From the IMG/VR virus record IMGVR_UViG_3300042541_000539, positions 1 through 63,936 of that record: a DNA stretch of 63,936 bases. One strand, given 5' to 3'. Position numbers and translations under genes: made by a program. Source of the stretch: a virus. The notes below the pieces were generated by a model. The model worked only from the letters and a program-made list of their open reading frames with translations, was not told the origin of the DNA and did not search any database. Below are positions 1 through 63,936 of this stretch, one piece after another (positions within the stretch are counted from its first letter, which is position 1; each line of letters opens with the position of its first letter).

Positions 1-184
1 GTTTTAATGTTAAACTATTTACTTTTTCAATTGTTTCTTTTACAACCATATCTACATAACCTGTAGTCATCAATGGCATTTTACCGTCGGCTAGTGTTGC
101 TTCAATACCGTTTTTCATACTAGCAGCCACTTCTTTTAATCCTTCAAGAATTAAATACGCTTCAAATCCGTTAAATTTTTTCAT
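1..184 (-). CDS. Small hypothetical protein, runs off the left edge
   Basis: Reads leftward from ATG at 184 (starts MKKFNGFEAYLILEGLKEV) through 61 open codons to base 1 with no stop. If the window is joined end to end, the frame continues as Q-K-Q-K and stops (TAA) in the last 15 bases of the window, giving about 65 residues. No family recognised; mostly helical and charged. Its start lies 1 nt after the stop of the 82-residue gene upstream, so it is co-transcribed with it. Confidence 0.7.
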   Translation of the reverse strand, partial: MKKFNGFEAYLILEGLKEVAASMKNGIEATLADGKMPLMTTGYVDMVVKETIEKVNSLTLK

Positions 185-185
185 A

Positions 186-434
186 TTAGTATCTTTCTTT
201 AATTTCTGTTAATGACAGGTTATTATGGTTCCACAATCTAGTTTTGCTAAATACGCGCGCCTTCGCACCATAGGATGATTTCATCTTGGTCTTTACTTGT
301 TTATAGTCATCACTATTAAATTTGGCGCATTCGCCATGAGCAACGATTAATGACATCCTATTGGCGCGGTTACGAGCTTTCTTTTCTTCGAGGTATTGAC
401 ATGCCTCTTTCATGTTGTTCGCTATTACTATCAT
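186..434 (-). CDS. Hypothetical protein, 82 aa
   Basis: Basic, helix-rich small protein with a Lys/Arg-rich middle and a closing TRLWNHNNLSLTEIKERY. No known domain recognised. It sits between the promoter-led 59-residue gene and the gene that crosses the window edge, with gaps of 1-2 nt, so it is part of a compact leftward operon. An internal Met at residue 8 is an alternative start. Confidence 0.65.
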   Translation of the reverse strand: MIVIANNMKEACQYLEEKKARNRANRMSLIVAHGECAKFNSDDYKQVKTKMKSSYGAKARVFSKTRLWNHNNLSLTEIKERY

Positions 435-435
435 A

Positions 436-615
436 CTACGGTTTGATTATATAAGTTAGACCCTTAAAATTGAACCACTGCGCGATACCGGTTTGATCTT
501 TATCGCTGTTGAATATAAATCCAAAGCTTTGCGGTAGATCGCCGACCGTGTAAGGTGTGTATAGCACGCCGTTGACTTTAATTAGATTGTTCTTTAAGAA
601 TTTAATTTTTTTCAT
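436..615 (-). CDS. Hypothetical protein, 59 aa (start corrected to MKKIKF)
   Basis: The open frame extends back to 648, but that start lies inside the -10-like part of the promoter at 634-673, so the leader residues MIIYMKLKTTT cannot all be translated from that promoter. ATG at 615 follows an A-rich leader typical of Bacteroidota starts. The product (MKKIKFLKNNLIKVNGVLYT...) is a small beta-rich protein without a recognised domain. One GTATAGCA octamer lies inside the gene at 557-566 (as GTGTATAGCA). Confidence 0.65.
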   Translation of the reverse strand: MKKIKFLKNNLIKVNGVLYTPYTVGDLPQSFGFIFNSDKDQTGIAQWFNFKGLTYIIKP

Positions 616-633
616 AGTAGTTGTTTTTAGTTT

Positions 634-673
634 CATATATATTATCAATTCGCTATCGTGTTTAGATTGTAAA
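634..673 (-). promoter_or_regulatory. Three-part leftward promoter element P1
   Basis: Reading leftward: TTTACA, 6 nt, AACACGA, 8 nt, TGATAATATATATG. Spacing is identical to ten other copies in the window. It lies about 20 nt upstream of the corrected start at 615. Promoter function is inferred from position and repetition. Confidence 0.8.
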
Positions 674-680
674 CACTTTG

Positions 681-754
681 TAGTCAGGACAGGATTCGAA
701 CCTGCATTGATGGCGTCGTATTGCTTCCACCTGTTACCATTACATTACCTGACC
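681..754 (-). tRNA. tRNA-like element with unresolved anticodon
   Basis: 74 nt. A 7-bp acceptor stem (GGTCAGG with CCTGACT) is followed by TA and a D-arm with loop AATGGTA. A perfect-looking T-arm has loop TTCGAAT. The centre does not fold into a 5-bp stem with a 7-nt loop: the best pairing is GGTGG with CCATC enclosing 13 nt, and no U33-type anticodon loop is evident. It could be a decayed tRNA or a tRNA mimic. No encoded CCA follows the acceptor. Confidence 0.5.
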
Positions 755-760
755 CCTTAT

Positions 761-988
761 TTAATCTTTAATCTTTACATCCTTCATAAACGTTTCCATA
801 GCCATGTCAGTAACTATTTTAGCTTGAGCACGGTATTCAGTGGTATCAACCATTTCTTTACGCCACGCTAATGCTTCATTAAGTCTAGTGGTATGGTATG
901 TTTGTTCGTCTATAGTACACTTATAATATGGTGTATCAGGGAAACAAGGGTTACAATACTCTACTATTGGGAAATCATAGTACCTCAT
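761..988 (-). CDS. Hypothetical protein, 75 aa
   Basis: Starts MRYYDFPIVEYCNPCFPDTPYYKC; Cys13, Cys16 and Cys25 might bind a metal, but no family is recognised. Its ATG overlaps the stop of the upstream DpnD/PcfM-like gene by 4 nt (ATGA), indicating translational coupling. Confidence 0.65.
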   Translation of the reverse strand: MRYYDFPIVEYCNPCFPDTPYYKCTIDEQTYHTTRLNEALAWRKEMVDTTEYRAQAKIVTDMAMETFMKDVKIKD

Positions 989-1167
989 ATTGTTGTGTCG
1001 TTATTTACTACATTAAAATCTACATCAAAGAAATCATCGCTATCTAATACTAACTCAGCATTGTTATAGTCATACTTCGCAAATTTAATTGCATCCTCAG
1101 CATTCATTGCTTCAACGGTTACTATTCTAATAAGTGTTTCACACACTTCTACTTTAAACTCTTTCAT
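985..1167 (-). CDS. DpnD/PcfM-like small protein
   Basis: 60 residues. The pattern MKEFKVEVCETL...VTVEAMNAEDAI...NNAELVLDSDDFFDVDF matches the small DpnD/PcfM-like family known from phages and conjugative elements (family knowledge). Its biochemical role is unknown. It overlaps the next gene downstream by 4 nt and follows a small CxxC protein gene. Confidence 0.7.
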   Translation of the reverse strand: MKEFKVEVCETLIRIVTVEAMNAEDAIKFAKYDYNNAELVLDSDDFFDVDFNVVNNDTTI

Positions 1168-1185
1168 AATTTACTTTATTAGTTA

Positions 1186-1296
1186 TTAATTTTCATCTTC
1201 GTCGTCGTCAAAATCCGCATGCTCTAAACACTGAGCACATATGCCTGTATCTTCTAACCATTCGCTAGCACCGCAGCAATTACTTTCTAAACTCAT
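1186..1296 (-). CDS. Small zinc-finger-like protein, 36 aa
   Basis: Short gene from ATG at 1296. It has CC at residues 7-8 and CAQCLEH around residues 20-26, then a strongly acidic tail (DFDDDEDEN). The Cys pairs suggest a single zinc knuckle, perhaps for binding a protein or nucleic-acid partner. It fits tightly between neighbours (3-nt gap upstream), which supports it being real despite its length. Confidence 0.6.
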   Translation of the reverse strand: MSLESNCCGASEWLEDTGICAQCLEHADFDDDEDEN

Positions 1297-1299
1297 ACT

Positions 1300-1509
1300 T
1301 TACTTTGTTTTATATTGATTATATACTTCATCTACACTTTCGGTAACCCAATAAGTTATAGCCATCGCTCCTCTACAGAATACTTCGGTGCACTCTGTTT
1401 TAACGCCTTGTGTGCTTGTTACTACAGCGCTTTTAACGCTAATAATACTTTCAACGCCTATTAATATAGGTTTACCAGTGTTCAATGTTAATTTTAATAA
1501 CTTTTCCAT
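1300..1509 (-). CDS. Small beta-domain protein, FlbD-like pattern
   Basis: 69 residues: KLLKLTLNTGKPILIGVESI...TEVFCRG...YWVTESVDEVYNQYK. The order of strands and the closing ESVDEV motif recall the small FlbD-like fold and a type of small protein common in Bacteroidota phages. This is a pattern resemblance only; function unknown. Confidence 0.65.
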   Translation of the reverse strand: MEKLLKLTLNTGKPILIGVESIISVKSAVVTSTQGVKTECTEVFCRGAMAITYWVTESVDEVYNQYKTK

Positions 1510-1521
1510 ATACGCTATTTA

Positions 1522-1755
1522 TTAAGTTAATACTATTCTAAACTTTACACCTTGCACATAGAATTCGCCGTATAAAAATCCGTTAGTTGCACTAGTCAAA
1601 GTAATACCGAATTTAGACAACATATCTACAGTATCTCTATTCATATAGCCTTGCAACGATATATCGGTTTGACACACCGAAACATTGTAGAATACATTAA
1701 TATCTAAACCAAACTCACTCACACCTAATAAGGCACTAATTCTATTTTCTATCAT
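1522..1755 (-). CDS. Hypothetical protein, 77 aa
   Basis: Starts MIENRISALLGVSEFGLDIN and looks like a small alpha/beta protein, ending in strands (GEFYVQGVKFRIVLT). No family recognised. Part of the leftward operon served by the promoter at 1908-1948. Confidence 0.6.
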   Translation of the reverse strand: MIENRISALLGVSEFGLDINVFYNVSVCQTDISLQGYMNRDTVDMLSKFGITLTSATNGFLYGEFYVQGVKFRIVLT

Positions 1756-1781
1756 TTTACTATTGTTTTAATTGTTATTTG

Positions 1782-1880
1782 TTATCTACTTAAGGCGAAT
1801 GCAGCGTTTTTAGCTCCGATTAAGAACTCTTTTCTCACTCTAAAAAATACCACTCTGAATGCATCGTTAAATCTTCTCAT
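1782..1880 (-). CDS. Small basic protein, 32 aa
   Basis: ATG at 1880 opens a 32-residue frame (MRRFNDAFRVVFFRVRKEFL...), rich in Arg and aromatic residues. It is the first gene after the promoter at 1908-1948, with a ~20-nt A/T-rich leader, which is the main reason to call it. Could be a leader peptide. Confidence 0.5.
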   Translation of the reverse strand: MRRFNDAFRVVFFRVRKEFLIGAKNAAFALSR

Positions 1881-1907
1881 AATTAATTGTATTAGTTTGT
1901 TATTGTT

Positions 1908-1948
1908 ACATTTATATTATCATTAGGTAATCGTATTATTGTTGTAAA
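1908..1948 (-). promoter_or_regulatory. Three-part leftward promoter element P2
   Basis: Leftward: TTTACA, 6 nt, AATACGA, 8 nt, TGATAATATAAATGT. Spacing is identical to the other family members. It precedes the 32-residue gene and the small-gene operon running down to about 760. Confidence 0.8.
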
Positions 1949-1987
1949 GAGATTGCTCTTTGTTTGTATCGAAAATATAGTGAATGG

Positions 1988-2299
1988 TTATAACCCACTC
2001 TGTGGTCTCATAAAGCCAGTTTTTCTTTCATCTTTACGATTTTTATAGTCAAAATGTGCCCAAATCGCTTGATTTACTCGATCTAACTGGGAATTGCCTG
2101 ATAAACAGTGCTTAACGGAGTTATAGAAGTCGGTTAAGTCATGGTCAATGTAGTCAAAGTCCCGTTTGAATAGGTCTAATTCGTCGCCTTGCATGAAATT
2201 TAGACCAACTATCTCATTATCTTCTTTAATAATTAGTATGTAGCGATCGTCGATATCACTCCACACTATTTCTTCACTTTGTACTATTTTATAACTCAT
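1988..2299 (-). CDS. Hypothetical protein, 103 aa (start corrected to MSYK)
   Basis: The frame extends to 2332, but that start lies inside promoter P3. ATG at 2299 (MSYKIVQSEEIVWSDIDDRY) follows the leader. Acidic and aromatic, with a C-terminal basic stretch (FDYKNRKDERKTGFMRP). No domain recognised. The spurious upstream residues MIIYMNLKTT match the equally spurious leader of the 436-615 gene because both are translated promoter sequence. Confidence 0.65.
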   Translation of the reverse strand: MSYKIVQSEEIVWSDIDDRYILIIKEDNEIVGLNFMQGDELDLFKRDFDYIDHDLTDFYNSVKHCLSGNSQLDRVNQAIWAHFDYKNRKDERKTGFMRPQSGL

Positions 2300-2317
2300 A
2301 TTAGTTGTTTTTAGATT

Positions 2318-2357
2318 CATATATATTATCATTTTAGTATCGTATTCGTTTTGTAAG
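2318..2357 (-). promoter_or_regulatory. Three-part leftward promoter element P3
   Basis: Leftward: CTTACA, 6 nt, AATACGA, 8 nt, TGATAATATATATG. Five bases upstream of its -35-like part is the octamer GTATAGCA (2364-2371). Drives the 103-residue gene. Confidence 0.82.
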
Positions 2358-2387
2358 GGTGATGTATAGCATTTTTGAGATAAAAGA

Positions 2388-2433
2388 GTGACATTAGCTA
2401 ATTAAGTAAATAAGTAGTAGGCTAACGTCGCAC
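2388..2433 (-). terminator. Inverted-repeat hairpin, copy A
   Basis: Arms GTGACATTAGC (2388-2398) and GGCTAACGTCGCAC (2420-2433) pair imperfectly. Read leftward, the hairpin is followed by CTTTTATC, so it may terminate transcripts arriving from the 2579-2803 gene. Related copies are at 2521-2567 and 4448-4494; repetition of the arms suggests more than a generic terminator. Confidence 0.55.
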
Positions 2434-2520
2434 TATTTGGAGGTGATGTAGGGCGGAGTCTACTCTTCCGACTTTATTGCAGGGTCAGGCCAGTGTATAG
2501 CAAAAAGAAAAGAACATAAA
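2434..2520. other. Non-coding spacer between hairpins A and B
   Basis: No plausible gene. It contains GTGTATAGCA at 2493-2502 and, on the + strand at 2439-2447, GGAGGTGAT, a full complement of the 16S rRNA 3' tail. No rightward start codon follows at a useful distance, so it is not a working ribosome-binding site. Confidence 0.5.
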
Positions 2521-2567
2521 GTGTGACACTAGCCTATTAAACTAGAAATAGTAGGCTAATGTCGCAC
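2521..2567 (-). terminator. Inverted-repeat hairpin, copy B
   Basis: Arms GTGACACTAGCCT (2523-2535) and AGGCTAATGTCGCAC (2553-2567) form a stem of about 12 bp. Read leftward, it follows the 2579-2803 gene by 11 nt and is followed by a T-rich stretch, as expected for a terminator. Same repeat family as copies A and C. Confidence 0.6.
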
Positions 2568-2578
2568 TATTGGATAGA

Positions 2579-2803
2579 CTAATTCAACCGAACTTCGATT
2601 AATCCTTTGATTTCATCGATGTACATGCCATAGTCAGATCCGTCTTGTGTATAGCACGTTAATGATGTGCTTGCAGGATTAGTTAGTAATTCCATTTTGT
2701 TCACGTGTACAGGTCCTAAACGCTTGTGGTAGATCATACGACCGTTACTTAGTTGTTTGTACAATTCTGCTGCATTCGTTGCAGTGTTTTTAATTAGATT
2801 CAT
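2579..2803 (-). CDS. Hypothetical protein, 74 aa
   Basis: Starts MNLIKNTATNAAELYKQLSNG. No domain recognised. It is followed by hairpin B, so it is the last gene of the P4 operon. One GTGTATAGCA lies inside it (2647-2656), read through as Cys-Tyr-Thr, a different frame use from that in other genes. Confidence 0.65.
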   Translation of the reverse strand: MNLIKNTATNAAELYKQLSNGRMIYHKRLGPVHVNKMELLTNPASTSLTCYTQDGSDYGMYIDEIKGLIEVRLN

Positions 2804-2813
2804 AGTGTTTATT

Positions 2814-3044
2814 TTATTTGTTATCGTTATATATTAATTGTTGTAATTCACCGGTTAGTTTGACAGTACCTACTGTTTTGCCGAAGTCTTTGACTGTGAT
2901 TGAATCATCAGTTACCGTAATTTGATATTCGGTTGGATCTACTTGGACTGATCGCTGGCCTAAACTATAGCAACCTAAGCCTACTAATGTTACAGCACCG
3001 GTGATCATAATACTTAATGCTACTGCGGTTAAATTTTCTTTCAT
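2814..3044 (-). CDS. Small membrane-anchored protein, 76 aa
   Basis: A hydrophobic segment at about residues 6-27 (LTAVALSIMITGAVTLVGLG) is followed by a short soluble beta-rich tail. Probably an inner-membrane protein with the C-terminus in the periplasm or cytoplasm; a Cys at 25 is not in a clear lipobox. Its start is only ~12 nt from the -10-like block of P4. Function unknown. Confidence 0.65.
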   Translation of the reverse strand: MKENLTAVALSIMITGAVTLVGLGCYSLGQRSVQVDPTEYQITVTDDSITVKDFGKTVGTVKLTGELQQLIYNDNK

Positions 3045-3056
3045 ATTGTTTGTTTT

Positions 3057-3097
3057 ACATTTATATTATCATTTGATCGTCGTATTCGTTTTGTAAG
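3057..3097 (-). promoter_or_regulatory. Three-part leftward promoter element P4
   Basis: Leftward: CTTACA, 6 nt, AATACGA, 8 nt, TGATAATATAAATGT. The octamer GTATAGCA (3099-3106) starts immediately upstream of the -35-like part. Confidence 0.82.
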
Positions 3098-3106
3098 CGT
3101 ATAGCA
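3097..3106 (+). repeat. GCGTATAGCA motif abutting P4
   Basis: One of 15 copies of the octamer GTATAGCA. It touches the distal end of promoter P4, the placement also seen, in reverse orientation, at P6 and P7. Confidence 0.6.
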
Positions 3107-3147
3107 ACGCTAACAATGATTACAGCGTGTTGAGGTTAACCTAAAGC

Positions 3148-3519
3148 CTACTTTTCAGTAGACTCTAGATTTTCAACCTGAGCCAAATGTCTTACGTTAC
3201 TTGGCATATCAGTTGATTGTGACCAGTACTCTCTTTTAATCCAACATGGCATTATAGATAACTTTGGTAACATTACTTTCAAGACTTCATCATGATTGTA
3301 AGTAATTCGTTGATTCTTATTGTTCACGAATGTTATAACTTGATTACGACCTAACCAAGATTTTCTTACTACAAAGTTCGCTCGTTCGATCTTTGGATAG
3401 ATTGCGGCCAAGTCTTCTGGACTTAGTTTAGCGATTGCTTCGGCAATTAATTCTTTAGAAGATTTTACTACTTCTACAACTTCTACTTCTACTACTTTAA
3501 TTTCATTTACTTTTTTCAT
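3148..3519 (-). CDS. Hypothetical protein, 123 aa
   Basis: Starts with a Val/Glu-rich helix-prone stretch (NEIKVVEVEVVEVV), then SSKELIAEAIAKLSPEDLAAIYPKIE and a compact C-terminal part with Trp and basic residues (VVRKSWLGRNQVITF, CWIKREYW). No family recognised. Two tandem promoters (P5, P6) precede it, so it is probably strongly expressed early. Confidence 0.7.
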   Translation of the reverse strand: MKKVNEIKVVEVEVVEVVKSSKELIAEAIAKLSPEDLAAIYPKIERANFVVRKSWLGRNQVITFVNNKNQRITYNHDEVLKVMLPKLSIMPCWIKREYWSQSTDMPSNVRHLAQVENLESTEK

Positions 3520-3552
3520 CTTTATATTATTTAATTAGTTTGTTACTTACTT

Positions 3553-3593
3553 ACATTTATATTATCATTTGTACTTCGTATTCTTATTGTAAG
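3553..3593 (-). promoter_or_regulatory. Three-part leftward promoter element P5
   Basis: Leftward: CTTACA, 6 nt, AATACGA, 8 nt, TGATAATATAAATGT. Proximal member of a tandem pair; the ~30 bp after the -10-like block are also repeated downstream of P6, so the pair arose by local duplication. Confidence 0.82.
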
Positions 3594-3639
3594 AACTTTT
3601 ATTTTAATTTGAATTTGTAATTTACTTTGTTACTTACTT

Positions 3640-3680
3640 ACATTTATATTATCATTTTCCATTCGTGTCGGTCTTGTAAG
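3640..3680 (-). promoter_or_regulatory. Three-part leftward promoter element P6
   Basis: Leftward: CTTACA, 6 nt, GACACGA, 8 nt, TGATAATATAAATGT. Distal member of the tandem pair upstream of the 123-residue gene. TGCTATACGC (3681-3690) abuts its outer end. Confidence 0.8.
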
Positions 3681-3690
3681 TGCTATACGC
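3681..3690 (-). repeat. GCGTATAGCA motif (reverse) abutting P6
   Basis: Reverse copy of the GTATAGCA motif. The GC-rich stretch that follows (3690-3720, TTGCT...GCTCCGC) resembles the one beside the 4024-4046 copies, so a ~35-bp block around the motif appears repeated. Confidence 0.6.
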
Positions 3691-3769
3691 GTTGCTGCTC
3701 GCAAGCTCGCATGCTCCGCCCTGTCAATTCCGTCTAGCAGAGTAATAGTAATCCCGATAAGATGATCAA

Positions 3770-3964
3770 CTACCCCTTAGGGCAGTCAATGTCGATCATG
3801 TTCCAGTAGCCGTGTCCTTGTCTAGTCTTAGACCAGTCACACACCATTGCAATCGAATCATTATTCTCGATGCATTCGTTAGTCCAGTCAGATCCATACT
3901 GTAACCTTGTCTCCTCGATAAGGTCTAGTCTTATCTCCTTTGGTAAATCATTTATTCTTGTCAT
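3770..3964 (-). CDS. Hypothetical protein, 64 aa
   Basis: Starts MTRINDLPKEIRLDLIEETR; contains YGSDW and CDWSKTRQGHGYW. No family recognised. First leftward gene after the divergent control region, driven by P7. Confidence 0.65.
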   Translation of the reverse strand: MTRINDLPKEIRLDLIEETRLQYGSDWTNECIENNDSIAMVCDWSKTRQGHGYWNMIDIDCPKG

Positions 3965-3983
3965 CTTTGGTATATTTTAGATT

Positions 3984-4023
3984 CATATATATTATCATTA
4001 CTCAGTCGTATTGGTACTGTAAG
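3984..4023 (-). promoter_or_regulatory. Three-part leftward promoter element P7
   Basis: Leftward: CTTACA, 6 nt, AATACGA, 8 nt, TGATAATATATATG. It marks the left boundary of the divergent control region and has two reverse GTATAGCA copies directly upstream. Confidence 0.82.
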
Positions 4024-4046
4024 TGCTATACGCGTATGCTATACGC
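4024..4046. repeat. Paired TGCTATACGC motifs upstream of P7
   Basis: Two copies (4024-4033 and 4037-4046) in a row. The second half forms a perfect dyad GCGTAT-GCT-ATACGC, so the site could bind a dimeric protein. Part of the 15-copy GTATAGCA family. Confidence 0.6.
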
Positions 4047-4304
4047 TTCGCGTTGCTACGCTGCGCTCCGCATTATGTCATGATCATATGCATACACCGC
4101 ACATGCCGTGTCATACCATCATACGAATGCCAAACGATTAGACGTACACATCAGCACAGCACGACCACAGCAGGCAGACCACACACACACCGACCTACAC
4201 CGAAAAGGTAAATCCTTTTTTCATGATCCCATATCCCTTGGGGGACCCGGTCAAACCAAACTCGTTTCCGTTGGGGCGCTACGGTTTCAAAATGTATGTG
4301 GAAC

Positions 4305-4380
4305 CCGTTACTTCTTTATTTGTAATGAACTTTTTTTCACGCACTCCGTTGCTTCTATATTTGTAACAAAAATTTTTCAC
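4305..4380 (+). repeat. Two tandem ~36-bp imperfect direct repeats
   Basis: Unit 1 is 4305-4340 and unit 2 is 4345-4380; both read CCGTT(A/G)CTTCT then TATTTGTAA and end in a T-rich tract and CAC. Unit 2 carries TATATTTG, an exact match to the Bacteroidota housekeeping -7 consensus TAnnTTTG; unit 1 has TTTATTTG. They may be tandem host-type promoters or protein-binding units for the late block. Confidence 0.5.
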
Positions 4381-4447
4381 AACATTTTTTTTAGCGTTCC
4401 GTTATAATAAACATACAACAGTTCATTATAATTTATACACGAGAAAG

Positions 4448-4494
4448 GTGACATTAGGTAGTTATATATAATAGTAGTAGGCTAACGTCGCGCT
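4448..4494. repeat. Inverted-repeat element, copy C
   Basis: Arms GTGACATTAGG (4448-4458) and AGGCTAACGTCGCGC (4479-4493) match those of copies A and B. No leftward gene lies upstream of it, so here it is not simply a 3'-end terminator; it sits ~55 nt before the first late gene and could instead be an operator or block antisense transcription. Confidence 0.55.
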
Positions 4495-4549
4495 GTAAAA
4501 ACCTTTAACTATGCGTAATAATAACCTCTATATATAAATACCTATTATT

Positions 4550-4840
4550 ATGAGAATGTCAAATACAAAACCATTAAGAAATACGATGCGTAAATCTCCT
4601 ATGAAGCAAGTAGCTGTTGGCGATACGGGAGTTACGTTAGCCCCTAAAGCTAAGCCTGCGCCTAAGACAGAGACATACGGCGGGTCTAAAGTACCTACTG
4701 TTGAAGTTAAAAAGAAAGCTGGAGAGAGGGTTCCTGCTAAAACCAGCTACACTAAAGCGGAAGCTTTGGTTAAAGCTAAAGCCGGTAAAAAGGGACAATC
4801 ATTCGCTAATAAGTCAACTAAGCCTAAAGCAAAAGTATAG
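4550..4840 (+). CDS. Lys/Ala/Pro-rich basic protein, 96 aa
   Basis: First rightward gene. Very basic and disordered (KAKPAPK, EVKKKAGERVPAK, KAEALVKAKAGKKGQ), like histone-tail-type proteins packaged with or bound to phage DNA. ATG at 4550 or 4556 are both possible starts. No family recognised. It begins a run of five short basic genes with gaps of 1-3 nt. Confidence 0.65.
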   Translation: MRMSNTKPLRNTMRKSPMKQVAVGDTGVTLAPKAKPAPKTETYGGSKVPTVEVKKKAGERVPAKTSYTKAEALVKAKAGKKGQSFANKSTKPKAKV

Positions 4841-4843
4841 TTC

Positions 4844-5104
4844 ATGGCAACTCAAAGGTTTATGGGCCGCGGCCAACTAATAGATCGGTTAACTGCGCAA
4901 GTAGGCAACAGGGATCTGGCTATTGGTATATTAAAGAAGCAAGGGCAATTAAACGCGGATGGTACATTAACTGAAAGCGGTAAGAAGAGGAATAATATGA
5001 CTGCGGAAGAAAGAGCTAAGAGTAGAGCGTCTAAAGAGACGGGTAAGTCTACTGATAGCTTTACATACAATCCTGCTACAAATAGAACTAAACTAAAAAG
5101 ATAA
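4844..5104 (+). CDS. Small basic protein, 86 aa
   Basis: N-terminal helical part (GRGQLIDRLTAQVGNRDLAIGILKKQGQLNADGTLTESG), then a charged tail with NNMTAEERAKSRASK. Proteins of this shape occur beside late genes in marine Bacteroidota phages; function unknown. Its placement in the basic-protein cluster suggests a virion or DNA-associated role. Confidence 0.65.
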   Translation: MATQRFMGRGQLIDRLTAQVGNRDLAIGILKKQGQLNADGTLTESGKKRNNMTAEERAKSRASKETGKSTDSFTYNPATNRTKLKR

Positions 5105-5106
5105 CT

Positions 5107-5364
5107 ATGCTTTCACCTTTACTAAAACAACGGTTAACACCTAAGGCTGCTAAAGCAAAAGCGGAGCGAGATTTGGCTTACGCTAAGACGGATGATAGGC
5201 GGATTAAAAAAGCGCACTCACAAAGGATGCATCGTAAAAGCCCTGGCAGTAACGGTAAAGATTATGATCATAAAGATGGTAAGTTTAAAAGCGTTAAGGG
5301 TAACAGGGGTAATGACGGTGAAGGCACAAAGAAAGAGGGTGGTAAAAAATATAAAATAAAATAA
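5107..5364 (+). CDS. Small basic protein, 85 aa
   Basis: Lys/Arg/Gly-rich (AKAKAERDLAYAKTDDRR, RMHRKSPGSNGKDYDHKDG), probably disordered and nucleic-acid binding by composition. Member of the same cluster; no family recognised. Confidence 0.6.
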   Translation: MLSPLLKQRLTPKAAKAKAERDLAYAKTDDRRIKKAHSQRMHRKSPGSNGKDYDHKDGKFKSVKGNRGNDGEGTKKEGGKKYKIK

Positions 5365-5365
5365 T

Positions 5366-5842
5366 ATGGGATTCAAATTAGCTTCTCAATCACCAATAAA
5401 ACAAGAGATCAAACCAGGTAAGACAAAAGTTAAAACTAATCTGTTTGAAACAGACAAACGTGCGTATGTAGATTCTACATTAACAGCTAATAAAAAATTA
5501 GACTTTGTAAAAAGATTATACAAGCCTAAAAAAGATATAGCTACTCCAGAAGGAAAAGGCAAACCTGGGGATAGAAGCACACACCTAATGTCATACGATC
5601 CTAAAAGTAAAAGAGTATATCCCGAGGTTGTTAATGAAAACAACAAGCTAACTTATAAGGAGGGTGATGCGGCGTACAATTATGCTGATAAAACTAAAGA
5701 ATATATCACATTCCCTACTGCAGAAAAGGCGGCCTGGTTCTCTTCAAATTATAAGCAAGGCACAGGAGTGCTGGATAATACCAAAAGAGCTTTAGCTGAA
5801 AAGAAACCTGCTCCTAATAAGAAAAATAAAAGCAAAAAATAA
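5366..5842 (+). CDS. Late basic protein with FPT-EKA-WFS-NYK motif, 158 aa
   Basis: A basic N-terminus is followed by DRSTHLMSYDPKSKRVYPEV and a compact segment DKTKEYITFPTAEKAAWFSS that appears (from memory) in related phage late proteins. The C-terminal tail is Lys/Asn-rich. Probably a virion-associated or morphogenesis protein; the exact role is unknown. Confidence 0.6.
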   Translation: MGFKLASQSPIKQEIKPGKTKVKTNLFETDKRAYVDSTLTANKKLDFVKRLYKPKKDIATPEGKGKPGDRSTHLMSYDPKSKRVYPEVVNENNKLTYKEGDAAYNYADKTKEYITFPTAEKAAWFSSNYKQGTGVLDNTKRALAEKKPAPNKKNKSKK

Positions 5843-5843
5843 T

Positions 5844-6158
5844 ATGGCACATAAATGTTCGTGTGGTACAAACGATAAATCCCCGCTTAAAAAAACTGCA
5901 GCTTGGACCCGCAAAGAAGGCAAAGACCCTAAAGGCGGATTAAATGCTAAAGGAGTTGCTTCTTATAGAAAGGCGAATCCGGGCAGTAAACTACAAACGG
6001 CAGTAACTAAAAAACCATCGGAATTAAAAGCAGGTAGCAAAGACGCTAATAGACGTAAATCTTTTTGTGCTAGAATGTCTGGTATGCCAGGTCCTGCAAA
6101 GAAACCAAATGGTGAACCAACAAGAAAAACTCTTGCTCTTCGTAAATGGAATTGTTAA
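5844..6158 (+). CDS. DUF6321-like cysteine-containing basic protein
   Basis: 104 residues. The core WTRKEGKDPKGGLNAKGVASYRKANPGS, then RRKSFCARMSGM and the closing LALRKWNC, match the DUF6321-type family of small phage proteins (family knowledge). Its role is unknown; the C-terminal RKWNC is the family hallmark. An N-terminal CSC motif is an extra. Confidence 0.75.
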   Translation: MAHKCSCGTNDKSPLKKTAAWTRKEGKDPKGGLNAKGVASYRKANPGSKLQTAVTKKPSELKAGSKDANRRKSFCARMSGMPGPAKKPNGEPTRKTLALRKWNC

Positions 6159-6173
6159 AAACAAATAATTAAT

Positions 6174-6866
6174 ATGGCAGCAATAAGAAGTTACCCGTTA
6201 GCAGCTCCGTTAATAACGGACACGGTACTAGGGGTACAGTATGTAGAGAATCAAGAACCGGCAACAAAGCAATATAGAATAAGTGAGATTGTAGCATTGG
6301 CAGAAGCAGGTATTGCACCAATTCCGTTTGAACTACCATATAAAGCTTATACTGCTTTAATAACACAAATTGGAGGGAGTGTACCTAATACATGGGGCTC
6401 AGCGTCTGGACCGCTAACGGTAGGTATTACTTATCGAATAGGATCAAATGCTAGTGACTCAACCGATTTTACTAACATAGGTGCTCCAGACAATGTGGTA
6501 GGCACATATTTTGTAGCAACCGGAACTACGCCAACTAGTTGGGGCATTGATGATGCCGGTGAATTAAGTTTTGACGAGGGCGCTCCCACTGTAATAGTAT
6601 TAGAAAACACGCTAGGAGATCTATGGTTCGAATATATAGTGAGTGGCGCGTATGCCGTTAAATCGCTGGATTTATTTACGGACAATATGACAACTATAAG
6701 CATTGACGCATTTGGAGGAAATGGGAACTTAGAGTATTCAATAACTAATAGGACAGAGATTACCACCGACAATATTAGACTAATAACAGCCCGCACTGGA
6801 GAACCCGGCGATGATGTGCTGACAAAAAATAGATTAGAAATAAAGGTATACAAAACCCAAATATAA
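6174..6866 (+). CDS. Tail-fibre-type protein, 230 aa
   Basis: The N-terminus (SYPLAAPLITDTVLGVQYVENQEPATKQYRISEIVALA) parallels that of the next gene, suggesting a shared short virion-attachment or trimerisation segment. The rest is beta-rich with Gly/Thr/Ser. Likely a small fibre or tail-tip subunit. Spacing to the next gene is 6 nt. Confidence 0.6.
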   Translation: MAAIRSYPLAAPLITDTVLGVQYVENQEPATKQYRISEIVALAEAGIAPIPFELPYKAYTALITQIGGSVPNTWGSASGPLTVGITYRIGSNASDSTDFTNIGAPDNVVGTYFVATGTTPTSWGIDDAGELSFDEGAPTVIVLENTLGDLWFEYIVSGAYAVKSLDLFTDNMTTISIDAFGGNGNLEYSITNRTEITTDNIRLITARTGEPGDDVLTKNRLEIKVYKTQI

Positions 6867-6872
6867 AATAAT

Positions 6873-9419
6873 ATGGCAATATCAAATGCATATCCCACGG
6901 GCATACCTGTAGCAGATGCTGATTTATTTGTAGGCACAAAAGCCTATACAAATAGAACAGTAAACTACACAGCTCAAGGAATAGCTGATTATCTGAATAT
7001 AAATGCCAAGGTATCTATAGGGGGACAAATGTCTTTTAGGTTTAGTATAACGCCTGACATATCAAAAACAATATCTTTTGAGGGCGGGCTAGGTAACAAT
7101 ACGCCGTTTGCGGATATTACAAGATTAGTTACTTCGGGATCAGATGCATCAGGCAGTGATATAACAATATTCCTAAATTACTTAATAGATACTCAAATAT
7201 TATTAGCAGAACAGAATCAACCAAATAACTTTGGACATTATAAGATTACCGGCTATAGCCAAATAGGTATAACGGATTTTTATAATTTAGATTTAGAATA
7301 CATTGGAGGTAATGGTAATATAGTTGATGATATATATTATGATTTAGTTTCGTTTAATTTATCCGGAGGAGTTGGATCAACCCCAACCCTACAAGAAGTA
7401 ACAGACGTAGGGAATACCGCTACTAACACGATAGAACATAATAATGGAAGTAACTTAAAATTAACATTAAGTAATGATGGAACTATTGCTTTATTAAGTT
7501 TTTATGATTCAACATATTTTCCAAGTGCTGCGCAAGGAGTATATACAGGTTATGGTTTTGAGCTTGGAGATGAATTTGGACAACCTGCCGGTATTTCAGC
7601 TTCAGCACAGTATGATTCGGGGTTTATTGGGTTTAAATTTAGTAGAGGATTATCACAAGCAGTTGTATCATTACAACCAAACTATGGAGATTTTATTGGA
7701 GACTCTATTGGTCTGTATTTTCCAAAAGGCTATCCTATCCTAGGGAATCCGGTTATACCAATATCCGTTAATGGTAATTTTGCAGATGATTACGGAGAAA
7801 TAACTATTTCAGCAGGGGCAACTGATTTAGCATACACCCCAAGCCCAACAAATGGTATTGTAACAAGTTCAACAGGAACAGACGCGACTTTGCCTTTAGC
7901 GGATGTAACTAATGCAGGATTATTACAACCTGCTGACTTTACGCAACTATCAACTTTAGCGACTGATTTAGCCTCAAAAGAACCAACTATAACAGCCGGT
8001 ACTACTTCTCAATATTGGAGAGGAGATAAAACTTGGCAAACATTACCTAGTAATTCGTCAGGAGGGAGCAGTGTCGCTTACTATTTAAACGGGGGTACAG
8101 CAGCAAGTGTTGCTACTTATTTCCAAATGAGCAAGACTGCAGTATTAGGTACAGGAGTTGATTTTTTAAAGGCTGGTAATGGTCTAATATCACAATGGCT
8201 TACAGATGTAGCAGACCCGAATAGATTAGAAATACCAGCGGGTAATTGGAACTTTGAAATGTATATGAGTGCATCTTCCGCGGGAGGTACACCTGCTTTT
8301 TATGTTGAACTATTAAAGTACGACGGAGCTACTTTTACAACTATCGCTAATAATTCAGCAGTTCCTGAAGCAATTACAAATGGTACAACTATTGATTTAT
8401 ATGTAACTGCATTGTCTATACCACAAACAACTTTATTAGTAACGGATAGATTAGCTATTAGAGTTTATATTGTAAATAGCACGGGGGGAAGAACTATTAC
8501 AATGCACACTCAAGATTCCCATCTTTGTGAGATTATTACAAATTTTGCTGGAGGAATTTCTGCATTAAACGGATTGGTTGCAAATACTCAAAATTTTGCA
8601 GTAGGAACAAGCGGTACTGATTTTGCAATTTCAAGTGTTAGTGATACGCATACGTTTAATATACCAACTGCTAGTGCTTCAAATAGAGGTTTATTGTCTT
8701 CTGCAAATTGGAGTACTTTTAATAATAAATCTAATGATATTTTATTTCAAGACATTACTATTAATATGCCTACAAACGGTTCTGTTAACGTAAATAATGT
8801 TGTTGGAACTGCTTTAACTATTGGTGGAACTCCTGGTATAAGAACAATTACAGATACTAATGTTTTTACAAGAACAACAAGGGTAGCGATAGAAACTACT
8901 ATTGTTCCTGCTAATGTTTTTACTTTTAGACAAGTTGTTGGTTATTTTAGTATAAATACTGGCTTTAAGGCATCATTTAAATTTGGAGGTTCAACTGGTG
9001 CAACAAATACAAATGTGAGATATTCTATTGGAGTTTTTGTAGCAAATTTTATTGTAACAAATGTAGATCCTACTACATTTATAAACTGCATGGCATTCGC
9101 TAGAATAGATGGAAATAATAACTGGCAATTTATTCACAATGATAATACTGGACCTGCTACTGCAATAGATTTAGGTGCTTCTTTTCCAGCAAATGTAGTA
9201 TCAACAGATATGTATTATGCTACAATAGAAACGATAAGCGGAAATATAAAATATACATTGACTAGATTAAATACGGGTGATACAGTTACAGGAACGGTAA
9301 GTAGCAATATAGTAGCTGCATCAACTTTGCTAGGATTGAGCGGAGGATGTAGTAATAATGCTAATGCTGCAATATGTGCTTTAGATTTTGGGGGAATGCA
9401 ACTAATTAAATTTACGTAA
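6873..9419 (+). CDS. Tail fibre / receptor-binding protein, 848 aa
   Basis: Long beta-rich protein, Gly/Thr/Asn-rich. It contains a segment typical of tail fibres: ATLPLADVTNAGLLQPADF, then ASKEPTITAGTTSQYWRGDK. A second similar stretch, FNIPTASASNRGLLSSANWS, follows at about residue 600, so the shaft has repeated modules. The C-terminal ~250 residues form a distinct globular-looking head (GYFSINTGFKASFKFGG...) that probably binds the host surface. Lies before the lysis cassette. Confidence 0.75.
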   Translation: MAISNAYPTGIPVADADLFVGTKAYTNRTVNYTAQGIADYLNINAKVSIGGQMSFRFSITPDISKTISFEGGLGNNTPFADITRLVTSGSDASGSDITIFLNYLIDTQILLAEQNQPNNFGHYKITGYSQIGITDFYNLDLEYIGGNGNIVDDIYYDLVSFNLSGGVGSTPTLQEVTDVGNTATNTIEHNNGSNLKLTLSNDGTIALLSFYDSTYFPSAAQGVYTGYGFELGDEFGQPAGISASAQYDSGFIGFKFSRGLSQAVVSLQPNYGDFIGDSIGLYFPKGYPILGNPVIPISVNGNFADDYGEITISAGATDLAYTPSPTNGIVTSSTGTDATLPLADVTNAGLLQPADFTQLSTLATDLASKEPTITAGTTSQYWRGDKTWQTLPSNSSGGSSVAYYLNGGTAASVATYFQMSKTAVLGTGVDFLKAGNGLISQWLTDVADPNRLEIPAGNWNFEMYMSASSAGGTPAFYVELLKYDGATFTTIANNSAVPEAITNGTTIDLYVTALSIPQTTLLVTDRLAIRVYIVNSTGGRTITMHTQDSHLCEIITNFAGGISALNGLVANTQNFAVGTSGTDFAISSVSDTHTFNIPTASASNRGLLSSANWSTFNNKSNDILFQDITINMPTNGSVNVNNVVGTALTIGGTPGIRTITDTNVFTRTTRVAIETTIVPANVFTFRQVVGYFSINTGFKASFKFGGSTGATNTNVRYSIGVFVANFIVTNVDPTTFINCMAFARIDGNNNWQFIHNDNTGPATAIDLGASFPANVVSTDMYYATIETISGNIKYTLTRLNTGDTVTGTVSSNIVAASTLLGLSGGCSNNANAAICALDFGGMQLIKFT

Positions 9420-9420
9420 T

Positions 9421-9597
9421 ATGAATTATTATATAACATCGGAGCTAATAACGTTTAATGATCGCAACGAAGTTGTTATTATGGCAGATGGCGAGTCTAC
9501 GTTTGAATTGTACAAGGCTTATTTAATGGCTAACGGTACGGTTCACAATAGAGAATTTTTTACAGAAGAAGAAATACTAATTTATAATCAATCATGA
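9421..9597 (+). CDS. Small hypothetical protein, 58 aa
   Basis: ATG at 9421 opens MNYYITSELITFNDRNEVVIM and ends EEEILIYNQS. Its TGA overlaps the next ATG (ATGA, 4 nt), strong support for a real gene. It follows a tail fibre gene, as fibre chaperones often do, but no family is recognised. Confidence 0.6.
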   Translation: MNYYITSELITFNDRNEVVIMADGESTFELYKAYLMANGTVHNREFFTEEEILIYNQS

Positions 9598-9959
9598 AAA
9601 AGAACTTTGAATTAATAGGGGATATTGCACATGTATTTATAGGCCTTACTTTGGCTTATTTAGTTTTGAATTTAACGGATATTCAGAGCATCAAAAACGG
9701 AGCGTGGCTTTTAGGAATAGTAGGGGGCGGATTAATAGGGGTTTTTGCTGGAGCATGCTGGGAGTTAGTAGAAGGTAAAATTTTTAAAATAAAAGAAAAT
9801 TCTAAAGACGTAATCAGAACCGCTATAGGAGCAGTTGCTGGAGGAGTATTGGCAAGCTGCATAAAAGACATTACTTTCGTAACAACATATTGTAAAATAG
9901 TTAGCATCGTATTTGCGCTAATTTATGTGTATATATTAATTAAAAACAAAAACAAATAA
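9594..9959 (+). CDS. Small multi-pass membrane protein, holin candidate
   Basis: 121 residues with about three to four hydrophobic segments (around residues 8-27, 38-58, 72-90 and 98-116). Located at the start of the lysis cassette, two genes before the lysozyme. Holin is the obvious guess but membrane topology alone does not prove it. Confidence 0.6.
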   Translation: MKKNFELIGDIAHVFIGLTLAYLVLNLTDIQSIKNGAWLLGIVGGGLIGVFAGACWELVEGKIFKIKENSKDVIRTAIGAVAGGVLASCIKDITFVTTYCKIVSIVFALIYVYILIKNKNK

Positions 9960-9960
9960 A

Positions 9961-10707
9961 ATGAGCAATTACAAATTTTCAGTAATTAACAATGGAACCT
10001 ACACTCCTCTAGTTAATAAAACGGTATTTCAGTCAGGAGCGCAAATAGATATAGATGCTATCTCAAACGCTATTACTTTACCATTTCCTTTTTCAATGTA
10101 TGATAGCACTGAAAATACTATCTTCATTAGTAACAATGGATTTGTTGGATTTGGGGTTGCTCCAAGCACTTCTTCTAAAACAGTATTCAATGCTATCTCA
10201 TCAAGCAATATAGCTTGTGAAGAATTGATTAGTTTTAGTAATCAGATTACGTCGTGGAAAGGCAGAGGTTCATTTTCAGAAATTAGTTACGGCAAAAGCG
10301 AAGCAGGAGATTTTATTATTGAATTTATAGATGTTTCTATTCAAACTGCACCTGGAGTTAGAATGACTTTTCAAATAGTTTTAAAAGCTGATGGAGTTAC
10401 TGTTCAAATTATATTTGGACCAAACTGCACGGGGCAAGACCAAGTTAGTAATATATCGGTTAGAGCTTTTGAAGTAGGCCTAAGAGGATTACAAACAGCG
10501 AGATTAAACGCAACACCTTTTACAGAAGTATATGACAATATTTCATTGTCAACCGGTGATTGGAATAAAGCTAGTAATATAAAACCGGGGCTACGCCCTA
10601 GCGCAAGTATGTCAGTGAGAACTGGCGTTAATATGCCGGATGTTGTTATTGCAAATATTGTTAGAGTACCAAAAAGCGGCTTAACTTACCAGTGGTCAAT
10701 TAATTAA
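9961..10707 (+). CDS. Beta-rich surface-type protein, 248 aa
   Basis: Contains LPFPFSMYDSTENTIFISNN followed by GFVGFG, and later RMTFQIVLKADGVTVQIIFG; this looks like an extracellular beta-sandwich/adhesin-type domain. Given its place beside the fibre genes it may be an additional tail tip or accessory fibre. No signal peptide. No named family recognised with confidence. Confidence 0.55.
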   Translation: MSNYKFSVINNGTYTPLVNKTVFQSGAQIDIDAISNAITLPFPFSMYDSTENTIFISNNGFVGFGVAPSTSSKTVFNAISSSNIACEELISFSNQITSWKGRGSFSEISYGKSEAGDFIIEFIDVSIQTAPGVRMTFQIVLKADGVTVQIIFGPNCTGQDQVSNISVRAFEVGLRGLQTARLNATPFTEVYDNISLSTGDWNKASNIKPGLRPSASMSVRTGVNMPDVVIANIVRVPKSGLTYQWSIN

Positions 10708-10725
10708 AGAATAGTTAGGTAGTAT

Positions 10726-11214
10726 ATGGAATTTTTAGTCAACAACTGGTTAACGTTAATGGGGTTTTTATCAGCTCCTATTATGTATTTTTTGGGGGGT
10801 AGGCAAGAAAAAAATCAACAATTAAAAAAAGGTGATGTAGAGATTGAAATAGTGGAGGTCGACTATGCCGTTAAAGTGCGCGAGCTATATGAAAGCTTGT
10901 TAGAGCGAGCAAATGCAGACAACACCGCTTTAAAACTGGATCGAGAGGTTTTAATAGCTGAATTTAAAAGTGAAAGAGAATATTTCAGAGCGCAAATAGA
11001 CGAGCTAAGACAACAAGCAATTATTATACAAGGGCAATCTTCTGCGTTGCAAACGCAATTCAACGACATTCAATTAGCGTATGCAAAGGAGGTTGAACAA
11101 TCACAAAACTGGGAAAAATTGCATAGAGAACTGTTGGCAAAATATAACAGCTTGGAAGCTCTTTACGAAAAGTTAAAAGAGGATTTTGATAAACATAAAA
11201 AAGCAAGTAAGTAA
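10726..11214 (+). CDS. TM plus coiled-coil protein of the lysis cassette, 162 aa
   Basis: An N-terminal transmembrane segment (about residues 6-24, LTLMGFLSAPIMYFLGG) is followed by a long charged coiled coil up to the C-terminus. This architecture fits an inner-membrane spanin or a pinholin-like accessory protein. Its stop overlaps the lysozyme start by 1 nt (TAATG). Since the gene after the lysozyme looks like a complete unimolecular spanin, its exact role is open. Confidence 0.6.
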   Translation: MEFLVNNWLTLMGFLSAPIMYFLGGRQEKNQQLKKGDVEIEIVEVDYAVKVRELYESLLERANADNTALKLDREVLIAEFKSEREYFRAQIDELRQQAIIIQGQSSALQTQFNDIQLAYAKEVEQSQNWEKLHRELLAKYNSLEALYEKLKEDFDKHKKASK

Positions 11215-11684
11215 TGAAACTAAACGACGAGGGGTATTTAATAATCGCTAACTTTGAGGGTTTAAGATTAACCCCTTATTTGTGTAGCGCTGGCGTGCCG
11301 ACAATTGGATATGGATCAACATTTTATCCAAGTGGTATAAAAGTGACAATGCGAGACAAAGCAATTACAAAAGAAACAGCTTTATGGATGTTAAAAACAA
11401 CAGCTGATATGTTTGCAAAAGACGTGGATAAATTAGTTACTTCTACGGTTAATCAAAACCAGTTTAATGCATTGGTATCATTTGCTTTTAACTTAGGTAG
11501 TGATATTGACGCTGATAACATACCAGAAGGACTAGGCGATAGTAATTTGTTAAAGAAAGTTAATGCAAATCCTAATGAGCCAACAATAGCCCAAGAGTTT
11601 ATGAAATGGGTTAACGCAGGAGGAAGACGCAATAAAGGCCTTATAAAAAGAAGAACTGAAGAAGTTAAAATATATTTCAAATGA
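11214..11684 (+). CDS. GH24 (T4-type) lysozyme / endolysin
   Basis: 156 residues; cleaves peptidoglycan glycan strands. The catalytic signature E-8-(D/C)-5-T is present as Glu15, Cys24 and Thr30 within FEGLRLTPYLCSAGVPTIGY, so the aspartate is replaced by cysteine, an accepted variant in the family. The C-terminal KWVNAGGRRNKGLIKRRTEE is the family's substrate-domain motif. There is no signal or SAR sequence, so it should need a holin. It overlaps the next gene by 4 nt. Confidence 0.92.
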   Translation: MKLNDEGYLIIANFEGLRLTPYLCSAGVPTIGYGSTFYPSGIKVTMRDKAITKETALWMLKTTADMFAKDVDKLVTSTVNQNQFNALVSFAFNLGSDIDADNIPEGLGDSNLLKKVNANPNEPTIAQEFMKWVNAGGRRNKGLIKRRTEEVKIYFK

Positions 11685-12175
11685 AACAACTAATTATATT
11701 TTTATCGGTTTTATTAGTATCTTGTGGTTCAAGAAACGTAAATAAAGAAGTTGTAAAAACAGATAGTATCTCAAGCACGGTTTCTGTTGTAAAAACAGAT
11801 AGTATTTCTAAGGACAGTACCTCTATTAAATTTGATGTCGAAACAGAGGAGATAGTAATCGAAGCTGTAGATACTACAAAGCCAATTGAAATAACTAATA
11901 GCAAAGGCAAAGTAACAAAGTACAAAAACGCGCGTTTAAGCAAGAAAAAAAAGAAAGACAATACTATTGTTGTAAACGAGAAAACAGTTGCTAAAATAGT
12001 AGTCGATTCAGTTAGTAATGAGATAGAAGTAAACAAAATAGAAAGCACAAAGATAGTTTATAAGGAACAGTTTAGCTGGGGTAAGTTTATGTTAGATTTG
12101 TGGTGGCTTTGGCTAATACTTTTAGTAGTAGGATATGTATTTTATCGTTATGTAAAAAGAACAACTTTATTATGA
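11681..12175 (+). CDS. Probable unimolecular spanin (lipoprotein with C-terminal TM)
   Basis: 164 residues. The N-terminus is a lipoprotein signal (MKQLIIFLSVLLVSCGS, acylated Cys15); the C-terminus carries a transmembrane segment at about 139-156 (LWWLWLILLVVGYVF) followed by a basic end. An outer-membrane lipid anchor plus an inner-membrane anchor in one protein is the u-spanin plan (T1 gp11 type), which fuses the two membranes at the last lysis step. The linker holds a duplicated VKTDSIS segment and a Ser/Thr/Asp-rich, then Lys-rich region. Directly follows the lysozyme. Confidence 0.7.
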   Translation: MKQLIIFLSVLLVSCGSRNVNKEVVKTDSISSTVSVVKTDSISKDSTSIKFDVETEEIVIEAVDTTKPIEITNSKGKVTKYKNARLSKKKKKDNTIVVNEKTVAKIVVDSVSNEIEVNKIESTKIVYKEQFSWGKFMLDLWWLWLILLVVGYVFYRYVKRTTLL

Positions 12176-12366
12176 AAATAGCGCACGTTAACGGAACTAC
12201 TAAAACAAACTTTATTGAGGTTAGACAGTATACTAACAGGATTGTGAATATATCTAAAGAAACTAAACCTACAAATTCAGAGTTCTGTAATGGGGTTTGG
12301 AAGGTTAAAGCAATAAACATTATTCCTGATGAATATAAATCTGATTATGAATTTGTAAAAAAATAA
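12172..12366 (+). CDS. Small hypothetical protein, 64 aa
   Basis: The start at 12172 (MKIAHVNGTTKTNFIEVRQY) overlaps the spanin stop by 4 nt (ATGA); the longer open frame back to 12100 would overlap the spanin's membrane segment and is unlikely. A small beta-rich protein without recognised family; last gene of the lysis cassette. Confidence 0.6.
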   Translation: MKIAHVNGTTKTNFIEVRQYTNRIVNISKETKPTNSEFCNGVWKVKAINIIPDEYKSDYEFVKK

Positions 12367-12412
12367 AAGAATAGGTGATATATAGGTTATATTAATTTAA
12401 TCAAATAAAATT

Positions 12413-13957
12413 ATGTCAGACGCTATAGTCAAAAATTTAAGTTTTGGCAAAGATGCCAGTGATAAGGTATTTGCCGGAATAGAAAAGTTAGCAAAAGCAG
12501 TAAGCTCTACATTAGGAGCGGGTGGTAAATGCGTACTTTTAGAAGATTCATTTGGAAGACCAGTTATTACAAAAGATGGTGTTACAGTGGCAGATTCCAT
12601 TACGCTATTAGACCCTGTTGAAAACATGGGAGCTACATTACTTAAAGAAGCAGCTAGGAAAACTGTTAGAGAAGCTGGAGACGGAACAACAACAGCAACA
12701 GTATTGGCTCATGCTATTTTACAGAAAGCTTATTCAATTCCTAATACAAATGCTCGTCAAGTAAAAGACGGTATAAACAAGGCGGTTGAAAAAGTTATTG
12801 AGTATCTTGAAAAGAACTCTATAAAAGTAGATGATACTATGCTAGATCAAATTGCTACTATATCAACGAATAATGATCCTGAATTAGGTAAGTTAGTTGG
12901 CGATGCTTTTAGATCGGTAAGTAATACAGGGGTTGTAATGATGGAAACATCTGTTGATTCAGAGTGTAGTTTACAGATCGTTGAAGGAGTGCAATGTGAT
13001 ATGGGCTTAAAGAATTCACATTTCATTACAAACCATAAAAACAAAACAGCGGAGTTAGATAACCCGTTAGTGTTATTAGTTGAATCTCCAATAGATAATA
13101 TAAGGCAATTACAATCAATATTAGAGCATGTTATAAAGACTAATAAATCATTGCTTATAATTGGTGACATGGATCAAACGCCATTAGCTACATTAGCAAT
13201 GAATAAGTCAAAAGGCAATATAAAAGTAAATGTTATTGATGCGCCCGTGTACGGCGTAAATAGAAAAGAAATATTTGATGACTTAGCTTTGTTGACCGGA
13301 GCTACATTAATAAATGAAGATCTCGGCGATGATTTAGATTTAATACAAATCGATATGTTAGGTACTTGTGTAAAGAGTATTACAAATCACGAAGAGACAA
13401 TATTACATATAGGCGAAACGCCTGAAGAAGTATTAGAAATTATAAAATATATTAAGGAATCTTTATTAGAAAATCCCCCTGCGTCAAGAGTAATAAAACT
13501 AGAAAAACGGCTTGCAAGATTAACTGCAAAAATAGCCTTAGTTAAAGTAGGGGCGAATTCTGAAATAGAACTTAAAGAAAAAGCGGATAGAATAGAGGAT
13601 GCTATATGCGCTACTAAAGCCGCGATCAAGGAAGGTATTGTAGCCGGCGGCGGAATTGCTTTGTTAAATGCTTCTCATAATATAGATACATTTTCTATTG
13701 GAGAAGAAATATTAATAGAAGCCATACGAGCACCGTTTAATACAATACTAGACAACGCTGATATTGCCGAAGTTTCTATAGATGTTATTTCAAAGGTAGG
13801 TTATGGGTTAGATGTTATAACAGGCAAAACTGTTAATATGATTGAAGCCGGTATAATCGATCCTCTATTGGTTACTAAAAGCGCGTTAATAAACGCTGCC
13901 TCTGTAGCAACCACTATATTGTCAACGGATTGTGTAATTAACAATCTAAGAGCATAA
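12413..13957 (+). CDS. groEL: Phage GroEL chaperonin (60-kDa, Cpn60)
   Basis: 514 residues, close to full GroEL length but without the C-terminal GGM tail. ATP-site motifs are kept: TLGAGGK near residue 33, ITKDGVTVAD, GDGTTTATVLA, ISTNND, the AGGG of EGIVAGGGIALL and the late DPLLVTKSAL. The P-K of the usual TLGPKG is A-G here. The apical domain diverges most: the usual GYLSPYF is GLKNSHF. Probably forms the ATP-driven folding ring that, with the GroES encoded 1 nt downstream, folds phage proteins such as the capsid protein. Phage-encoded GroEL is rare (known example: Pseudomonas phage EL). Preceded by a 46-nt AT-rich leader, so it may have its own promoter. Confidence 0.95.
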   Translation: MSDAIVKNLSFGKDASDKVFAGIEKLAKAVSSTLGAGGKCVLLEDSFGRPVITKDGVTVADSITLLDPVENMGATLLKEAARKTVREAGDGTTTATVLAHAILQKAYSIPNTNARQVKDGINKAVEKVIEYLEKNSIKVDDTMLDQIATISTNNDPELGKLVGDAFRSVSNTGVVMMETSVDSECSLQIVEGVQCDMGLKNSHFITNHKNKTAELDNPLVLLVESPIDNIRQLQSILEHVIKTNKSLLIIGDMDQTPLATLAMNKSKGNIKVNVIDAPVYGVNRKEIFDDLALLTGATLINEDLGDDLDLIQIDMLGTCVKSITNHEETILHIGETPEEVLEIIKYIKESLLENPPASRVIKLEKRLARLTAKIALVKVGANSEIELKEKADRIEDAICATKAAIKEGIVAGGGIALLNASHNIDTFSIGEEILIEAIRAPFNTILDNADIAEVSIDVISKVGYGLDVITGKTVNMIEAGIIDPLLVTKSALINAASVATTILSTDCVINNLRA

Positions 13958-14217
13958 TGGAAGCAGTTGGTAAGTGTTTGATTATACAAAAGAAAGAAGA
14001 AGGTATTACCAAAACAAAAGGAGGCGTGATGCTTGCTGCAAACCAAAGAGAGGACATTAGATATATTGAAGCTAATGTTATTTCTGTAGGTGAAGAAGTT
14101 GTTGGTATTAAAGAGAATGATAACATATTTTATGACAGGAATGCTGGACATAAAATAGAGATAGATAAAGAAACCTATTTCGTAATAAGATTAGGCGATG
14201 TAGTTGTTAGGCTATGA
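13957..14217 (+). CDS. groES: Phage GroES co-chaperonin
   Basis: 86 residues (host GroES about 92-97). Features of the family: the mobile loop ITKTKGGVMLA with the VML tripeptide that docks on GroEL, EANVISVGEEV, the IKENDNIFYD turn, and the end ETYFVIRLGDVVV. It overlaps groEL by one base (TAATG), so the two are co-translated. It presumably caps the phage GroEL ring, possibly also the host ring. Confidence 0.9.
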   Translation: MEAVGKCLIIQKKEEGITKTKGGVMLAANQREDIRYIEANVISVGEEVVGIKENDNIFYDRNAGHKIEIDKETYFVIRLGDVVVRL

Positions 14218-14675
14218 TTAGGCTAGACGCAACGGATGTTAAAGCATTAGGATTGCTAAAGCACTATAGGATAATACGTAGATGGGCATGCAGGAACAAT
14301 AATTTAACCGATGCCGATTTAGAACTACTTATCTATTTTGATTGTATGGATTTCTTTACTAAGCAAGACTATAAGATTGGCACGTATGCTTATAGTTGGG
14401 ATTGTGGCAGATGGAATAGATTATTAAAAGAAGGTTGGATTGTTGTTTGGAGAAATAGAAATCATACAACGCAAAAATACAACATATATAAAGTTTCGTT
14501 TAAGTGCAAGCAGTTAATAAACAAGATGTATCGTATAATGTTAGGCAAAGAAGATTTACCAACTAGTCATAGAAACGTTATAATGAATGGCAAAACTTAT
14601 ATGAATACCGTAATGGCAACTGCTATAGAGAATGTAAATAAAGATAAAACAAGAAATAATGGCGAATCAACTTAG
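14214..14675 (+). CDS. Winged-helix (MarR-like) DNA-binding protein
   Basis: 153 residues, overlapping groES by 4 nt. LLKHYRIIRRWACRNNNLTDADLELLIYFD is followed by a region with WNRLLKEGWIVVWRNRN that reads as the helix-turn-helix plus beta wing of MarR-type regulators. Similar proteins occur in late regions of Bacteroidota phages. It could regulate late transcription or act in packaging; not decided by sequence. Confidence 0.6.
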   Translation: MIRLDATDVKALGLLKHYRIIRRWACRNNNLTDADLELLIYFDCMDFFTKQDYKIGTYAYSWDCGRWNRLLKEGWIVVWRNRNHTTQKYNIYKVSFKCKQLINKMYRIMLGKEDLPTSHRNVIMNGKTYMNTVMATAIENVNKDKTRNNGEST

Positions 14676-14907
14676 TCCAACACCAATAAATCCTAAAGGG
14701 TTTACAAACACAAATAACATACAAGGAATGTATGGAGAGAGTGTTCCAAATACATTTACAAGAAACGTTGCGCAGTCAACTGATGGAGTACGAAAAATTG
14801 CTAGTCCTGATTTAGGTATGCAAAACCAATTAGTTTCAGATCCTACGGCACCGCCAATGGGAGTACAAACACCAGTAGCGCCTATTTACGATATAAACAA
14901 TCAATAA
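14659..14907 (+). CDS. Small Pro/Asn-rich late protein, 82 aa
   Basis: Low-complexity, Asn/Pro/Thr-rich with no predicted hydrophobic segment. It overlaps the preceding gene by 17 nt. A disordered virion or assembly protein is likely; no family recognised. Confidence 0.6.
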   Translation: MANQLSPTPINPKGFTNTNNIQGMYGESVPNTFTRNVAQSTDGVRKIASPDLGMQNQLVSDPTAPPMGVQTPVAPIYDINNQ

Positions 14908-14909
14908 TT

Positions 14910-15128
14910 ATGAACTTAAACACTAGAAAACACCCAATGAGTGTTCACGACAAAGAAGCTAAGATGTCAGGAGTAGGAGCCAACGCATTATGGAATGGTC
15001 CATTTGACACAACAGCATTACCTAAAGGTAGAGGATCAAGTTCTGGCAAAGACGGCATTATATTAAATAACGCCAAACCAGTATGTGATCCAAGAGCAAT
15101 AACGCAAAGAACCAAAAACAATTACTAA
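14910..15128 (+). CDS. Small late protein, 72 aa
   Basis: Short polar protein (MNLNTRKHPMSVHDKEAKMSGVGANALWNGPFDTTALPKGRGSS...), probably disordered. One of a run of small genes between the chaperonins and the terminase; no family recognised. Confidence 0.6.
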   Translation: MNLNTRKHPMSVHDKEAKMSGVGANALWNGPFDTTALPKGRGSSSGKDGIILNNAKPVCDPRAITQRTKNNY

Positions 15129-15129
15129 T

Positions 15130-15243
15130 ATGAAAAAGAAAGTTATGCCTGATTACGGAGGAAAAGAAAAATATCCTTCTAAAACCGCTAAAGTAAAACC
15201 AGGAACAAAAAAAATGCCTCCTGCTAAAATGAAAAAATGTTAA
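15130..15243 (+). CDS. Very small Lys-rich protein, 37 aa
   Basis: ATG at 15130, one base after the previous stop; reads MKKKVMPDYGGKEKYPSKTA and ends KKC. Strongly basic. It fits the tight gene spacing, which is the main support for calling it. Confidence 0.55.
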   Translation: MKKKVMPDYGGKEKYPSKTAKVKPGTKKMPPAKMKKC

Positions 15244-15272
15244 AACAAACTAAAAACCAAAACTAAAAAAAA

Positions 15273-15557
15273 ATGTTTAAATTTATCTCAATTGCTACTA
15301 CAGTTAGTGGCGCTCAACCAATCCTTTTTAATGTAGCCAATATTGCAGGAGTTTCTTTTCTTACTGCAACTACGTTTGTTATTTACACGGATTCATTAAA
15401 GCACACATTTACAACAAGCGCAGCCGGAGCGTCGGCTACTGTTGCTGCGGTTAACGCTGCTATTTTTGCTCAAGGGCCACTTTTATCTCCTGTGGCAATT
15501 CCTGCGGGAGTTACTATTTCTGCATTGCCAGTTGTAGTTCCAGTTGTTGCAGCATAA
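15273..15557 (+). CDS. Ala/Val-rich small late protein, 94 aa
   Basis: MFKFISIATTVSGAQPILFNVANIAGVSFL... rich in Ala, Val, Thr with alternating hydrophobicity, more like a beta-structured virion decoration protein than a membrane protein. Similar in style to the 88-residue protein at 16840. Followed immediately by a strong terminator, so it is probably expressed at high level. Confidence 0.6.
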   Translation: MFKFISIATTVSGAQPILFNVANIAGVSFLTATTFVIYTDSLKHTFTTSAAGASATVAAVNAAIFAQGPLLSPVAIPAGVTISALPVVVPVVAA

Positions 15558-15571
15558 TTATTTATTTTAAT

Positions 15572-15605
15572 TCCCCTATAGAGTAATTTATAGGGGATTT
15601 AATAA
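15572..15605 (+). terminator. Rho-independent-type terminator
   Basis: Perfect 9-bp stem TCCCCTATA (15572-15580) / TATAGGGGA (15589-15597) with an 8-nt loop, followed by TTTAATAATTT. Ends or attenuates the groEL-to-15557 transcript. Confidence 0.8.
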
Positions 15606-15620
15606 TTTAAAGTTTACAAT

Positions 15621-15935
15621 ATGGCATTTAAAATGGCAGGCCCTCCTTATAACGTGGACAACACCCCTATCTATAGTACAGATATGGACGACAATGTTTT
15701 AGGTATGGCCCAGTCAAATGGAACTATACTTGTTAACAAAAATATTTCTCCTTTAGAACTAAAAAAGAATAAAACTATATCACACGAGAAGGTTCACATT
15801 GAGCAAATGAAACGTGGAGATCTAGATTATACTGACTCAGATGTTTTTTGGAAAGGTAAGAAATATCCCCGAGCAACAATGAAAGAGGGAGCAAAGAATC
15901 TTCCTTGGGAAAAAGAAGCGTATAAAAAACAATAA
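15621..15935 (+). CDS. Small HExxH protein, putative zinc metallopeptidase
   Basis: 104 residues with HEKVH in the stretch KTISHEKVHIEQMKRGDLDY and a downstream LPWEKEAY that could supply the third ligand (Glu), the layout of a minimal gluzincin. It might process virion proteins or the cell wall. The motif is exact, but small size leaves the enzyme call tentative. Confidence 0.6.
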   Translation: MAFKMAGPPYNVDNTPIYSTDMDDNVLGMAQSNGTILVNKNISPLELKKNKTISHEKVHIEQMKRGDLDYTDSDVFWKGKKYPRATMKEGAKNLPWEKEAYKKQ

Positions 15936-15939
15936 ATAT

Positions 15940-15960
15940 ATGTAATAATATTAATATATA
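15940..15960 (+). promoter_or_regulatory. Candidate late promoter motif, copy 1
   Basis: TGTAATAATATTAATATATA lies in the gap before the secreted-protein gene. Closely similar strings occur at 26677-26694 and 33073-33090, each in a gap before a late gene. Confidence 0.4.
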
Positions 15961-15978
15961 ACTTTAATTTAATATATT

Positions 15979-16338
15979 ATGAAAAAAGTAATCTGTATTA
16001 TTGTATTTTTGTCGTTTAATTTTTATGCTCAAGCTCAAAAGCTTACTAAGGATTTTTTAGTTGGAACATGGACCTCCGACACCTCTCAAATAGATTTTTC
16101 TATTATAAACAAGAATGAACTTAATATTGTGTCATTTTCTTATTTAACTGGCAATTATTTTAAAATATTAGGTTATCAGTTTAATAAAAATAATTTCTAT
16201 TTAAACACATTACATGAACCTAATAATTGGGAAGCTTTAGGTAAATTTATAATTGTAGACCAAGATACAATGGTTGTTGATTATGTTAGCGATGCTCCCG
16301 GAAAAGTAATTTATAAAAGACTAATAAATAAAAAATAA
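15979..16338 (+). CDS. Secreted lipocalin-like protein, 119 aa
   Basis: An N-terminal signal peptide (MKKVICIIVFLSFNFYAQAQ) is followed by KLTKDFLVGTWTSD and a series of beta strands, as in small lipocalin/DUF-type proteins that are common in Bacteroidetes. It interrupts the structural genes and has its own AT-rich upstream region, so it is probably a host-derived accessory gene (moron). Confidence 0.65.
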   Translation: MKKVICIIVFLSFNFYAQAQKLTKDFLVGTWTSDTSQIDFSIINKNELNIVSFSYLTGNYFKILGYQFNKNNFYLNTLHEPNNWEALGKFIIVDQDTMVVDYVSDAPGKVIYKRLINKK

Positions 16339-16343
16339 ACAAA

Positions 16344-16826
16344 ATGAACACCCCCTTTAAAATGAAACCAGGCAGAGGTAATATGCCAAAAACAGGTAAT
16401 GGATTGCCAAGTCCTTTAAGACAAGAAAGCCTTGAGCTTACTAAAAAATACACAACAGGTAGAAAGAAATACGAGGAGCAAAGAAATAAAGGCAATGTAG
16501 ATTCATCTTTAAATGTTGACGCTACAACTGGATTTGCTAAGGCTAAACCTTATGAAAAAAAGTTTGTTACAAATCCAACAACAAAAGGAGCTAGTATTAT
16601 AGGGGGTAATAATAAAACCGTTGCTACTGCCACGTCTTACGGTGGAGGTAAAGAAGTTAAAACTTTGCGCGCAAAATTTGTTAAAGACAGTACCAATACT
16701 ATGAGCGATAGAAATCGTAAAGCCGAATTTTACAACGCTAATAGCGGAGGAACAAACCCTAATAACTTAAACGAGCGTCAAACGCGCTCTTTAGTAGGTA
16801 TAGGTAAAGTAAAAAGAACTAGATAA
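16344..16826 (+). CDS. Basic late protein, 160 aa
   Basis: Disordered, Lys/Gly/Asn-rich (FKMKPGRGNMPKTGNGLPSP, ASIIGGNNKTVATATSYGGG). No family recognised. Likely virion-associated by position and composition. Confidence 0.6.
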   Translation: MNTPFKMKPGRGNMPKTGNGLPSPLRQESLELTKKYTTGRKKYEEQRNKGNVDSSLNVDATTGFAKAKPYEKKFVTNPTTKGASIIGGNNKTVATATSYGGGKEVKTLRAKFVKDSTNTMSDRNRKAEFYNANSGGTNPNNLNERQTRSLVGIGKVKRTR

Positions 16827-16839
16827 ATAAAAATATATT

Positions 16840-17106
16840 ATGGGACAATTTGGAAACCAACCAGACTTCGCGACAAAATCAACAACGTTAAGTGCCTTTC
16901 CAGCAACAGCAACTATACCTTCAGCGGTATATATTGGAGCATTTACAAGTGCTCTTAGCGCTGCTTCTATTACGGTTAGATTAGTTGGGGATAGCGCGGA
17001 TACTACTTTTTCAGGGCTTTCTCAAGGTACATTTATGCCTATAATTGTAACAAGCGTAACTAGTGCTGTGAATATACCGGCTGCTAGTATAATATTATAT
17101 AATTAG
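16840..17106 (+). CDS. Small beta-type late protein, 88 aa
   Basis: MGQFGNQPDFATKSTTLSAFPATATIPSAVYIGAF... small, hydrophobic-alternating and Ser/Thr/Ala-rich. Could be a head decoration or fibre-associated protein. Ends with TAG. Confidence 0.6.
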   Translation: MGQFGNQPDFATKSTTLSAFPATATIPSAVYIGAFTSALSAASITVRLVGDSADTTFSGLSQGTFMPIIVTSVTSAVNIPAASIILYN

Positions 17107-17125
17107 ATAAATTAAATTAAATCAA

Positions 17126-17392
17126 ATGGAAAATACAAACAAAATTACAGAAGAACAATTACAAACTATAATTAGGCATCAAAAAGAAATGAATGGCCTA
17201 TTAGTTAACATAGGATTACTTGAATCTCAAAAGCACGGATTGTTACATCAGATTGCTGAAGTAAATAAAGAGCTTGAGGGATTTAAACTTGAATTGCAAA
17301 ATCAATATGGTGAAGTGAACATTAATGTCGAAGACGGAACTTATACCGCTATCGAGAAAAATGATCCTGCTAAATTAGAAGTTGTACAATAA
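17126..17392 (+). CDS. Coiled-coil late protein, 88 aa
   Basis: Residues 5-58 form a heptad-patterned helix (EEQLQTIIRHQKEMNGLLVN...LESQKHGLLHQIAEVNKELE), then a short beta end (VNINVEDGTYTAIEK). Resembles a small conserved protein upstream of terminase genes in related phages (from memory). It overlaps the next gene by 1 nt. Confidence 0.65.
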   Translation: MENTNKITEEQLQTIIRHQKEMNGLLVNIGLLESQKHGLLHQIAEVNKELEGFKLELQNQYGEVNINVEDGTYTAIEKNDPAKLEVVQ

Positions 17393-17619
17393 TGGATTCT
17401 GTAATTAGAAAGATAAGCATTGGCTCCGACTATAAGAACGAGGCAATGCATTATTCTATTGGGCAATCGGTATACGGGGGGCATGATATTTATGCTATAA
17501 TTCTTAATAATCATGATAATTCCTACTCTGTTTATATAAAAAAAGGAGAAGAAGTAATGCCATGGAAGAAGTTTAATTCTAACATGGCAATATCCGTAGA
17601 ATATGATCTAGAATATTAA
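17392..17619 (+). CDS. Small late protein, 75 aa
   Basis: MDSVIRKISIGSDYKNEAMHYSIGQSVYGG..., mainly beta, resembling an SH3-like small domain (YAIILNNHDNSYSVYIKKGEEVMPWKK). It overlaps neighbours on both sides by one base (TAATG), so is coupled to the tandem-GroES-like gene. Function unknown. Confidence 0.6.
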   Translation: MDSVIRKISIGSDYKNEAMHYSIGQSVYGGHDIYAIILNNHDNSYSVYIKKGEEVMPWKKFNSNMAISVEYDLEY

Positions 17620-18227
17620 TGGGAAGTGTATTTGATTTTATAGTCAAACCAGTTGGAGATAGATATAATAATAAAGTAAAGGTTGGTGATAAAGAATTAA
17701 TAATAAACACCAAGATTGAAAGTTTTAAAGCTGTAAATAACTTTGCTGAAGTAGTTAATGTACCATTAGCTTATTCAACTGATATAAAAGTTGGAGATAT
17801 AGTTGTAATTCACCATAATGTTTTTAGAGTGTTTTATGATATAAGAGGAGTCAAAAAGAATAGTAGATCTTATTTTAAAGATGATTTATATTTTTGCGCT
17901 CTTGATCAAATTTATTTGTATAAAAATACAGGTAAATGGCAAACATTTGGTGACAGATGTTTTGTTAAGCCTATTGAGAATAAAGACTATTTAAAGATCG
18001 ATAAAGAGCAAAGACTTATTGGTATATTAAAATACGGAAATGACTCTTTAAAAGCGCTCAAAATAGACGAGGGAGACCTTGTTGGATATACTCCTTATGG
18101 GGAATATGATTTTGTCATTGATGGGCAAAGATTATATTGTATGAAATCTAATGATATTGTAATTAAATATGAATATAAAGGAAACGAAACAAGCTATAAT
18201 CCAATCTGGGCACAAAGCAGTTCTTGA
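17619..18227 (+). CDS. Protein with two GroES-like domains
   Basis: 202 residues. Two successive segments share the GroES order of motifs. Domain 1 (about 5-102): FIVKPVGDR, FAEVVNVPL, DIKVGDIVV, then CALDQIYLY. Domain 2 (about 108-186): GDRCFVKPIE, RLIGILKYG, KIDEGDLVGY, then CMKSNDIVIKY. These align with GroES HDRVIVKR, GEVLAVG, VKVGDIV, SESDILAI. The mobile loop with a clear IVL tripeptide is not obvious in either half. It may be a capsid-assembly co-chaperonin (gp31-like) or an unrelated use of the fold. Its last 59 nt overlap the next gene. Confidence 0.65.
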   Translation: MGSVFDFIVKPVGDRYNNKVKVGDKELIINTKIESFKAVNNFAEVVNVPLAYSTDIKVGDIVVIHHNVFRVFYDIRGVKKNSRSYFKDDLYFCALDQIYLYKNTGKWQTFGDRCFVKPIENKDYLKIDKEQRLIGILKYGNDSLKALKIDEGDLVGYTPYGEYDFVIDGQRLYCMKSNDIVIKYEYKGNETSYNPIWAQSSS

Positions 18228-18444
18228 ATTAATTAAGGTAGCTGAAGAAGCTATTTTAGATAACGGAGATGATGATTTAAGTGCAGACAAATTAAAGAAT
18301 GCCGCAGCAACTAAAAAGCTTGCAATCTTTGACGCCTTTGAAATACTTAATAGAATAGAGCTTGAAGAAAAAATGCTTGAAGACGAAGAAAAAGGACCAA
18401 CCCAAGTAACATTTAAAGGTTTTGCAGAAGGGAGATCCAAATAA
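18169..18444 (+). CDS. Putative terminase small subunit
   Basis: 91 residues, mostly helical (KETKQAIIQSGHKAVLELIK, ...DAFEILNRIELEEKMLEDEE), directly upstream of TerL with a 1-nt overlap. Position and size fit TerS, but no DNA-binding motif is certain. ATG 18169 is the only good start, which forces an unusually long 59-nt overlap with the upstream gene in another frame. Confidence 0.5.
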   Translation: MNIKETKQAIIQSGHKAVLELIKVAEEAILDNGDDDLSADKLKNAAATKKLAIFDAFEILNRIELEEKMLEDEEKGPTQVTFKGFAEGRSK

Positions 18445-20666
18445 TGTACGAGCAAGCACTATATAGAATATTACCTGACCACGTAAAATCGAATGTTATA
18501 AAGAAAACAAATCGATACAATAACTGGAAATATGGGTATAATAAAGACCATGATATGGTTGTTATTAGTAAGACTGGAAAGATTGGTGAAATATATGAAA
18601 TCCAGAATTTAAAGATAGCATTACCATTAATAGAGAATACATACAAAAGAAAAGATAAGAAGGAGGAACAATACTGGCAGCAGTTAGAAGTCCCGAAAGA
18701 ACTTGAAAAAATAAAAAACGTATTTGACTGGAATAAATATCCAGACACATTCAAAGAACGATGGTATGATTATATTGATGCCGAATTCAAGTACAGGGAC
18801 GAAGGTTTCTCTTTTTATAATAATGGAATACCAACATATATAACTGGTTCACACTATATGTACTTGCAATGGAGCAAGATTGATATAGGGGCACCAGATT
18901 TTAGAGAGTCTAATAGATTGTTCTTTTTGTTTTGGGAGGCATGTAAAGCAGATAGCAGATGTTACGGTATGTGCTATTTAAAGAATAGACGTTCCGGGTT
19001 CTCATTTATGTCGTCGGCTGAATTAGTTAACTTAGCGACTATGTCAAGTGATTCAAGATTTGGAATACTATCTAAATCAGGAGCTGATGCTAAAACAATG
19101 TTTACAGATAAGGTTGTACCAATATCACTAAACTATCCTTTCTTCTTTAAACCCATACAAGATGGTATGGATAGACCAAAGACAGAACTTGCATATAGAG
19201 TTCCTGCTTCTAAGTTTACAAGAAGAAAATTAGATAACAGTGAAATGTCTGAAGAAATTACAGGGCTTGACACAACTATAGATTGGAAAAATACTGGAGA
19301 CAATAGTTATGATGGTGAAAAATTAAAGCTATTAGCACATGATGAATCCGCTAAATGGTTAAAACCAGATAATATATTAAATAACTGGCGAGTTACTAAA
19401 ACTTGTTTAAGATTAGGTAGTAGAATTATTGGTAAGTGTATGATGGGGTCTACCTCAAACGCACTAGATAAAGGAGGATCTAATTATAAAAAACTTTATT
19501 ATGACTCTGATGTCTCAAAAAGAAACCGCAATGGACAGACTAGTTCAGGATTATATAGTTTGTTCATACCTATGGAATGGTCGTACGAGGGATTCATTGA
19601 TACTTATGGAATACCTGTATTCGATACTCCAAAAACAACAATCAAAGGGGTTGACGGAAACGAAATAGAATATGGGGTAATTGAACATTGGCAAAACGAA
19701 GTAGACGGTTTGAAGTCAGACTCTGACGGACTAAACGAATACTATAGACAATTTCCAAGAACAGAACAACACGCATTTAGAGATGAAACAAAACAATCAT
19801 TGTTTAATCTTACAAAGATATACGAGCAAATTGATTATAACGACGATCTAAGAAATACTAATATATTAACTAGAGGTAATTTTCAATGGGAAGGTGGAAT
19901 ACAAGATAGTAAAGTAATATTCTATCCAAATAAAGATGGTAGATTCTTGGTATCATGGATACCGCCATATAATTTGCAGAACAGTGTTATTCAAAAGAAC
20001 GGGATGAAATATCCTGGCAATGAACACATTGGAGCTTTTGGTTGTGACCCATATGATATTTCAGGTACAACAGATGGTAAAGGATCGAAAGGAGCATTAC
20101 ACGGATTGACTAAGTTTTCAATGGACGACGCTCCCTCAAACGCTTTCTTTTTAGAATATATATCTAGACCTCAGACTGCTGAGATATTTTTTGAAGATGT
20201 GCTTATGGCTTGTATATTTTACGGTATGCCTATATTAGCAGAGAATAATAAACCAAGACTATTATATTATTTTAAAAGAAGAGGGTATAGAGGTTACTCT
20301 ATGAATAGACCCGATAAGGTATTTAATAAATTATCCGTCACAGAGAGAGAAATTGGGGGTATGCCTAACTCAAGTGAAGATATTAAACAAGCACACGCGG
20401 CGGCCATAGAAAGCTATATAGAGGACCACGTTGGATGGAATGAAGAAGGATGTGGTATAATGTATTTTCAAAACACTTTGGAAGACTGGGCAAGGTTTAA
20501 TATAAATGATAGAACAAAGCATGATGCTTCAATTAGTTCTGGCTTAGCTATAATGGCTTGTAATAAAAACAAATACATGCCAACTTATAGAAAAGAAGTT
20601 ATACCAACTTCATTAGGTCTAAAAAGATATGATAATAAAGGCACGACCTCAAAAATTATTAAATAA
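18444..20666 (+). CDS. terL: Terminase large subunit
   Basis: 740 residues; ATP-driven DNA packaging motor with headful/cleavage nuclease. A phage-type Walker A lies at about 179-190 (LKNRRSGFSFMS), Walker B at about 295-302 (LLAHDESAKW) and a nuclease-domain Asp in HIGAFGCDPYDIS near 532. YITGSHYMYLQWSKIDIG at about 132-149 is typical for the crAss-like/Bacteroidota podovirus TerL lineage (from memory). The adjacent portal starts 1 nt after the stop. Confidence 0.85.
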   Translation: MYEQALYRILPDHVKSNVIKKTNRYNNWKYGYNKDHDMVVISKTGKIGEIYEIQNLKIALPLIENTYKRKDKKEEQYWQQLEVPKELEKIKNVFDWNKYPDTFKERWYDYIDAEFKYRDEGFSFYNNGIPTYITGSHYMYLQWSKIDIGAPDFRESNRLFFLFWEACKADSRCYGMCYLKNRRSGFSFMSSAELVNLATMSSDSRFGILSKSGADAKTMFTDKVVPISLNYPFFFKPIQDGMDRPKTELAYRVPASKFTRRKLDNSEMSEEITGLDTTIDWKNTGDNSYDGEKLKLLAHDESAKWLKPDNILNNWRVTKTCLRLGSRIIGKCMMGSTSNALDKGGSNYKKLYYDSDVSKRNRNGQTSSGLYSLFIPMEWSYEGFIDTYGIPVFDTPKTTIKGVDGNEIEYGVIEHWQNEVDGLKSDSDGLNEYYRQFPRTEQHAFRDETKQSLFNLTKIYEQIDYNDDLRNTNILTRGNFQWEGGIQDSKVIFYPNKDGRFLVSWIPPYNLQNSVIQKNGMKYPGNEHIGAFGCDPYDISGTTDGKGSKGALHGLTKFSMDDAPSNAFFLEYISRPQTAEIFFEDVLMACIFYGMPILAENNKPRLLYYFKRRGYRGYSMNRPDKVFNKLSVTEREIGGMPNSSEDIKQAHAAAIESYIEDHVGWNEEGCGIMYFQNTLEDWARFNINDRTKHDASISSGLAIMACNKNKYMPTYRKEVIPTSLGLKRYDNKGTTSKIIK

Positions 20667-23072
20667 ATGAATATATACACAAATACAAATAGCGCTTTCC
20701 CTAGTCAAGTTGTTGATGATGCAACCAAAGCTTCCGAAGAATACGGATTGCAGGTTTCTAGAGCTATAGAGCAAGAGTGGTTTAATCAAGGCAGAACAAG
20801 CGGCAATAGGTATTTAACACATTGGAATAATTTTAATAGACTTAGGTTATACGCTAGGGGTGAACAACCTATACAAAAGTATAAGGATGAATTGTCAATC
20901 AACGGTGATTTATCTTATTTAAACTTAGACTGGACACCTGTGCCTATATTATCAAAATTTGTAGATATAGTTGCTAATGGCATTTCTCAAAAGACATATG
21001 ACGTAAAAGCTACTGCTCAAGATCCAGAGTCACTTAAGAAAAGAACTGACTATGCTTCTTCTTTACAATACGATATGGTTAACCAACCATTAATAAATAG
21101 CGTATTAGAAAAAACCGGTACAAACATATCTAAGTCAAATGTACCACCATCTGAATTGCCACAATCGCAAGAAGAGTTAGAGTTACACATGCAGCTATCC
21201 TACAAACAATCTATTGAAATTGCAGAGGAGGAAGCTATTAATACAGTATTAAAAGGTAATAAATATGACCTTACCAGAAAAAGACTTAACTACGATTTAA
21301 CTACAATTGGTATTGCCGCTGTAAAAACATCGTTTAATGTATCAGAAGGCATCGTAGTAGATTACGTTGATCCATCTTATATGATTTATTCATATACAGA
21401 AGATCCTCATTTTAATGACATATATTATGTAGGTGAAGTTAAAGCCGTTACTATATCAGAATTAAAGAAACAATTTCCTAATATTTCAGAAGAAGAATTA
21501 TTAAGAATTCAAAATATGCCCGGCAACAGACAGTATATTCAAGGCTGGGGAAATTATGATGAGAACACTGTTCAAGTATTATACTTTGAGTATAAAACAT
21601 ATATGAACCAGGTTTTTAAAATAAAACAAGGCGAAAACGGATTAGAGAAAGTTATTCAAAAAACTGATGCTTTTAATCCTCCAGCAAATGAAAATTTTGA
21701 AAAAGTATTTAGAACTATAGAGGTATTATATACTGGAGCAAAAATTATAGGTACAAATGAAATGTTGCAATGGGAGTTATCAAAAAATATGTCTCGCCCA
21801 TATGCTGATACTACTAGGGTTAAAATGAATTACAATATTGTAGCTCCTAGAATGTACAAAGGGAAAATAGATTCTATTGTATCTAAATGTATTTCATTTG
21901 CGGATATGATTCAATTAACACACCTTAAGTTGCAACAAGTATTATCAAGAGTTGTACCTGATGGGGTTTATTTAGATGTTGATGGATTAATGGAAGTTGA
22001 TTTAGGTAACGGAACTAACTATAATCCAGCAGAGGCATTAAACATGTACTTTCAAACCGGTAGTATTGTTGGTAGATCTTTAACGCAAGAAGGAGATATA
22101 AATAGAGGGAAGGTTCCGATCCAAGAACTTACTACATCAAGTGGTCAAGGTAAGATACAAAGTTTAATACAAACGTATCAGTATTACCTGCAAATGATTA
22201 GAGATGTTACGGGGCTTAATGAAGCTGTTGACGGAAGTAAACCAGATTCAAACGCTTTGGTTGGTTTACAGAAGATAGCGGCTAACGCATCTAACGTAGC
22301 TACACGGCATATAAAGGACGCTAGTTTAAGCTTAACAGTTAGCACTTGCGAAAACATATCGCTTAGAATACCTGATTGCTTAAACAATCCATTAACAAAT
22401 AACTCACTAAAGAATAGTATATCAACTTATAATGTACAAACATTAAAGGAGATTGAAAATTTAAACCTATACGATTTTGGTATTTATTTAGAGGTTGAAC
22501 CAGACGAAGAAGAAAAACAACAACTAGAACAAAACATACAAGTATCATTACAAAATGGTAGCGTAGATTTAGAAGATGTTATTGACATCCGTCAAATTAA
22601 AAATATCAAATTAGCTAATCAGTTATTGAAGCTTAAAAGAAAGAAAAAGCAACAAGATGTACAACAACAACAATTAGCAAATATACAAGCACAAGCAGAT
22701 GCTAATTCCCAGAACGCAGAGAAAGCAGCGATGTTTGAGGTTCAAAAACAACAGGCTTTAGCGCAAACTCAAATACAAATAGAGCAAGCTAAATCTCAAT
22801 TTGAAATGCAAAGATTGCAAGCAGAAGGCGAGATTAAAAAGCAACTACTTGCAGAAGAGTTTAATTACAATATGCAATTAGCTCAATTAAAGGTTCAGGC
22901 TGAAACAAATAAGTTTAGTCAGCTAGAAGACAGGAAAGACGAAAGAACTAAGATACAAGCGTCCCAGCAATCAGAATTAATAGATCAGCGTAAGAATGAT
23001 TCTTTACCAAAAGACTTTCAAGCAAACGCCTCTAACTTAATGGACGATCTAGGTGGTATGCTATCAATGTAA
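20667..23072 (+). CDS. Portal protein
   Basis: 801 residues. The position between TerL and a scaffold/capsid pair, and the portal-like core (EWFNQGRTSGNRYLTHWNNF, PVPILSKFVDIVANGI, VDPSYMIYSYTEDPHF), support the call. The last ~150 residues are a Gln/Lys-rich coiled coil (KKKQQDVQQQQLANIQAQAD...), as in crAss-like portals. Forms the head vertex ring for DNA entry and exit. Confidence 0.82.
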   Translation: MNIYTNTNSAFPSQVVDDATKASEEYGLQVSRAIEQEWFNQGRTSGNRYLTHWNNFNRLRLYARGEQPIQKYKDELSINGDLSYLNLDWTPVPILSKFVDIVANGISQKTYDVKATAQDPESLKKRTDYASSLQYDMVNQPLINSVLEKTGTNISKSNVPPSELPQSQEELELHMQLSYKQSIEIAEEEAINTVLKGNKYDLTRKRLNYDLTTIGIAAVKTSFNVSEGIVVDYVDPSYMIYSYTEDPHFNDIYYVGEVKAVTISELKKQFPNISEEELLRIQNMPGNRQYIQGWGNYDENTVQVLYFEYKTYMNQVFKIKQGENGLEKVIQKTDAFNPPANENFEKVFRTIEVLYTGAKIIGTNEMLQWELSKNMSRPYADTTRVKMNYNIVAPRMYKGKIDSIVSKCISFADMIQLTHLKLQQVLSRVVPDGVYLDVDGLMEVDLGNGTNYNPAEALNMYFQTGSIVGRSLTQEGDINRGKVPIQELTTSSGQGKIQSLIQTYQYYLQMIRDVTGLNEAVDGSKPDSNALVGLQKIAANASNVATRHIKDASLSLTVSTCENISLRIPDCLNNPLTNNSLKNSISTYNVQTLKEIENLNLYDFGIYLEVEPDEEEKQQLEQNIQVSLQNGSVDLEDVIDIRQIKNIKLANQLLKLKRKKKQQDVQQQQLANIQAQADANSQNAEKAAMFEVQKQQALAQTQIQIEQAKSQFEMQRLQAEGEIKKQLLAEEFNYNMQLAQLKVQAETNKFSQLEDRKDERTKIQASQQSELIDQRKNDSLPKDFQANASNLMDDLGGMLSM

Positions 23073-23105
23073 CCAAAATATTAACCAATTTTATATTATC
23101 ATATT

Positions 23106-24275
23106 ATGTCACAAGAAGTAAAACAGGAAGGGGAATTTAAAATGAAGAAACCTTCTGTAAAAAAATTAAACAAACCAACTGAAGTCACAAAGGTTGATTT
23201 GGATAAACCAAAAGAAGAGCCAATCAAAGTAGTAATTTCTAAAGAAGGAGAAGATGCCATTCAAGAACAAGCAACAGATGAAAGCGTGTTACGCAGCAAA
23301 CAGTCCGAAGTGGGATTGCAAGAAGTGGAAACAGGAAACGAAGGGACCGCTGAAAATGTTATTGAAGAAATCTTTGAACAAGAAATAAAAAAAGAAGCCG
23401 GCGAAGCTAAAGAAGAGCTTGCGGAGGCTTTAATAAAACACGAACAAGGTAAACAATTACCAGAAAATATTGAAAAGCTTGTTGCTTTTATGGAAGAGAC
23501 AGGCGGAACAGTTGAAGATTATGTTCGATTAAATGCCGATTATTCTAGCATAAGCAATGTAGCATTACTAAAAGAATATTACAAAAGCACAAAAAGTCAT
23601 TTAGATGCCGAAGAAATTGAATTTTTATTAGAGGACAAGTTTTTCTTTGATGAAGATATTGATGATGAAAGAGAAATCAAATTAAAGAAACTAGCTTTCA
23701 AAGAAGAAATCTCAAAAGCAAAGAAATTTTTAGAAGATACAAAACAAAAATATTATGCAGACATTAAGTCAAGACCTAGTGTAAATGCAGATCAACAAAA
23801 GGCTGTTGACTTTTTCAACAGATATAATACCGAGCAAAACAAAGTAGCTCAACAACACGAGACGTTTAAAAAACAAACATCTAAATTTTTCAACGACGAA
23901 TTCAAAGGTTTTGAATTCAATTTACCTGAAAAGAAGTTTAGATATAATGTTCAAAATCCGTCTCAAGTTGCAGAAAATCAAGCAGATATACAAACCTTTA
24001 TCGGAAAGTTTCTAGATAAAGAAGGTAATGTAACAGACACTGCGGGTTATCACAAGGCTTTGTACTCAGCTATAAACGCCGATAAAATTGCTTCACATTT
24101 TTATGAGCAAGGAAAAGCGGATGCTGTAAAACAAGTTGTTGCTAGTTCAAAAAACCCGAGTACAGATGCTCCTCGACAATCAGGAGAACCATTTATAAAT
24201 GGACTTAGGGTTAAATCTATTAGCAGCCAGGATTCCTCAAAACTGAGTATCCAAACAAGAAAATTTAACAATTAA
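23106..24275 (+). CDS. Putative scaffold / prohead core protein
   Basis: 389 residues, very Glu/Lys-rich and helical with a disordered N-terminal third; located between portal and major capsid protein, the usual scaffold position. Its last residues (GLRVKSISSQDSSKLSIQTR) could be the capsid-binding end. Called from position and composition only. Confidence 0.65.
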   Translation: MSQEVKQEGEFKMKKPSVKKLNKPTEVTKVDLDKPKEEPIKVVISKEGEDAIQEQATDESVLRSKQSEVGLQEVETGNEGTAENVIEEIFEQEIKKEAGEAKEELAEALIKHEQGKQLPENIEKLVAFMEETGGTVEDYVRLNADYSSISNVALLKEYYKSTKSHLDAEEIEFLLEDKFFFDEDIDDEREIKLKKLAFKEEISKAKKFLEDTKQKYYADIKSRPSVNADQQKAVDFFNRYNTEQNKVAQQHETFKKQTSKFFNDEFKGFEFNLPEKKFRYNVQNPSQVAENQADIQTFIGKFLDKEGNVTDTAGYHKALYSAINADKIASHFYEQGKADAVKQVVASSKNPSTDAPRQSGEPFINGLRVKSISSQDSSKLSIQTRKFNN

Positions 24276-24288
24276 AAATTAAAAAACT

Positions 24289-25737
24289 ATGGCAAACGTT
24301 TCGCCTACATTCGGTTCAATTAAACCGTCTCAAAAACAACAAGCGCTTGATACAAATTATTTAAACTTCACCAATGGTGATGATAATAACTTTGCGCAAC
24401 AATACTTACCTGAAATCTACGAAGCAGAAGTAGAACGTTATGGTAATAGAACTTTATCTGGCTTCTTACGTATGGTAGGAGCTGAGATGCCTATGTCTTC
24501 TGATCAAATCGTTTGGTCTGAGCAAAATAGATTACACATTGCATATAATAATGTATCTTGTACTGGAGCAAATGAATTACAATTTGCCACAGGCGGTACT
24601 GGCTCTGCTTTTGTTAATAATGTTATTTCAGTCGGGCAAACATTAGTTGTAATGAGTCCTTCTACTGGTAAAGAACTTAAAGTATATGTTACTGCCTCTA
24701 CTGCAAATCCTACTACTGGAACTGGTGGAGCGACTAATCCGGCTGTACTTACTGTTCAACCTTATACTCAAGCAACTTTGACTGGAACGATTAGCTTTGC
24801 TAGCGCGACTGATCTTAAGATATTTGTTTATGGGTCTGAATTCAAAAAAGGAACTAAAGACGACACAATTAATTCTGTAACGCCTTCTTTCACTCAGTAT
24901 AGTAACTCTCCAATTATCATTAGAGAGAAATATGCAATCTCTGGATCTGACACAGCACAGATTGGATGGGTTGAAGTTGCTACTGAGGAAGGAGCAAGCG
25001 GATTCTTATGGTATTTGAAAGCTGAATCTGAAACAAGATTGCGTTTTGAAGACTACTTAGAAATGGTAGTGATTGAAGGCGAGTTAGCAACTAACTCTAC
25101 GTTAACTGCGGCTAAAATTAAAGGTACTCAAGGCTTATTCTCTGCTGTTAAAGAAAGAGGTAATGTTGTAAATAACTTTGCTGCATCTAGCGGGCTAAAT
25201 GATTTTGATTCTATCTTGAAAAATTTAGATACTCAAGGAGCTATTGAAGAAAATATGTTGTTCTTGAACAGAGCTACGTCTCTTGACTTTGACGATATGT
25301 TAGCATCTTTATCTGCTGGTTCTGCTGGCGGTGTTGCTTACGGATTATTTGAAAATTCTGAACAAATGGCATTGAACTTAGGTTTCTCTGGATTTAGAAG
25401 AGGATCTTACGATTTCTACAAAACTGACTGGAAATACTTAAATGATGCATCTACTCGTGGAGGTATGGCTACTTCATCTATTGATGGATTACTTGTTCCT
25501 GCTGGAACTTCTACAGTTTACGATCAACAATTAGGTACTAACATCCGTAGACCATTCTTACACGTTCGCTACAGAGCTAATCAAGCTGATGATAGAAGAA
25601 TGAAACACTGGATCACTGGATCTGTTGGTGGAGCTTATACTTCTGATCTTGATGCAATGGAGATACACTTCTTATCTGAAAGATGTTTAGTTACGCAAGC
25701 GGCGAATAACTTCGTATTGTTCACAGCTTCAGTATAA
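24289..25737 (+). CDS. Major capsid protein
   Basis: 482 residues. The central position, the length, and the sequence style (EIYEAEVERYGNRTLSGFLR, then SGFLWYLKAESETRLRFEDY) fit the HK97-fold capsid proteins of crAss-like and related phages. A 50-residue Gly/Thr-rich insertion near residues 95-175 is probably a surface loop. The gene is followed by a strong hairpin, consistent with separate tuning of its mRNA. A likely client for the phage chaperonin. Confidence 0.8.
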   Translation: MANVSPTFGSIKPSQKQQALDTNYLNFTNGDDNNFAQQYLPEIYEAEVERYGNRTLSGFLRMVGAEMPMSSDQIVWSEQNRLHIAYNNVSCTGANELQFATGGTGSAFVNNVISVGQTLVVMSPSTGKELKVYVTASTANPTTGTGGATNPAVLTVQPYTQATLTGTISFASATDLKIFVYGSEFKKGTKDDTINSVTPSFTQYSNSPIIIREKYAISGSDTAQIGWVEVATEEGASGFLWYLKAESETRLRFEDYLEMVVIEGELATNSTLTAAKIKGTQGLFSAVKERGNVVNNFAASSGLNDFDSILKNLDTQGAIEENMLFLNRATSLDFDDMLASLSAGSAGGVAYGLFENSEQMALNLGFSGFRRGSYDFYKTDWKYLNDASTRGGMATSSIDGLLVPAGTSTVYDQQLGTNIRRPFLHVRYRANQADDRRMKHWITGSVGGAYTSDLDAMEIHFLSERCLVTQAANNFVLFTASV

Positions 25738-25750
25738 CAAACTTGGTGAT

Positions 25751-25779
25751 ATTACCCCTGCTGAAATTGCGGGGGTAAT
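25751..25779 (+). terminator. Hairpin after the capsid gene
   Basis: 11-bp stem ATTACCCCTGC / GCGGGGGTAAT with 7-nt loop, 13 nt after the capsid stop. No long T-run follows, so it may act as a partial terminator or an mRNA 3'-end stabiliser. Confidence 0.65.
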
Positions 25780-25817
25780 AATTACCCAATTAAAAATTTA
25801 TTAAATTATATTATATC

Positions 25818-26675
25818 ATGCAAACAAAACAAACCGCGAAAGCAAAACCAGAATTAGTAAACACTGAAGTATACGTTGAAGTAGAAAAAGTAAAAGTAGT
25901 AGAATCTATTAAAGAAGACACTCAAAAGAAATTAAAAGACACTTGGGAAATTAAGGATAGAACATACGTTATATTAGATGGAGATTCCCCTTTGACTTAC
26001 ACTTTACAAGCTAGGCATACATTAAGATACCCATTGATTTGGTTTGATAAAAAAACCGGTAATCAAGAGGAACTAAGATACGCTACAAATCAGAATTCTC
26101 CTTTGGTTTCAGAACAAAAAGGACAAGCAACATTAGGACACATTATATTTGAAAATGGTATTCTAAATGTTCCAAAAGAAAAACAAAATTTGCAAAAATT
26201 ATTATCAATGTTCCATCCAGCTTTAAATAAAAGATATATGGAATTTGATCCAGTAGCGGAGGCTTCAGATGATTTGGAAGACATGGACATCCAATTAGAC
26301 GCAATGAATGCGGCAAGAGAAATGGATATTGATCAAGCGGAGGCAATATTAAGAGTTGATATTGGATCTAAAGTTTCTAAAATGACCTCTAAAGAAATTA
26401 AAAGAGACTTAATGTTATTTGCTAAAAACAATCCATCATTATTCTTGGAATTAGCCAATGACGAAAATGTGCATCTTAGAAATATAGCTATCAGAGGAAC
26501 CGAGGAAGGCATTATAAAGCTTACGCATGACAACAGAACATTCCTATGGGGTGAGAATGATAGAAAATTAATGACTGTACCATTTGATGAAAATCCATAC
26601 TCAGCAATGGCAGCATTTTTCAAAACGGATGAAGGTATGGGAATACTCGGGTCCATAGAGAAAAAATTAAAATAA
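25818..26675 (+). CDS. Structural/assembly protein downstream of capsid, 285 aa
   Basis: N-terminal Lys/Glu-rich stretch, then KDTWEIKDRTYVILDGDSPL and RYPLIWFDKKTGNQEELRYA (beta), then acidic helical part (EASDDLEDMDIQLDAMNAAREM). Similar proteins sit after the capsid gene in crAss-like genomes (from memory); exact role (head-neck or regulatory) unknown. Confidence 0.6.
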   Translation: MQTKQTAKAKPELVNTEVYVEVEKVKVVESIKEDTQKKLKDTWEIKDRTYVILDGDSPLTYTLQARHTLRYPLIWFDKKTGNQEELRYATNQNSPLVSEQKGQATLGHIIFENGILNVPKEKQNLQKLLSMFHPALNKRYMEFDPVAEASDDLEDMDIQLDAMNAAREMDIDQAEAILRVDIGSKVSKMTSKEIKRDLMLFAKNNPSLFLELANDENVHLRNIAIRGTEEGIIKLTHDNRTFLWGENDRKLMTVPFDENPYSAMAAFFKTDEGMGILGSIEKKLK

Positions 26676-26676
26676 C

Positions 26677-26694
26677 ATGTAATATTAGTATATA
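26677..26694 (+). promoter_or_regulatory. Candidate late promoter motif, copy 2
   Basis: ATGTAATATTAGTATATA, matching the strings at 15940 and 33073. It overlaps the start of the gap that also holds a UUCG hairpin. Confidence 0.4.
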
Positions 26695-26716
26695 GGCGGT
26701 AGCTTCGGTTATCGCC
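26695..26716 (+). terminator. UUCG-tetraloop hairpin
   Basis: 9-bp stem GGCGGTAGC / GTTATCGCC closed by TTCG (a C(UUCG)G tetraloop, among the most stable RNA hairpins), followed by TTAATACT. Without a T-run, it could be a processing or stability element between two late genes rather than a full terminator. Confidence 0.6.
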
Positions 26717-26740
26717 TTAATACTATAATAAATATACAAT

Positions 26741-27475
26741 ATGGCGGTAAATGTTAATACAGTTTATAGAACTGTTCTATTAATAATAAATAAAGAACAA
26801 CGTGGTTACTTAACTCCAGATGAGTTTAACAAGACAGCCACTCAGGTTCAATTAGATATATTTAATGAATATTTTGAAGATTTAAACCAGCAATTACGCG
26901 TCCCCGATAATGATAGCGAGTACAGTGCTCGTATAAAAAACTTAGAAGAAAAGATAGCAATATTCCAGGATAGTGATATTTGCACTTATAGTAGTATTAC
27001 GAAGAAATTTACTCCAACAATTACGGCCCCTAATGAACTTTATAAATTAGGCACAGTAATATACAATGATGAAAAAGAAGTGCAATACGTTCAACCAAAT
27101 GAATTATTGGAATTCAATTTGTCGCCAATTACAAAACCATCAAAGTATTGGCCTGTTTATACATATAAGAATTTTCAAATATCTATTTACCCAACTACAA
27201 TAATAAGTGGTATTTCATGTACTTACTTAAGAAAACCTTTAGACCCAATATGGAACTTTACCATAAGTGGCACTAATTACCAATATGTATATGATCCTAA
27301 TCCATATGACCCTAATACAAATACAGGATCTAGAGACTTTGATTTACATATATCAGAACAAACAAACCTAATAACTAGAATATTACTTTATTCAGGTATA
27401 GTTATAAGAGACCCACAGATAGTTCAGATTGCAGCACAACAAGCACAAGCGGAAACAGCTAATTCAAAAAATTAA
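26741..27475 (+). CDS. Head-tail connector (adaptor-like), 244 aa
   Basis: Helical N-terminus (VNTVYRTVLLIINKEQRGYL, FNKTATQVQLDIFNEYFEDL) plus beta C-terminal part. Position after the capsid gene fits the ring/adaptor proteins of podoviruses. No unique motif; called mainly from synteny. Confidence 0.6.
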   Translation: MAVNVNTVYRTVLLIINKEQRGYLTPDEFNKTATQVQLDIFNEYFEDLNQQLRVPDNDSEYSARIKNLEEKIAIFQDSDICTYSSITKKFTPTITAPNELYKLGTVIYNDEKEVQYVQPNELLEFNLSPITKPSKYWPVYTYKNFQISIYPTTIISGISCTYLRKPLDPIWNFTISGTNYQYVYDPNPYDPNTNTGSRDFDLHISEQTNLITRILLYSGIVIRDPQIVQIAAQQAQAETANSKN

Positions 27476-27481
27476 TAGAAC

Positions 27482-28690
27482 ATGCCTATACCTAATAACG
27501 GTTTAATAACTGAAACAAATAGACAATACTACGAAGGAGCTCAAGGCTTTATAGGAGATGGTTCAGAAAACACATTCACCACTACGTTTAATACAGACTT
27601 AGTATTCGGCGATTGGGACCCATTAGAAGTAAACTATGCATTAAACAATTTTAAACTATATCTTAGCCCAACCGGTGCCCCTGGCACTTTTGAGGAATAC
27701 ATAAACGAATATACAGTACAGAACAATACTATAATATTTACAGTAAACCCTGAAGCGGGAGATTACATTGTAGTTCAATTAAAAACATTGTCAGGCGGTA
27801 ATTATGGAGACGGCGACGCTTACGGTATTACTGTTGAAGAAAACTATGGTAGTTATTCATATATATCCTTAAATGATATAATAAATAATTTTATGGTTGC
27901 ATATGTTGGAACCGGTAAATTAATTGGATCTGTAAAAAGAACTGATGTAATATTCCATGCTAAACGTGGAATGCAAGAATTTAGTTACGATACATTAAAA
28001 AGTATAAAATCACAAGAGCTAACTATACCTCATGGATTGAGCGTTGCGATGCCACAAGACTACGTTAACTATATTAAGATGTCCTGGATCGATCATGGAG
28101 GTGTTAAACGAGTTATTTATCCGGCTAGTACATTAACTATTAATCCATATGAAAGTCCAATACAGGACTCCATAGGGCTTCCTATTCAAGATAACTTTAA
28201 CGAGAATATAGAAGGCGAGTCACAAACTGAGGCTAGATGGAATTCTAATATATGGGTAGGTACTGCAGATGATGATAATATATTAAATCAATCCGGCGGC
28301 GATTGGGTAAGAAATATGTTTTTTGGCCAACGTTACGGATTAGATCCGCAATATTCAAATAGAAATGGTTACTTCACTATAAATGATAGAGAAGGTAAAA
28401 TTTCTTTTAGCAGCAACTTAGTGGATAAACTAATAGTATTAGAATATATATCTGATGGATTAGCTTATGATTTGGACTCTAGAGTTCCTAAGATGGCTGA
28501 AGATGCATTATATGCTTATATTTTACACGCAGTTGTATCCCACAGAGTTGGTTCTCAAGAATATTTGGTTAGAAGATTACAACAAGACAAAACAGCCAAG
28601 CTAAGAAATGCTAAAATACGTCTTTCAAATATTAAACTGGAAGAAATAACTCAAGTATTAAGAGGCAAATCTAAATGGCTTAAACATTAA
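27482..28690 (+). CDS. Head-tail connector / tail stabilisation protein, 402 aa
   Basis: NRQYYEGAQGFIGDGSENTF begins a beta-rich domain; the C-terminal half is helical (AEDALYAYILHAVVSHRVGS). Proteins of this type are the second connector or stabilisation protein in crAss-like order. Gap to the next gene is 3 nt. Confidence 0.6.
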   Translation: MPIPNNGLITETNRQYYEGAQGFIGDGSENTFTTTFNTDLVFGDWDPLEVNYALNNFKLYLSPTGAPGTFEEYINEYTVQNNTIIFTVNPEAGDYIVVQLKTLSGGNYGDGDAYGITVEENYGSYSYISLNDIINNFMVAYVGTGKLIGSVKRTDVIFHAKRGMQEFSYDTLKSIKSQELTIPHGLSVAMPQDYVNYIKMSWIDHGGVKRVIYPASTLTINPYESPIQDSIGLPIQDNFNENIEGESQTEARWNSNIWVGTADDDNILNQSGGDWVRNMFFGQRYGLDPQYSNRNGYFTINDREGKISFSSNLVDKLIVLEYISDGLAYDLDSRVPKMAEDALYAYILHAVVSHRVGSQEYLVRRLQQDKTAKLRNAKIRLSNIKLEEITQVLRGKSKWLKH

Positions 28691-28693
28691 AAA

Positions 28694-31600
28694 ATGGCAG
28701 AATCAAAAAATACTTTTTTTAAAGCAAAAATGAACAAAGATCTTGATGTTCGCTTGTTAGAGTCAAGTGAATATCGAGATGCTTTAAATATATCTGTTGG
28801 TAAATCAGAAGACGGCAGTGTAGGTTCATTACAAAATATACTTGGTAATGAATTGCTAACGCAAGCAACATCAAATGGAACTGCTCCATTTGAATCAAAT
28901 ACCAATTTAGTATGTATTGGTTTCTTTGTAGACAATGACAACTCTAGAATATTTCAATTTTTAACAGAATATACTGATCCATCACCTTCATTAATAAATC
29001 TGCCTACAGCTGATAAAGAAATGAAGATTACTGTATATAGTGCAGGAGGAGGTTCAGCAACATATACAACGTTAGTTAGTGGTAGCTTTTTAAATTTATC
29101 TACAACAAACTTAATAACAGGTGTAAACCTAGTAGAGAATCTATTATTCTGGACAGACAATAGAAACCAACCAAGAAAAATAAATGTTGCTAGTGCTTTA
29201 AATAGTCCTGCTACATCATCAAATCCTTACTACACAAATGTTGATCAAATATCCGTGGCAAAGTATGCTCCGTTTAGATCACCAACATTATATGAGGAAA
29301 TTAATATAACAACAGAAGGTATTGCGAGCGAGGATTTTTTAGGACAAACAAAAATAGAAGTGCCTGCCCCTAATACTTTAGCGCTGGGAGATCAATTAGT
29401 AAACGAAGATTTAGCCCCGCCTATAACAGCTGGAGATTTTGCTTGTATTACAAAGAAAGGCACTACTGTAGCGGGGGCGCAACCAATTTATATAGCGGGT
29501 AATCATACAATACCTGCCAATACCCCATTGAAATTCTATAGAACCACTATGACAACTTCCGCAAATGAAGACGACATAAATGGTAACGATACATTTTTAA
29601 CAGACAAATTTGTTAGATTCAGTTATAGATTTAAGTTTGACGATAACGAGTATTCATTGATGGCTCCGTTTACGCAGCCAATATTTATACCGTTACAAAA
29701 AGGATATTTCATTAGCGGTGATGAGGACGCGGCGTATGCTTCAACTGTTTTAGAGTGGATGCAAAATAAAGCTAATGGCGTTCGTTTACAAATGGAATTA
29801 CCGGACATAGGTAGTAACATACAGGATTTATATAAAATAATCTCTATGGACATTTTGTATAAAGAATCGGATTCTCTTGCTATTAAAGTGGTACAAACTA
29901 TACCTATAGCTAATATACAACAAGATTCACCAAGCACCAATATATATACATATACATACAACTCACAAAAGCCTAAAAAGACTTTACAAGAGGCCGAGAC
30001 AATAAGGGTATATGATAAGGTGCCTATAAGAGCTTTAGCACAAGAGAGTTCTGGCAATAGAATTATATACGGAAACTTTATTAATCAAAGTACACCTCCT
30101 GCAAATCTTGATTACAATGTCCAAGTAATTGAAAAGAATACACCTAGAACTTCTTGGTATGAATATCCAAATCACACATTAAAACAGAATAGATCTTATC
30201 AGGTTGGGGTTGTTTTAGCTGATAAATTTGGAAGGCAATCATCTGTAATATTATCTAACGGCACACCATTTGCTCCAATTGAGGGCTTAATATTTGGGGC
30301 ATCGTCTGTGTTTTTGCCGTATAAAGGGGAATTTTGGGCTATAAAAGTTAAAGAATGGTTAGGCGAGGTCTTAGCTATAACATTTAATTCTACGGTTACA
30401 TCGGTAAGAAATGAAACTACCGGAACGCCGGGGTTATATGCTACAGTATCAGGAGCATTAAGCAATAGTTCTGATGGGTTTGAAGTTATAGTTCCTACGT
30501 CAATTGTTGGTAATGTCTATGATTTCACGTTGAAAGCTCCCGACTTACTAGTAGATCCTCCTATTGTCCCGCAAAGAAACCACCCAGCTATTGGAAACTT
30601 TTTAAAAGGTAAGTATACTGATTACGTTGAAGTTATTGATGTTACTTTTCCGGAAGACAATAGGGTTGTAGTTACTACAGATAAACCAATAAGCGATTTA
30701 TATGCTTATAACGATGTAAACGACCCAGATATAAAATATTCCTATTCCATAAACGAATTAGGATGGTACTCTTATAAGATTGTAGTGAAACAAACTGATC
30801 AAGATTACTACAATGTTTATGTTCCTGGAATGCTTGCGGGTTATCCAGTATGGCAAACACTAAAATCTACTATAGGAGGGGTGCCTCCTCCAGAATATTC
30901 TGTGTTTCCAGAAAACGAAGAGGAATCTACGTGCCACTTTGCTTTACTTAATGACAATATAAATAAGGTCCCTCGTGATTTATCAGAGGTAGGCCCTAAT
31001 CAAAGACAATATAGAAGTAGCGTTAAGTTATGGGGTAGGGTGGAAAATGTATTATTGAACCCAAGCACTGAAGCTGCCCCAGATCCATTACCTGAAACAA
31101 CAAATAGACAATATTATCCAGGAAAAACACCAGATACTGTTAGTACAATAGCACCGTCAAATGAGTTAAATTTTTTAATAAATAGTATTGATATAAACCC
31201 TAAAGGATCTGCGGCTTTTAATATTTATCAATTAAATACAAGTCCATTAATAGCTAGAGTTTCAACAATCAATCAAGTAGGGGTTATAGGTAATTACTCG
31301 ACCATAGCGTCTTCGCCAAATGCTTTCAGATCTATGAGTCCGTTTTTAGGGGTTTACGAAACAGACCCAGTAAAATCAACACTTGACATATTTTATGAAA
31401 CCTCAACGGCGGATTACATATCAAACTTAAATTGGGATATAAATGTTGGATCAAATGGAGTAGTTGGTTTTTCACCAATAACTTTTATATATAATGAGAA
31501 TCAACCTCTTGGAGCAGACACTTTCGATTTAGAGACAGGAGCGTCAGACTCAAGTTGGGTTACAGATGAATTCTGGTTTATAGACGCAAGTGGCACAATA

Positions 31601-33052
31601 GTTGAAGATATTGATTCTGTTAATTTTCAAGTTAGAAATAATAACCCCGATATTTCAGCTTCAGATGTAACTAATCACTTTGAATTAGTAGAAAGTCTAA
31701 TAACTCCGGGTATATGGAGAATAAAGATAATAGACAATACAACTTATTTTGGATTAAATTTAGACATAGAAGGTTCATTTCAATTTAGATTTATAGTAAC
31801 AAATACAGTAGGATTAGATACATATGTTATGGAACTAAACGCTCAATCTCCTGCTTTCAAAATATCTAATTCAGCGCCAATAATAACCAGGCCAGGAATA
31901 AGCGAAACTTATTTTGTACCGCTAAATCAACCCGCAACCGATGGAACTCCGTCAACAATAATAATTGACTCTGTAGGCGCTAATGGATGCAGCAACACTA
32001 GTCCAGCATATAACGGCAATGACTTGTTCTGGAGTCTTACCCCTCCTGAGGGAGAAGCGATTCCTAGTTTCATAATGCCTCCAGGAATAAGTCAATCAAT
32101 CGGAGATATTAAATTGTATGATAATACGCCAACAGAGGGTCTTTCAGTATGGAATATTAATTTAAAAGATTCTAGCGACTTTGAGGGCTTATCTATTCCT
32201 CCCGCTAATATAGCAGAGCCTCAATTGGGTAGTAGAGACACTACTCGTTCCGTAAGCTTTGATGTAGAAAATCGTTCAGTATGGTGCGCAGATTGTACAC
32301 TGAATTGGAATTATAGCGCTCCTAATTATAAGCTTTTTGTAACCGCTCTTAAATTTAACGTGGCAAGAATCCTAAGAGAAAATGAAAAGATAGCGGAGAG
32401 CAATACAACCTTAAGAATAAACGGGTATAAGCAAACTGGACAAACAGAATTTCAGTCTACTAGCAACGCTGTGGCTTATCTTAACCCTAGTGATGTTGAA
32501 ATAGGAGTTTTTGGCCCGCCTACAGGTATATCGGCTATTAATGGTATCGCTAGTGTTACTGCAAGCCCCTTCCCTGTTACGTCTCTTAGGATAATTGGCT
32601 CTATAAGCGTAGTAAACACCACAGATCCAGGCTTAAATAGATCTATACCCAGTCAAGAATATATATTAGAATTAACAGACACCGGGGGTGCTAACGATGA
32701 ATCTAAATGCCAGACTTGTCGATATTTCCCTAACGGGATAAGCACTCCAGTGCCGGAACCTCGTTATATAAGTAATGAAGAAAAAGATTGGATGATAGAA
32801 AACACTTCCACTGTAAACGTTTGGTGGAGAGGGGTTAGTGCGGATAATGATGAAATAATAGGGGGTATGATTGGCCCAGACTTATTTGTTTCAAGTGCAG
32901 GAAATATTCCTGTTAGTGATCCTTCGTTCCCAAAAGTTAGAGAAGGAACATTAAGAGCCACAGGGCAAAACTGGGACGGAGAGCCTATAATTGGGGAAGG
33001 TATTCTTTCAACAATTACATATTATGATCCCGACCCACCTCTTGAACCTTAG
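28694..33052 (+). CDS. Very large tail hub / stabilisation protein, 1452 aa
   Basis: The N-terminus (KAKMNKDLDVRLLESSEYRD, then ALNISVGKSEDGSVGSLQNI) is a signature of the stabilisation/tail-tube proteins of crAss-like phages (from memory). The rest is beta-rich and multi-domain. A Cys-rich spot (CADCTLNW, CQTCRYF) lies in the C-terminal third. Probably builds the tail hub with the 565-residue product downstream. Confidence 0.65.
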   Translation: MAESKNTFFKAKMNKDLDVRLLESSEYRDALNISVGKSEDGSVGSLQNILGNELLTQATSNGTAPFESNTNLVCIGFFVDNDNSRIFQFLTEYTDPSPSLINLPTADKEMKITVYSAGGGSATYTTLVSGSFLNLSTTNLITGVNLVENLLFWTDNRNQPRKINVASALNSPATSSNPYYTNVDQISVAKYAPFRSPTLYEEINITTEGIASEDFLGQTKIEVPAPNTLALGDQLVNEDLAPPITAGDFACITKKGTTVAGAQPIYIAGNHTIPANTPLKFYRTTMTTSANEDDINGNDTFLTDKFVRFSYRFKFDDNEYSLMAPFTQPIFIPLQKGYFISGDEDAAYASTVLEWMQNKANGVRLQMELPDIGSNIQDLYKIISMDILYKESDSLAIKVVQTIPIANIQQDSPSTNIYTYTYNSQKPKKTLQEAETIRVYDKVPIRALAQESSGNRIIYGNFINQSTPPANLDYNVQVIEKNTPRTSWYEYPNHTLKQNRSYQVGVVLADKFGRQSSVILSNGTPFAPIEGLIFGASSVFLPYKGEFWAIKVKEWLGEVLAITFNSTVTSVRNETTGTPGLYATVSGALSNSSDGFEVIVPTSIVGNVYDFTLKAPDLLVDPPIVPQRNHPAIGNFLKGKYTDYVEVIDVTFPEDNRVVVTTDKPISDLYAYNDVNDPDIKYSYSINELGWYSYKIVVKQTDQDYYNVYVPGMLAGYPVWQTLKSTIGGVPPPEYSVFPENEEESTCHFALLNDNINKVPRDLSEVGPNQRQYRSSVKLWGRVENVLLNPSTEAAPDPLPETTNRQYYPGKTPDTVSTIAPSNELNFLINSIDINPKGSAAFNIYQLNTSPLIARVSTINQVGVIGNYSTIASSPNAFRSMSPFLGVYETDPVKSTLDIFYETSTADYISNLNWDINVGSNGVVGFSPITFIYNENQPLGADTFDLETGASDSSWVTDEFWFIDASGTIVEDIDSVNFQVRNNNPDISASDVTNHFELVESLITPGIWRIKIIDNTTYFGLNLDIEGSFQFRFIVTNTVGLDTYVMELNAQSPAFKISNSAPIITRPGISETYFVPLNQPATDGTPSTIIIDSVGANGCSNTSPAYNGNDLFWSLTPPEGEAIPSFIMPPGISQSIGDIKLYDNTPTEGLSVWNINLKDSSDFEGLSIPPANIAEPQLGSRDTTRSVSFDVENRSVWCADCTLNWNYSAPNYKLFVTALKFNVARILRENEKIAESNTTLRINGYKQTGQTEFQSTSNAVAYLNPSDVEIGVFGPPTGISAINGIASVTASPFPVTSLRIIGSISVVNTTDPGLNRSIPSQEYILELTDTGGANDESKCQTCRYFPNGISTPVPEPRYISNEEKDWMIENTSTVNVWWRGVSADNDEIIGGMIGPDLFVSSAGNIPVSDPSFPKVREGTLRATGQNWDGEPIIGEGILSTITYYDPDPPLEP

Positions 33053-33054
33053 AC

Positions 33055-33068
33055 TACGCTTTAGCGTA
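33055..33068. repeat. Perfect 14-nt palindrome in a gene gap
   Basis: TACGCTTTAGCGTA. Too short for a stable terminator; it may be a protein-binding site next to the candidate promoter motif at 33073. Confidence 0.45.
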
Positions 33069-33072
33069 ACTA

Positions 33073-33090
33073 ATGTAATACTAATAAAAA
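33073..33090 (+). promoter_or_regulatory. Candidate late promoter motif, copy 3
   Basis: ATGTAATACTAATAAAAA, a weaker match to the strings at 15940 and 26677, 17 nt before the 565-residue tail gene. Confidence 0.35.
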
Positions 33091-33106
33091 ACAAGTAATT
33101 ATAATT

Positions 33107-34804
33107 ATGGCAGCAACTATAGAAGTAAAGTATTTTAATTCATATTGGCTAAAAAAAATAGGATCGGTACAATCGGCTACGGAATATATTACTAAAGGAG
33201 CAGTTGCGGCAGGGCCTGTAACAAATCCAAGCGCTGGTGATACCTGGAAATTTACATTTTTAGCAGGTGAAAACTTCTTTACATATTATAAAGAACCTAC
33301 CGATGAATACCCCACTCCTATAGACTTAATAGGCCCCGGTCAAAAGTTTTCTTATACATATCCAGTCGTGGGAGGTGACTTATATGAATATATTATTATA
33401 GGTTATGAAACAGTGGTTGTAGACGAAGAATATAGGATATATTTAAACAAGGATATATACTCTGTTGACTTTAACATTGATCCACTAGGAGACCCGCCGT
33501 TATTCACATCTCTTACTTTTGGCAGGATTATAGATTTTAATTATGTACCAGGAGATGCTCAATATATAAATGGAAATCAAGATTGGTTTATAGAAGAATC
33601 TAGGATACGTGGAGGATATAATAATGTATCAACTGATTTAGGTGTTCGTGCTTTTGTAGTAGATGATAATCCTAATAGACAACGAAGACAAAACGCTCTT
33701 ATTTATTCAGGCATATTCAATTCAAGAACAGGTATAAATGATACAAATCAATTCTCTGTTGGAGAAGATATAACCAAAAGCGTGGATCCTTCTCAAGGTT
33801 CAATACAAAAATTATATGCTGAGGACACAAACCTTATTATATTCCAAGAGAATAAAGTTAGTAGAGCATTGATAGATAAAAGCGCCGTATATTCAGCAGA
33901 GGGTGAAGCGTTGACAACATCTGGTATGCAAGTTATAGGACAAATACAATCGTATGCAGGTAATTATGGCATCGGAACAAATCCTGAAAGCTTTGCAACA
34001 TTTGGTTATAGAAAATACTTTGTAGATAGGCCACAGAATGCTGTATTAAGACTATCACAAGATGGTATTACAGAAATATCAAATACAGGAATGCTGGATT
34101 ACTTTAGAGATAATTTAGGAGCAATTGGAGACAATGGAAAAGTTCTTGGTTCTTGGGACATGCATAATAAACAATACGTTGTTTCTATGCAGCCCGCATT
34201 AACTCTTAATGCATCACGTCCATCGGATCCTGGATTTGTAAATACTTTTGAAACATTAGTATTTGACGAGGATAGTCTTGGATGGACAAGTAGATTTTCT
34301 TTTAGGCCTGACAATGGTTTTAGTTTGCTAGGTAATTATTATACAGCGGCTAATGGTAATTTGTGGAAACATTATTCTTTCAATGTGCCTAGGTGTAATT
34401 TTTACGGTTCACGATATACTTCTACAGTTACATTGGTATTTAATGGCGAACCATCATTAGCAAAGACGTTTCAAACAATAAACTACGAAGGATCAGCAGG
34501 ATGGGAGTTATCAGAAATATATACCGACACAAGTGTTGGAGCACGTATAACACAATCCGTAGTGCCTTTAGGATTAACAGCGTTGCAGGATCAATTGTTT
34601 TCAAACAACTTTAAAGTTAAAGAGAATAAATATTTTGGTAATATACTTAATATAACACCCGTTTCAGATGGAACAATAGTATACGGACAATCAATGTCTG
34701 GTATTAATGGGTTTTATGCTACTGGTACTTTTGTAAGTACATCAGGTAGTCCTAGGCTTTTATTTGCGGCTTCGTCTACATTTACAATATCTTTAAACAA
34801 TTAA
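33107..34804 (+). CDS. Tail hub / stabilisation protein, 565 aa
   Basis: Contains SRIRGGYNNVSTDLGVRAFV, NALIYSGIFNSRTGINDTNQ and SIQKLYAEDTNLIIFQENK, strings I recognise as characteristic of tail stabilisation proteins in crAss-like and related Bacteroidota phages (from memory). Beta-propeller-like repeats (AVLRLSQDGITEISN) suggest a ring-forming tail part. Confidence 0.65.
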   Translation: MAATIEVKYFNSYWLKKIGSVQSATEYITKGAVAAGPVTNPSAGDTWKFTFLAGENFFTYYKEPTDEYPTPIDLIGPGQKFSYTYPVVGGDLYEYIIIGYETVVVDEEYRIYLNKDIYSVDFNIDPLGDPPLFTSLTFGRIIDFNYVPGDAQYINGNQDWFIEESRIRGGYNNVSTDLGVRAFVVDDNPNRQRRQNALIYSGIFNSRTGINDTNQFSVGEDITKSVDPSQGSIQKLYAEDTNLIIFQENKVSRALIDKSAVYSAEGEALTTSGMQVIGQIQSYAGNYGIGTNPESFATFGYRKYFVDRPQNAVLRLSQDGITEISNTGMLDYFRDNLGAIGDNGKVLGSWDMHNKQYVVSMQPALTLNASRPSDPGFVNTFETLVFDEDSLGWTSRFSFRPDNGFSLLGNYYTAANGNLWKHYSFNVPRCNFYGSRYTSTVTLVFNGEPSLAKTFQTINYEGSAGWELSEIYTDTSVGARITQSVVPLGLTALQDQLFSNNFKVKENKYFGNILNITPVSDGTIVYGQSMSGINGFYATGTFVSTSGSPRLLFAASSTFTISLNN

Positions 34805-34809
34805 ATTAT

Positions 34810-35217
34810 ATGGAATTAAAATCAAGATCTTTACTAGAATCAGATTGGGAAACATTACAAGAATGGTGGGCTAAATGGAATTGGCCCGCAGTAACAAAAG
34901 AAATGTTACCATTAAACGGGCTAGGCGGATTAATGATTTATAAAGAAGATACACCAATTGTTGCAGGTTTTTTATATTTAACAAATTCAAGTATCGCTTG
35001 GATGGAATGGATTGTTTCAAACAAAGATTATAAAGAAGACGATAGAAAAGAAGCATTAGAACTTTTAATATTAGAGCTAGAAAAAGTTGCGTTAAGTGTT
35101 GGTAAGAATATAATATTTAGTGTAGGTAAGAATAAAAGTTTAATAAACATACATAAAGATTTAGGATATACGGTGGATGAAAATGCATCGTATGAAATTT
35201 CAAAAAAATTAATATAA
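34810..35217 (+). CDS. GNAT-type acetyltransferase
   Basis: 135 residues. SIAWMEWIVSNKDYKEDDRK, followed by a helix and LINIHKDLGYTVDENASYEI, matches the acetyl-CoA-binding core and the closing strand-helix of GNAT enzymes. The typical Q/RxxGxG/A loop is replaced by KEDDRKEA. A similar protein recurs within tail genes of related phages; it could modify a virion or host protein. Confidence 0.7.
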   Translation: MELKSRSLLESDWETLQEWWAKWNWPAVTKEMLPLNGLGGLMIYKEDTPIVAGFLYLTNSSIAWMEWIVSNKDYKEDDRKEALELLILELEKVALSVGKNIIFSVGKNKSLINIHKDLGYTVDENASYEISKKLI

Positions 35218-35218
35218 T

Positions 35219-35989
35219 ATGGCAGTAGTAACAGCAGCGGCAATAGGTGTCGGTACAAGTTTAATAGGCGGAGCCGTAGGGGCTCACCAGGCGAGTCAAG
35301 CAGCAAAAGGAGCACGTAATGATGCAGCGCGATCAAAGGCTGAAATGGATGCTATTAAAGCAGCTAGGCAGCCTATAACTAATCCATACGCAACTACAAC
35401 TAATCTTAGTGGGCTTGCTAAGGATTTATCTGGTTCAATAACTAACCCATATGCTAATCTTGGTGTTGCTACACAGGCGGCAGAGATGCAAGCAGAGGAA
35501 GCGGATATGGCTCTAGCAAATACATTGGATACATTGAGAGCTACCGGGGCAAGTGCTGGCGGGGCAACGGCATTAGCTCAAGCGGCTTTGCAAAGTAAAA
35601 AAGGTATTTCAGCAAGCATTGAACAACAAGAAGCGGCTAATGAAAAACTGCGTGCTCAAGGGGAAATGGAACGCACTCAAATGAAAATGGCAGAGCAACA
35701 AAGATTACAGTCAATAAAAATAAGCGAAGGGCAAAGAGTTCAAGGAGCTGAAGCTGCTGGTAAACAATTTATGTTTGGGGCACAAGAAGATAGAACCAAT
35801 GCAGACTTAGGTGCTGCTGCTGGACAATACGCTCAAGCGCAACAAAATATAGCTTCAGCAAATGCCGCACAAGCAACAGCGTGGGGGGGAGCGATTCAAG
35901 GGGTTACATCAGCAGTAGGCGATTTGGGTAAAACATTTGGCAAAACAGAAATAAAAGTAAATCCCGACGGAACCCCCTTTAAAAATTAA
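35219..35989 (+). CDS. Internal virion protein (gp14-like), 256 aa
   Basis: The hydrophobic Gly/Ala N-terminus (VVTAAAIGVGTSLIGGAVGAH) and long Ala/Gln-rich helices resemble the internal ejection proteins of podoviruses that form the channel across the cell envelope. It starts 2 nt after the acetyltransferase gene and is followed by two more internal-type proteins. Confidence 0.65.
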   Translation: MAVVTAAAIGVGTSLIGGAVGAHQASQAAKGARNDAARSKAEMDAIKAARQPITNPYATTTNLSGLAKDLSGSITNPYANLGVATQAAEMQAEEADMALANTLDTLRATGASAGGATALAQAALQSKKGISASIEQQEAANEKLRAQGEMERTQMKMAEQQRLQSIKISEGQRVQGAEAAGKQFMFGAQEDRTNADLGAAAGQYAQAQQNIASANAAQATAWGGAIQGVTSAVGDLGKTFGKTEIKVNPDGTPFKN

Positions 35990-35992
35990 TAT

Positions 35993-37588
35993 ATGAGCGC
36001 ATACGATAATCCAACTATAATAAAAGATGATTCAGCAATGATCTGGGCTCAAGCCCTTGGCAGTGCTGGACAAACATTTACGGAAAGCTTTAGAACAGCC
36101 ACAAAAGAAAGAGAAGCAAAAGAAAGGGAAGCTAGATTAGAAGCAGAAAAAAAAGCTAGAGAAGAGAAAGAGCAAACAATAAATAATCAAATATACAGCA
36201 GTGAGGAAAGATATAAGTATCAAGCTCGTATGGGTAAAATTGATGATGGCTTAGCAAAGGCCGGAGTAGGAGCTGATGGAGCGGATCTAGTTAATGGATT
36301 TATTATTAATACTAGTGAGATAAACGGCCAAAACAATGTAGATATTAAAACAAAAGTTTTAAGTAAAGAAGAACTAGACAAGAAAAATGCTTATGCTTCA
36401 CAAGTAGCTAAAGGAGAAGAAAATTTAGTTAGAGTGGCTGGTGGTTTATATTCACAAGCTCAAGCCGTTAAGATCGGAGATATTAATGACACCAATATAG
36501 GCAGTATTAAATTTAAAGGTGATAATATATTAGATCAAACTTTAAACAGGGTTACAACCTACGCATTGGCATATCCAGACAATAATAAAACTACAAAAGA
36601 ATTAGATTACGATGCTAATGGCGATCCCTCAAAAATCACATTGAATGTTACCACAAAAGTAGGCGATTACAATACCCTTATAAAAACATTTACAGATACA
36701 AATCCAGGAGTTAGTAAGGATGAAGTAAATGCAAAAATTAACGAAGGCATTAGCAAGGGGTTTATTATAAAAGGGAGCAATGACCAATACTCTATTAATT
36801 TTAAGAAGGATATTAATTCTGATTATGATGGGGAATTATATACTAAAATACCAGAGATAGAATACGGCAAGGTTCCGGTTACAATGGGCATTTATAGCAA
36901 AGAAGGTAACAACGATATATCTCCTGTATATATGCAGCCTACTGAATTTGCGGACTCAGAGGGTAATGCTAGTTTATCTGCATCAGAGGGTACTGTAAAA
37001 TATCAAAGAACCCCTATTGATATGGAAGCCATGAAGGCATCGCTAAAACCTGGGTTACAAGCAAAAGCGGAAGGACTGATAGCTTCTTCGTTTCAGGATC
37101 CGGACACTGCTGATGGTATATTAGCAAAATTAGGATTTGGCACTAATTATCAATCAAAAGAATTTGCTAAATACGATCTTGCCACAAAGGTAAATCTTTT
37201 AGCTGGAAAAATGGAAGAAAATGAAATTGCTAATATAATTCAGAAGTCTCAACTTGTACAAATGGATGGTAAATATTACAAGACAGATCCTGAATCCATT
37301 AAAATATTTAATAAGCCTTCTAGCAAAAGTAGCGGTACTGGGGGATTAACAGCTAACCAACAAGCTAAAGCAGCTCAATTAGCGGCAAAAGAAGCAAAAG
37401 AAAGAGCTAAACTAAGTGACACACGTAGTACTAGACCCGTTGAAGCAGGTAATGGTAAAACAAGAATTGTATGGAGTGGTAAGGGTTGGGTGAAACAAGA
37501 TAAAGCGTCTGGTGGTTGGGTTGAAGATATTGATTCTCCTTCAATACGTTCTAAAACGGAAGCTGGTAAAGCATACTTAGGATTATAA
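35993..37588 (+). CDS. Internal virion protein (gp15-like), 531 aa
   Basis: A charged coiled-coil N-terminus (TATKEREAKEREARLEAEKK) is followed by an Asn/Asp/Lys-rich body. Position between the small hydrophobic protein and the 2538-residue protein mirrors the gp14-gp15-gp16 order of T7-like viruses; the ejection role is inferred from that. Confidence 0.6.
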   Translation: MSAYDNPTIIKDDSAMIWAQALGSAGQTFTESFRTATKEREAKEREARLEAEKKAREEKEQTINNQIYSSEERYKYQARMGKIDDGLAKAGVGADGADLVNGFIINTSEINGQNNVDIKTKVLSKEELDKKNAYASQVAKGEENLVRVAGGLYSQAQAVKIGDINDTNIGSIKFKGDNILDQTLNRVTTYALAYPDNNKTTKELDYDANGDPSKITLNVTTKVGDYNTLIKTFTDTNPGVSKDEVNAKINEGISKGFIIKGSNDQYSINFKKDINSDYDGELYTKIPEIEYGKVPVTMGIYSKEGNNDISPVYMQPTEFADSEGNASLSASEGTVKYQRTPIDMEAMKASLKPGLQAKAEGLIASSFQDPDTADGILAKLGFGTNYQSKEFAKYDLATKVNLLAGKMEENEIANIIQKSQLVQMDGKYYKTDPESIKIFNKPSSKSSGTGGLTANQQAKAAQLAAKEAKERAKLSDTRSTRPVEAGNGKTRIVWSGKGWVKQDKASGGWVEDIDSPSIRSKTEAGKAYLGL

Positions 37589-37610
37589 TATAATTAGTAA
37601 ATAAACGTAC

Positions 37611-40600
37611 ATGCTAGAATACGAATTAAACGGTAAAATATATACAGAACAGGACTTAATTAATGCAGCCGGAGGTAAAGACAAACTTCCGGCTTACATT
37701 AAAAGCAAAGGATATAAAGTAGCTAATAAGAAAACTACTGATTTTTCAGAGATTAATAAGGCTAAAAATAAAAAAATTGCTATAATACCTGGTGTTAATG
37801 ATTTTGGAGCAGAAATCGATAACAAATTAAAGCCTTTTAATTTTAAGGAGGTAAGCCAAGGCAAAGAATATAAAGCAATTGATGTTGCAAAAGATAAAGT
37901 AAAAAAAGAAAAGCAACAACCTGTTACTAGATTGCGAAATGAAGTATTAGATCTTGATGGCAAAAAAGCAAAAGAAGAAGATTCAGGATTTGTAAATTAT
38001 CTTAAGGAAAGTTTTGATTCTACTGTCTCTACAATTACGCAATCTTTTTATAAAGCACCTGAATTTGCTTACGATATAGCTGCTTCCATTACAAATCCTA
38101 TTGCTAAAGCAATTGGCAAAGCAACAGGCACAGAAGTCAAAGAGGCTTCCTCCGAACGCATAATGGAAACTTTTGGCATTAAAAATATCCCTGCCGAAAT
38201 TTTACAAAAAAGAATAAATGAATCAAATAAAGTAATAAAAGAATATAGTGATAAAAACGGAGCAGATCCGTTAACAGCAATAGAAAACGGTAATTACTTA
38301 GGGGCTGCAAAATTAGTTGCTGGTGGAACAGTGCAATCAGCGCCGTGGATGGCGGCAGCTATATTAAGTGGAGGTAGTTCTACAGCCATGACTGCTATTG
38401 CGGCTTCAACAGCGGTATCAAAGGCTGAACAATTAAAAATAGAAAATCCAGAAATGGATGTGCAAGATAGAACAACAAATGCTATTGTGTCTGGAGCTTT
38501 GGAAGGATACCTAGGCCAATTATTTACTGGAGCGTCGGGAGCAGTTGTAAAAAGAATAATTGCGGATAAAGGAGCAAAAGCTGGATCTAAAATTATTTCT
38601 AATGGATTAATGGGGACCCTTGAAAAAGCAATTGAAAAAAGCCCTATGATTGGTGTTATAGGCGAAATGGCTGAAGAAGGAGGGGTTGAATTAGGTAATC
38701 AGCTAAACGACATGAATTCTGGTCTTAGAAAGGAATTAGATTACAGACAAATAACAAATGCAGGTATTATAGCTACAGGAATGGCCGGGACAAATACAGT
38801 CCCTGTATACGCTGCTAAAGGCTATATGAAAGCCGTAGAATATAATGAAGTAAAAAAAGTAAACAAAGAAATAAATTCACTTACAATCCAATTGTCTAAT
38901 CCTTATATAAAGGATTCAGATAAAAAAATAATTTCCGCACGAGTTAATAGACTTGTTACGGAAAATAAAGCAATTGTCGGTAGTAGTTTAGAAAAAATTA
39001 GCGCTTTACCAGAAAGTGTAAAAACAGAACTTAATGTTTTAAATTCTGGATTAGATGATTTAAAAAGTAAATATTTAGAATTAAGTGACGACACTGATTT
39101 ACCTATTGATATTAAAAAAGCCATGGGGAGCGAATTAATTTTGCAGGCTAAAGAAATACAAGATAGAAAAACAAGTATCATTGAAGGCAATTACATATAC
39201 GAAGATTTTAAAAAATTACCAGAAGCCGAACAGGACAGGATTAAATTATTAGCTAATGAAACATTAGTAGCAAATTCTGAATTAACAGATGATCCTAAAA
39301 CAAAGTTTAATGAGGATGAGATAAAAAGAGAGGCTGTTAATATCTACAATACTGAATTAAGAACTAAAGACCTTAATGCAGATATAGAACGCACTAAACA
39401 GGCTGTACAGGCTATAGGTTTAGGCGAAGATATTGATATGCCTGAATTAAATACCGCAAATGACGTTATTGATTATTTATCTAGCAATACAAAATTAGAT
39501 GAAAACACTATAGAGGATATAGCTGATTCTTATGGGGCTTTTATACCGTTAGATAATGGCAAAGAAGCATTGATAATAAATAAAGAAGCAGCTGGTATGG
39601 ACCAAGTTGTTACAACAGGACAGCATGAATTCTTACATAAACTTATATACAAAGCGGTTAAAGACAATGTATCATTGCAGAAGCAAATGGGGTCTCAATT
39701 ATATAACCATATTGAAAGTTATATTGGGACGGAAGCTTTTAATAATACGGAATTTAAAAATAGATACGATACCTATAAAAAAGATTTTGAAAATACAAAA
39801 GCAGAATTAGACAATAAAGTATTAAAAGCAAAAGACTTTTTTGAAAAAGGCAATATATCACAGGAAAGATATGCTCAAGCTATCGCAGAAGCCGATGAGG
39901 CTACGTCAAAAGCGGAAGGCAAATATTTAGAAGAAACATTACCATTATTATCTGAGTCTTTATCTAAGGGAGATATAAAATACGAAGAAACATTTTTTAC
40001 AAAGATAGGGGATATACTGCGTAAAGCCTTTCAAAAATACGGATTAAGTAAAGTAAAATTTGATACAGGTAAAGACGTGTTTAATTTTGTTAGAGACTAT
40101 AATAAGAGCTTTGAGAAAGGACAATTTACAAAAGCATTTAAAGCATTAGCAAAAGAAGGAACGTATAAAGGGTCTATTGCTAAAGGCAACGCTCCGGTTA
40201 GAACTACTACTAAAACTACTGTAAAGAAAAGTCAGCCATTGTCACAAGTTGAAACTTTAAAGAAACAACTTAAAGATATTCAAGATAATGAATTTGATTA
40301 TGATCCTGATGATTTTGATCAGCAAATTGACAATTTAAAAAACAAAATTAAAAAAGCAATTGAAAAAGAAAAAACAGCGCCTGTAGTTGAAATTAAAAAG
40401 GAAGTTTCAGAAGAAGACGCAGACAAAGAAATAATAAAAAATGAAAGATCATCATTATCTTCTGACAAAGTACAAAAAATATATGATGATAAAGGTGTAA
40501 ATGGTGCTCAGGATATTATAGATTTATTTAAACCTATCACAAAAAAATTAGTAAATAGGAGAATGGATGCTCCTGGTTTTGATAGAGAATTATTAACCGA

Positions 40601-43600
40601 TGAGATTGAAACAGGCTCCGGCGGTATTTTAGATTTAATAACTAAATATAAACCCGATAGTGGAATACCTTTAGCTGCATTTATTAATAAATATTTGCCT
40701 GTTAGAGCCATAGCGGCTTCAAGGAGAGTATTGGATAAAGCTTTTAGTAAAGATGTAACAGAAGAGAAAGGTCTAATGGCTGAAGAAACTGTCTCAGAAG
40801 TAAAAGAAAAACCAAAATATAAAAACGCATTAGAAGCAAATGTTTTTGAGCCAGGAGCGCTAGAAGCGGCCCAAAACAAGATCTTAACTGTTGTAAGAAC
40901 ATTGAAATCTAAAATAGACGAGCCTATAAGTTTAAATCGTACTGTTACACCTATAATAGCTGAGATTAGAGACGAGATTGGTAGGCAATTAGATATTGAT
41001 CTTAAAACCATTATGGGAGGCAAGAAAGATGATCAATTAAAAAAATGGTTGGTAAAGAATAAGCGTTATGTATTGGAAAACATGACTACAACTTGGCTGA
41101 TGGGGAAAGATGGCCAAGGCGGTATTCCACAGGCTGTTCAAAAACAAGTTGATGGGAGATGGATTAACTACCCTGACTGGGTAGGTAAAAAAATAGATAG
41201 AGAAACTACATCAACAGATTTAGCGGGAAGAACATCAGGAGCTGAACTTGTTAGGAGGTTGCCTGGCGTAGCTAACAATGTTTCTGAAGCTGATTATCTT
41301 TCTCAAATATTAGAGCCAAGTGGTAACCCTATTAGGGGCAGAAAAGAATCTTTAGCAAAAGCAATTGCGGAAGAATCCGCGTTTGATATTATTAATAAAG
41401 ATTTTGAGGATAAAGGACCAATATTTGAAGCATTTAAAACAAATCAGGAAAGATTAGGGGCTTATTTAAACGATAGTGTTGTTAACGAATTTGCAAAGCA
41501 AGCAGAAAGAGGTAATATTAAATTTTCAGCAAAATTAATTAAAGGATTTGAGATTTCTCAAGATAAACTAGGTAAAGACATATTCAATGCTGAAACTATA
41601 GAAGATGAGATTGGAGCTATTAATAATTGGATTGCAAGTGACGGTAGATCATTAAGAACTTTAGCTTGGACAATAGGTAAAGGATTAAAAAAATTCACTA
41701 CAAACAAAGGATTGTTTGAGAACATAATATTACCAATAATTAAAACTTATTCCAAATTTGAAGGTATAGTAGGGGAAGATTCTTATAGATTAGAAGACAC
41801 TAAAAAAGGCCAATCCATATATTTTGGTGAAGAAAAAGTTCCTTTATGGGCAGACACAACACTTATTAAAGCAGATTGGTCAAATTTTACAAATAAAATT
41901 GATACAGAATCAATTAAAGCAACGAATGATTTAATTGATGTTGTTAAATATTTTAAAGACAATAAACAAACTAAAGAAGATTTTGAGTCTTATCTAGCGT
42001 TCTTAAGATGGGATCAAAGAGGTTTGATTAGAAAAGTATCAAAGTCGGGGGTTGGCGTATTAGAGTTGAATAAAAAGCAAGAGGCAAGGCTCGAGCACAA
42101 TCCTCCGGTTCAAAGCATTGTTGAAAAAGTTACAGATTTATTTGACGGTAAAATTACAGAAAATGAATTTAGAGAATTTGTAGACAAAGCCAGAGTGAAT
42201 CTTGTGCCTAAAGCCGTAGAAGATATGTTACCCGAATATGAAGAAGGCAAAAACAGAATGCATGATTCAAAAGCGGTTTTATATTTACAAGACTTAATAG
42301 ATAAAGGATATAAAGTTACAGGTTTAGAAAAAGAATATGGCTCGAAAGCTAAATTTAATTCATTAGTAAAATTAGCAAAATCAGGAGTAACATCTAAAGA
42401 AAATATTCAGAACGGCAAGAATATAAACGCTGTTAATTCTTCTTTAACCGTTAAGTATTCTAAAACACCAAAAGGTATATCTGTTTTTGATTTTGATGAT
42501 ACGGTTGGGTTGACTAAAAGTAACGTGCTATACACAATGCCTGATGGAACCAACGGTAAATTAAATGCTGAAGAATTTGCTAAAGAAGGTGGTAAACTAA
42601 GCGCCGAAGGAGCTGTGTTTGATTTCTCTGAATTTAGCAAAGTAGTTAATGGCAAACCTGGGCCAATGGTTGAGAAAATGAAAAAGATGATTGGCAAGTT
42701 TGGTCCTGAAAATTTCTTTATATTAACAGCTCGCCCGGCAAACTCTGCAGGTCCAATCCATGAGTTCTTATCCTCAATAGGTATTGATATACCATTAGAG
42801 AACATAACAGGATTAGGTAATAGTGCAGCTCAAGCTAAAGCAGACTGGATAGTTGATAAAGCAGCCAATGGGTATAATGATTTTTACTTTGCTGATGACG
42901 CCCCGCAGAATGTTAAAGCGGTACAAGATGCATTAGACGTATTAGACGTTAAATCAAAAATACAGCAAGCTAGAATCAAGTTTAGTAAAACTATGTCTGA
43001 CGACTTCAATAAAATCATTGAAGAGAATACTGGCATGGAAGATTACAAAGTGTTTTCTGATATAACTGCTAAAAGAAGAGGAGCTAACAAAAACAAATTT
43101 GATTTTTATGTGCCGCCATCTGCTGCAGACTTTGAATTATTGCTTTACAAATTTATGGGTAAAGGCCCGAAAGGCGAGGAACAAAAACAATTCTTTGAGG
43201 AAGCATTGATAATACCTTATATAAACGGTGTTGATTTAATGGATGCTGCAAGACAGTCTATAAAAAGAAACTACAAAGAATTATTAAAAGCATTCCCCGA
43301 CGTTAAGAAAGAACTTGAAAAGCTAACGCCAAACAAAGACTTTACATATGATCAGGCTATGCGTGTTGCAATATGGAATCAGTTTGACACAGAAATACCT
43401 GGTTTATCTCAAAGAGATATAACGTATTTATCTGATCTAGTCAACAATGATCCGGAACTTGCTGCTTTTAAAGACGGATTAATAGTAATGGGTAGACAAG
43501 AAAAAGGTTGGTTACCACCAGATGATTTCTGGGATGCTACAACTATTATTTCAGACCTATATAATATCACAGAAGGCTCTGGTAGAAAAAAATTCTTAGG

Positions 43601-45227
43601 GGAGTTTATTGAAAATACCGAAAACATATTTGGTAAATTTGATAACGGCAGATTAGTTGGACCTAATATGAATAAAGTTGAAGCTGTTTACGGAACAAAC
43701 GTTAGAGAAGCATTGGAAGATTCTATATATAGAATGATCAATGGTAAAAACAGAAGCTACGGAGGTGATAAAGAAACAGCTGCGTGGAGTAGTTGGGTAA
43801 ATGGATCTACAGGAGCAATCATGTTCTTGAACACTCGTTCTGCTGCATTACAAATGTTAGGAGCTGTTAACTTCCTGAACTGGAGAGATAATAATCCATT
43901 CAATGCTGGTAAAGCGTTTTTGAACCAACCACAATACTGGAAAGATTTTGCTCGTATATGGAATTCTGACAAACTAAAAGAAAGACGTGGTGGATTAAGG
44001 GAGGATGTTGCTTCTGCCGAGATTGCAAATGCAGCGGCTAGTAGTAAAAACAAAGCTGTTGCAGTGACCTCGTATTTATTAAAAATAGGTTATACACCAA
44101 CACAACTTGCGGATAGTTTTGCTATTGCAATGGGGGGAGCGCCGTTCTATAGAAATAGAATTAATACTTATTTGAAAGAAGGACTTACAGAAGACGAGGC
44201 GGAATCAAAAGCGTGGGAAGAATTCTCAAAGGTGTCAGATGAAACACAACAATCAGGTGATCCAAAGGATATATCAAAACAACAATCGAGCGGCGCTGGT
44301 AGACTTTTATTAGTATTCCAAAACTTTACAATGCAGCAATCCCGAATCGTTAAAAAAGCCGCCTTGGATCTTAAGAATAGAAGAGGCGATGATAAAACTA
44401 ATATATCTAAAATAGTTTATTATCTAGCAGTGCAAAACATAATGTTCTCCACGTTACAACAAGGTTTGTTTGCTGTTTTATTTGATGATGACGAAGAAGA
44501 AGAGAAAAAAGATAAAAAGAAAAAAACAAGACAAGAAGCCGCTATTGATGTTGGAAATGGAGTATTCGACAGTATACTTAGAGGCACTGGATTTGTTGGT
44601 GGTGTAATAGCTACATTAAAGAATACAGTTATTAAATACCTAGAAGAAAAAGAAAAGAAACAAAAAGCTGAATATGCTAAGGTTGTTCTTGAGGCAGCAA
44701 ATATGTCTCCTCCAATTGGATCTAAATTAAGAAAAATATATAGTTCATTACAACAAACTAAATATGATAAAGACTTAATAGAAGCAAGAGGTTGGGGAGT
44801 AATGCAAGACGGCAGAGTTCACTTAGGCCCTATGTATTCTGTATCCGGAAAACTTGTTGAGGTTGGTGCTAATTTTCCTATGGATAGATTAGTAAATAAG
44901 GTAGAGAATCTTTCGCAAGCATTTAATGCAGAAAATACTGCAGTACAAAGATTAGCTACAGGACTTGGTTATTCGCCTTGGACAGTTGGAATTGAAGGCC
45001 CTAAAGGAGACTTGCTTATAAAAGCCGGCGCTAAAGAAAAGCGTAAAGAAGAAGGGGTGCTTAAAGCAATAAAAACTAGAAAAGAGAATAAAGAAAAACT
45101 GGAAGATAGTATCAAAGGCTTGTCAACCTATGAGCGAAGAGAATACAAAAGAAAAAAGCTTATAGAGAAAAGAGAGAAAAGAAAGAAAAGAATATTAATG
45201 GAAAGACAATTAAACGAGAACAGATAG
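37611..45227 (+). CDS. Giant internal virion/ejection protein, 2538 aa
   Basis: A multi-domain protein at the end of the late block. Visible: HEFLH (HExxH, His672-Glu673-His676); a stretch at about 983-1035 (LTDEIETGSGGILDLITKYK, PLAAFINKYLPVRAIAASRR) resembling region 2 of sigma-70 factors; a HAD phosphatase-type domain with DFDDT at Asp1627/Asp1629, LTARP at 1705-1709 and ADDAPQN at 1762-1763; and a C-terminal helical part with a hydrophobic segment near 2272-2292 (AVQNIMFSTLQQGLFAVLF), followed by an acidic and then basic tail. Likely injected with the DNA. One GTATAGCA copy (reverse) lies at 42536-42545. Confidence 0.75.
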   Translation: MLEYELNGKIYTEQDLINAAGGKDKLPAYIKSKGYKVANKKTTDFSEINKAKNKKIAIIPGVNDFGAEIDNKLKPFNFKEVSQGKEYKAIDVAKDKVKKEKQQPVTRLRNEVLDLDGKKAKEEDSGFVNYLKESFDSTVSTITQSFYKAPEFAYDIAASITNPIAKAIGKATGTEVKEASSERIMETFGIKNIPAEILQKRINESNKVIKEYSDKNGADPLTAIENGNYLGAAKLVAGGTVQSAPWMAAAILSGGSSTAMTAIAASTAVSKAEQLKIENPEMDVQDRTTNAIVSGALEGYLGQLFTGASGAVVKRIIADKGAKAGSKIISNGLMGTLEKAIEKSPMIGVIGEMAEEGGVELGNQLNDMNSGLRKELDYRQITNAGIIATGMAGTNTVPVYAAKGYMKAVEYNEVKKVNKEINSLTIQLSNPYIKDSDKKIISARVNRLVTENKAIVGSSLEKISALPESVKTELNVLNSGLDDLKSKYLELSDDTDLPIDIKKAMGSELILQAKEIQDRKTSIIEGNYIYEDFKKLPEAEQDRIKLLANETLVANSELTDDPKTKFNEDEIKREAVNIYNTELRTKDLNADIERTKQAVQAIGLGEDIDMPELNTANDVIDYLSSNTKLDENTIEDIADSYGAFIPLDNGKEALIINKEAAGMDQVVTTGQHEFLHKLIYKAVKDNVSLQKQMGSQLYNHIESYIGTEAFNNTEFKNRYDTYKKDFENTKAELDNKVLKAKDFFEKGNISQERYAQAIAEADEATSKAEGKYLEETLPLLSESLSKGDIKYEETFFTKIGDILRKAFQKYGLSKVKFDTGKDVFNFVRDYNKSFEKGQFTKAFKALAKEGTYKGSIAKGNAPVRTTTKTTVKKSQPLSQVETLKKQLKDIQDNEFDYDPDDFDQQIDNLKNKIKKAIEKEKTAPVVEIKKEVSEEDADKEIIKNERSSLSSDKVQKIYDDKGVNGAQDIIDLFKPITKKLVNRRMDAPGFDRELLTDEIETGSGGILDLITKYKPDSGIPLAAFINKYLPVRAIAASRRVLDKAFSKDVTEEKGLMAEETVSEVKEKPKYKNALEANVFEPGALEAAQNKILTVVRTLKSKIDEPISLNRTVTPIIAEIRDEIGRQLDIDLKTIMGGKKDDQLKKWLVKNKRYVLENMTTTWLMGKDGQGGIPQAVQKQVDGRWINYPDWVGKKIDRETTSTDLAGRTSGAELVRRLPGVANNVSEADYLSQILEPSGNPIRGRKESLAKAIAEESAFDIINKDFEDKGPIFEAFKTNQERLGAYLNDSVVNEFAKQAERGNIKFSAKLIKGFEISQDKLGKDIFNAETIEDEIGAINNWIASDGRSLRTLAWTIGKGLKKFTTNKGLFENIILPIIKTYSKFEGIVGEDSYRLEDTKKGQSIYFGEEKVPLWADTTLIKADWSNFTNKIDTESIKATNDLIDVVKYFKDNKQTKEDFESYLAFLRWDQRGLIRKVSKSGVGVLELNKKQEARLEHNPPVQSIVEKVTDLFDGKITENEFREFVDKARVNLVPKAVEDMLPEYEEGKNRMHDSKAVLYLQDLIDKGYKVTGLEKEYGSKAKFNSLVKLAKSGVTSKENIQNGKNINAVNSSLTVKYSKTPKGISVFDFDDTVGLTKSNVLYTMPDGTNGKLNAEEFAKEGGKLSAEGAVFDFSEFSKVVNGKPGPMVEKMKKMIGKFGPENFFILTARPANSAGPIHEFLSSIGIDIPLENITGLGNSAAQAKADWIVDKAANGYNDFYFADDAPQNVKAVQDALDVLDVKSKIQQARIKFSKTMSDDFNKIIEENTGMEDYKVFSDITAKRRGANKNKFDFYVPPSAADFELLLYKFMGKGPKGEEQKQFFEEALIIPYINGVDLMDAARQSIKRNYKELLKAFPDVKKELEKLTPNKDFTYDQAMRVAIWNQFDTEIPGLSQRDITYLSDLVNNDPELAAFKDGLIVMGRQEKGWLPPDDFWDATTIISDLYNITEGSGRKKFLGEFIENTENIFGKFDNGRLVGPNMNKVEAVYGTNVREALEDSIYRMINGKNRSYGGDKETAAWSSWVNGSTGAIMFLNTRSAALQMLGAVNFLNWRDNNPFNAGKAFLNQPQYWKDFARIWNSDKLKERRGGLREDVASAEIANAAASSKNKAVAVTSYLLKIGYTPTQLADSFAIAMGGAPFYRNRINTYLKEGLTEDEAESKAWEEFSKVSDETQQSGDPKDISKQQSSGAGRLLLVFQNFTMQQSRIVKKAALDLKNRRGDDKTNISKIVYYLAVQNIMFSTLQQGLFAVLFDDDEEEEKKDKKKKTRQEAAIDVGNGVFDSILRGTGFVGGVIATLKNTVIKYLEEKEKKQKAEYAKVVLEAANMSPPIGSKLRKIYSSLQQTKYDKDLIEARGWGVMQDGRVHLGPMYSVSGKLVEVGANFPMDRLVNKVENLSQAFNAENTAVQRLATGLGYSPWTVGIEGPKGDLLIKAGAKEKRKEEGVLKAIKTRKENKEKLEDSIKGLSTYERREYKRKKLIEKREKRKKRILMERQLNENR

Positions 45228-45255
45228 TAATAGGCAACATACCTATAGTTCCGTA

Positions 45256-45292
45256 AAAAGGAAGGGGACCACATTAGTGAATCCCCTTTTTT
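45256..45292. terminator. Bidirectional terminator between convergent blocks
   Basis: Stem AAGGGGA (45262-45268) / TCCCCTT (45282-45288), followed rightward by a 7-T run and leftward by TTCCTTTTT. It sits between the last late gene and the last leftward gene, as expected for a two-way transcription stop. Confidence 0.88.
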
Positions 45293-45325
45293 TATTATAG
45301 TAAATTAAACTCTAAATAATCACCA

Positions 45326-45532
45326 CTAAGGTTCAGGAACCGAGGTTTCTTCTTTTTCAACTTGCTTTGTCATAGCTTTAATCGCGTCTTCGTAACCAGG
45401 CATTAACTTGATTACTTCTAATGTGCCTGCAGCGAGTGTGGTTAAATGTTGTTGTTCACTCATTACTTGTTGTAAAAGCCTAATTAAGGCGTCTACTTTG
45501 TTTTTCATTTCAACTAAGGTTTGTTCTTTCAT
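45326..45532 (-). CDS. Small helical protein, 68 aa
   Basis: KNKVDALIRLLQQVMSEQQH and the following residues form a coiled-coil-like helix; the tail is Glu/Pro-rich. No family recognised. Last gene of the leftward block, overlapping the oxygenase gene by 4 nt. Confidence 0.6.
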   Translation of the reverse strand: MKEQTLVEMKNKVDALIRLLQQVMSEQQHLTTLAAGTLEVIKLMPGYEDAIKAMTKQVEKEETSVPEP

Positions 45533-46092
45533 TTTTTTATTTTATAAAACATTACAAATACTATTCTACTGTCTGTGAATTCGTTAGGATACTTACTATG
45601 GAAGTAATTACATGGGTAAGATATTAATCTATTCTTTTTATGGCCTATAATAGATTTTAAGTCCCATAGATCAAGATCATTAGCATCCTCGTTTAATAAT
45701 CTATTTTGTTCTTCAACACTAATATTCTCTAATTTATGCCCGTGCTTTTTATGTTCCCAGAAAGCAGTTCCGTTTAAACCGTCTTGCTTACACTCCGAAA
45801 CAAATAATACGCACGCTCTATCTGGTTGTTGTCCTTCTATTATTGAATCATTATGTATTCTCCAATCTTGATCTTGGCCTTGTTTAGCTTCACGCATAAA
45901 ACCTAATATAGGTTCTATTCTATTGCCTTCCAGATCTTCAATCTCAAACTTTATAATATGCATGATTGGCGAAGGAAGTCTTTTAACCCAGAAGGATTTT
46001 CCAGGAGTTTTTACTTCCTGGAATTCTTCCTTATTGGTATTTAATAATTCAATTAAATTTGTGTCTAAAAAATCGTCTTTTATATATATCAT
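45529..46092 (-). CDS. 2-oxoglutarate/Fe(II) oxygenase-like protein
   Basis: 187 residues. The metal facial triad appears as His-x-Asp in DWRIHND (near 79-81) and His in YFHSKYPNEFTDSRIVFV (near 164), with Arg ten residues later for 2OG binding, as in prolyl-4-hydroxylase-type enzymes. Phages carry such oxygenases for base or protein modification; the substrate here is unknown. Confidence 0.72.
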   Translation of the reverse strand: MIYIKDDFLDTNLIELLNTNKEEFQEVKTPGKSFWVKRLPSPIMHIIKFEIEDLEGNRIEPILGFMREAKQGQDQDWRIHNDSIIEGQQPDRACVLFVSECKQDGLNGTAFWEHKKHGHKLENISVEEQNRLLNEDANDLDLWDLKSIIGHKKNRLISYPCNYFHSKYPNEFTDSRIVFVMFYKIKK

Positions 46093-46117
46093 ACGAATAC
46101 GCTCATGCTTTTCTTAG

Positions 46118-46474
46118 TTATAACGAGCATTGCTTTTTTTTTAATTTAAACTTTATCATTTTTTTATTATTTGTATAAAAATACAATTCATCTGCTATTG
46201 TTAAGAATAAAGTATAATAATGTATATTATCCGAGCAGGTATATATGTGGCCAGTAAGCATCTTCTTTTTATCGAGGATCATGTTCTTAGCGCGTACCTT
46301 TAATTTCTGTTCAAATAAATATACACTATCATTCTTTATTTCAAAACAACCATCTTTACTTACAATATTAAATTTGCCAAAGTAATCTCTTAAATAAATT
46401 TCATTATAATAATATTCTTGTGAGATTAATTTAGTAGCAAATAATAAAAATAATATTAAAAATTTTTGTTTCAT
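46118..46474 (-). CDS. Secreted protein, 118 aa
   Basis: Signal peptide MKQKFLILFLLFATKLISQ followed by a beta-rich, Lys/Tyr/Phe-rich mature part. Host-like in style. It sits between the reductase and oxygenase genes; probably an accessory envelope protein. No family recognised. Confidence 0.6.
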   Translation of the reverse strand: MKQKFLILFLLFATKLISQEYYYNEIYLRDYFGKFNIVSKDGCFEIKNDSVYLFEQKLKVRAKNMILDKKKMLTGHIYTCSDNIHYYTLFLTIADELYFYTNNKKMIKFKLKKKQCSL

Positions 46475-46479
46475 ATTGA

Positions 46480-48342
46480 TTAAGTTATTTCGCAGTTACC
46501 TCCGCCGCAAGCAGCAGAATCACCGAAGTTTGTATTGTCTTGTATTTCAATTACTTTAGACAAATCAACGTCTTTTAAGGTTAGCATCATTTCTTCGTAT
46601 ACTTCTTTAGTACAATCCTCAAATGGCGTTTGTTTATAAGTTCCACCGTGATAAGGTAATACAGACAAACCGTTGTAGTATTCTTTGTTTGCCCACATCC
46701 ACTCACCAACAATTTTCCACTCATCATCTCTAACGGAAACTGTACAAGAAACATTATGTGTATTGTTTCCTTTATCATGACCTGTCTTAACCCAATCCTT
46801 AGAAATCAATTTAACACGTTCCAACAAATCTAATGTAGACTCATGTCGTGTTATAGCTCCATTAGGAGCCTTCTGAGGCACAGAAACGACTGCTTGTAAT
46901 GTTGGATTAAAATATTCATCTTCGATCAGTTCTGGATGATGTATGGCTAAATAAGAATAGATTGCTTCATTCTTGCCCAATCGCATTCTACGGATGTAAT
47001 AGTCGTTATGCCAAGCATGAATCCCACTGCTAGTGCCGAGCACCAAAGAAGTAGTTCCAGCAGGTTTAACAGCAGTAGTACGAGCAGCCCTGTTAATATT
47101 AAGGGCAGCAGAAATAACATTATTAGTTTCTTTAACAACTTGAGCGGCTTCTTCATAGTTTAATTTTAAGTTAGATTTAGAGGCGATACCCGTCATTGAT
47201 ACGCCAAGCAATGCGTCTTTTTCTGTATTCTTTCTCCATATATCACGAAGATAATGAAAGTCTGAATACGACGCCTGTAATGTTCCTAAGAACGCCGCGG
47301 CTGATGCTCTCGCGTTGAATTCTTCTTGACTTTCGATGTCCGCCATATTAATCTCTGTAAGATTACAAAACTGATATGGTCTTAATGCGATCTCACAACA
47401 AGGATTAGTTCCCCAGTCCTTATCATTAGTTAAGTATATACCAGGTTCTCCTGATCCAGATGCTTCAATACGCTCCCATACTTTATCAAATGTTTTCTTA
47501 TCAATCTTATGACGCAGCAAAACAACTGAGTTATTTGATCTACCTCTTTGCGGATTGTTTTCCCACCAATTACCAGCCTTGCAATTCAACATTGCATCGG
47601 AATCAAGATCAAACAAACTAATCATTGCAGCACGTCTAATGCCTCCAGCTAAAACAGCATCAGCAATGTGACACTGAATATCGTGGCACTCAATATCCGT
47701 GAGCTTTGATCTATCTGCTTTTTCTCTAAGAATAGCTTCAATCTTAACTAAGGTTAATCTTAATGGTTCAGGCCCTGGTGCTTTACCTCCTGCGGTTACT
47801 AACAATGCCCCCTTATGTCTGATGTCAGAAAAGTCAAACTCTATATGAGATGTCAATGCTCCCGTATATGATTTGAATAATACCTTAACTGCATCAGCCC
47901 AACCGATAATACTATCCTGAACTACATATCTTTTCTTACGATCGTAATTTGGCTTTCTAATTTCCGGGAGCTTTTCAATTTGGTGATTCTGTACCGAATA
48001 GCCGACTCCGGTACCGCCAAGCAATAGAAACATAGTCTCAGAAAAACTATGAATACTATCGATAGGTAAAAAAGCACAGTTGTAAACGCGAGCATTATTA
48101 AGCTCGATAGCTTTACCACCAAATTGCAAACTACGCATTGATGGTAAAACTTTTTTAGTAAACACGAAATCCTTATAAATTTGCTCAATTGGTTCTTTCA
48201 TTTTCGGGAACTTAGCAATATGCATTTCCATATTTCTAGTAACTAATTCATCCCAGGTTTCTCTTCTTTCTTTATTCGGCAGGTATTTTGCATACTTAGT
48301 GTAGATAGTTATAGAACTGAGAATGTCTTTGTCTAAATCCAT
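46480..48342 (-). CDS. nrdJ: Adenosylcobalamin-dependent (class II) ribonucleotide reductase
   Basis: 620 residues, similar in plan to the monomeric B12-dependent ribonucleoside-triphosphate reductase. Motifs: NCAF with Cys89, LLGGTGVGYSVQ (107-118), NPCCEIAL in the middle (active-site cysteine loop), VKPAGTTSLVLGTSSGIHAW, and the C-terminal redox pair CGGGNC at 612-617. Converts ribonucleotides to deoxyribonucleotides and needs host cobalamin but no oxygen and no second subunit. Works with the thymidylate synthase 2 kb upstream. Confidence 0.9.
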   Translation of the reverse strand: MDLDKDILSSITIYTKYAKYLPNKERRETWDELVTRNMEMHIAKFPKMKEPIEQIYKDFVFTKKVLPSMRSLQFGGKAIELNNARVYNCAFLPIDSIHSFSETMFLLLGGTGVGYSVQNHQIEKLPEIRKPNYDRKKRYVVQDSIIGWADAVKVLFKSYTGALTSHIEFDFSDIRHKGALLVTAGGKAPGPEPLRLTLVKIEAILREKADRSKLTDIECHDIQCHIADAVLAGGIRRAAMISLFDLDSDAMLNCKAGNWWENNPQRGRSNNSVVLLRHKIDKKTFDKVWERIEASGSGEPGIYLTNDKDWGTNPCCEIALRPYQFCNLTEINMADIESQEEFNARASAAAFLGTLQASYSDFHYLRDIWRKNTEKDALLGVSMTGIASKSNLKLNYEEAAQVVKETNNVISAALNINRAARTTAVKPAGTTSLVLGTSSGIHAWHNDYYIRRMRLGKNEAIYSYLAIHHPELIEDEYFNPTLQAVVSVPQKAPNGAITRHESTLDLLERVKLISKDWVKTGHDKGNNTHNVSCTVSVRDDEWKIVGEWMWANKEYYNGLSVLPYHGGTYKQTPFEDCTKEVYEEMMLTLKDVDLSKVIEIQDNTNFGDSAACGGGNCEIT

Positions 48343-48361
48343 TGTTTTGTTTTTATATTGT

Positions 48362-48550
48362 TTATACGCTTACTACTAATTTCCAAACCGCTCCTTTATC
48401 AGATGATGGCGGGAATGTTTCTCTTTTTGAAAGAGGAATGTATTGATCACCACTTCTATAAATTCCGCTAACAACAGCTTTCTTCCCTGTGGTTCCAATA
48501 ACATTTTCGCTAGTATATTCTAACAATAATAATAAAATCTTTTTAATCAT
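48362..48550 (-). CDS. YjzC-like small protein, 62 aa
   Basis: SGIYRSGDQYIPLSKRETFP followed by KGAVWKLVVSV resembles the YjzC-type small fold (a Y.SGxY motif, PP, and a W/YKLV end). The first 12 residues are hydrophobic. Role unknown; resemblance by pattern only. Confidence 0.55.
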   Translation of the reverse strand: MIKKILLLLLEYTSENVIGTTGKKAVVSGIYRSGDQYIPLSKRETFPPSSDKGAVWKLVVSV

Positions 48551-48572
48551 AGTTTTTGTTTTAAGTTTAAAT

Positions 48573-48764
48573 TTATTTGTCTATCTCTAATGCAATGTCA
48601 ATAAACGGTAAGTAAAGCACATGTGTTGAATAAGTTGGTTCCTCATAAGTTCTCATACCAAACAATATACCCGGGTAAAATCCTATAGATACACTCCAAT
48701 ACTTTTCGTCTTGAAATTCTGGTTCTTCTGGAATGTTAACTGGTGGTAATTTCTTTTTTGTCAT
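48573..48764 (-). CDS. Conserved-looking phage protein, 63 aa
   Basis: YWSVSIGFYPGILFGMRTYE and HVLYLPFIDIALEI form a compact beta domain I have seen in many phage replication regions (from memory), without known function. Acidic and Pro-rich N-terminus. Confidence 0.65.
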   Translation of the reverse strand: MTKKKLPPVNIPEEPEFQDEKYWSVSIGFYPGILFGMRTYEEPTYSTHVLYLPFIDIALEIDK

Positions 48765-48824
48765 TTGTTTCTGTTTTTTAGGATTAATTCAATTGTTAAG
48801 TCACAATCACGCTGACTCTGCGGT

Positions 48825-49289
48825 TTATAGTTTATTGTATTTAAGTTTTTCAAGATGTTTTTTTATTATCTCAACTGCTTTATCGCAATCCGTGTGTGAC
48901 TGTGGTTTCAACAGTAGCCTACCTGGGTCGTTTTTACGTATCCAATCTTTAAATAACTTATATCTAAGAGGGAAGCTCTCATTAGCTCTTCCTTTTGTTT
49001 CGCATGTCCACCCATCGCCTTCAAAATCAGGAGTGTACTTAATACCTAATACTTTTTTATTCCCTCTATCCACAAAATCGCCTTTACCATTAGATTGCCG
49101 CTCAATAGAACTGCTGTTAAATTGGAATGTATCTAATAACTGGTACGTTCTACCTTCATATCTAAAATCTATTTTAGCATTCTTTAAAGCAATATACATA
49201 TACTTTTCTAGCCCAGAGGCGAAAGCAATAGAATCATATACTATTTTTTTAGCTACAACCGGGCCTTTCTTACGGGACATCTTTTTCAA
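48825..49289 (-). CDS. DUF1064-type PD-(D/E)xK nuclease
   Basis: 154 residues. A nuclease core is visible: Glu in ASGLEKYMYIALK, Asp in YTPDFEGDGW, and E-x-K in CETKGRAN, then a helix FPLRYKLFKDWI. This matches DUF1064-type phage endonucleases (Holliday-junction or T7 endonuclease I-like role by family knowledge). It overlaps the upstream gene by 4 nt. Confidence 0.72.
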   Translation of the reverse strand: MKKMSRKKGPVVAKKIVYDSIAFASGLEKYMYIALKNAKIDFRYEGRTYQLLDTFQFNSSSIERQSNGKGDFVDRGNKKVLGIKYTPDFEGDGWTCETKGRANESFPLRYKLFKDWIRKNDPGRLLLKPQSHTDCDKAVEIIKKHLEKLKYNKL

Positions 49290-49744
49290 CTGTTTGAAAT
49301 ATTCATTCTATCTATATCAACTGTGCCTGTATTTGCTTTCCAAGTACCTGATCCGTTTGTTTTCCAATTAAAAAAATCATCCGCAAGAGTGCTATTCATA
49401 TCGTCTATTTTAAAGGCATAATGATTGCCACGCCCAATATTAGTCTTCATTGGCTTATCTTTTTTTTTAGTAGGCACTTCAAAAGCATCTATAACATCAA
49501 TATCATTTATTTCGTTTAGCAATGCTTTTTCTTCACGCAACGTAGATATTTCTTCTTTTAAACGTTGAAGATACAATGTAGCATCCATAAGCTCCTCTTG
49601 TAAATGATTAAGCCATGTAAATACATCAGAGTTATCATTGCGTAATGTTTTGCCATACTTAGCAAAGCCAACATCAGAACGATCTACAAATTTGTTTACT
49701 ACAGATTGGACAACAGGGTCTCTAAATTCAATTTCTTGTTTCAT
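49286..49744 (-). CDS. Conserved phage protein with helical MazG-like segment, 152 aa
   Basis: Start set at 49744 (MKQEIEFRDPVVQSVVNKFV), 1 nt after the upstream stop; the longer frame to 49789 would overlap that gene. FAKYGKTL, then WLNHLQEELMDATLYLQRLK, is typical of phage proteins annotated as nucleotide pyrophosphohydrolase-like. The second half is less conserved. Enzyme activity unproven. Confidence 0.65.
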   Translation of the reverse strand: MKQEIEFRDPVVQSVVNKFVDRSDVGFAKYGKTLRNDNSDVFTWLNHLQEELMDATLYLQRLKEEISTLREEKALLNEINDIDVIDAFEVPTKKKDKPMKTNIGRGNHYAFKIDDMNSTLADDFFNWKTNGSGTWKANTGTVDIDRMNISNS

Positions 49745-49745
49745 A

Positions 49746-50555
49746 TTATAGTGTTTGTTTTTGAAATGTTCCGTTAACCATTTGGCCATGTCTAGACTTA
49801 ATTACATCATAAGCTGATGTAACGCAGTCTTCAATTTTTAATCCTTCTAATGCGGCTAGATTAGTTAATACAACAACCATATCGCCAATAGCATCAATAA
49901 ACTCTGCTTTGTCATTTTTAAGAATGGCTCTTGCTAATTCGCCAGACTCTTCTAATAACTTTATGTATTGTGTTTTAGTATCGCCAGATTTATATATACC
50001 GCGCTCGTCTGCCCATTTTCTAATTAGATCATATGTGTTAGGATTTTCAGCAACAACAGATTCTGGTTGATTATAATAATCAGTAGCCATTGATCTTTTA
50101 CCTAAAGACTTTGTAAACTCATCCATTGCTTTATTATACACATAAGATCTACTTGGGTTGAACATGGAAGTATTAGCATTTTTAACTACCCACTCAACTA
50201 GATCGTCAGTTAGAACATATGTCCCAAAACTAGTTTGAATTTTAATTCCTTTATTGTCCATTAGATTACCTTTAAGTTTATTTACAGGACAAGGAAAGGT
50301 TGTTGTTTGATCTGTTACATTTAATACCATTTGATTTATTTGTTTTTGAGTTAAATTTTTATAAGATTGTCTATCTTGTTTGTAACCGTAGATAGATTGA
50401 AGTTCTAATTCACGTGATGACGCATAGTCTATATCGTCCGTAGTTTCTAAAACTTCATATTCGTTTTCTTTATAGCCTTGCTCACGAGTAACCCTATTAA
50501 TAAGATTACGCGTAACTCCTATCTTTTTACCAAAAATGTGATATATAAAATACAT
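49746..50555 (-). CDS. MazG-like nucleotide pyrophosphohydrolase fused to a GIY-YIG-like domain
   Basis: 269 residues. N-terminus MYFIYHIFGKKIGVTRNLIN has the GIY-YIG shape (a strand pair with YFIYHI...KIGVT followed by R). The C-terminal ~100 residues (KTQYIKLLEESGELARAILK, EFIDAIGDMVVVLTNLAA) are MazG-like with the EExxE and ExxD metal motifs. MazG hydrolyses (d)NTPs and can remove ppGpp-type or damaged nucleotides. A nuclease-like domain on such an enzyme is unusual. Confidence 0.72.
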   Translation of the reverse strand: MYFIYHIFGKKIGVTRNLINRVTREQGYKENEYEVLETTDDIDYASSRELELQSIYGYKQDRQSYKNLTQKQINQMVLNVTDQTTTFPCPVNKLKGNLMDNKGIKIQTSFGTYVLTDDLVEWVVKNANTSMFNPSRSYVYNKAMDEFTKSLGKRSMATDYYNQPESVVAENPNTYDLIRKWADERGIYKSGDTKTQYIKLLEESGELARAILKNDKAEFIDAIGDMVVVLTNLAALEGLKIEDCVTSAYDVIKSRHGQMVNGTFQKQTL

Positions 50556-50563
50556 AATTTAGA

Positions 50564-51331
50564 TTAAATGGCCACTTTTGCTGAAATTACTGGGCCGTGT
50601 TTATAATTTATCAAGGTTAATGCTCCGTTTTCGTAAATGTAGTCTGGAGACTGAAAAGTTTCTTGATCGAGATATTTATGTATAGCATCGCGTTGATTGG
50701 CGTAAATGTGTGCATCAATTATCTGCACGTCTATTCTGTTTGCTTTTAAATCAACCTTGCTTGATACGTATAATAATATTTTAGAGAACAACGCCATGTC
50801 ATAAGGTATACCTAAAAACATATCACCTGATCTTTGTAGCACAAACATATTAAGTTTGTTGTTATCCACAAAGAATTGAAAGTACAAATAACATGGAGGC
50901 AATCGCATTTGATCTAACTGAATAGGATTCCATAAACTTATAATGTGTCTACGGCTGTCTGGATCATCAATTAATTGTTTAATAACTATTTGCATCTGAT
51001 CTATATTTTGATCATTAAAATTGCGCATTTGATGCCCATACACAGGCCCAAGATCACCATTCTCATCTGCCCAAGCATCCCATATCCTTACGCCTGCTTC
51101 TTGGAATCTTTTAATGTTTGTTTCGCCATTTATAAACCATTCAAACTCTGTATCAAAAGTCTTTTGAAACATTTTTCTACCTGTTATTAATGGAAAGCCA
51201 TCATTAAGATTTACACTTAGACTAGCATTGAATATTGAGTTACAGCCAACACCTGTTCTATCCGCTCTTTGTGTATCGGAATTCAGGCACTTGTTAAGTA
51301 ATTCTTTGTATTGTGCTTCGTACTTTGTCAT
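50564..51331 (-). CDS. thyA: Thymidylate synthase (ThyA type)
   Basis: 255 residues, near standard length. RADRTGVG at 22-29, LGPVYGHQMRNF at 94-105, catalytic Cys147 in LPPCYLYFQ, QRSGDMFLGIPYDMA at 166-180 and DAHIYANQ identify the folate-dependent enzyme that makes dTMP from dUMP. It lies upstream of the MazG fusion (8-nt gap) and belongs with the reductase. Confidence 0.95.
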   Translation of the reverse strand: MTKYEAQYKELLNKCLNSDTQRADRTGVGCNSIFNASLSVNLNDGFPLITGRKMFQKTFDTEFEWFINGETNIKRFQEAGVRIWDAWADENGDLGPVYGHQMRNFNDQNIDQMQIVIKQLIDDPDSRRHIISLWNPIQLDQMRLPPCYLYFQFFVDNNKLNMFVLQRSGDMFLGIPYDMALFSKILLYVSSKVDLKANRIDVQIIDAHIYANQRDAIHKYLDQETFQSPDYIYENGALTLINYKHGPVISAKVAI

Positions 51332-51332
51332 A

Positions 51333-51668
51333 TTAAAATAGTTTTAAATTATCGGCGCTATTTGTTGTTTGCTGCCGAAGTAATGGTTCTTTTTTTACAA
51401 CGGTTATTTTCTCTTCTTTTAATTCTTTATTGTATTTATCATAATAGTATGTATAAAATTTATATATTTGTTTCCATATGTCTGTTTTCTTATAAGATTC
51501 AGGGCTTATATTTTCTTTACCATTTATAACGATGCATATAAACCATTCAATTGAACTTAAAGCTTTTGGCGATATGTATATATTATTTCTAACACACCAT
51601 AAATAAGCTAACTGTTCTTTAGCAGAATAAATATAATTACCCATATCTATTGGGGGCTGCCTTGCCAT
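51333..51668 (-). CDS. Conserved-looking phage protein, 111 aa
   Basis: Tyr/Lys-rich, helical (YSAKEQLAYLWCVRNNIYIS, YKFYTYYYDKYNKELKEEK). No family recognised. It starts directly after the duplicated helicase end, in the position normally downstream of the helicase gene. Confidence 0.6.
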   Translation of the reverse strand: MARQPPIDMGNYIYSAKEQLAYLWCVRNNIYISPKALSSIEWFICIVINGKENISPESYKKTDIWKQIYKFYTYYYDKYNKELKEEKITVVKKEPLLRQQTTNSADNLKLF

Positions 51669-51776
51669 TTATTCCCACGGCATTTTATCGTTATTGCTGA
51701 CTGCTGGAAAGTGTGGAATAAAACAGCCTGAAGCCGGCTCCCATACAAAATGGCATTCAGCGCCATTCTCTCCAAG
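51669..51776 (-). pseudogene. Duplicated 3' end of the primase-helicase gene
   Basis: The last 35 codons read LGENGAECHFVWEPASGCF...PWE, matching LGENGAEAHFNWDPKSGCF...PWE at the C-terminus of the intact helicase (52690-54399). The open frame extends upstream to 51860, but that part is out-of-frame endonuclease sequence. It begins exactly after the stop of the GIY-YIG gene, so it is a leftover or donor-derived copy of the helicase end. Confidence 0.75.
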
Positions 51777-51778
51777 GT

Positions 51779-52132
51779 TTATGTCATAGATAAACCCTCC
51801 ATAGCTAATACTGATTGGAACATTGCTTCCATATATTTTATTTCTTTTCTTGATTCGCATGTGTAAAGTATTTTAATGTCCTCTATTTCTTTTCCAGTTC
51901 TTTTATGATAATTAAATCTTGATTCAGGTTCATTGGTAATCCCTATGTAATGGTGTGAAGGTATATAATATAATAAATAATAATCCAATCTTTTTAATTT
52001 AAACCTTCTTGCGGAATCAATTTTACAGCATGCTTTACATGTAAATCTATGCCCTTCCTTTTCTTTTGCAGCTTTATTGAATTCAATTAAATTTTTTGTA
52101 ATATTGCAAATTTTGCATTTTCTATTTATCAT
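51779..52132 (-). CDS. GIY-YIG homing endonuclease, copy 1
   Basis: 117 residues. N-terminal zinc-finger CKIC (7-10) and CKACC, then the GIY-YIG-type core YYLLYYIPSHHYIGITN with downstream Arg (SRFNYHKRTG) and the end MFQSVLAMEGLSMT. Paralogous to the protein at 54416-54766, so the two genes flank the helicase gene. Free-standing nucleases of this type spread by cutting unoccupied alleles. Confidence 0.75.
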   Translation of the reverse strand: MINRKCKICNITKNLIEFNKAAKEKEGHRFTCKACCKIDSARRFKLKRLDYYLLYYIPSHHYIGITNEPESRFNYHKRTGKEIEDIKILYTCESRKEIKYMEAMFQSVLAMEGLSMT

Positions 52133-52134
52133 AA

Positions 52135-52566
52135 TTATAAATGTCTATGAATAGCTTGTCTACTTACATTAAGTACATTTGCTATAAAAGTTATTGATTC
52201 TTCTGGTAATAATTCTTGTATCATCTTAATTTTATCTTTAGTCTTTAATCTTTTATTGTTACTTATTTGCATAACTTGTTTTGTAGATTCTAAAGATTCT
52301 TTCATTTTATTAAGATACAAATTAGAAGACTTTATTTTTCTGTCAGCTAATTCCCTACTCCACTTGTAGAGCCATTCATTGAGCCAGCTATAAGGCTTCT
52401 TCCAGTTATCAAATCCTTCAATGCAATGCAGTTCCCATTTGTTCCCGTGTATTTTGTGTAACCACCAGTATTCAAATCCATCAAAAGTAATCTTATGATT
52501 TTCTGGAATACATAATGATTCAAGATCTTTGTCAGACCAACTCGTTATGTTCATATCTATTTCCAT
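52135..52566 (-). CDS. Helix-turn-helix protein associated with the endonuclease, 143 aa
   Basis: A Trp-rich N-terminal half (FDGFEYWWLHKIHGNKWELH, NWKKPYSWLNEWLYKW) and a C-terminal HTH (ITFIANVLNVSRQAIHRHL). The C-terminal motif matches those found at the ends of homing endonucleases and their relatives. No nuclease motif is seen; it may be a DNA-binding partner or a decayed nuclease. Gap to copy 1 is 2 nt. Confidence 0.6.
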   Translation of the reverse strand: MEIDMNITSWSDKDLESLCIPENHKITFDGFEYWWLHKIHGNKWELHCIEGFDNWKKPYSWLNEWLYKWSRELADRKIKSSNLYLNKMKESLESTKQVMQISNNKRLKTKDKIKMIQELLPEESITFIANVLNVSRQAIHRHL

Positions 52567-52571
52567 TTTGT

Positions 52572-52620
52572 TATATTTATATTATTACACCTTTACACAG
52601 AAACTTACGGTTACTGTAAG
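52572..52620 (-). promoter_or_regulatory. Degenerate relative of the three-part promoter
   Basis: Leftward it has CTTACA and then TAATAATATAAATAT, but with 7 nt more between them than the other copies and no YACGA in the usual place. CTTAC/GTAAG also form a small dyad. Weak promoter or decayed copy. Confidence 0.4.
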
Positions 52621-52689
52621 CTTTTATTTTATTAACACCTAATTGCCAGTTATTTATAATTTAAAATAATTTTATTATATACATATTAA

Positions 52690-54399
52690 TTATTCCCACG
52701 GTAACTTGTCGTCGCTATTGACTGCTGGATAATGTGGGATAAAACAGCCTGATTTAGGATCCCAATTAAAATGCGCTTCCGCTCCGTTTTCACCAAGCTG
52801 TTGAAACTTACACTTTAATACTTTAACTTTAACAGTTTTGTTTTCATAGTCTCTGTGTACTAATAAACCATGATAAGATGCATCATACCATTCGCCACCG
52901 CCTTTAATATTATACATTGTAGGTTCTTCAATCTTACCGCTACTGTCTTTATACATTTTAGTAGGGTGCGCAACAACCATTACGAGCACATCGTATTTTT
53001 TAGCAAAGATTTCTATTTGACTTAAGTATTCTAATGTATAAACATTAACATCACCGGATGCATCGTTAGATCTTACCTTGTTAAATGGATCAATAACTAA
53101 GCATTTAATTCCTTTACGTTTAACTAGCTCTGCGCCTTTACGTAGTACAGATTCTAATGTATAACGTTCCATGTCGATAAAGAAATAGTTATCATTAACA
53201 TGATCGGCAACTTGATTCCACTTTTCAGTTTTAATATCTTCAACGCCGGGCATACCTTGCCATGTTTTACGCATTAACTTGTGAGCATGCAAATATGTTG
53301 GGTGATTTTCAGGTGATGCATACGCTGTTTTCCAGCCATACTTTTCATTGTATCCAATAACCATTTGATCTACAAAATCAGATTTACCAGAAGATGGTAT
53401 ACCGGTAACAGTAATGAATTGACCAGTGTACGTAGAAAAAATATCATCAAAATTAGACAAGCCAATTTGGAAACCGGGTTTGAAACCATTTCTAACAAAG
53501 TCTGTAACTTCATCTTCAATGTCCCTAAACGTAGTAACGTTTTCAAGCGGCACGGGTTTTGATCTTGATATTCTTTGAGATAATGCTTCTTTACCATACT
53601 TAATTAAATATTCGTTTGCATCTTTGCAATCATCAAAGGTTGCAATGTAACATGTTTCTGATCCTAATCTTCTAACTAACTCAGTTTGCAATGCTTGACC
53701 TGCTGCATCTGAATCAACAGCAATAATGATCTTTGTTTTGTCATCAAAGTAATCAATACAGTTATCTAGATATTCTAAATTGTTTGTGCCTAACGTGGCT
53801 CCATTTGGTACTGAGATTGCGTTTGTGATACCGGCTTCATGCAATGCAAGCACATCCATTTCTCCCTCAACAATAACGCAATATTCAAAACCAACAATAC
53901 TATTAATATTATAAAATACTTTTTCAGCTCCTTTGAATAATTTAAAGTGTTTGTGTCCATCTCTGTATTTTACGTTTATAAGTTGATCGCCAATGAAATA
54001 ATTAAAGTGTATTGCGTTTTCTGTTTTTCCAGTCTGAGGCATAAACTCAGGACCTTCTGTAACTTGTAAGTCTGTTAATGTTTGTTCTGATATTCCTCTA
54101 TTGTTAAACCATTCAACAACTTTTGAAGTTGCAGGAACTAATGTTGATGTTGGTCTTGTATATATTTTTTCACTTGCTCCTTTGCGTTGGTACGTATGCA
54201 ACTGAAATGTCTTGTTACAGTTATGGCATGTACCTATACCGCGATCCCAATCATAAGATGCACACTTTGCTTTTTCATTCTTAGGTTTTCTATCAGGAGA
54301 ACAGATTGGGCATATGCCACTAGTCTTGCCTTCATCTAATTTGTGAATATTAAATGTATCTATTAAGAAACCATTAATTTCGCTTGTTTGTACGGTCAT
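52690..54399 (-). CDS. Primase-helicase (T7 gp4-like)
   Basis: 569 residues. N-terminal zinc motif C30-P-I-C33 ... C58-H-N-C61; TOPRIM primase core with IVEGEMD (E178, E180) and AVDSDAAG (D229, D231); helicase domain with Walker A GIPSSGKS at 333-340 and Walker B CLVIDPFNK near 435. It makes primers and unwinds DNA at the fork. Its C-terminal 35 residues are duplicated at 51669. Without a phage polymerase it presumably loads the host replisome. Confidence 0.92.
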   Translation of the reverse strand: MTVQTSEINGFLIDTFNIHKLDEGKTSGICPICSPDRKPKNEKAKCASYDWDRGIGTCHNCNKTFQLHTYQRKGASEKIYTRPTSTLVPATSKVVEWFNNRGISEQTLTDLQVTEGPEFMPQTGKTENAIHFNYFIGDQLINVKYRDGHKHFKLFKGAEKVFYNINSIVGFEYCVIVEGEMDVLALHEAGITNAISVPNGATLGTNNLEYLDNCIDYFDDKTKIIIAVDSDAAGQALQTELVRRLGSETCYIATFDDCKDANEYLIKYGKEALSQRISRSKPVPLENVTTFRDIEDEVTDFVRNGFKPGFQIGLSNFDDIFSTYTGQFITVTGIPSSGKSDFVDQMVIGYNEKYGWKTAYASPENHPTYLHAHKLMRKTWQGMPGVEDIKTEKWNQVADHVNDNYFFIDMERYTLESVLRKGAELVKRKGIKCLVIDPFNKVRSNDASGDVNVYTLEYLSQIEIFAKKYDVLVMVVAHPTKMYKDSSGKIEEPTMYNIKGGGEWYDASYHGLLVHRDYENKTVKVKVLKCKFQQLGENGAEAHFNWDPKSGCFIPHYPAVNSDDKLPWE

Positions 54400-54415
54400 A
54401 TATTATTTAATTTAA

Positions 54416-54766
54416 TTAGTTTCTAAACATAGTCATTGGCAATCCTTCCATCGCTAAAACAGATTGAAATAATATCTCATGATATGCTGCCTCTTTTTTA
54501 TTAGCAGAACAATATAATAATCTATAATTATCTACATTTTTACCGTTATTTTTATGAATACTTATACGTTTTTCTAAATAATCCGTAATTCCGCAATAAT
54601 TTTCATTTGGTAAATAATAAACATAATAATAACCTGTTTTCATTCTACTATTACGGCAAGTATTGCACATTGCTCTATGAAATTGATTACCTTTTTTATC
54701 TCTATTTTTAGCATAATTTTTTAAAGGTTTTAATTCTTTGCATATACTGCAATTTTTTGTTTCCAT
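54416..54766 (-). CDS. GIY-YIG homing endonuclease, copy 2
   Basis: 116 residues: CSIC (6-9) and CNTC zinc ligands, then YYYVYYLPNENYCGITDYLE, Arg/Lys-rich helix, and EILFQSVLAMEGLPMT. About half its residues match copy 1 by eye, including the shared SVLAMEGL-MT end. It lies immediately upstream of the helicase gene and has promoter P9 just ahead of it. Confidence 0.75.
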   Translation of the reverse strand: METKNCSICKELKPLKNYAKNRDKKGNQFHRAMCNTCRNSRMKTGYYYVYYLPNENYCGITDYLEKRISIHKNNGKNVDNYRLLYCSANKKEAAYHEILFQSVLAMEGLPMTMFRN

Positions 54767-54781
54767 AATAATTTGATTGTT

Positions 54782-54822
54782 ACATATATATTATCAATAT
54801 ACAATCGTGTTTTGATTGTAAG
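54782..54822 (-). promoter_or_regulatory. Three-part leftward promoter element P9
   Basis: Leftward: CTTACA, 6 nt, AACACGA, 8 nt, TGATAATATATATGT; perfect spacing. It drives endonuclease copy 2 and the helicase gene, and probably the whole downstream operon to 45.3 kb. Confidence 0.82.
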
Positions 54823-55139
54823 ATCATTACTAATTCTAGATAGAAAGACCCCAATAAATGGGGTCTAACTAACTAAGGTGTTATAAGGCAGTTGGGACCG
54901 AAGGCTTGCAACCACACTATATTAAAGCCGATTCTTATTTGTAACTTCTCGAGTAGTGCCGGCTAACGACCTATATTCTATGGCAATGTTTACGTCTAGC
55001 CAGTGTTGACGGGGCTTCACAAATAGTACTTAGCTTGTACGACATATAATCTATTATTAGAATAGTTACAAGCACCCTTTATAATACTGTCCAAACTAAA
55101 TCCTGCTTTCGTTGTCTAGACTTTGTTCTGTATTATATT
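54823..55139 (-). ncRNA. Structured ~300-nt gap, candidate non-coding RNA
   Basis: No open frame of note. Read leftward, it follows the SSB-like gene, contains a possible 7-bp stem GCTTGTA/TACAAGC and an AGCCG/CGGCT pairing, and ends in the hairpin at 54846-54866. It is also richer in GC than its surroundings. It could be a small RNA processed from the SSB transcript, or a 3' UTR. No known RNA family recognised. Confidence 0.4.
54846..54866 (-). terminator. Hairpin terminator
   Basis: Perfect 7-bp stem AGACCCC / GGGGTCT with a 7-nt AT-rich loop, followed leftward by TTTCT. Ends the transcript from the SSB/exonuclease/ERF operon before P9 restarts transcription. Confidence 0.8.
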
Positions 55140-55460
55140 TTAGAACGGGAGATCATCGATCGGAGCCGGTGCCCGTTGTGCAGGAGCTTGTGCTTGTTGA
55201 CCTGAATCAGTTCGGGGTGCAACATCAACATTAGCGCCGTTCGTCCATACCACTTTAACATTTCCAAGGTATACTTTTGCTGCTTTTCCATCTCTCTCTT
55301 CTTTAGATTGTTCAACCATCACTGGTCCTTGATTTCCAAACTGATCCACTTCATCATTGATTGTAACGGTGATGGGCAGGTATTTTCCCTTCTTTCCGTC
55401 AATGATTTTGTGCTTTGGAATCTCATTCAAATTAATACTCATTTTTAAAATACTTGCCAT
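55140..55460 (-). CDS. SSB-like single-stranded DNA-binding protein
   Basis: 106 residues. A beta-rich N-terminal domain (YLPITVTINDEVDQFGNQGP, AKVYLGNVKVVWT) and a Gln/Ala/Pro-rich linker end in DDLPF, the acidic tip by which SSBs recruit partners. The core is not a standard SSB sequence, so it is called from tail, size and the recombination genes upstream (exonuclease, annealing protein). Confidence 0.7.
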   Translation of the reverse strand: MASILKMSINLNEIPKHKIIDGKKGKYLPITVTINDEVDQFGNQGPVMVEQSKEERDGKAAKVYLGNVKVVWTNGANVDVAPRTDSGQQAQAPAQRAPAPIDDLPF

Positions 55461-55477
55461 AATTCTCGTTTTTTGTT

Positions 55478-56212
55478 TTAGTTAAGGGTTTTAGTAATTA
55501 GAAATTGTTGAGGATCAAAATCCTCTGTTTTATAAAATAAATCGTATGCTTCAACTGCTCGCATAACTTTGTCTTCGCCTGTTTGTAAAAATTTATCTGA
55601 ACAATCAAATATACCTATCTGATGCGTTCCTTTATCTATTGCCATAAAAATCATATCATATCCAAACAACTTCTTATAAATATATGCTTGACTATCATAA
55701 TTGTATTTCTTAGCTGAATAAGCAAAGTCCGCAATGTTAGATGTTGTTTTAAGATCTACAATCAATCCTTCGTCGTGGTTTAATATATCTGCTTTGCCTT
55801 TCCACATTGTACCAAATAATTCTACAATGCCAGGAACTTCATAGTCTACATTAAAACCGCGGATAAGATCTTTGCATATATTATTGGCGAGCATCGTATC
55901 TTTCATTAGTTCAATTCGGTCAGCTTCGTGTTGCAGCAGACATATTTCACCTCCAGATGCTTCTTTATATATATTAGTATTTCTAGTGGATGCTTTAATA
56001 ATTTTGTACTTGTGTAGTTTATCAGGTTCAAGAATGGCGGTGTGGAAATAACCGCCAATTACAAAATTAGGATTAGGATCTTGAGGAGCATTCATTAATG
56101 CTGGATTAGTAAGCAACGCAGATATATTTGAGTTACTTAAAAAGTTTTTACCAAACTCGCCATAATAATGCTCATCATTTTTTAACTTCTCTATTATTTC
56201 TTCTTTAGTCAT
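55478..56212 (-). CDS. RecE-type PD-(D/E)xK exonuclease
   Basis: 244 residues. GGYFHTAILEPDKLHKYK and FGTMWKGKADIL, then IVDLKTTSNIADFAYSAKKY (D...D-L-K catalytic motif) and DSQAYIYKKLFG are hallmarks of the RecE/DUF3799 nuclease. Degrades one strand of double-stranded DNA to give tails for the annealing protein encoded 1 nt upstream. Confidence 0.82.
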   Translation of the reverse strand: MTKEEIIEKLKNDEHYYGEFGKNFLSNSNISALLTNPALMNAPQDPNPNFVIGGYFHTAILEPDKLHKYKIIKASTRNTNIYKEASGGEICLLQHEADRIELMKDTMLANNICKDLIRGFNVDYEVPGIVELFGTMWKGKADILNHDEGLIVDLKTTSNIADFAYSAKKYNYDSQAYIYKKLFGYDMIFMAIDKGTHQIGIFDCSDKFLQTGEDKVMRAVEAYDLFYKTEDFDPQQFLITKTLN

Positions 56213-56213
56213 A

Positions 56214-56774
56214 TTAGAGTTTAGCTAGTATTACTTCAGCTTCTGGAGATAATTCGTACTTAGCTTTAATTGTATCAAGTTTACCACCGTTTACTACAAA
56301 TTGCATTGCTTTATCAAAGGCTGCGTCGTTTGGCGTTAATTGAGCTTTAGCAACAGGTTCTGCTTTACCATGATCCGCATCTTGAGTATCATCGATTAAG
56401 AATAGATTACCTAATGCATACTTTTTACCATAACTTGATGCTGATCCAAACTTCTGTGGCATTTGCATACCTTTTTGATCAAGGTCAACGCCGACGATTG
56501 CAGTAGCGTGTATAGCACCAGACGCATCCGATATTGTAGCAATACTACGCATTATAGGGAATAATTGATTTGATTCAATTAGTTCTTCTGTAACAACTAC
56601 TGATACATTATATTTTGTTAAGTAAGGCTTAACAGCTTCTAGTAGATCTTCTGCCGATCTAAAATTGTACTTACCAAAACTATTAAATCTACTTTTCTTA
56701 GCCTTCATTTCTACTTGAATAAGAGCTAACTTTTCATTTAACGTTGGTTCTTTAATTACTTCTTTTTTTTCCAT
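56214..56774 (-). CDS. ERF-family single-strand annealing protein
   Basis: 186 residues. KKSRFNSFGKYNFRSAEDLL, YNVSVVVTEELIE, ATAIVGVDLDQKG, MPQKFGSASSYGKKYALGNL and IDDTQDADHG match the ERF superfamily of phage recombination proteins. Works with the RecE-like exonuclease in recombination-dependent replication or repair. One GTGTATAGCA (56508-56517) is read here in a frame encoding Ala-Ile-His. Confidence 0.88.
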   Translation of the reverse strand: MEKKEVIKEPTLNEKLALIQVEMKAKKSRFNSFGKYNFRSAEDLLEAVKPYLTKYNVSVVVTEELIESNQLFPIMRSIATISDASGAIHATAIVGVDLDQKGMQMPQKFGSASSYGKKYALGNLFLIDDTQDADHGKAEPVAKAQLTPNDAAFDKAMQFVVNGGKLDTIKAKYELSPEAEVILAKL

Positions 56775-56784
56775 ATAATTTGAT

Positions 56785-56830
56785 TTAATTGTTTAGTTTA
56801 TATATTAATATAATTACGTGTTTTGTCAAC
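56785..56830 (-). promoter_or_regulatory. Candidate sigma-70-type promoter for the recombination operon
   Basis: Leftward: TTGACA, 17 nt, AATATA, ending ~10-20 nt before the ERF gene leader. It contains AACACG but not at the spacing of the three-part family, so it may be a second promoter class. It overlaps one arm of the TGTCAACT repeat. Confidence 0.45.
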
Positions 56831-56853
56831 TATTTAGTTCCTTTTAGTTGACA
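56824..56853. repeat. Inverted repeat TGTCAACT / AGTTGACA
   Basis: Perfect 8-nt arms separated by 14 nt, lying between the sigma-factor stop and the ERF gene and overlapping the TTGACA of the candidate promoter. It suits an operator for a dimeric regulator; as an RNA hairpin it lacks a T-run. Confidence 0.5.
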
Positions 56854-56867
56854 TTTTTTATTTTAAC

Positions 56868-57650
56868 CTATAGGTAATCAAAGACTTGAGAGGGGTCTAC
56901 ACTATTGATTAATGTTTGTATTGCTTGCTTTTTTATCTCTGAAATTCTAACATAAGAGCTTGCTCCTTCAAGACCTAGATAGTCTGCTATTTCATTTGCG
57001 GAATGTTTGCCACAATCTAATCCGTAACTTAATCGTAACACATCGGATTCTGTAACTGTTAAATATTTCTGAAACAAACTTAATAAATAAGCATTCATAA
57101 TATCTATATTGTACTCTTTAGATTTATCTTCAAAAATATTGCTCTCAAAATAAGTTGTTCCATCAAAGAAGTTAGTATCGGAACTATCAAAATCTACATC
57201 TAAACTTTGAAATACGCTATTAAAGAACATTTCTACCATTTTAGTATTATCAGGATCTTTACGCATCTCAGTTAACTTATACTCTGGAATACGTATACTA
57301 CCCCTGTTAATGTCTATTGCTCGTCTAATAGCGCCTTTAATTCTTTTAGATAGGAATGATTTTAATGTTGATTCTTGATTATCACTGTCTTTAATTGTAT
57401 CCCATTCTATTTTATCAATTGCTTGAACAAGACCTATTGAGCCATATTGTGTAAGATCTGTAATATCTAGAACCCCACATGCTTGTGTAGTAGTAGAAAA
57501 CTTTCTAGCAATATTCTCGACTAACGGCAGGAATTTAACAATTAGCTTATCTCTAGAATATGAACGAAAGTCATTTGATACACTATCTTTATTTGATTCT
57601 TTAACGTCTTCTTTGTACCTTATGTAATTGGGTAGATTGTAACTTTTCAT
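56868..57650 (-). CDS. Phage sigma-70-family sigma factor
   Basis: 260 residues. Region 2: LVENIARKFS (43-52), then LDITDLTQYGSIGLVQAIDK (61-80) and LKSFLSKRIKGAIRRAID (96-113). Region 3-like: RGSIRIPEYKL. Region 4: LTVTESDVLRLSYGLDCGKH then NEIADYLGLEGASSYVRISE and IKKQAIQTL. It should direct host RNA polymerase to phage promoters; the three-part promoters or the late promoters are candidates. Region 1.1 is absent. Its ATG overlaps the stop of the 49-residue gene upstream. Confidence 0.88.
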   Translation of the reverse strand: MKSYNLPNYIRYKEDVKESNKDSVSNDFRSYSRDKLIVKFLPLVENIARKFSTTTQACGVLDITDLTQYGSIGLVQAIDKIEWDTIKDSDNQESTLKSFLSKRIKGAIRRAIDINRGSIRIPEYKLTEMRKDPDNTKMVEMFFNSVFQSLDVDFDSSDTNFFDGTTYFESNIFEDKSKEYNIDIMNAYLLSLFQKYLTVTESDVLRLSYGLDCGKHSANEIADYLGLEGASSYVRISEIKKQAIQTLINSVDPSQVFDYL

Positions 57651-57796
57651 AAATTTTTGATTATGGTTTTTTTATCTATATATATATCTAATAGTTTTTT
57701 TAGTAAAGTATCTTTTTCAAGTTTATCGTATGAAAAATAATTTATATCAATCCATTCAACAAATTCTTTAATGGCTTTAAGTTCTTTTAGTGTCAT
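57647..57796 (-). CDS. Small helical protein, 49 aa
   Basis: ATG at 57796 (MTLKELKAIKEFVEWIDINY) to TGA at 57647. Both ends overlap neighbours by 4 nt (ATGA), linking the HTH protein gene, this gene and the sigma factor gene. A short regulator or leader of the sigma factor (for example an anti-sigma) is possible but not shown. Confidence 0.65.
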   Translation of the reverse strand: MTLKELKAIKEFVEWIDINYFSYDKLEKDTLLKKLLDIYIDKKTIIKNL

Positions 57797-58416
57797 AAAT
57801 TTTGGTTTAGGATTTCTTTTTCTTTTTTTAGTTCATTACTCATGTTGCGATGTATTGTTCTTGTGGTACAATCAAAGTGTTCAGCAAGGGCTTTAATAGT
57901 TATTTTTTTACCAAGATCATTTGTGTATAGCATGGCATCGTAAATATCTGACTCAGTAACTTTCTTAGTTTTACCAATCATCTGCCCTACTATAGATAAC
58001 TTCTCAGTAAGACTTAAACCGCTATTGTCCTTAAATATAATCTTCCTAGATTTATTATGAGGAGGTGATTCAAGATCTTGTAAAGATACATCGTACATCA
58101 TGCTCTGTAGTAATTGCTCACTAACATTGAATGTTACAAAACCATTATCTTTATTACATATATGCCGCACAGTTGTTTCAAACTCATTCTGGTCCATGTT
58201 TTGATTAAGATACCATATAACATACAAATGCCATTTCAATGCTTTATATGTTGGTATTTTAGCCTTGCTTCTAAATAGCTCATAACATTCTGTTGTACCA
58301 TCTTCGTAGAAGTTACCCCATTCAAATTCAGCAGTTGGTTTATCATTAATCGGTGCTCGTCGGTATATCACTCGTCTTTTGTTTAAATATTCTAGGTTAC
58401 GTTCTCTGTATGACAT
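57793..58416 (-). CDS. HTH DNA-binding protein, possible replication initiator or regulator
   Basis: 207 residues. The C-terminus holds a clear helix-turn-helix: KKITIKALAEHFDCTTRTIHRNM. The N-terminal half (FEWGNFYEDGTTECYELFRS, then IPTYKALKWHLYVIWYL) is unrecognised. It heads the sigma-factor operon under P10, with a ~95-nt leader. One GTGTATAGCA lies inside (57923-57932), encoding Leu-Tyr-Thr. Confidence 0.65.
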   Translation of the reverse strand: MSYRERNLEYLNKRRVIYRRAPINDKPTAEFEWGNFYEDGTTECYELFRSKAKIPTYKALKWHLYVIWYLNQNMDQNEFETTVRHICNKDNGFVTFNVSEQLLQSMMYDVSLQDLESPPHNKSRKIIFKDNSGLSLTEKLSIVGQMIGKTKKVTESDIYDAMLYTNDLGKKITIKALAEHFDCTTRTIHRNMSNELKKEKEILNQNL

Positions 58417-58440
58417 TAGCTTGCTATTTTATTATATTAA

Positions 58441-58510
58441 GGACCTAACGTCACACTTTTAAGGCAACACTCTACTAATTGTTTTTTCCTTCGGATTTTT
58501 TAAACTACGT
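58441..58510 (-). promoter_or_regulatory. 5' leader of the regulator/sigma operon
   Basis: Non-coding leader between P10 and the 57793-58416 gene. It carries GTGTGACGTTAGG, one arm of the inverted-repeat family seen at 2388, 2521 and 4448, but without the partner arm. It may be a half-site for a regulator. Confidence 0.35.
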
Positions 58511-58516
58511 TATTAT

Positions 58517-58557
58517 ATGTTTATATTATCACAAGGCTATCGTGTTAATGCTGTAAG
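58517..58557 (-). promoter_or_regulatory. Three-part leftward promoter element P10
   Basis: Leftward: CTTACA, 6 nt, AACACGA, 8 nt, TGATAATATAAACAT. It abuts the stop of the gene at 58560 and drives the regulator/sigma operon, so the sigma factor may control its own promoter if it reads this class. Confidence 0.8.
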
Positions 58558-58559
58558 AC

Positions 58560-59303
58560 TTATTTCTTTTTAAATTGTTCAAATAAATTTTTAACTCCTT
58601 TGGAATGTGCTAATAAACTATGTTTAAATATAAACTCTCCAAATGCTATCATATCTTCCTCACTATAACTTCTTTCTTGTTGCCATTTAGCACCATCATT
58701 AAGCCCATTAGCATAGGCGTTTAAATCAATTCTATTGTCAACATCTGCTTTTTTCAATAATACTTCTTCAAGTGTTTCTTTTTTAGGAGTATCATCAACC
58801 ATTCTTTTACCCCAAGTTTCAGGATTACCTATTGGAGAATCATCATTGTCAAATCTTTCAGAGTATTTTTCAAGTCTTTGTTTAGGTTCTTCTTTTGGAA
58901 TGATGATTTTGTATTCAAATCTCCATTCATCACGAAGTCTTGTTTTAAATTTAAAAATTTCAACCTCCTCACAACTTGGATTCTTTACAAACCATTCTAA
59001 GAACTCATCATCAATAGATTGTACACCATCTTTGATTAGGTCCTGGTCTGTTGTTAGGATAACTTTTTGACAACCTTTATGTGGTGTATATTCTGCCTTG
59101 AAAATCATATTACAATCTGGTTTCCAAAAGTAATCTCCTTCTTTAATTTCTTCTGAATTAGTGATGTAGGTGTTTTGGGGGTCAAACCCTTCTTCAAAAC
59201 AACCTTCTAAATCAGTAAATGGGTCAAGTATAAAACGTCCTTTAAATCTACATTTAAATAACCTACTTGGTTTATCTGTTGGTAATACGTGTATGTTTTT
59301 CAT
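58560..59303 (-). CDS. Conserved flavobacterial-phage-type protein, 247 aa
   Basis: MKNIHVLPTDKPSRLFKCRF, NTYITNSEEIKEGDYFW, VQSIDDEFLEWFVKNPSCEE and KWQQERSYSEEDMIAFGEFI are phrases common in Bacteroidota phage proteins (from memory), with unknown function. A variable middle links two more conserved ends. Overlaps the upstream Cys-rich gene by 4 nt. Confidence 0.75.
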   Translation of the reverse strand: MKNIHVLPTDKPSRLFKCRFKGRFILDPFTDLEGCFEEGFDPQNTYITNSEEIKEGDYFWKPDCNMIFKAEYTPHKGCQKVILTTDQDLIKDGVQSIDDEFLEWFVKNPSCEEVEIFKFKTRLRDEWRFEYKIIIPKEEPKQRLEKYSERFDNDDSPIGNPETWGKRMVDDTPKKETLEEVLLKKADVDNRIDLNAYANGLNDGAKWQQERSYSEEDMIAFGEFIFKHSLLAHSKGVKNLFEQFKKK

Positions 59304-59626
59304 AATAGTATAGTTATTTTGCGTGTTTCACAACCCATTTTATGAACACCATCTGTTTGATGGCAATACTTACAATAATCTTCTTGAACGCATTTAGGGT
59401 ATGTGCAATAATCTAGATTGCATATTTCTCCGTCGCGTTTAACTCCTCCTAATTTACACTTAGTAGAATCTTTAGAGTTAGGCCAAAAATGAGAACAGTT
59501 TACTTCATCTTCTTCCGGGGAAAAATCCGCATAAGATTGCATGAACTTACTAGGTGTTGCGGTAAACCTATGACAATATTCTTTCGATGGGCATAGTGCA
59601 TTAGAGCACATAGAAATATCAGGCAT
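59300..59626 (-). CDS. Cysteine-rich zinc-binding-type protein, 108 aa
   Basis: Twelve cysteines, including C.NALC...EYC near the start and CTYPKC...YCKYC towards the end; probably binds two to three zinc ions. Similar Cys-rich proteins are common in flavobacterial phages. Role unknown. Confidence 0.65.
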   Translation of the reverse strand: MPDISMCSNALCPSKEYCHRFTATPSKFMQSYADFSPEEDEVNCSHFWPNSKDSTKCKLGGVKRDGEICNLDYCTYPKCVQEDYCKYCHQTDGVHKMGCETRKITILL

Positions 59627-59834
59627 ATTGGTCTAAGTCTATTAATATGTTACCTTCTGTGTCTAACACTTCATGAAAAATAAATGCCTCTGCAGTACGA
59701 CCGTAGGATCCTTGCAACTTCCATGCAACACCAGTTTTTACCATTTCAGAATACATTTCAATTATTCCTTTGTCGTTTAGTTCGCCGGATTCGTATTCCA
59801 TTATTTGATCTAAAAAATCTTTTGTTTGTTTCAT
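59619..59834 (-). CDS. Conserved-looking small phage protein, 71 aa
   Basis: Start chosen at 59834 (MKQTKDFLDQIMEYESGELN), just after the upstream stop at 59839, rather than 59876, which would overlap. NDKGIIEMYSEMVKTGVAWK and LQGSYGRTAEAFI is a recurring phage pattern (from memory) of unknown function. Confidence 0.65.
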   Translation of the reverse strand: MKQTKDFLDQIMEYESGELNDKGIIEMYSEMVKTGVAWKLQGSYGRTAEAFIFHEVLDTEGNILIDLDQYA

Positions 59835-59838
59835 AATT

Positions 59839-60036
59839 TTATTTATTAAATTTTTCGTTGTAATATTCTTCTCCACTTCTATCTAATTCTTCATCCCAAC
59901 CAGAAAAATATGCTTTACTTATCTGTTGCTTTTCCATTTCTTTAGCATTATGAAATACTGCTTCATTATACTCAACATCTTCATTTGATATTGGATTATC
60001 TAATAGGTTTTTATACAACCACTCTACTGCTGTCAT
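59839..60036 (-). CDS. Small phage protein, 65 aa
   Basis: MTAVEWLYKNLLDNPISNED...KEMEKQQISKAYFSGWDE. This pattern is widespread in Bacteroidota phages (from memory) with unknown function. Overlaps the upstream gene by 4 nt. Confidence 0.7.
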   Translation of the reverse strand: MTAVEWLYKNLLDNPISNEDVEYNEAVFHNAKEMEKQQISKAYFSGWDEELDRSGEEYYNEKFNK

Positions 60037-60230
60037 AATTTATTATCTTTTTCTATTAAACTTAATATATAACTGTATACCTCGGCATTGAATTTATCTA
60101 ATTCATTTAATTGTACTTGGCGATCTGGATCAAGTTTCCAATACAAATCGGTGTTTTTAACGTCTAAATTAGCCACAAATAAGCTTGACTCTATTCTTTC
60201 TCTTGCTGCTGTTTTTATTCTGTCTGTCAT
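60033..60230 (-). CDS. Small helical protein, 65 aa
   Basis: Start chosen at 60230 (MTDRIKTAARERIESSLFVA) because it overlaps the upstream stop by 4 nt (ATGA); the frame extends to 60263. No family recognised. Confidence 0.6.
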   Translation of the reverse strand: MTDRIKTAARERIESSLFVANLDVKNTDLYWKLDPDRQVQLNELDKFNAEVYSYILSLIEKDNKL

Positions 60231-60451
60231 AGTTGCTCTATTTCTTGTTTTACTTCTTCCCAATATTCAATAGTCAAATCTGTGTATATTTTAGTATCAA
60301 TTACCACATTATGATTATGATATAATTTACACATATTAATCATCTCATTAACTGCTATTAGAGCGCATTGTCTTGAAAAACTAACGGTGCACATAGGTAT
60401 TAGTCTATAATATAATAACATTAACTCTCTTGCTTTATTGTCCGCGTCCAT
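60227..60451 (-). CDS. Small phage protein, 74 aa
   Basis: NKARELMLLYYRLIPMCTVS and YWEEVKQEIEQL: a helical protein pattern frequent in phage early regions (from memory). Function unknown. Follows the 193-residue gene after 1 nt. Confidence 0.65.
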   Translation of the reverse strand: MDADNKARELMLLYYRLIPMCTVSFSRQCALIAVNEMINMCKLYHNHNVVIDTKIYTDLTIEYWEEVKQEIEQL

Positions 60452-60452
60452 A

Positions 60453-61034
60453 TTAAAAATTGTTTTTTACTGAATTCCATATAATTGCTTGATACTCAAA
60501 ACCTTTTAAGCCTTTAGCTTCTGCTTTGGCTATGGTTAATAATCTAATTTGATCGTATGCACGTCTACCCGGAGAACTTTTAATTGTTTTACCAAAGCAT
60601 GCACGCAAATGCCACACGTCAATTGTAACGTTGCTTTCATCTAAGTGGGCAATGTTTTTTACAAAGTTAAATGTTTTTAAGCTATCATCAGTTATTTTAG
60701 CTTGTTTTTTACCTAATAAGAACGCTTTGCGCTTATTTTTATGGAACGTACAAACTTTAACATCATCAGGCGAACGATTTTCGTGTATAGCACCTAATAC
60801 CGTTACGGTATCTTTGATGTTTTGGGGCCATTTGTTTCGTGGTGACAATGCACTAATAATACTTGCAACAACTTCCGTTGTAGTATTGTATTGCTTAGCT
60901 AGATCCTTACAAATATAATGCGCTTGCTTATACCATGCGATACCATTGTCAATGTCTCGGTCAGTGGCTAACGCAAAGTAATTGTCTAGATTATTGTTTA
61001 CCTCTATTAATTGATCGTCTGTTAATTGTTTCAT
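60453..61034 (-). CDS. Conserved phage protein (DUF7178-like), 193 aa
   Basis: ISALSPRNKWPQNIKDTVTV, then KTFNFVKNIAHLDESNVTID and VWHLRACFG followed by GLKGFEYQAIIWNSVK match a widespread phage family of unknown function (DUF7178-type, from memory). The helical layout and conserved D/W/H spot suggest a helix-hairpin-helix DNA-binding fold. One GTGTATAGCA lies inside (60783-60792), encoding Ala-Ile-His. Confidence 0.75.
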   Translation of the reverse strand: MKQLTDDQLIEVNNNLDNYFALATDRDIDNGIAWYKQAHYICKDLAKQYNTTTEVVASIISALSPRNKWPQNIKDTVTVLGAIHENRSPDDVKVCTFHKNKRKAFLLGKKQAKITDDSLKTFNFVKNIAHLDESNVTIDVWHLRACFGKTIKSSPGRRAYDQIRLLTIAKAEAKGLKGFEYQAIIWNSVKNNF

Positions 61035-61046
61035 AGTTGTTGTTTT

Positions 61047-61087
61047 ACAATTATATTATCATTATTTAATCGTGTTTAGACCGTAAG
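61047..61087 (-). promoter_or_regulatory. Three-part leftward promoter element P11
   Basis: Leftward: CTTACG, 6 nt, AACACGA, 8 nt, TGATAATATAATTGT. It overlaps the 3' end of the small zinc-protein gene and drives the 60.45 kb gene and those beyond. Confidence 0.8.
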
Positions 61088-61202
61088 CAATTAATTTTTT
61101 ATTGTGCTTATGTAAACGATTACCTTCACATACTGGGCATCCGCCATTATTTCTGCAATACTTGGCTACCACTTTTTTTGCTTTTTTAATTGTTCTACTC
61201 AT
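61062..61202 (-). CDS. Small zinc-binding-type protein, 46 aa
   Basis: ATG at 61202: a basic N-terminus (MSRTIKKAKKVVAKYC) followed by CPVCEGNRLHKHNKK, a CxxC...H.H zinc site. The gene's end overlaps promoter P11. Probably a nucleic-acid-binding knuckle; too short for a family call. Confidence 0.65.
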   Translation of the reverse strand: MSRTIKKAKKVVAKYCRNNGGCPVCEGNRLHKHNKKLIAYGLNTIK

Positions 61203-61216
61203 AATGTTTAATTTAG

Positions 61217-61282
61217 TAGTCAGGTAAGGACTCGAACCTTATCCGCTTTATCAGTGCGGTGCTTCCATTCAGCTACCTGACT
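61217..61282 (-). tRNA. Short tRNA-like element, anticodon GAT if functional
   Basis: 66 nt. Acceptor AGTCAGG/CCTGACT, D-arm GCT-GAATGGA-AGC, anticodon arm CCGCA-CTGATAA-AGCGG (GAT, Ile, with one A-A mismatch at the loop) and T-arm TAAGG-TTCGAGT-CCTTA. The variable loop is a single base, much shorter than the usual 4-5. It shares its acceptor stem with the element at 681-754. A decayed or unusual tRNA. Confidence 0.55.
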
Positions 61283-61581
61283 TATAATTAAATTTTTCAA
61301 AGTTACTGACTAATCTTGTATTGCTACTATAGTAACGGACTTTATTAATTTAACTACTTGCTGAGAACTCATTTGTGTTGTGTGGAGATTAAACTTACCC
61401 TACAAGTAGTCTTTAATTTTCCCACCTACCAAACTCTATTCCTTTCTCAAGGGAACAACACATCTACCATTACTGATAGTATCTTTATGTAAACAGACTA
61501 CTATAGCCAAGTCTTTTAACGCAGACCTCATTAAGGCAGGCTTTTTGTTTACAAAGGTATTCAATGTTTAACCTTGTTGGA
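61283..61581 (-). other. Non-coding region between tRNA-like elements
   Basis: About 300 nt. One possible tiny leftward frame (61310-61372, 20 residues starting MSSQQVVKLIK) is too short to call. There is a short stem AAGGCAGGC-type repeat near 61535. No clear RNA family or protein gene. Confidence 0.4.
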
Positions 61582-61638
61582 ACTAGAGGGGGATTCGAAC
61601 CCCCTTAACCCGTCGGCCGCTTGCCCAGCGCTAGTTCT
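61581..61638 (-). tRNA. tRNA-like fragment lacking an anticodon arm
   Basis: 58 nt. Perfect acceptor GAACTAG/CTAGTTC, D-arm-like CGC-TGGGCAA-GCG and T-arm GGGGG-TTCGAAT-CCCCC, but only ~12 nt where the anticodon arm should be. Either a deleted tRNA or a tRNA mimic used, for example, as an RNA processing or attachment signal. Confidence 0.5.
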
Positions 61639-61680
61639 TAGTTGATCCGCAAGCCGGTTACTACTTTATTTGCGTTTCGA

Positions 61681-61908
61681 TTACAACCAACCATCACTGC
61701 TTGGACAATGTTTACGTAATCCCGAAATAATCAACATGCTGCTGTGTCTTTTAATTCTGCCGCAGCGTGTGCAAGAACCGACCGGGGACGCCCCGATCCC
61801 ATTAACCATTTGCTCCCAGGAATGCCTGCCCGCTTTGTTACCTGCTAGCTTAGGCGCGTTCTTCGTCTCAAATGGGTTTGCCACTTCTCGTTTAGCTTTA
61901 ACGAGCAA
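61681..61908 (-). CDS. Small Cys-containing protein, 75 aa
   Basis: Basic N-terminal half, then HSWEQMVNGIGASPVGSCTR followed by CGRIKRH and GLRKHCPSSDGWL: a likely zinc site (CxxC...H...C). The composition is more GC-rich than its neighbours. No family recognised. Confidence 0.55.
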   Translation of the reverse strand: MLVKAKREVANPFETKNAPKLAGNKAGRHSWEQMVNGIGASPVGSCTRCGRIKRHSSMLIISGLRKHCPSSDGWL

Positions 61909-61930
61909 TCACGCCGTGGCTCGCTGTTTT

Positions 61931-61940
61931 GTGTATAGCA
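61931..61940 (+). repeat. GTGTATAGCA motif overlapping a gene end
   Basis: Intergenic copy of the GTATAGCA family between the Cys protein and the KTSC protein, touching the start of the KTSC gene's 3' end at 61941. Confidence 0.55.
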
Positions 61941-62165
61941 CTACGCTTTCTTGAATCGATAGAAAGCTAAAACGTATTTGTTAAGGAATTTACCTTTAGA
62001 TGGCGCTTCACGTAAACCATTCATTACATGGTTAGGCACGTTAAAGTACTCATACTCTCTGCCGTTCTTAAATAGAACAAACAATTTTTCTACGTTTGGA
62101 TAGTAAGACACTTCTGAAATAGCACTACTGTCAACCTCTAATTTCTCGATTAGATTTACATTCAT
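61941..62165 (-). CDS. KTSC-domain protein
   Basis: 74 residues covering the whole KTSC domain: VDSSAISEVSYYPNVEKLFV, FKNGREYEYFNVPNHVMNGL, REAPSKGKFLNKYVLAFYRF. The domain occurs alone or fused to lysyl-tRNA synthetase-like proteins and in phages; a nucleic-acid-binding role has been suggested for the family, but is unproven. Confidence 0.85.
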   Translation of the reverse strand: MNVNLIEKLEVDSSAISEVSYYPNVEKLFVLFKNGREYEYFNVPNHVMNGLREAPSKGKFLNKYVLAFYRFKKA

Positions 62166-62171
62166 ATATAA

Positions 62172-62609
62172 TTAATTTAATTGGTTACTTACTAATTGTC
62201 TAGCAGCCTGTTTAGCGTACTCTGATTTCTGCGCTTCAGTACCCGCTGTTTGTGGCGAAGGTAAATATATATTACGTTCATTGTTACAATCATAGATACA
62301 CTTTTGATTGTTAATAATGCCGGTATAAATAGCACGTTCAAGATCTTGTAGGTGTACAGATACGTCTAAGTAAACAATATCGTTATTTAGCCAGCCACCT
62401 AAGTATCTTGTTTCGCCCCATAGATTATCCATGTTCTTAAGCATAAAGGCTTTAATGGTTTGATTAGATACTTTATTTACATTGAATTGTTCTTCAAAGC
62501 CTAGTATACTAACCATATAGCCATCGCTAGGGTTTGCTTTGCCAGTATTTAGATTATAACTTACACCGCCTTCTAAAATAATTTCGTCTAATACTTTCTT
62601 TAAGTTCAT
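62172..62609 (-). CDS. Hypothetical phage protein, 145 aa
   Basis: GGVSYNLNTGKANPSDGYMV, LWGETRYLGGWLNNDIVYLD and VHLQDLERAIYTGIINNQKC are phrases seen in several phage early regions (from memory). No enzyme motif. Gap to the KTSC gene is 6 nt. Confidence 0.7.
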   Translation of the reverse strand: MNLKKVLDEIILEGGVSYNLNTGKANPSDGYMVSILGFEEQFNVNKVSNQTIKAFMLKNMDNLWGETRYLGGWLNNDIVYLDVSVHLQDLERAIYTGIINNQKCIYDCNNERNIYLPSPQTAGTEAQKSEYAKQAARQLVSNQLN

Positions 62610-62629
62610 ATTTATATATTTAAAGTTAA

Positions 62630-62875
62630 TTAATCTAATAATTCCATGTAAGCATTACTGTTTACTTCCGCGAACCAATATCTAGCGCGATCAAAATCTT
62701 TATGGTATTTACCACTATAAGCACAGCCTATAATAAAATCATATATACTTAATTCTATACTATTTAATTCAGCACTTGCTCTAGAGAATGGATTTGTAAC
62801 AATGCCTCCAGCAGGATATATTTCGCCAGTAAACCACTTAGGTACTTCAGTATTACTATTTTTTATTTTAGCCAT
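62630..62875 (-). CDS. Conserved-looking phage protein, 81 aa
   Basis: VPKWFTGEIYPAGGIVTNPF, ELNSIELSIYDFIIGCAYSG, ARYWFAEVNSNAYMELLD: a recognisable small family of tailed phages (from memory) with unknown function. Confidence 0.75.
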   Translation of the reverse strand: MAKIKNSNTEVPKWFTGEIYPAGGIVTNPFSRASAELNSIELSIYDFIIGCAYSGKYHKDFDRARYWFAEVNSNAYMELLD

Positions 62876-62876
62876 A

Positions 62877-63275
62877 TTATTCAGGATTAGCGATTATAAA
62901 TTTACCAAAGTGAGTTTGAAATTGATCAAGTAATATATCGTGAAGTTCTTCAGTTATATTATCTGTAAGCACGTCAATATTTTCAATCTCAATTTTATTT
63001 TCATAACTAATACTGAACTCAGCAGAACCGGTATCGTATACTTCAATATTGCCATTACATATAGATCGTTCAAGATTTAGGTTAACATCAGAAGCAAATG
63101 CTTGAAATTGATCCTCGGTTAAGCCAACGGTAGGTTTTAATTCGCTTGCTTCGTTTAGCACTTGAGTTCGTAATGTTACAAGTAAAGATACTACATCATC
63201 TTTGGTATAGATACTTGGGAATGCATCATTTACTCTAACTACTTCTTGTTCAAATAGGTCATTTATTTTATCCAT
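62877..63275 (-). CDS. Hypothetical protein, 132 aa
   Basis: Acidic, helical N-terminal half (FEQEVVRVNDAFPSIYTKDD), then a beta-strand-rich end. No family recognised. First gene under promoter P12, 1 nt from the next gene. Confidence 0.65.
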   Translation of the reverse strand: MDKINDLFEQEVVRVNDAFPSIYTKDDVVSLLVTLRTQVLNEASELKPTVGLTEDQFQAFASDVNLNLERSICNGNIEVYDTGSAEFSISYENKIEIENIDVLTDNITEELHDILLDQFQTHFGKFIIANPE

Positions 63276-63295
63276 TTTATTAAATTTTATTGGTT

Positions 63296-63336
63296 ACATT
63301 TATATTATCATTTATGCATCGTATTCAGACTGTAAG
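63296..63336 (-). promoter_or_regulatory. Three-part leftward promoter element P12
   Basis: Leftward: CTTACA, 6 nt, AATACGA, 8 nt, TGATAATATAAATGT; the cleanest copy. GTGTATAGCA lies 34 nt upstream of it (63370-63379). Drives the 62.9-61.9 kb genes. Confidence 0.85.
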
Positions 63337-63533
63337 ACTCCGTGATCTTCGACGACCTCGACAGCAAAGGTGTATAGCAAATCTTCAAATTCATTGAACC
63401 TATTAATTTGCAAAGATGTTAATTTGGATTCGCGGATTTTAAAGTCAGTCCATAATCTGTCAGAGATTTTGTCAATGCCTTCATATACCGCTAACTTAAT
63501 TAGGTTTAATTCTTTATCGCTTAGTGTTCTCAT
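63312..63533 (-). CDS. Hypothetical protein, 73 aa
   Basis: MRTLSDKELNLIKLAVYEGI..., helical throughout. Its 3' end overlaps promoter P12, so the next operon starts inside this gene. No family recognised. Confidence 0.6.
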   Translation of the reverse strand: MRTLSDKELNLIKLAVYEGIDKISDRLWTDFKIRESKLTSLQINRFNEFEDLLYTFAVEVVEDHGVLQSEYDA

Positions 63534-63681
63534 ATACTTTAATTTCTAAACTATTATTAAATACTCTATCGTAGGCTTTAGCCATCTTATCGTTATCCGC
63601 ATAGTGTACGGTTTTTACTGTGTCACGCATCCATACTTCGAATGCCAATGCTTCCTGAAATGCTAATTGTTCTTTTGTCAT
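63514..63681 (-). CDS. Small protein, 55 aa
   Basis: ATG at 63681 (MTKEQLAFQEALAFEVWMRD) to TAA at 63514, overlapping the next gene by 20 nt. Helical, charged. It fills what would otherwise be a 150-nt gap in a tightly packed operon. Confidence 0.6.
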   Translation of the reverse strand: MTKEQLAFQEALAFEVWMRDTVKTVHYADNDKMAKAYDRVFNNSLEIKVYENTKR

Positions 63682-63687
63682 AATTAT

Positions 63688-63921
63688 TTATATGATTTCT
63701 ATTAATTCACCGTTTTCTAATATTCTAACCGTTAATGTATTGCTTTCGCATGAAGTCCAACCATGCCCAAAGGTCTTACCAATTGCCACACAATTGTCAC
63801 CATATCTTAGAACTATTTCGCCACATTGCTGGCCGCCCATTACAACAGCAATTTGGCCATCTTTTAATTTACCAATTGTGGTGAAATTTTTACTATTGCT
63901 TTCTATTAATCTTACTCCCAT
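63688..63921 (-). CDS. Small beta-rich protein, 77 aa
   Basis: MGVRLIESNSKNFTTIGKLK, then GQIAVVMGGQQCGEIVLRYG: a compact beta domain ending ILENGELIEII. Its start is 4 nt after the stop that the window-edge gene would reach if the ends are joined. No family recognised. Confidence 0.65.
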   Translation of the reverse strand: MGVRLIESNSKNFTTIGKLKDGQIAVVMGGQQCGEIVLRYGDNCVAIGKTFGHGWTSCESNTLTVRILENGELIEII

Positions 63922-63936
63922 GTTACTTTTGTTTTT

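What the first reader, a model, noticed from the sequence alone, without database searches (positions are those of the whole stretch)
56868..57650. Phage sigma factor as a possible reader of the novel promoters
The genome encodes a sigma-70-type factor with regions 2 to 4, and its operon is itself preceded by promoter P10 of the three-part class. A self-reinforcing circuit would follow if the factor reads these promoters. Alternatively it reads the late promoters and the host factor reads the early ones.
Basis: inference. Interest (0 to 1): 0.7.

Follow-up and report, generated by a model that had tools for sequence, protein, structure and literature searches.

The report
Phage sigma factor with own promoters
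This uncultured virus of Bacteroidota bacteria carries its own RNA-polymerase specificity factor, and comparison with well over a hundred related viruses indicates that this factor reads a distinctive family of viral promoters that drives the replication half of the genome.

Summary
ORF 56868-57650(-) is a sigma-70-family factor with solid region 2, region 4 present and region 3 degenerate. A promoter of the three-part class (58520-58556) stands before its operon HTH gene - 49 aa ORF - sigma.

The class is far beyond chance. There are 11 sites at one fixed spacing, all leftward, and a matrix built from them finds none in reversed sequence. The sigma has at least 221 relatives in IMG/VR. In 124 sigma loci the class occurs 560 times on the sigma strand, 3 times on the other strand, and 3 times in reversed controls.

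Eleven related genomes without the sigma have no site. Within each sigma-bearing genome the promoters change together (z = 57 and 23 at two positions), as expected if one phage-encoded protein reads them. The sites lack the Bacteroidota host consensus.

I conclude that the phage sigma reads this class (about 0.85). The self-reinforcing loop is not general: only 5 of 111 relatives have such a promoter just upstream. The late-promoter alternative is disfavoured.

The neighbouring HTH protein is probably not the promoter reader; it is tied to an inverted repeat over its own start codon. All evidence is comparative; there is no wet-lab evidence.

The parts
56868..57650 (-). Sigma-70-family factor, 260 aa: region 2 (about 36-116), degenerate region 3 (to 147), disordered linker 149-180, region 4 (about 178-250)
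57647..57796 (-). 49 aa ORF between HTH and sigma genes, overlapping both by 4 nt; not conserved (2 of 124 loci)
57793..58416 (-). 207 aa protein with C-terminal HTH, conserved partner of the sigma gene (107 of 124 loci); probable regulator of the inverted repeat, not the promoter reader
58520..58556 (-). P10, three-part promoter before the HTH-sigma operon: box 1 58551-58556, box 2 58540-58546, -10 GATAAT 58525-58530
58412..58452 (-). Inverted repeat GACGTTAG-N25-CTAATGTC; right arm contains the ATG of the HTH gene
636..672 (-). three-part promoter
1911..1947 (-). three-part promoter
2320..2356 (-). three-part promoter
3060..3096 (-). three-part promoter
3556..3592 (-). three-part promoter
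3643..3679 (-). three-part promoter
3986..4022 (-). three-part promoter, the most upstream on the leftward arm
54785..54821 (-). three-part promoter upstream of the 54416-54766 gene and the primase/helicase gene
61050..61086 (-). three-part promoter
63299..63335 (-). three-part promoter
2390..2429 (.). further copy of the inverted repeat
2525..2563 (.). further copy of the inverted repeat
4450..4489 (.). further copy of the inverted repeat, between the late-direction start region and the first rightward gene (4550)
4301..4370 (+). two tandem host-like elements (CGTTACTTCTTTATTTGTAAT, CGTTGCTTCTATATTTGTAAC) in the late direction; candidates for host-read promoters, no proper -33 TTTG

Best explanation
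The gene product is an alternative sigma factor. It joins the host (Bacteroidota) core RNA polymerase and directs it to the phage's own promoter class on the leftward arm (small early ORFs, recombination, replication and nucleotide-metabolism genes). Region 2 reads the nearly invariant -10, nGATAATA (invariance shown; reading inferred). Region 4, perhaps with help, reads the upstream part TTACARACTNAAYACGA, roughly -38 to -22 (position shown; reader inferred). In most relatives the sigma is not directly behind its own promoter class, so the loop seen here is probably an amplifier added in this lineage. Initial synthesis by host polymerase, read-through or virion delivery is unresolved. The adjacent HTH protein most likely controls its own expression and the rightward arm through the inverted repeat. 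It does not appear to read the three-part promoters.
For: (1) In 124 sigma-selected loci, 560 class sites lie on the sigma strand, 3 on the other strand, 3 in reversed controls. The matrix from the window's 11 sites alone already finds sites in most of the 80 closest loci, with none on the opposite strand or in controls. (2) Of 33 records selected by the promoter, all nine of at least 57 kb carry the sigma. Shorter ones may be fragments; one of them (53 kb) ends just after the HTH gene. (3) Eleven related genomes without the sigma have zero sites: MW202828 (terminase 65% identical, complete), elemoE, phi19:3, phi40:1 and Gundel_1 (last three in part), and six IMG/VR records of 55-62 kb. (4) Concerted change within genomes: agreement at position 26 is 0.79 against 0.29 shuffled (z 57), at position 3 0.93 against 0.75 (z 23), over 95 genomes and 722 sites. 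Examples: CGATAAT, GGATAAT and AGATAATA clades, TTTGCAA boxes in L070/L159, ACGGACTTA and GGTTRACACGA classes. (5) The sites lack the Bacteroidota consensus TTTG/TAHHTTTG (PMC6847099). (6) The profile's best solved match is FliA, whose -10 GCCGATAA (PMC2859248) shares GATAA. The phage keeps RIKGAI-like residues and an invariant Arg109, aligned gaplessly by eye to E. coli RpoD T440, which by general knowledge contacts -12. In L177-L179, where -10 is TATAATA, neighbours K105 and I108 become L and A.
Against: No biochemistry or transcript data. On the terminase tree sigma presence needs only two changes, so presence/absence is nearly a single evolutionary event. A mutual-information scan of sigma columns against promoter letters was no stronger than for neighbouring genes. 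Some upstream boxes change (TTACAA to TTTGCAA or ACGGACTTA) with little change in the predicted region-4 recognition helix, so who reads the upstream part is not settled. If every leftward promoter needs the sigma, its first synthesis needs another route.
Confidence: 0.85

Rival explanations
1. The host primary sigma reads the three-part class as early promoters, and the phage sigma reads late promoters.
For: In the window clade TATA(A/T)ATG partly resembles TAnnTTTG. Early genes need some host-read promoter. The sigma gene sits in the same arm as the promoters.
Against: The resemblance is not kept in other clades, the -33 TTTG is missing, and the near-invariant host T at -7 is A. Promoters change together per phage lineage. 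Sigma-less relatives lack the class. No class site on the late strand in the window.
Confidence: 0.06
2. The promoters are read by the phage sigma together with the neighbouring HTH protein, which binds the upstream box 1, like an activator of middle promoters.
For: The HTH gene is the constant partner of sigma. The only clade that lacks it (L048, L064, L072, L074, L189, L190; L188 has too few sites) has box 1 changed to TCGAA.
Against: Its recognition helix is unchanged between phages with quite different upstream boxes. The HTH is tied instead to the inverted repeat (172 of 184 loci at its start; 0 of 7 HTH-less loci). Promoters persist without the gene. Only one clade shows the box-1 change.
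Confidence: 0.2
3. The three-part elements are replication or repressor sites rather than promoters.
For: They are repeated and intergenic.
Against: Almost all lie on one strand at a promoter-like distance before start codons, with a -10-like core and a purine about 7 nt downstream.
Confidence: 0.04

Closest known systems
phiEco32 gp36 and phage 7-11 gp47 sigma factors with their promoters (PMC8948821)
   Same: Podovirus-encoded sigma that, with host core polymerase, reads a phage-only promoter class; the class diverges between relatives (tAATGTAtA vs GTAAtg-16-aCTA).
   Different: No detectable homology in the phage search (one search lists other records only); host is Bacteroidota; the class here sits on the early/replication arm rather than before late genes; sites have an extra conserved block inside the -35/-10 spacer.
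FliA / sigma-28 family
   Same: Best solved-structure match of the profile (1rp3, E 4.8e-9); FliA -10 GCCGATAA shares GATAA.
   Different: Well below the NCBIfam FliA/WhiG cut-off (37 vs 189.6 bits); different -35 region; region 3 degenerate.
Bacteroidota primary sigma (sigma-ABfr) and its promoters TTTG/TAHHTTTG (PMC6847099)
   Same: Probable host factor for other phage promoters.
   Different: The three-part class lacks both elements.
T4 middle promoters (MotA box plus extended -10), from general knowledge
   Same: An upstream box plus -10, with a non-standard -35.
   Different: A dedicated sigma is present; MotA and AsiA homologues were not specifically searched for.

Membership tests
sigma-70 family factor | sigma region 2 (core binding, -10 recognition) | tested here: met
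   Pfam r2 above cut-off; TIGR02937 above cut-off; PDB profile hits
sigma-70 family factor | region 4 HTH | tested here: met
   Pfam r4 only 0.12, but TIGR02937 and PHROG 351 matches span it and the model has it with pLDDT about 80-90
sigma-70 family factor | binds core RNA polymerase and directs initiation | not testable with these tools
   needs purified proteins
phiEco32-type phage sigma | sequence homology to phi32_gp36 | tested here: not met
   tblastn against 50,697 phage records at E<=1e-3: 6 hits, none phiEco32-like
phiEco32-type phage sigma | reads a phage-specific promoter class unlike that of the host | tested here: inconclusive
   comparative evidence only
FliA/sigma-28 | score over family cut-off | tested here: not met
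   TIGR02479 37 bits vs 189.6
Bacteroidota sigma-ABfr promoter | TTTG at -33 and TAHHTTTG at -7 | tested here: not met
   site alignments; host pattern not enriched on the sigma strand, 16 vs 25 reversed
Sigma-autoregulated operon (self-reinforcing loop) | own-class promoter directly upstream of the sigma operon | tested here: inconclusive
   present in this window at 58520-58556; only 5 of 111 relatives within 320 bp
MotA-type activated middle promoter | phage activator binding the upstream box | tested here: inconclusive
   HTH neighbour considered; evidence mixed

The most novel reading that the evidence does not exclude
A phage sigma of a large uncultured Bacteroidota podovirus group recognises a promoter with a third conserved block inside the spacer (AAYACGA at about -28 to -22; box 1 and box 2 form a TACRA direct repeat exactly 11 bp apart), a recognition mode not seen in characterised sigma-70 promoters. 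With the adjacent HTH autoregulator it forms a two-protein switch between the leftward and rightward arms.
Probability: 0.35. Interest if true: 0.75.

Novelty: new variant of a known kind. Interest (0 to 1): 0.62.

Why it matters
Promoter control in Bacteroidota phages is hardly known: a full-text search for phage-encoded sigma factor, promoter and Bacteroidetes found one overview of jumbo phages. Here well over a hundred natural sigma/promoter sets, with the promoters rewritten in concert in each lineage, offer a rare natural experiment on how sigma specificity evolves. They would also supply orthogonal sigma/promoter pairs for Bacteroidota, whose polymerase does not use the usual promoters. 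The sets make the question of who reads the upstream and spacer elements directly testable.

Tried and rejected
HTH neighbour as a sigma-4-like second reader: profile comparison gave probability 0.4%, and Foldseek found no match at E<=0.001.

HTH neighbour as reader of box 1: suggested by the HTH-less TCGAA clade, then weakened by unchanged recognition helices and by the link to the inverted repeat.

Region-4 Ser-to-Gly change as the cause of TCGAA: L189 and L190 have TCGAA without it.

Residue-level covariation (mutual information) of sigma with promoter letters: not specific. A thymidylate synthase and other neighbours scored as high, so no residue claim rests on it.

Prophages or host copies: the scan of 84,980 genomes found only short MAG contigs, probably misbinned phage, and two weak 24% Pelagibacter hits.

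Host-type promoter before the HTH-sigma genes: 1 of 109 upstream stretches, so the primary promoter of sigma stays unknown.

Earlier reading of the -10 as extended TG-n-TAATAT: dropped, because GATAATA is what stays invariant across clades.

Full report
WHAT IS THERE. The window is an entire IMG/VR virus record. ORF 56868-57650(-) encodes a 260-residue sigma-70-family factor: region 2 is clear, region 4 is recognisable, region 3 is degenerate, and residues 149-180 are predicted disordered. It is the last of three overlapping leftward genes: HTH protein 57793-58416, 49-residue ORF 57647-57796, sigma. P10 lies at 58520-58556, upstream of the HTH gene.

THE PROMOTER CLASS. Eleven sites share (C)TTACA-N6-AYACGA-N8-TGATAATATA with identical spacing, all on the minus strand. 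A matrix built from them finds these 11 and nothing else in the window or in its reversed sequence. They lie at 636-4022 and 54785-63335. If the record is a cut of a circular map, as the continuous leftward strand bias suggests, this is one leftward arm; the rightward structural arm (4.5-45 kb) has none. The divergent region lies at about 4.0-4.5 kb.

RELATIVES. The sigma has at least 221 relatives in viral contigs, of which 80 were fetched (56-95% identity), but no close relative among 50,697 phage records. An exact form of the promoter occurs in 61 stretches of viral contigs. Applied to 124 sigma-selected loci, a refined matrix gives 560 sites on the sigma strand, 3 on the other strand and 3 in reversed controls. 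Records chosen by the promoter that are at least 57 kb long all carry the sigma (9 of 9). The terminase (PHROG 6681) is 45% identical to that of Flavobacterium elemo phages and 31-38% to those of Cellulophaga and Tenacibaculum phages, so a Bacteroidota host is likely.

CONTROL: RELATIVES WITHOUT THE SIGMA. MW202828 (terminase 65% identical, complete), elemoE, parts of phi19:3, phi40:1 and Gundel_1, and six IMG/VR records of 55-62 kb lack the sigma and have no site of the class. Forty of 40 sigma-bearing records tested have the same terminase. On the terminase tree, however, the sigma state needs only two changes, so presence/absence alone is weak independent evidence.

CONCERTED CHANGE. This is the strongest argument. 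Each phage lineage has its own dialect, shared by its separate promoters: the letter before GATAATA is T, C, G or A; box 1 is TTACAA, TTTGCAA or TTGCAG; one clade has TCGAA; another has ACGGACTTA at the normal -35 place without box 2; another has GGTTRACACGA; L177-L179 have TATAATA. Over 95 genomes and 722 sites, within-genome agreement at position 26 is 0.79 against 0.29 after shuffling (z 57), and at position 3 0.93 against 0.75 (z 23). Independent drift of separate sites cannot do this. A shared, lineage-specific reader can, and the host factor is not specific to phage lineage. The core GATAATA is near invariant, as is sigma Arg109 at the position aligned with E. coli RpoD T440 (alignment by eye; contact from general knowledge). 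FliA, the nearest solved relative, reads GCCGATAA (PMC2859248).

NOT HOST PROMOTERS. Flavobacterium promoters are TTTG / TAHHTTTG with T-12, A-11, T-8, T-7, T-6 and G-5 nearly invariant (PMC6847099). The class has no TTTG at -33. Its partial likeness at TATAWATG in the window clade is not kept elsewhere.

THE LOOP. P10 makes a loop possible here and in L002. Among 111 non-redundant relatives only 5 have a class site within 320 bp upstream of the HTH gene and 21 within 700 bp; 25 of 179 loci have one between the HTH gene and sigma. In most relatives the HTH-sigma pair directly follows another coding region and is presumably read from farther upstream. A host-type promoter was found before it in only 1 of 109 cases. 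The route of first sigma synthesis is therefore unexplained.

THE HTH PARTNER. It is almost always adjacent to sigma. I first suspected it as reader of box 1, because the HTH-less clade has TCGAA there. But an inverted repeat GACRATAG-N24-25-CTAATGTC overlaps its start codon in 172 of 184 loci. It occurs in 181 of 190 HTH-bearing loci, in none of 7 HTH-less loci, and 327 times against 13 in reversed sequence. Counting only copies away from the HTH start, 66 of 98 HTH-bearing against 0 of 7 HTH-less loci have one (Fisher p = 7e-4; the seven may be one clade). The simplest reading is self-control and control of a few other regions through this repeat, including 4450-4489 between the late-direction start region and the first rightward gene. 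DNA operator or RNA hairpin cannot be told apart here.

UPSTREAM READER. Box 1 and box 2 contain TACRA repeats 11 bp apart; ACGGACTTA aligns with the middle of the element at the canonical -35 place. Region 4 of sigma is the default reader, but region-4 helices do not track all box changes and mutual information was uninformative. This part is inference.

COMPARISON. It works like phiEco32 gp36 and 7-11 gp47 (PMC8948821), where a podovirus sigma reads phage-only promoters that differ between relatives, but it is not a detectable homologue of those proteins and the promoters lie on the early/replication arm. I therefore call it a new variant of a known kind.

Noticed in passing
58412-58452, 4450-4489, 2390-2429, 2525-2563: Inverted repeat GACRTTAG-N23-25-CTAAYGTC; one copy covers the start codon of the HTH gene, the others are intergenic. 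Conserved with the HTH gene across the group and absent from HTH-less relatives.
   Followed up: partly
4301-4370 (+): Two tandem CGTTRCTTCTWTATTTGTAAY elements in the late direction, partly conserved in L116, L124, L131, L125 and L009; they resemble the Bacteroidota -7 element without a proper -33.
   Followed up: partly
4020-4090, and upstream of promoters in many relatives (e.g. L104, L083, L030): GC-rich repeats built on GTATAGCA / TGCTATACGCG just upstream of several three-part promoters; role unknown (terminator or recombination?).
   Followed up: no
12413-13957 (+) and 17619-18227 (+): The phage encodes a GroEL-like chaperonin (Pfam Cpn60) and a GroES-like co-chaperonin (PHROG 13932); related phages also have them.
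   Followed up: no
46480-48342 (-), 50564-51331 (-), 49746-50555 (-): Nucleotide metabolism set: ribonucleotide reductase with weak B12-type insertion-domain match, thymidylate synthase, MazG.
   Followed up: no
61217-61282 (-) and 681-754 (-): Two tRNA matches by Rfam (47.5 and 42.3 bits) that ARAGORN did not report.
   Followed up: no
51669-51776 and 52690-52797: 108-nt direct repeat, 74% identical: the end of the primase/helicase gene seems duplicated as a separate 63-aa ORF next to a GIY-YIG-like gene, as seen around homing endonucleases.
   Followed up: no
L048, L064, L072, L074, L188, L189, L190: Seven records, including a 62 kb and a 69 kb one, keep the sigma and promoters but lack the HTH gene; box 1 is TCGAA in those with enough sites. 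No replacement regulator was recognised.
   Followed up: partly
L030 (contig of 129,537 bases): Contig about twice the usual genome length of 60-68 kb; possibly an assembly concatemer.
   Followed up: no
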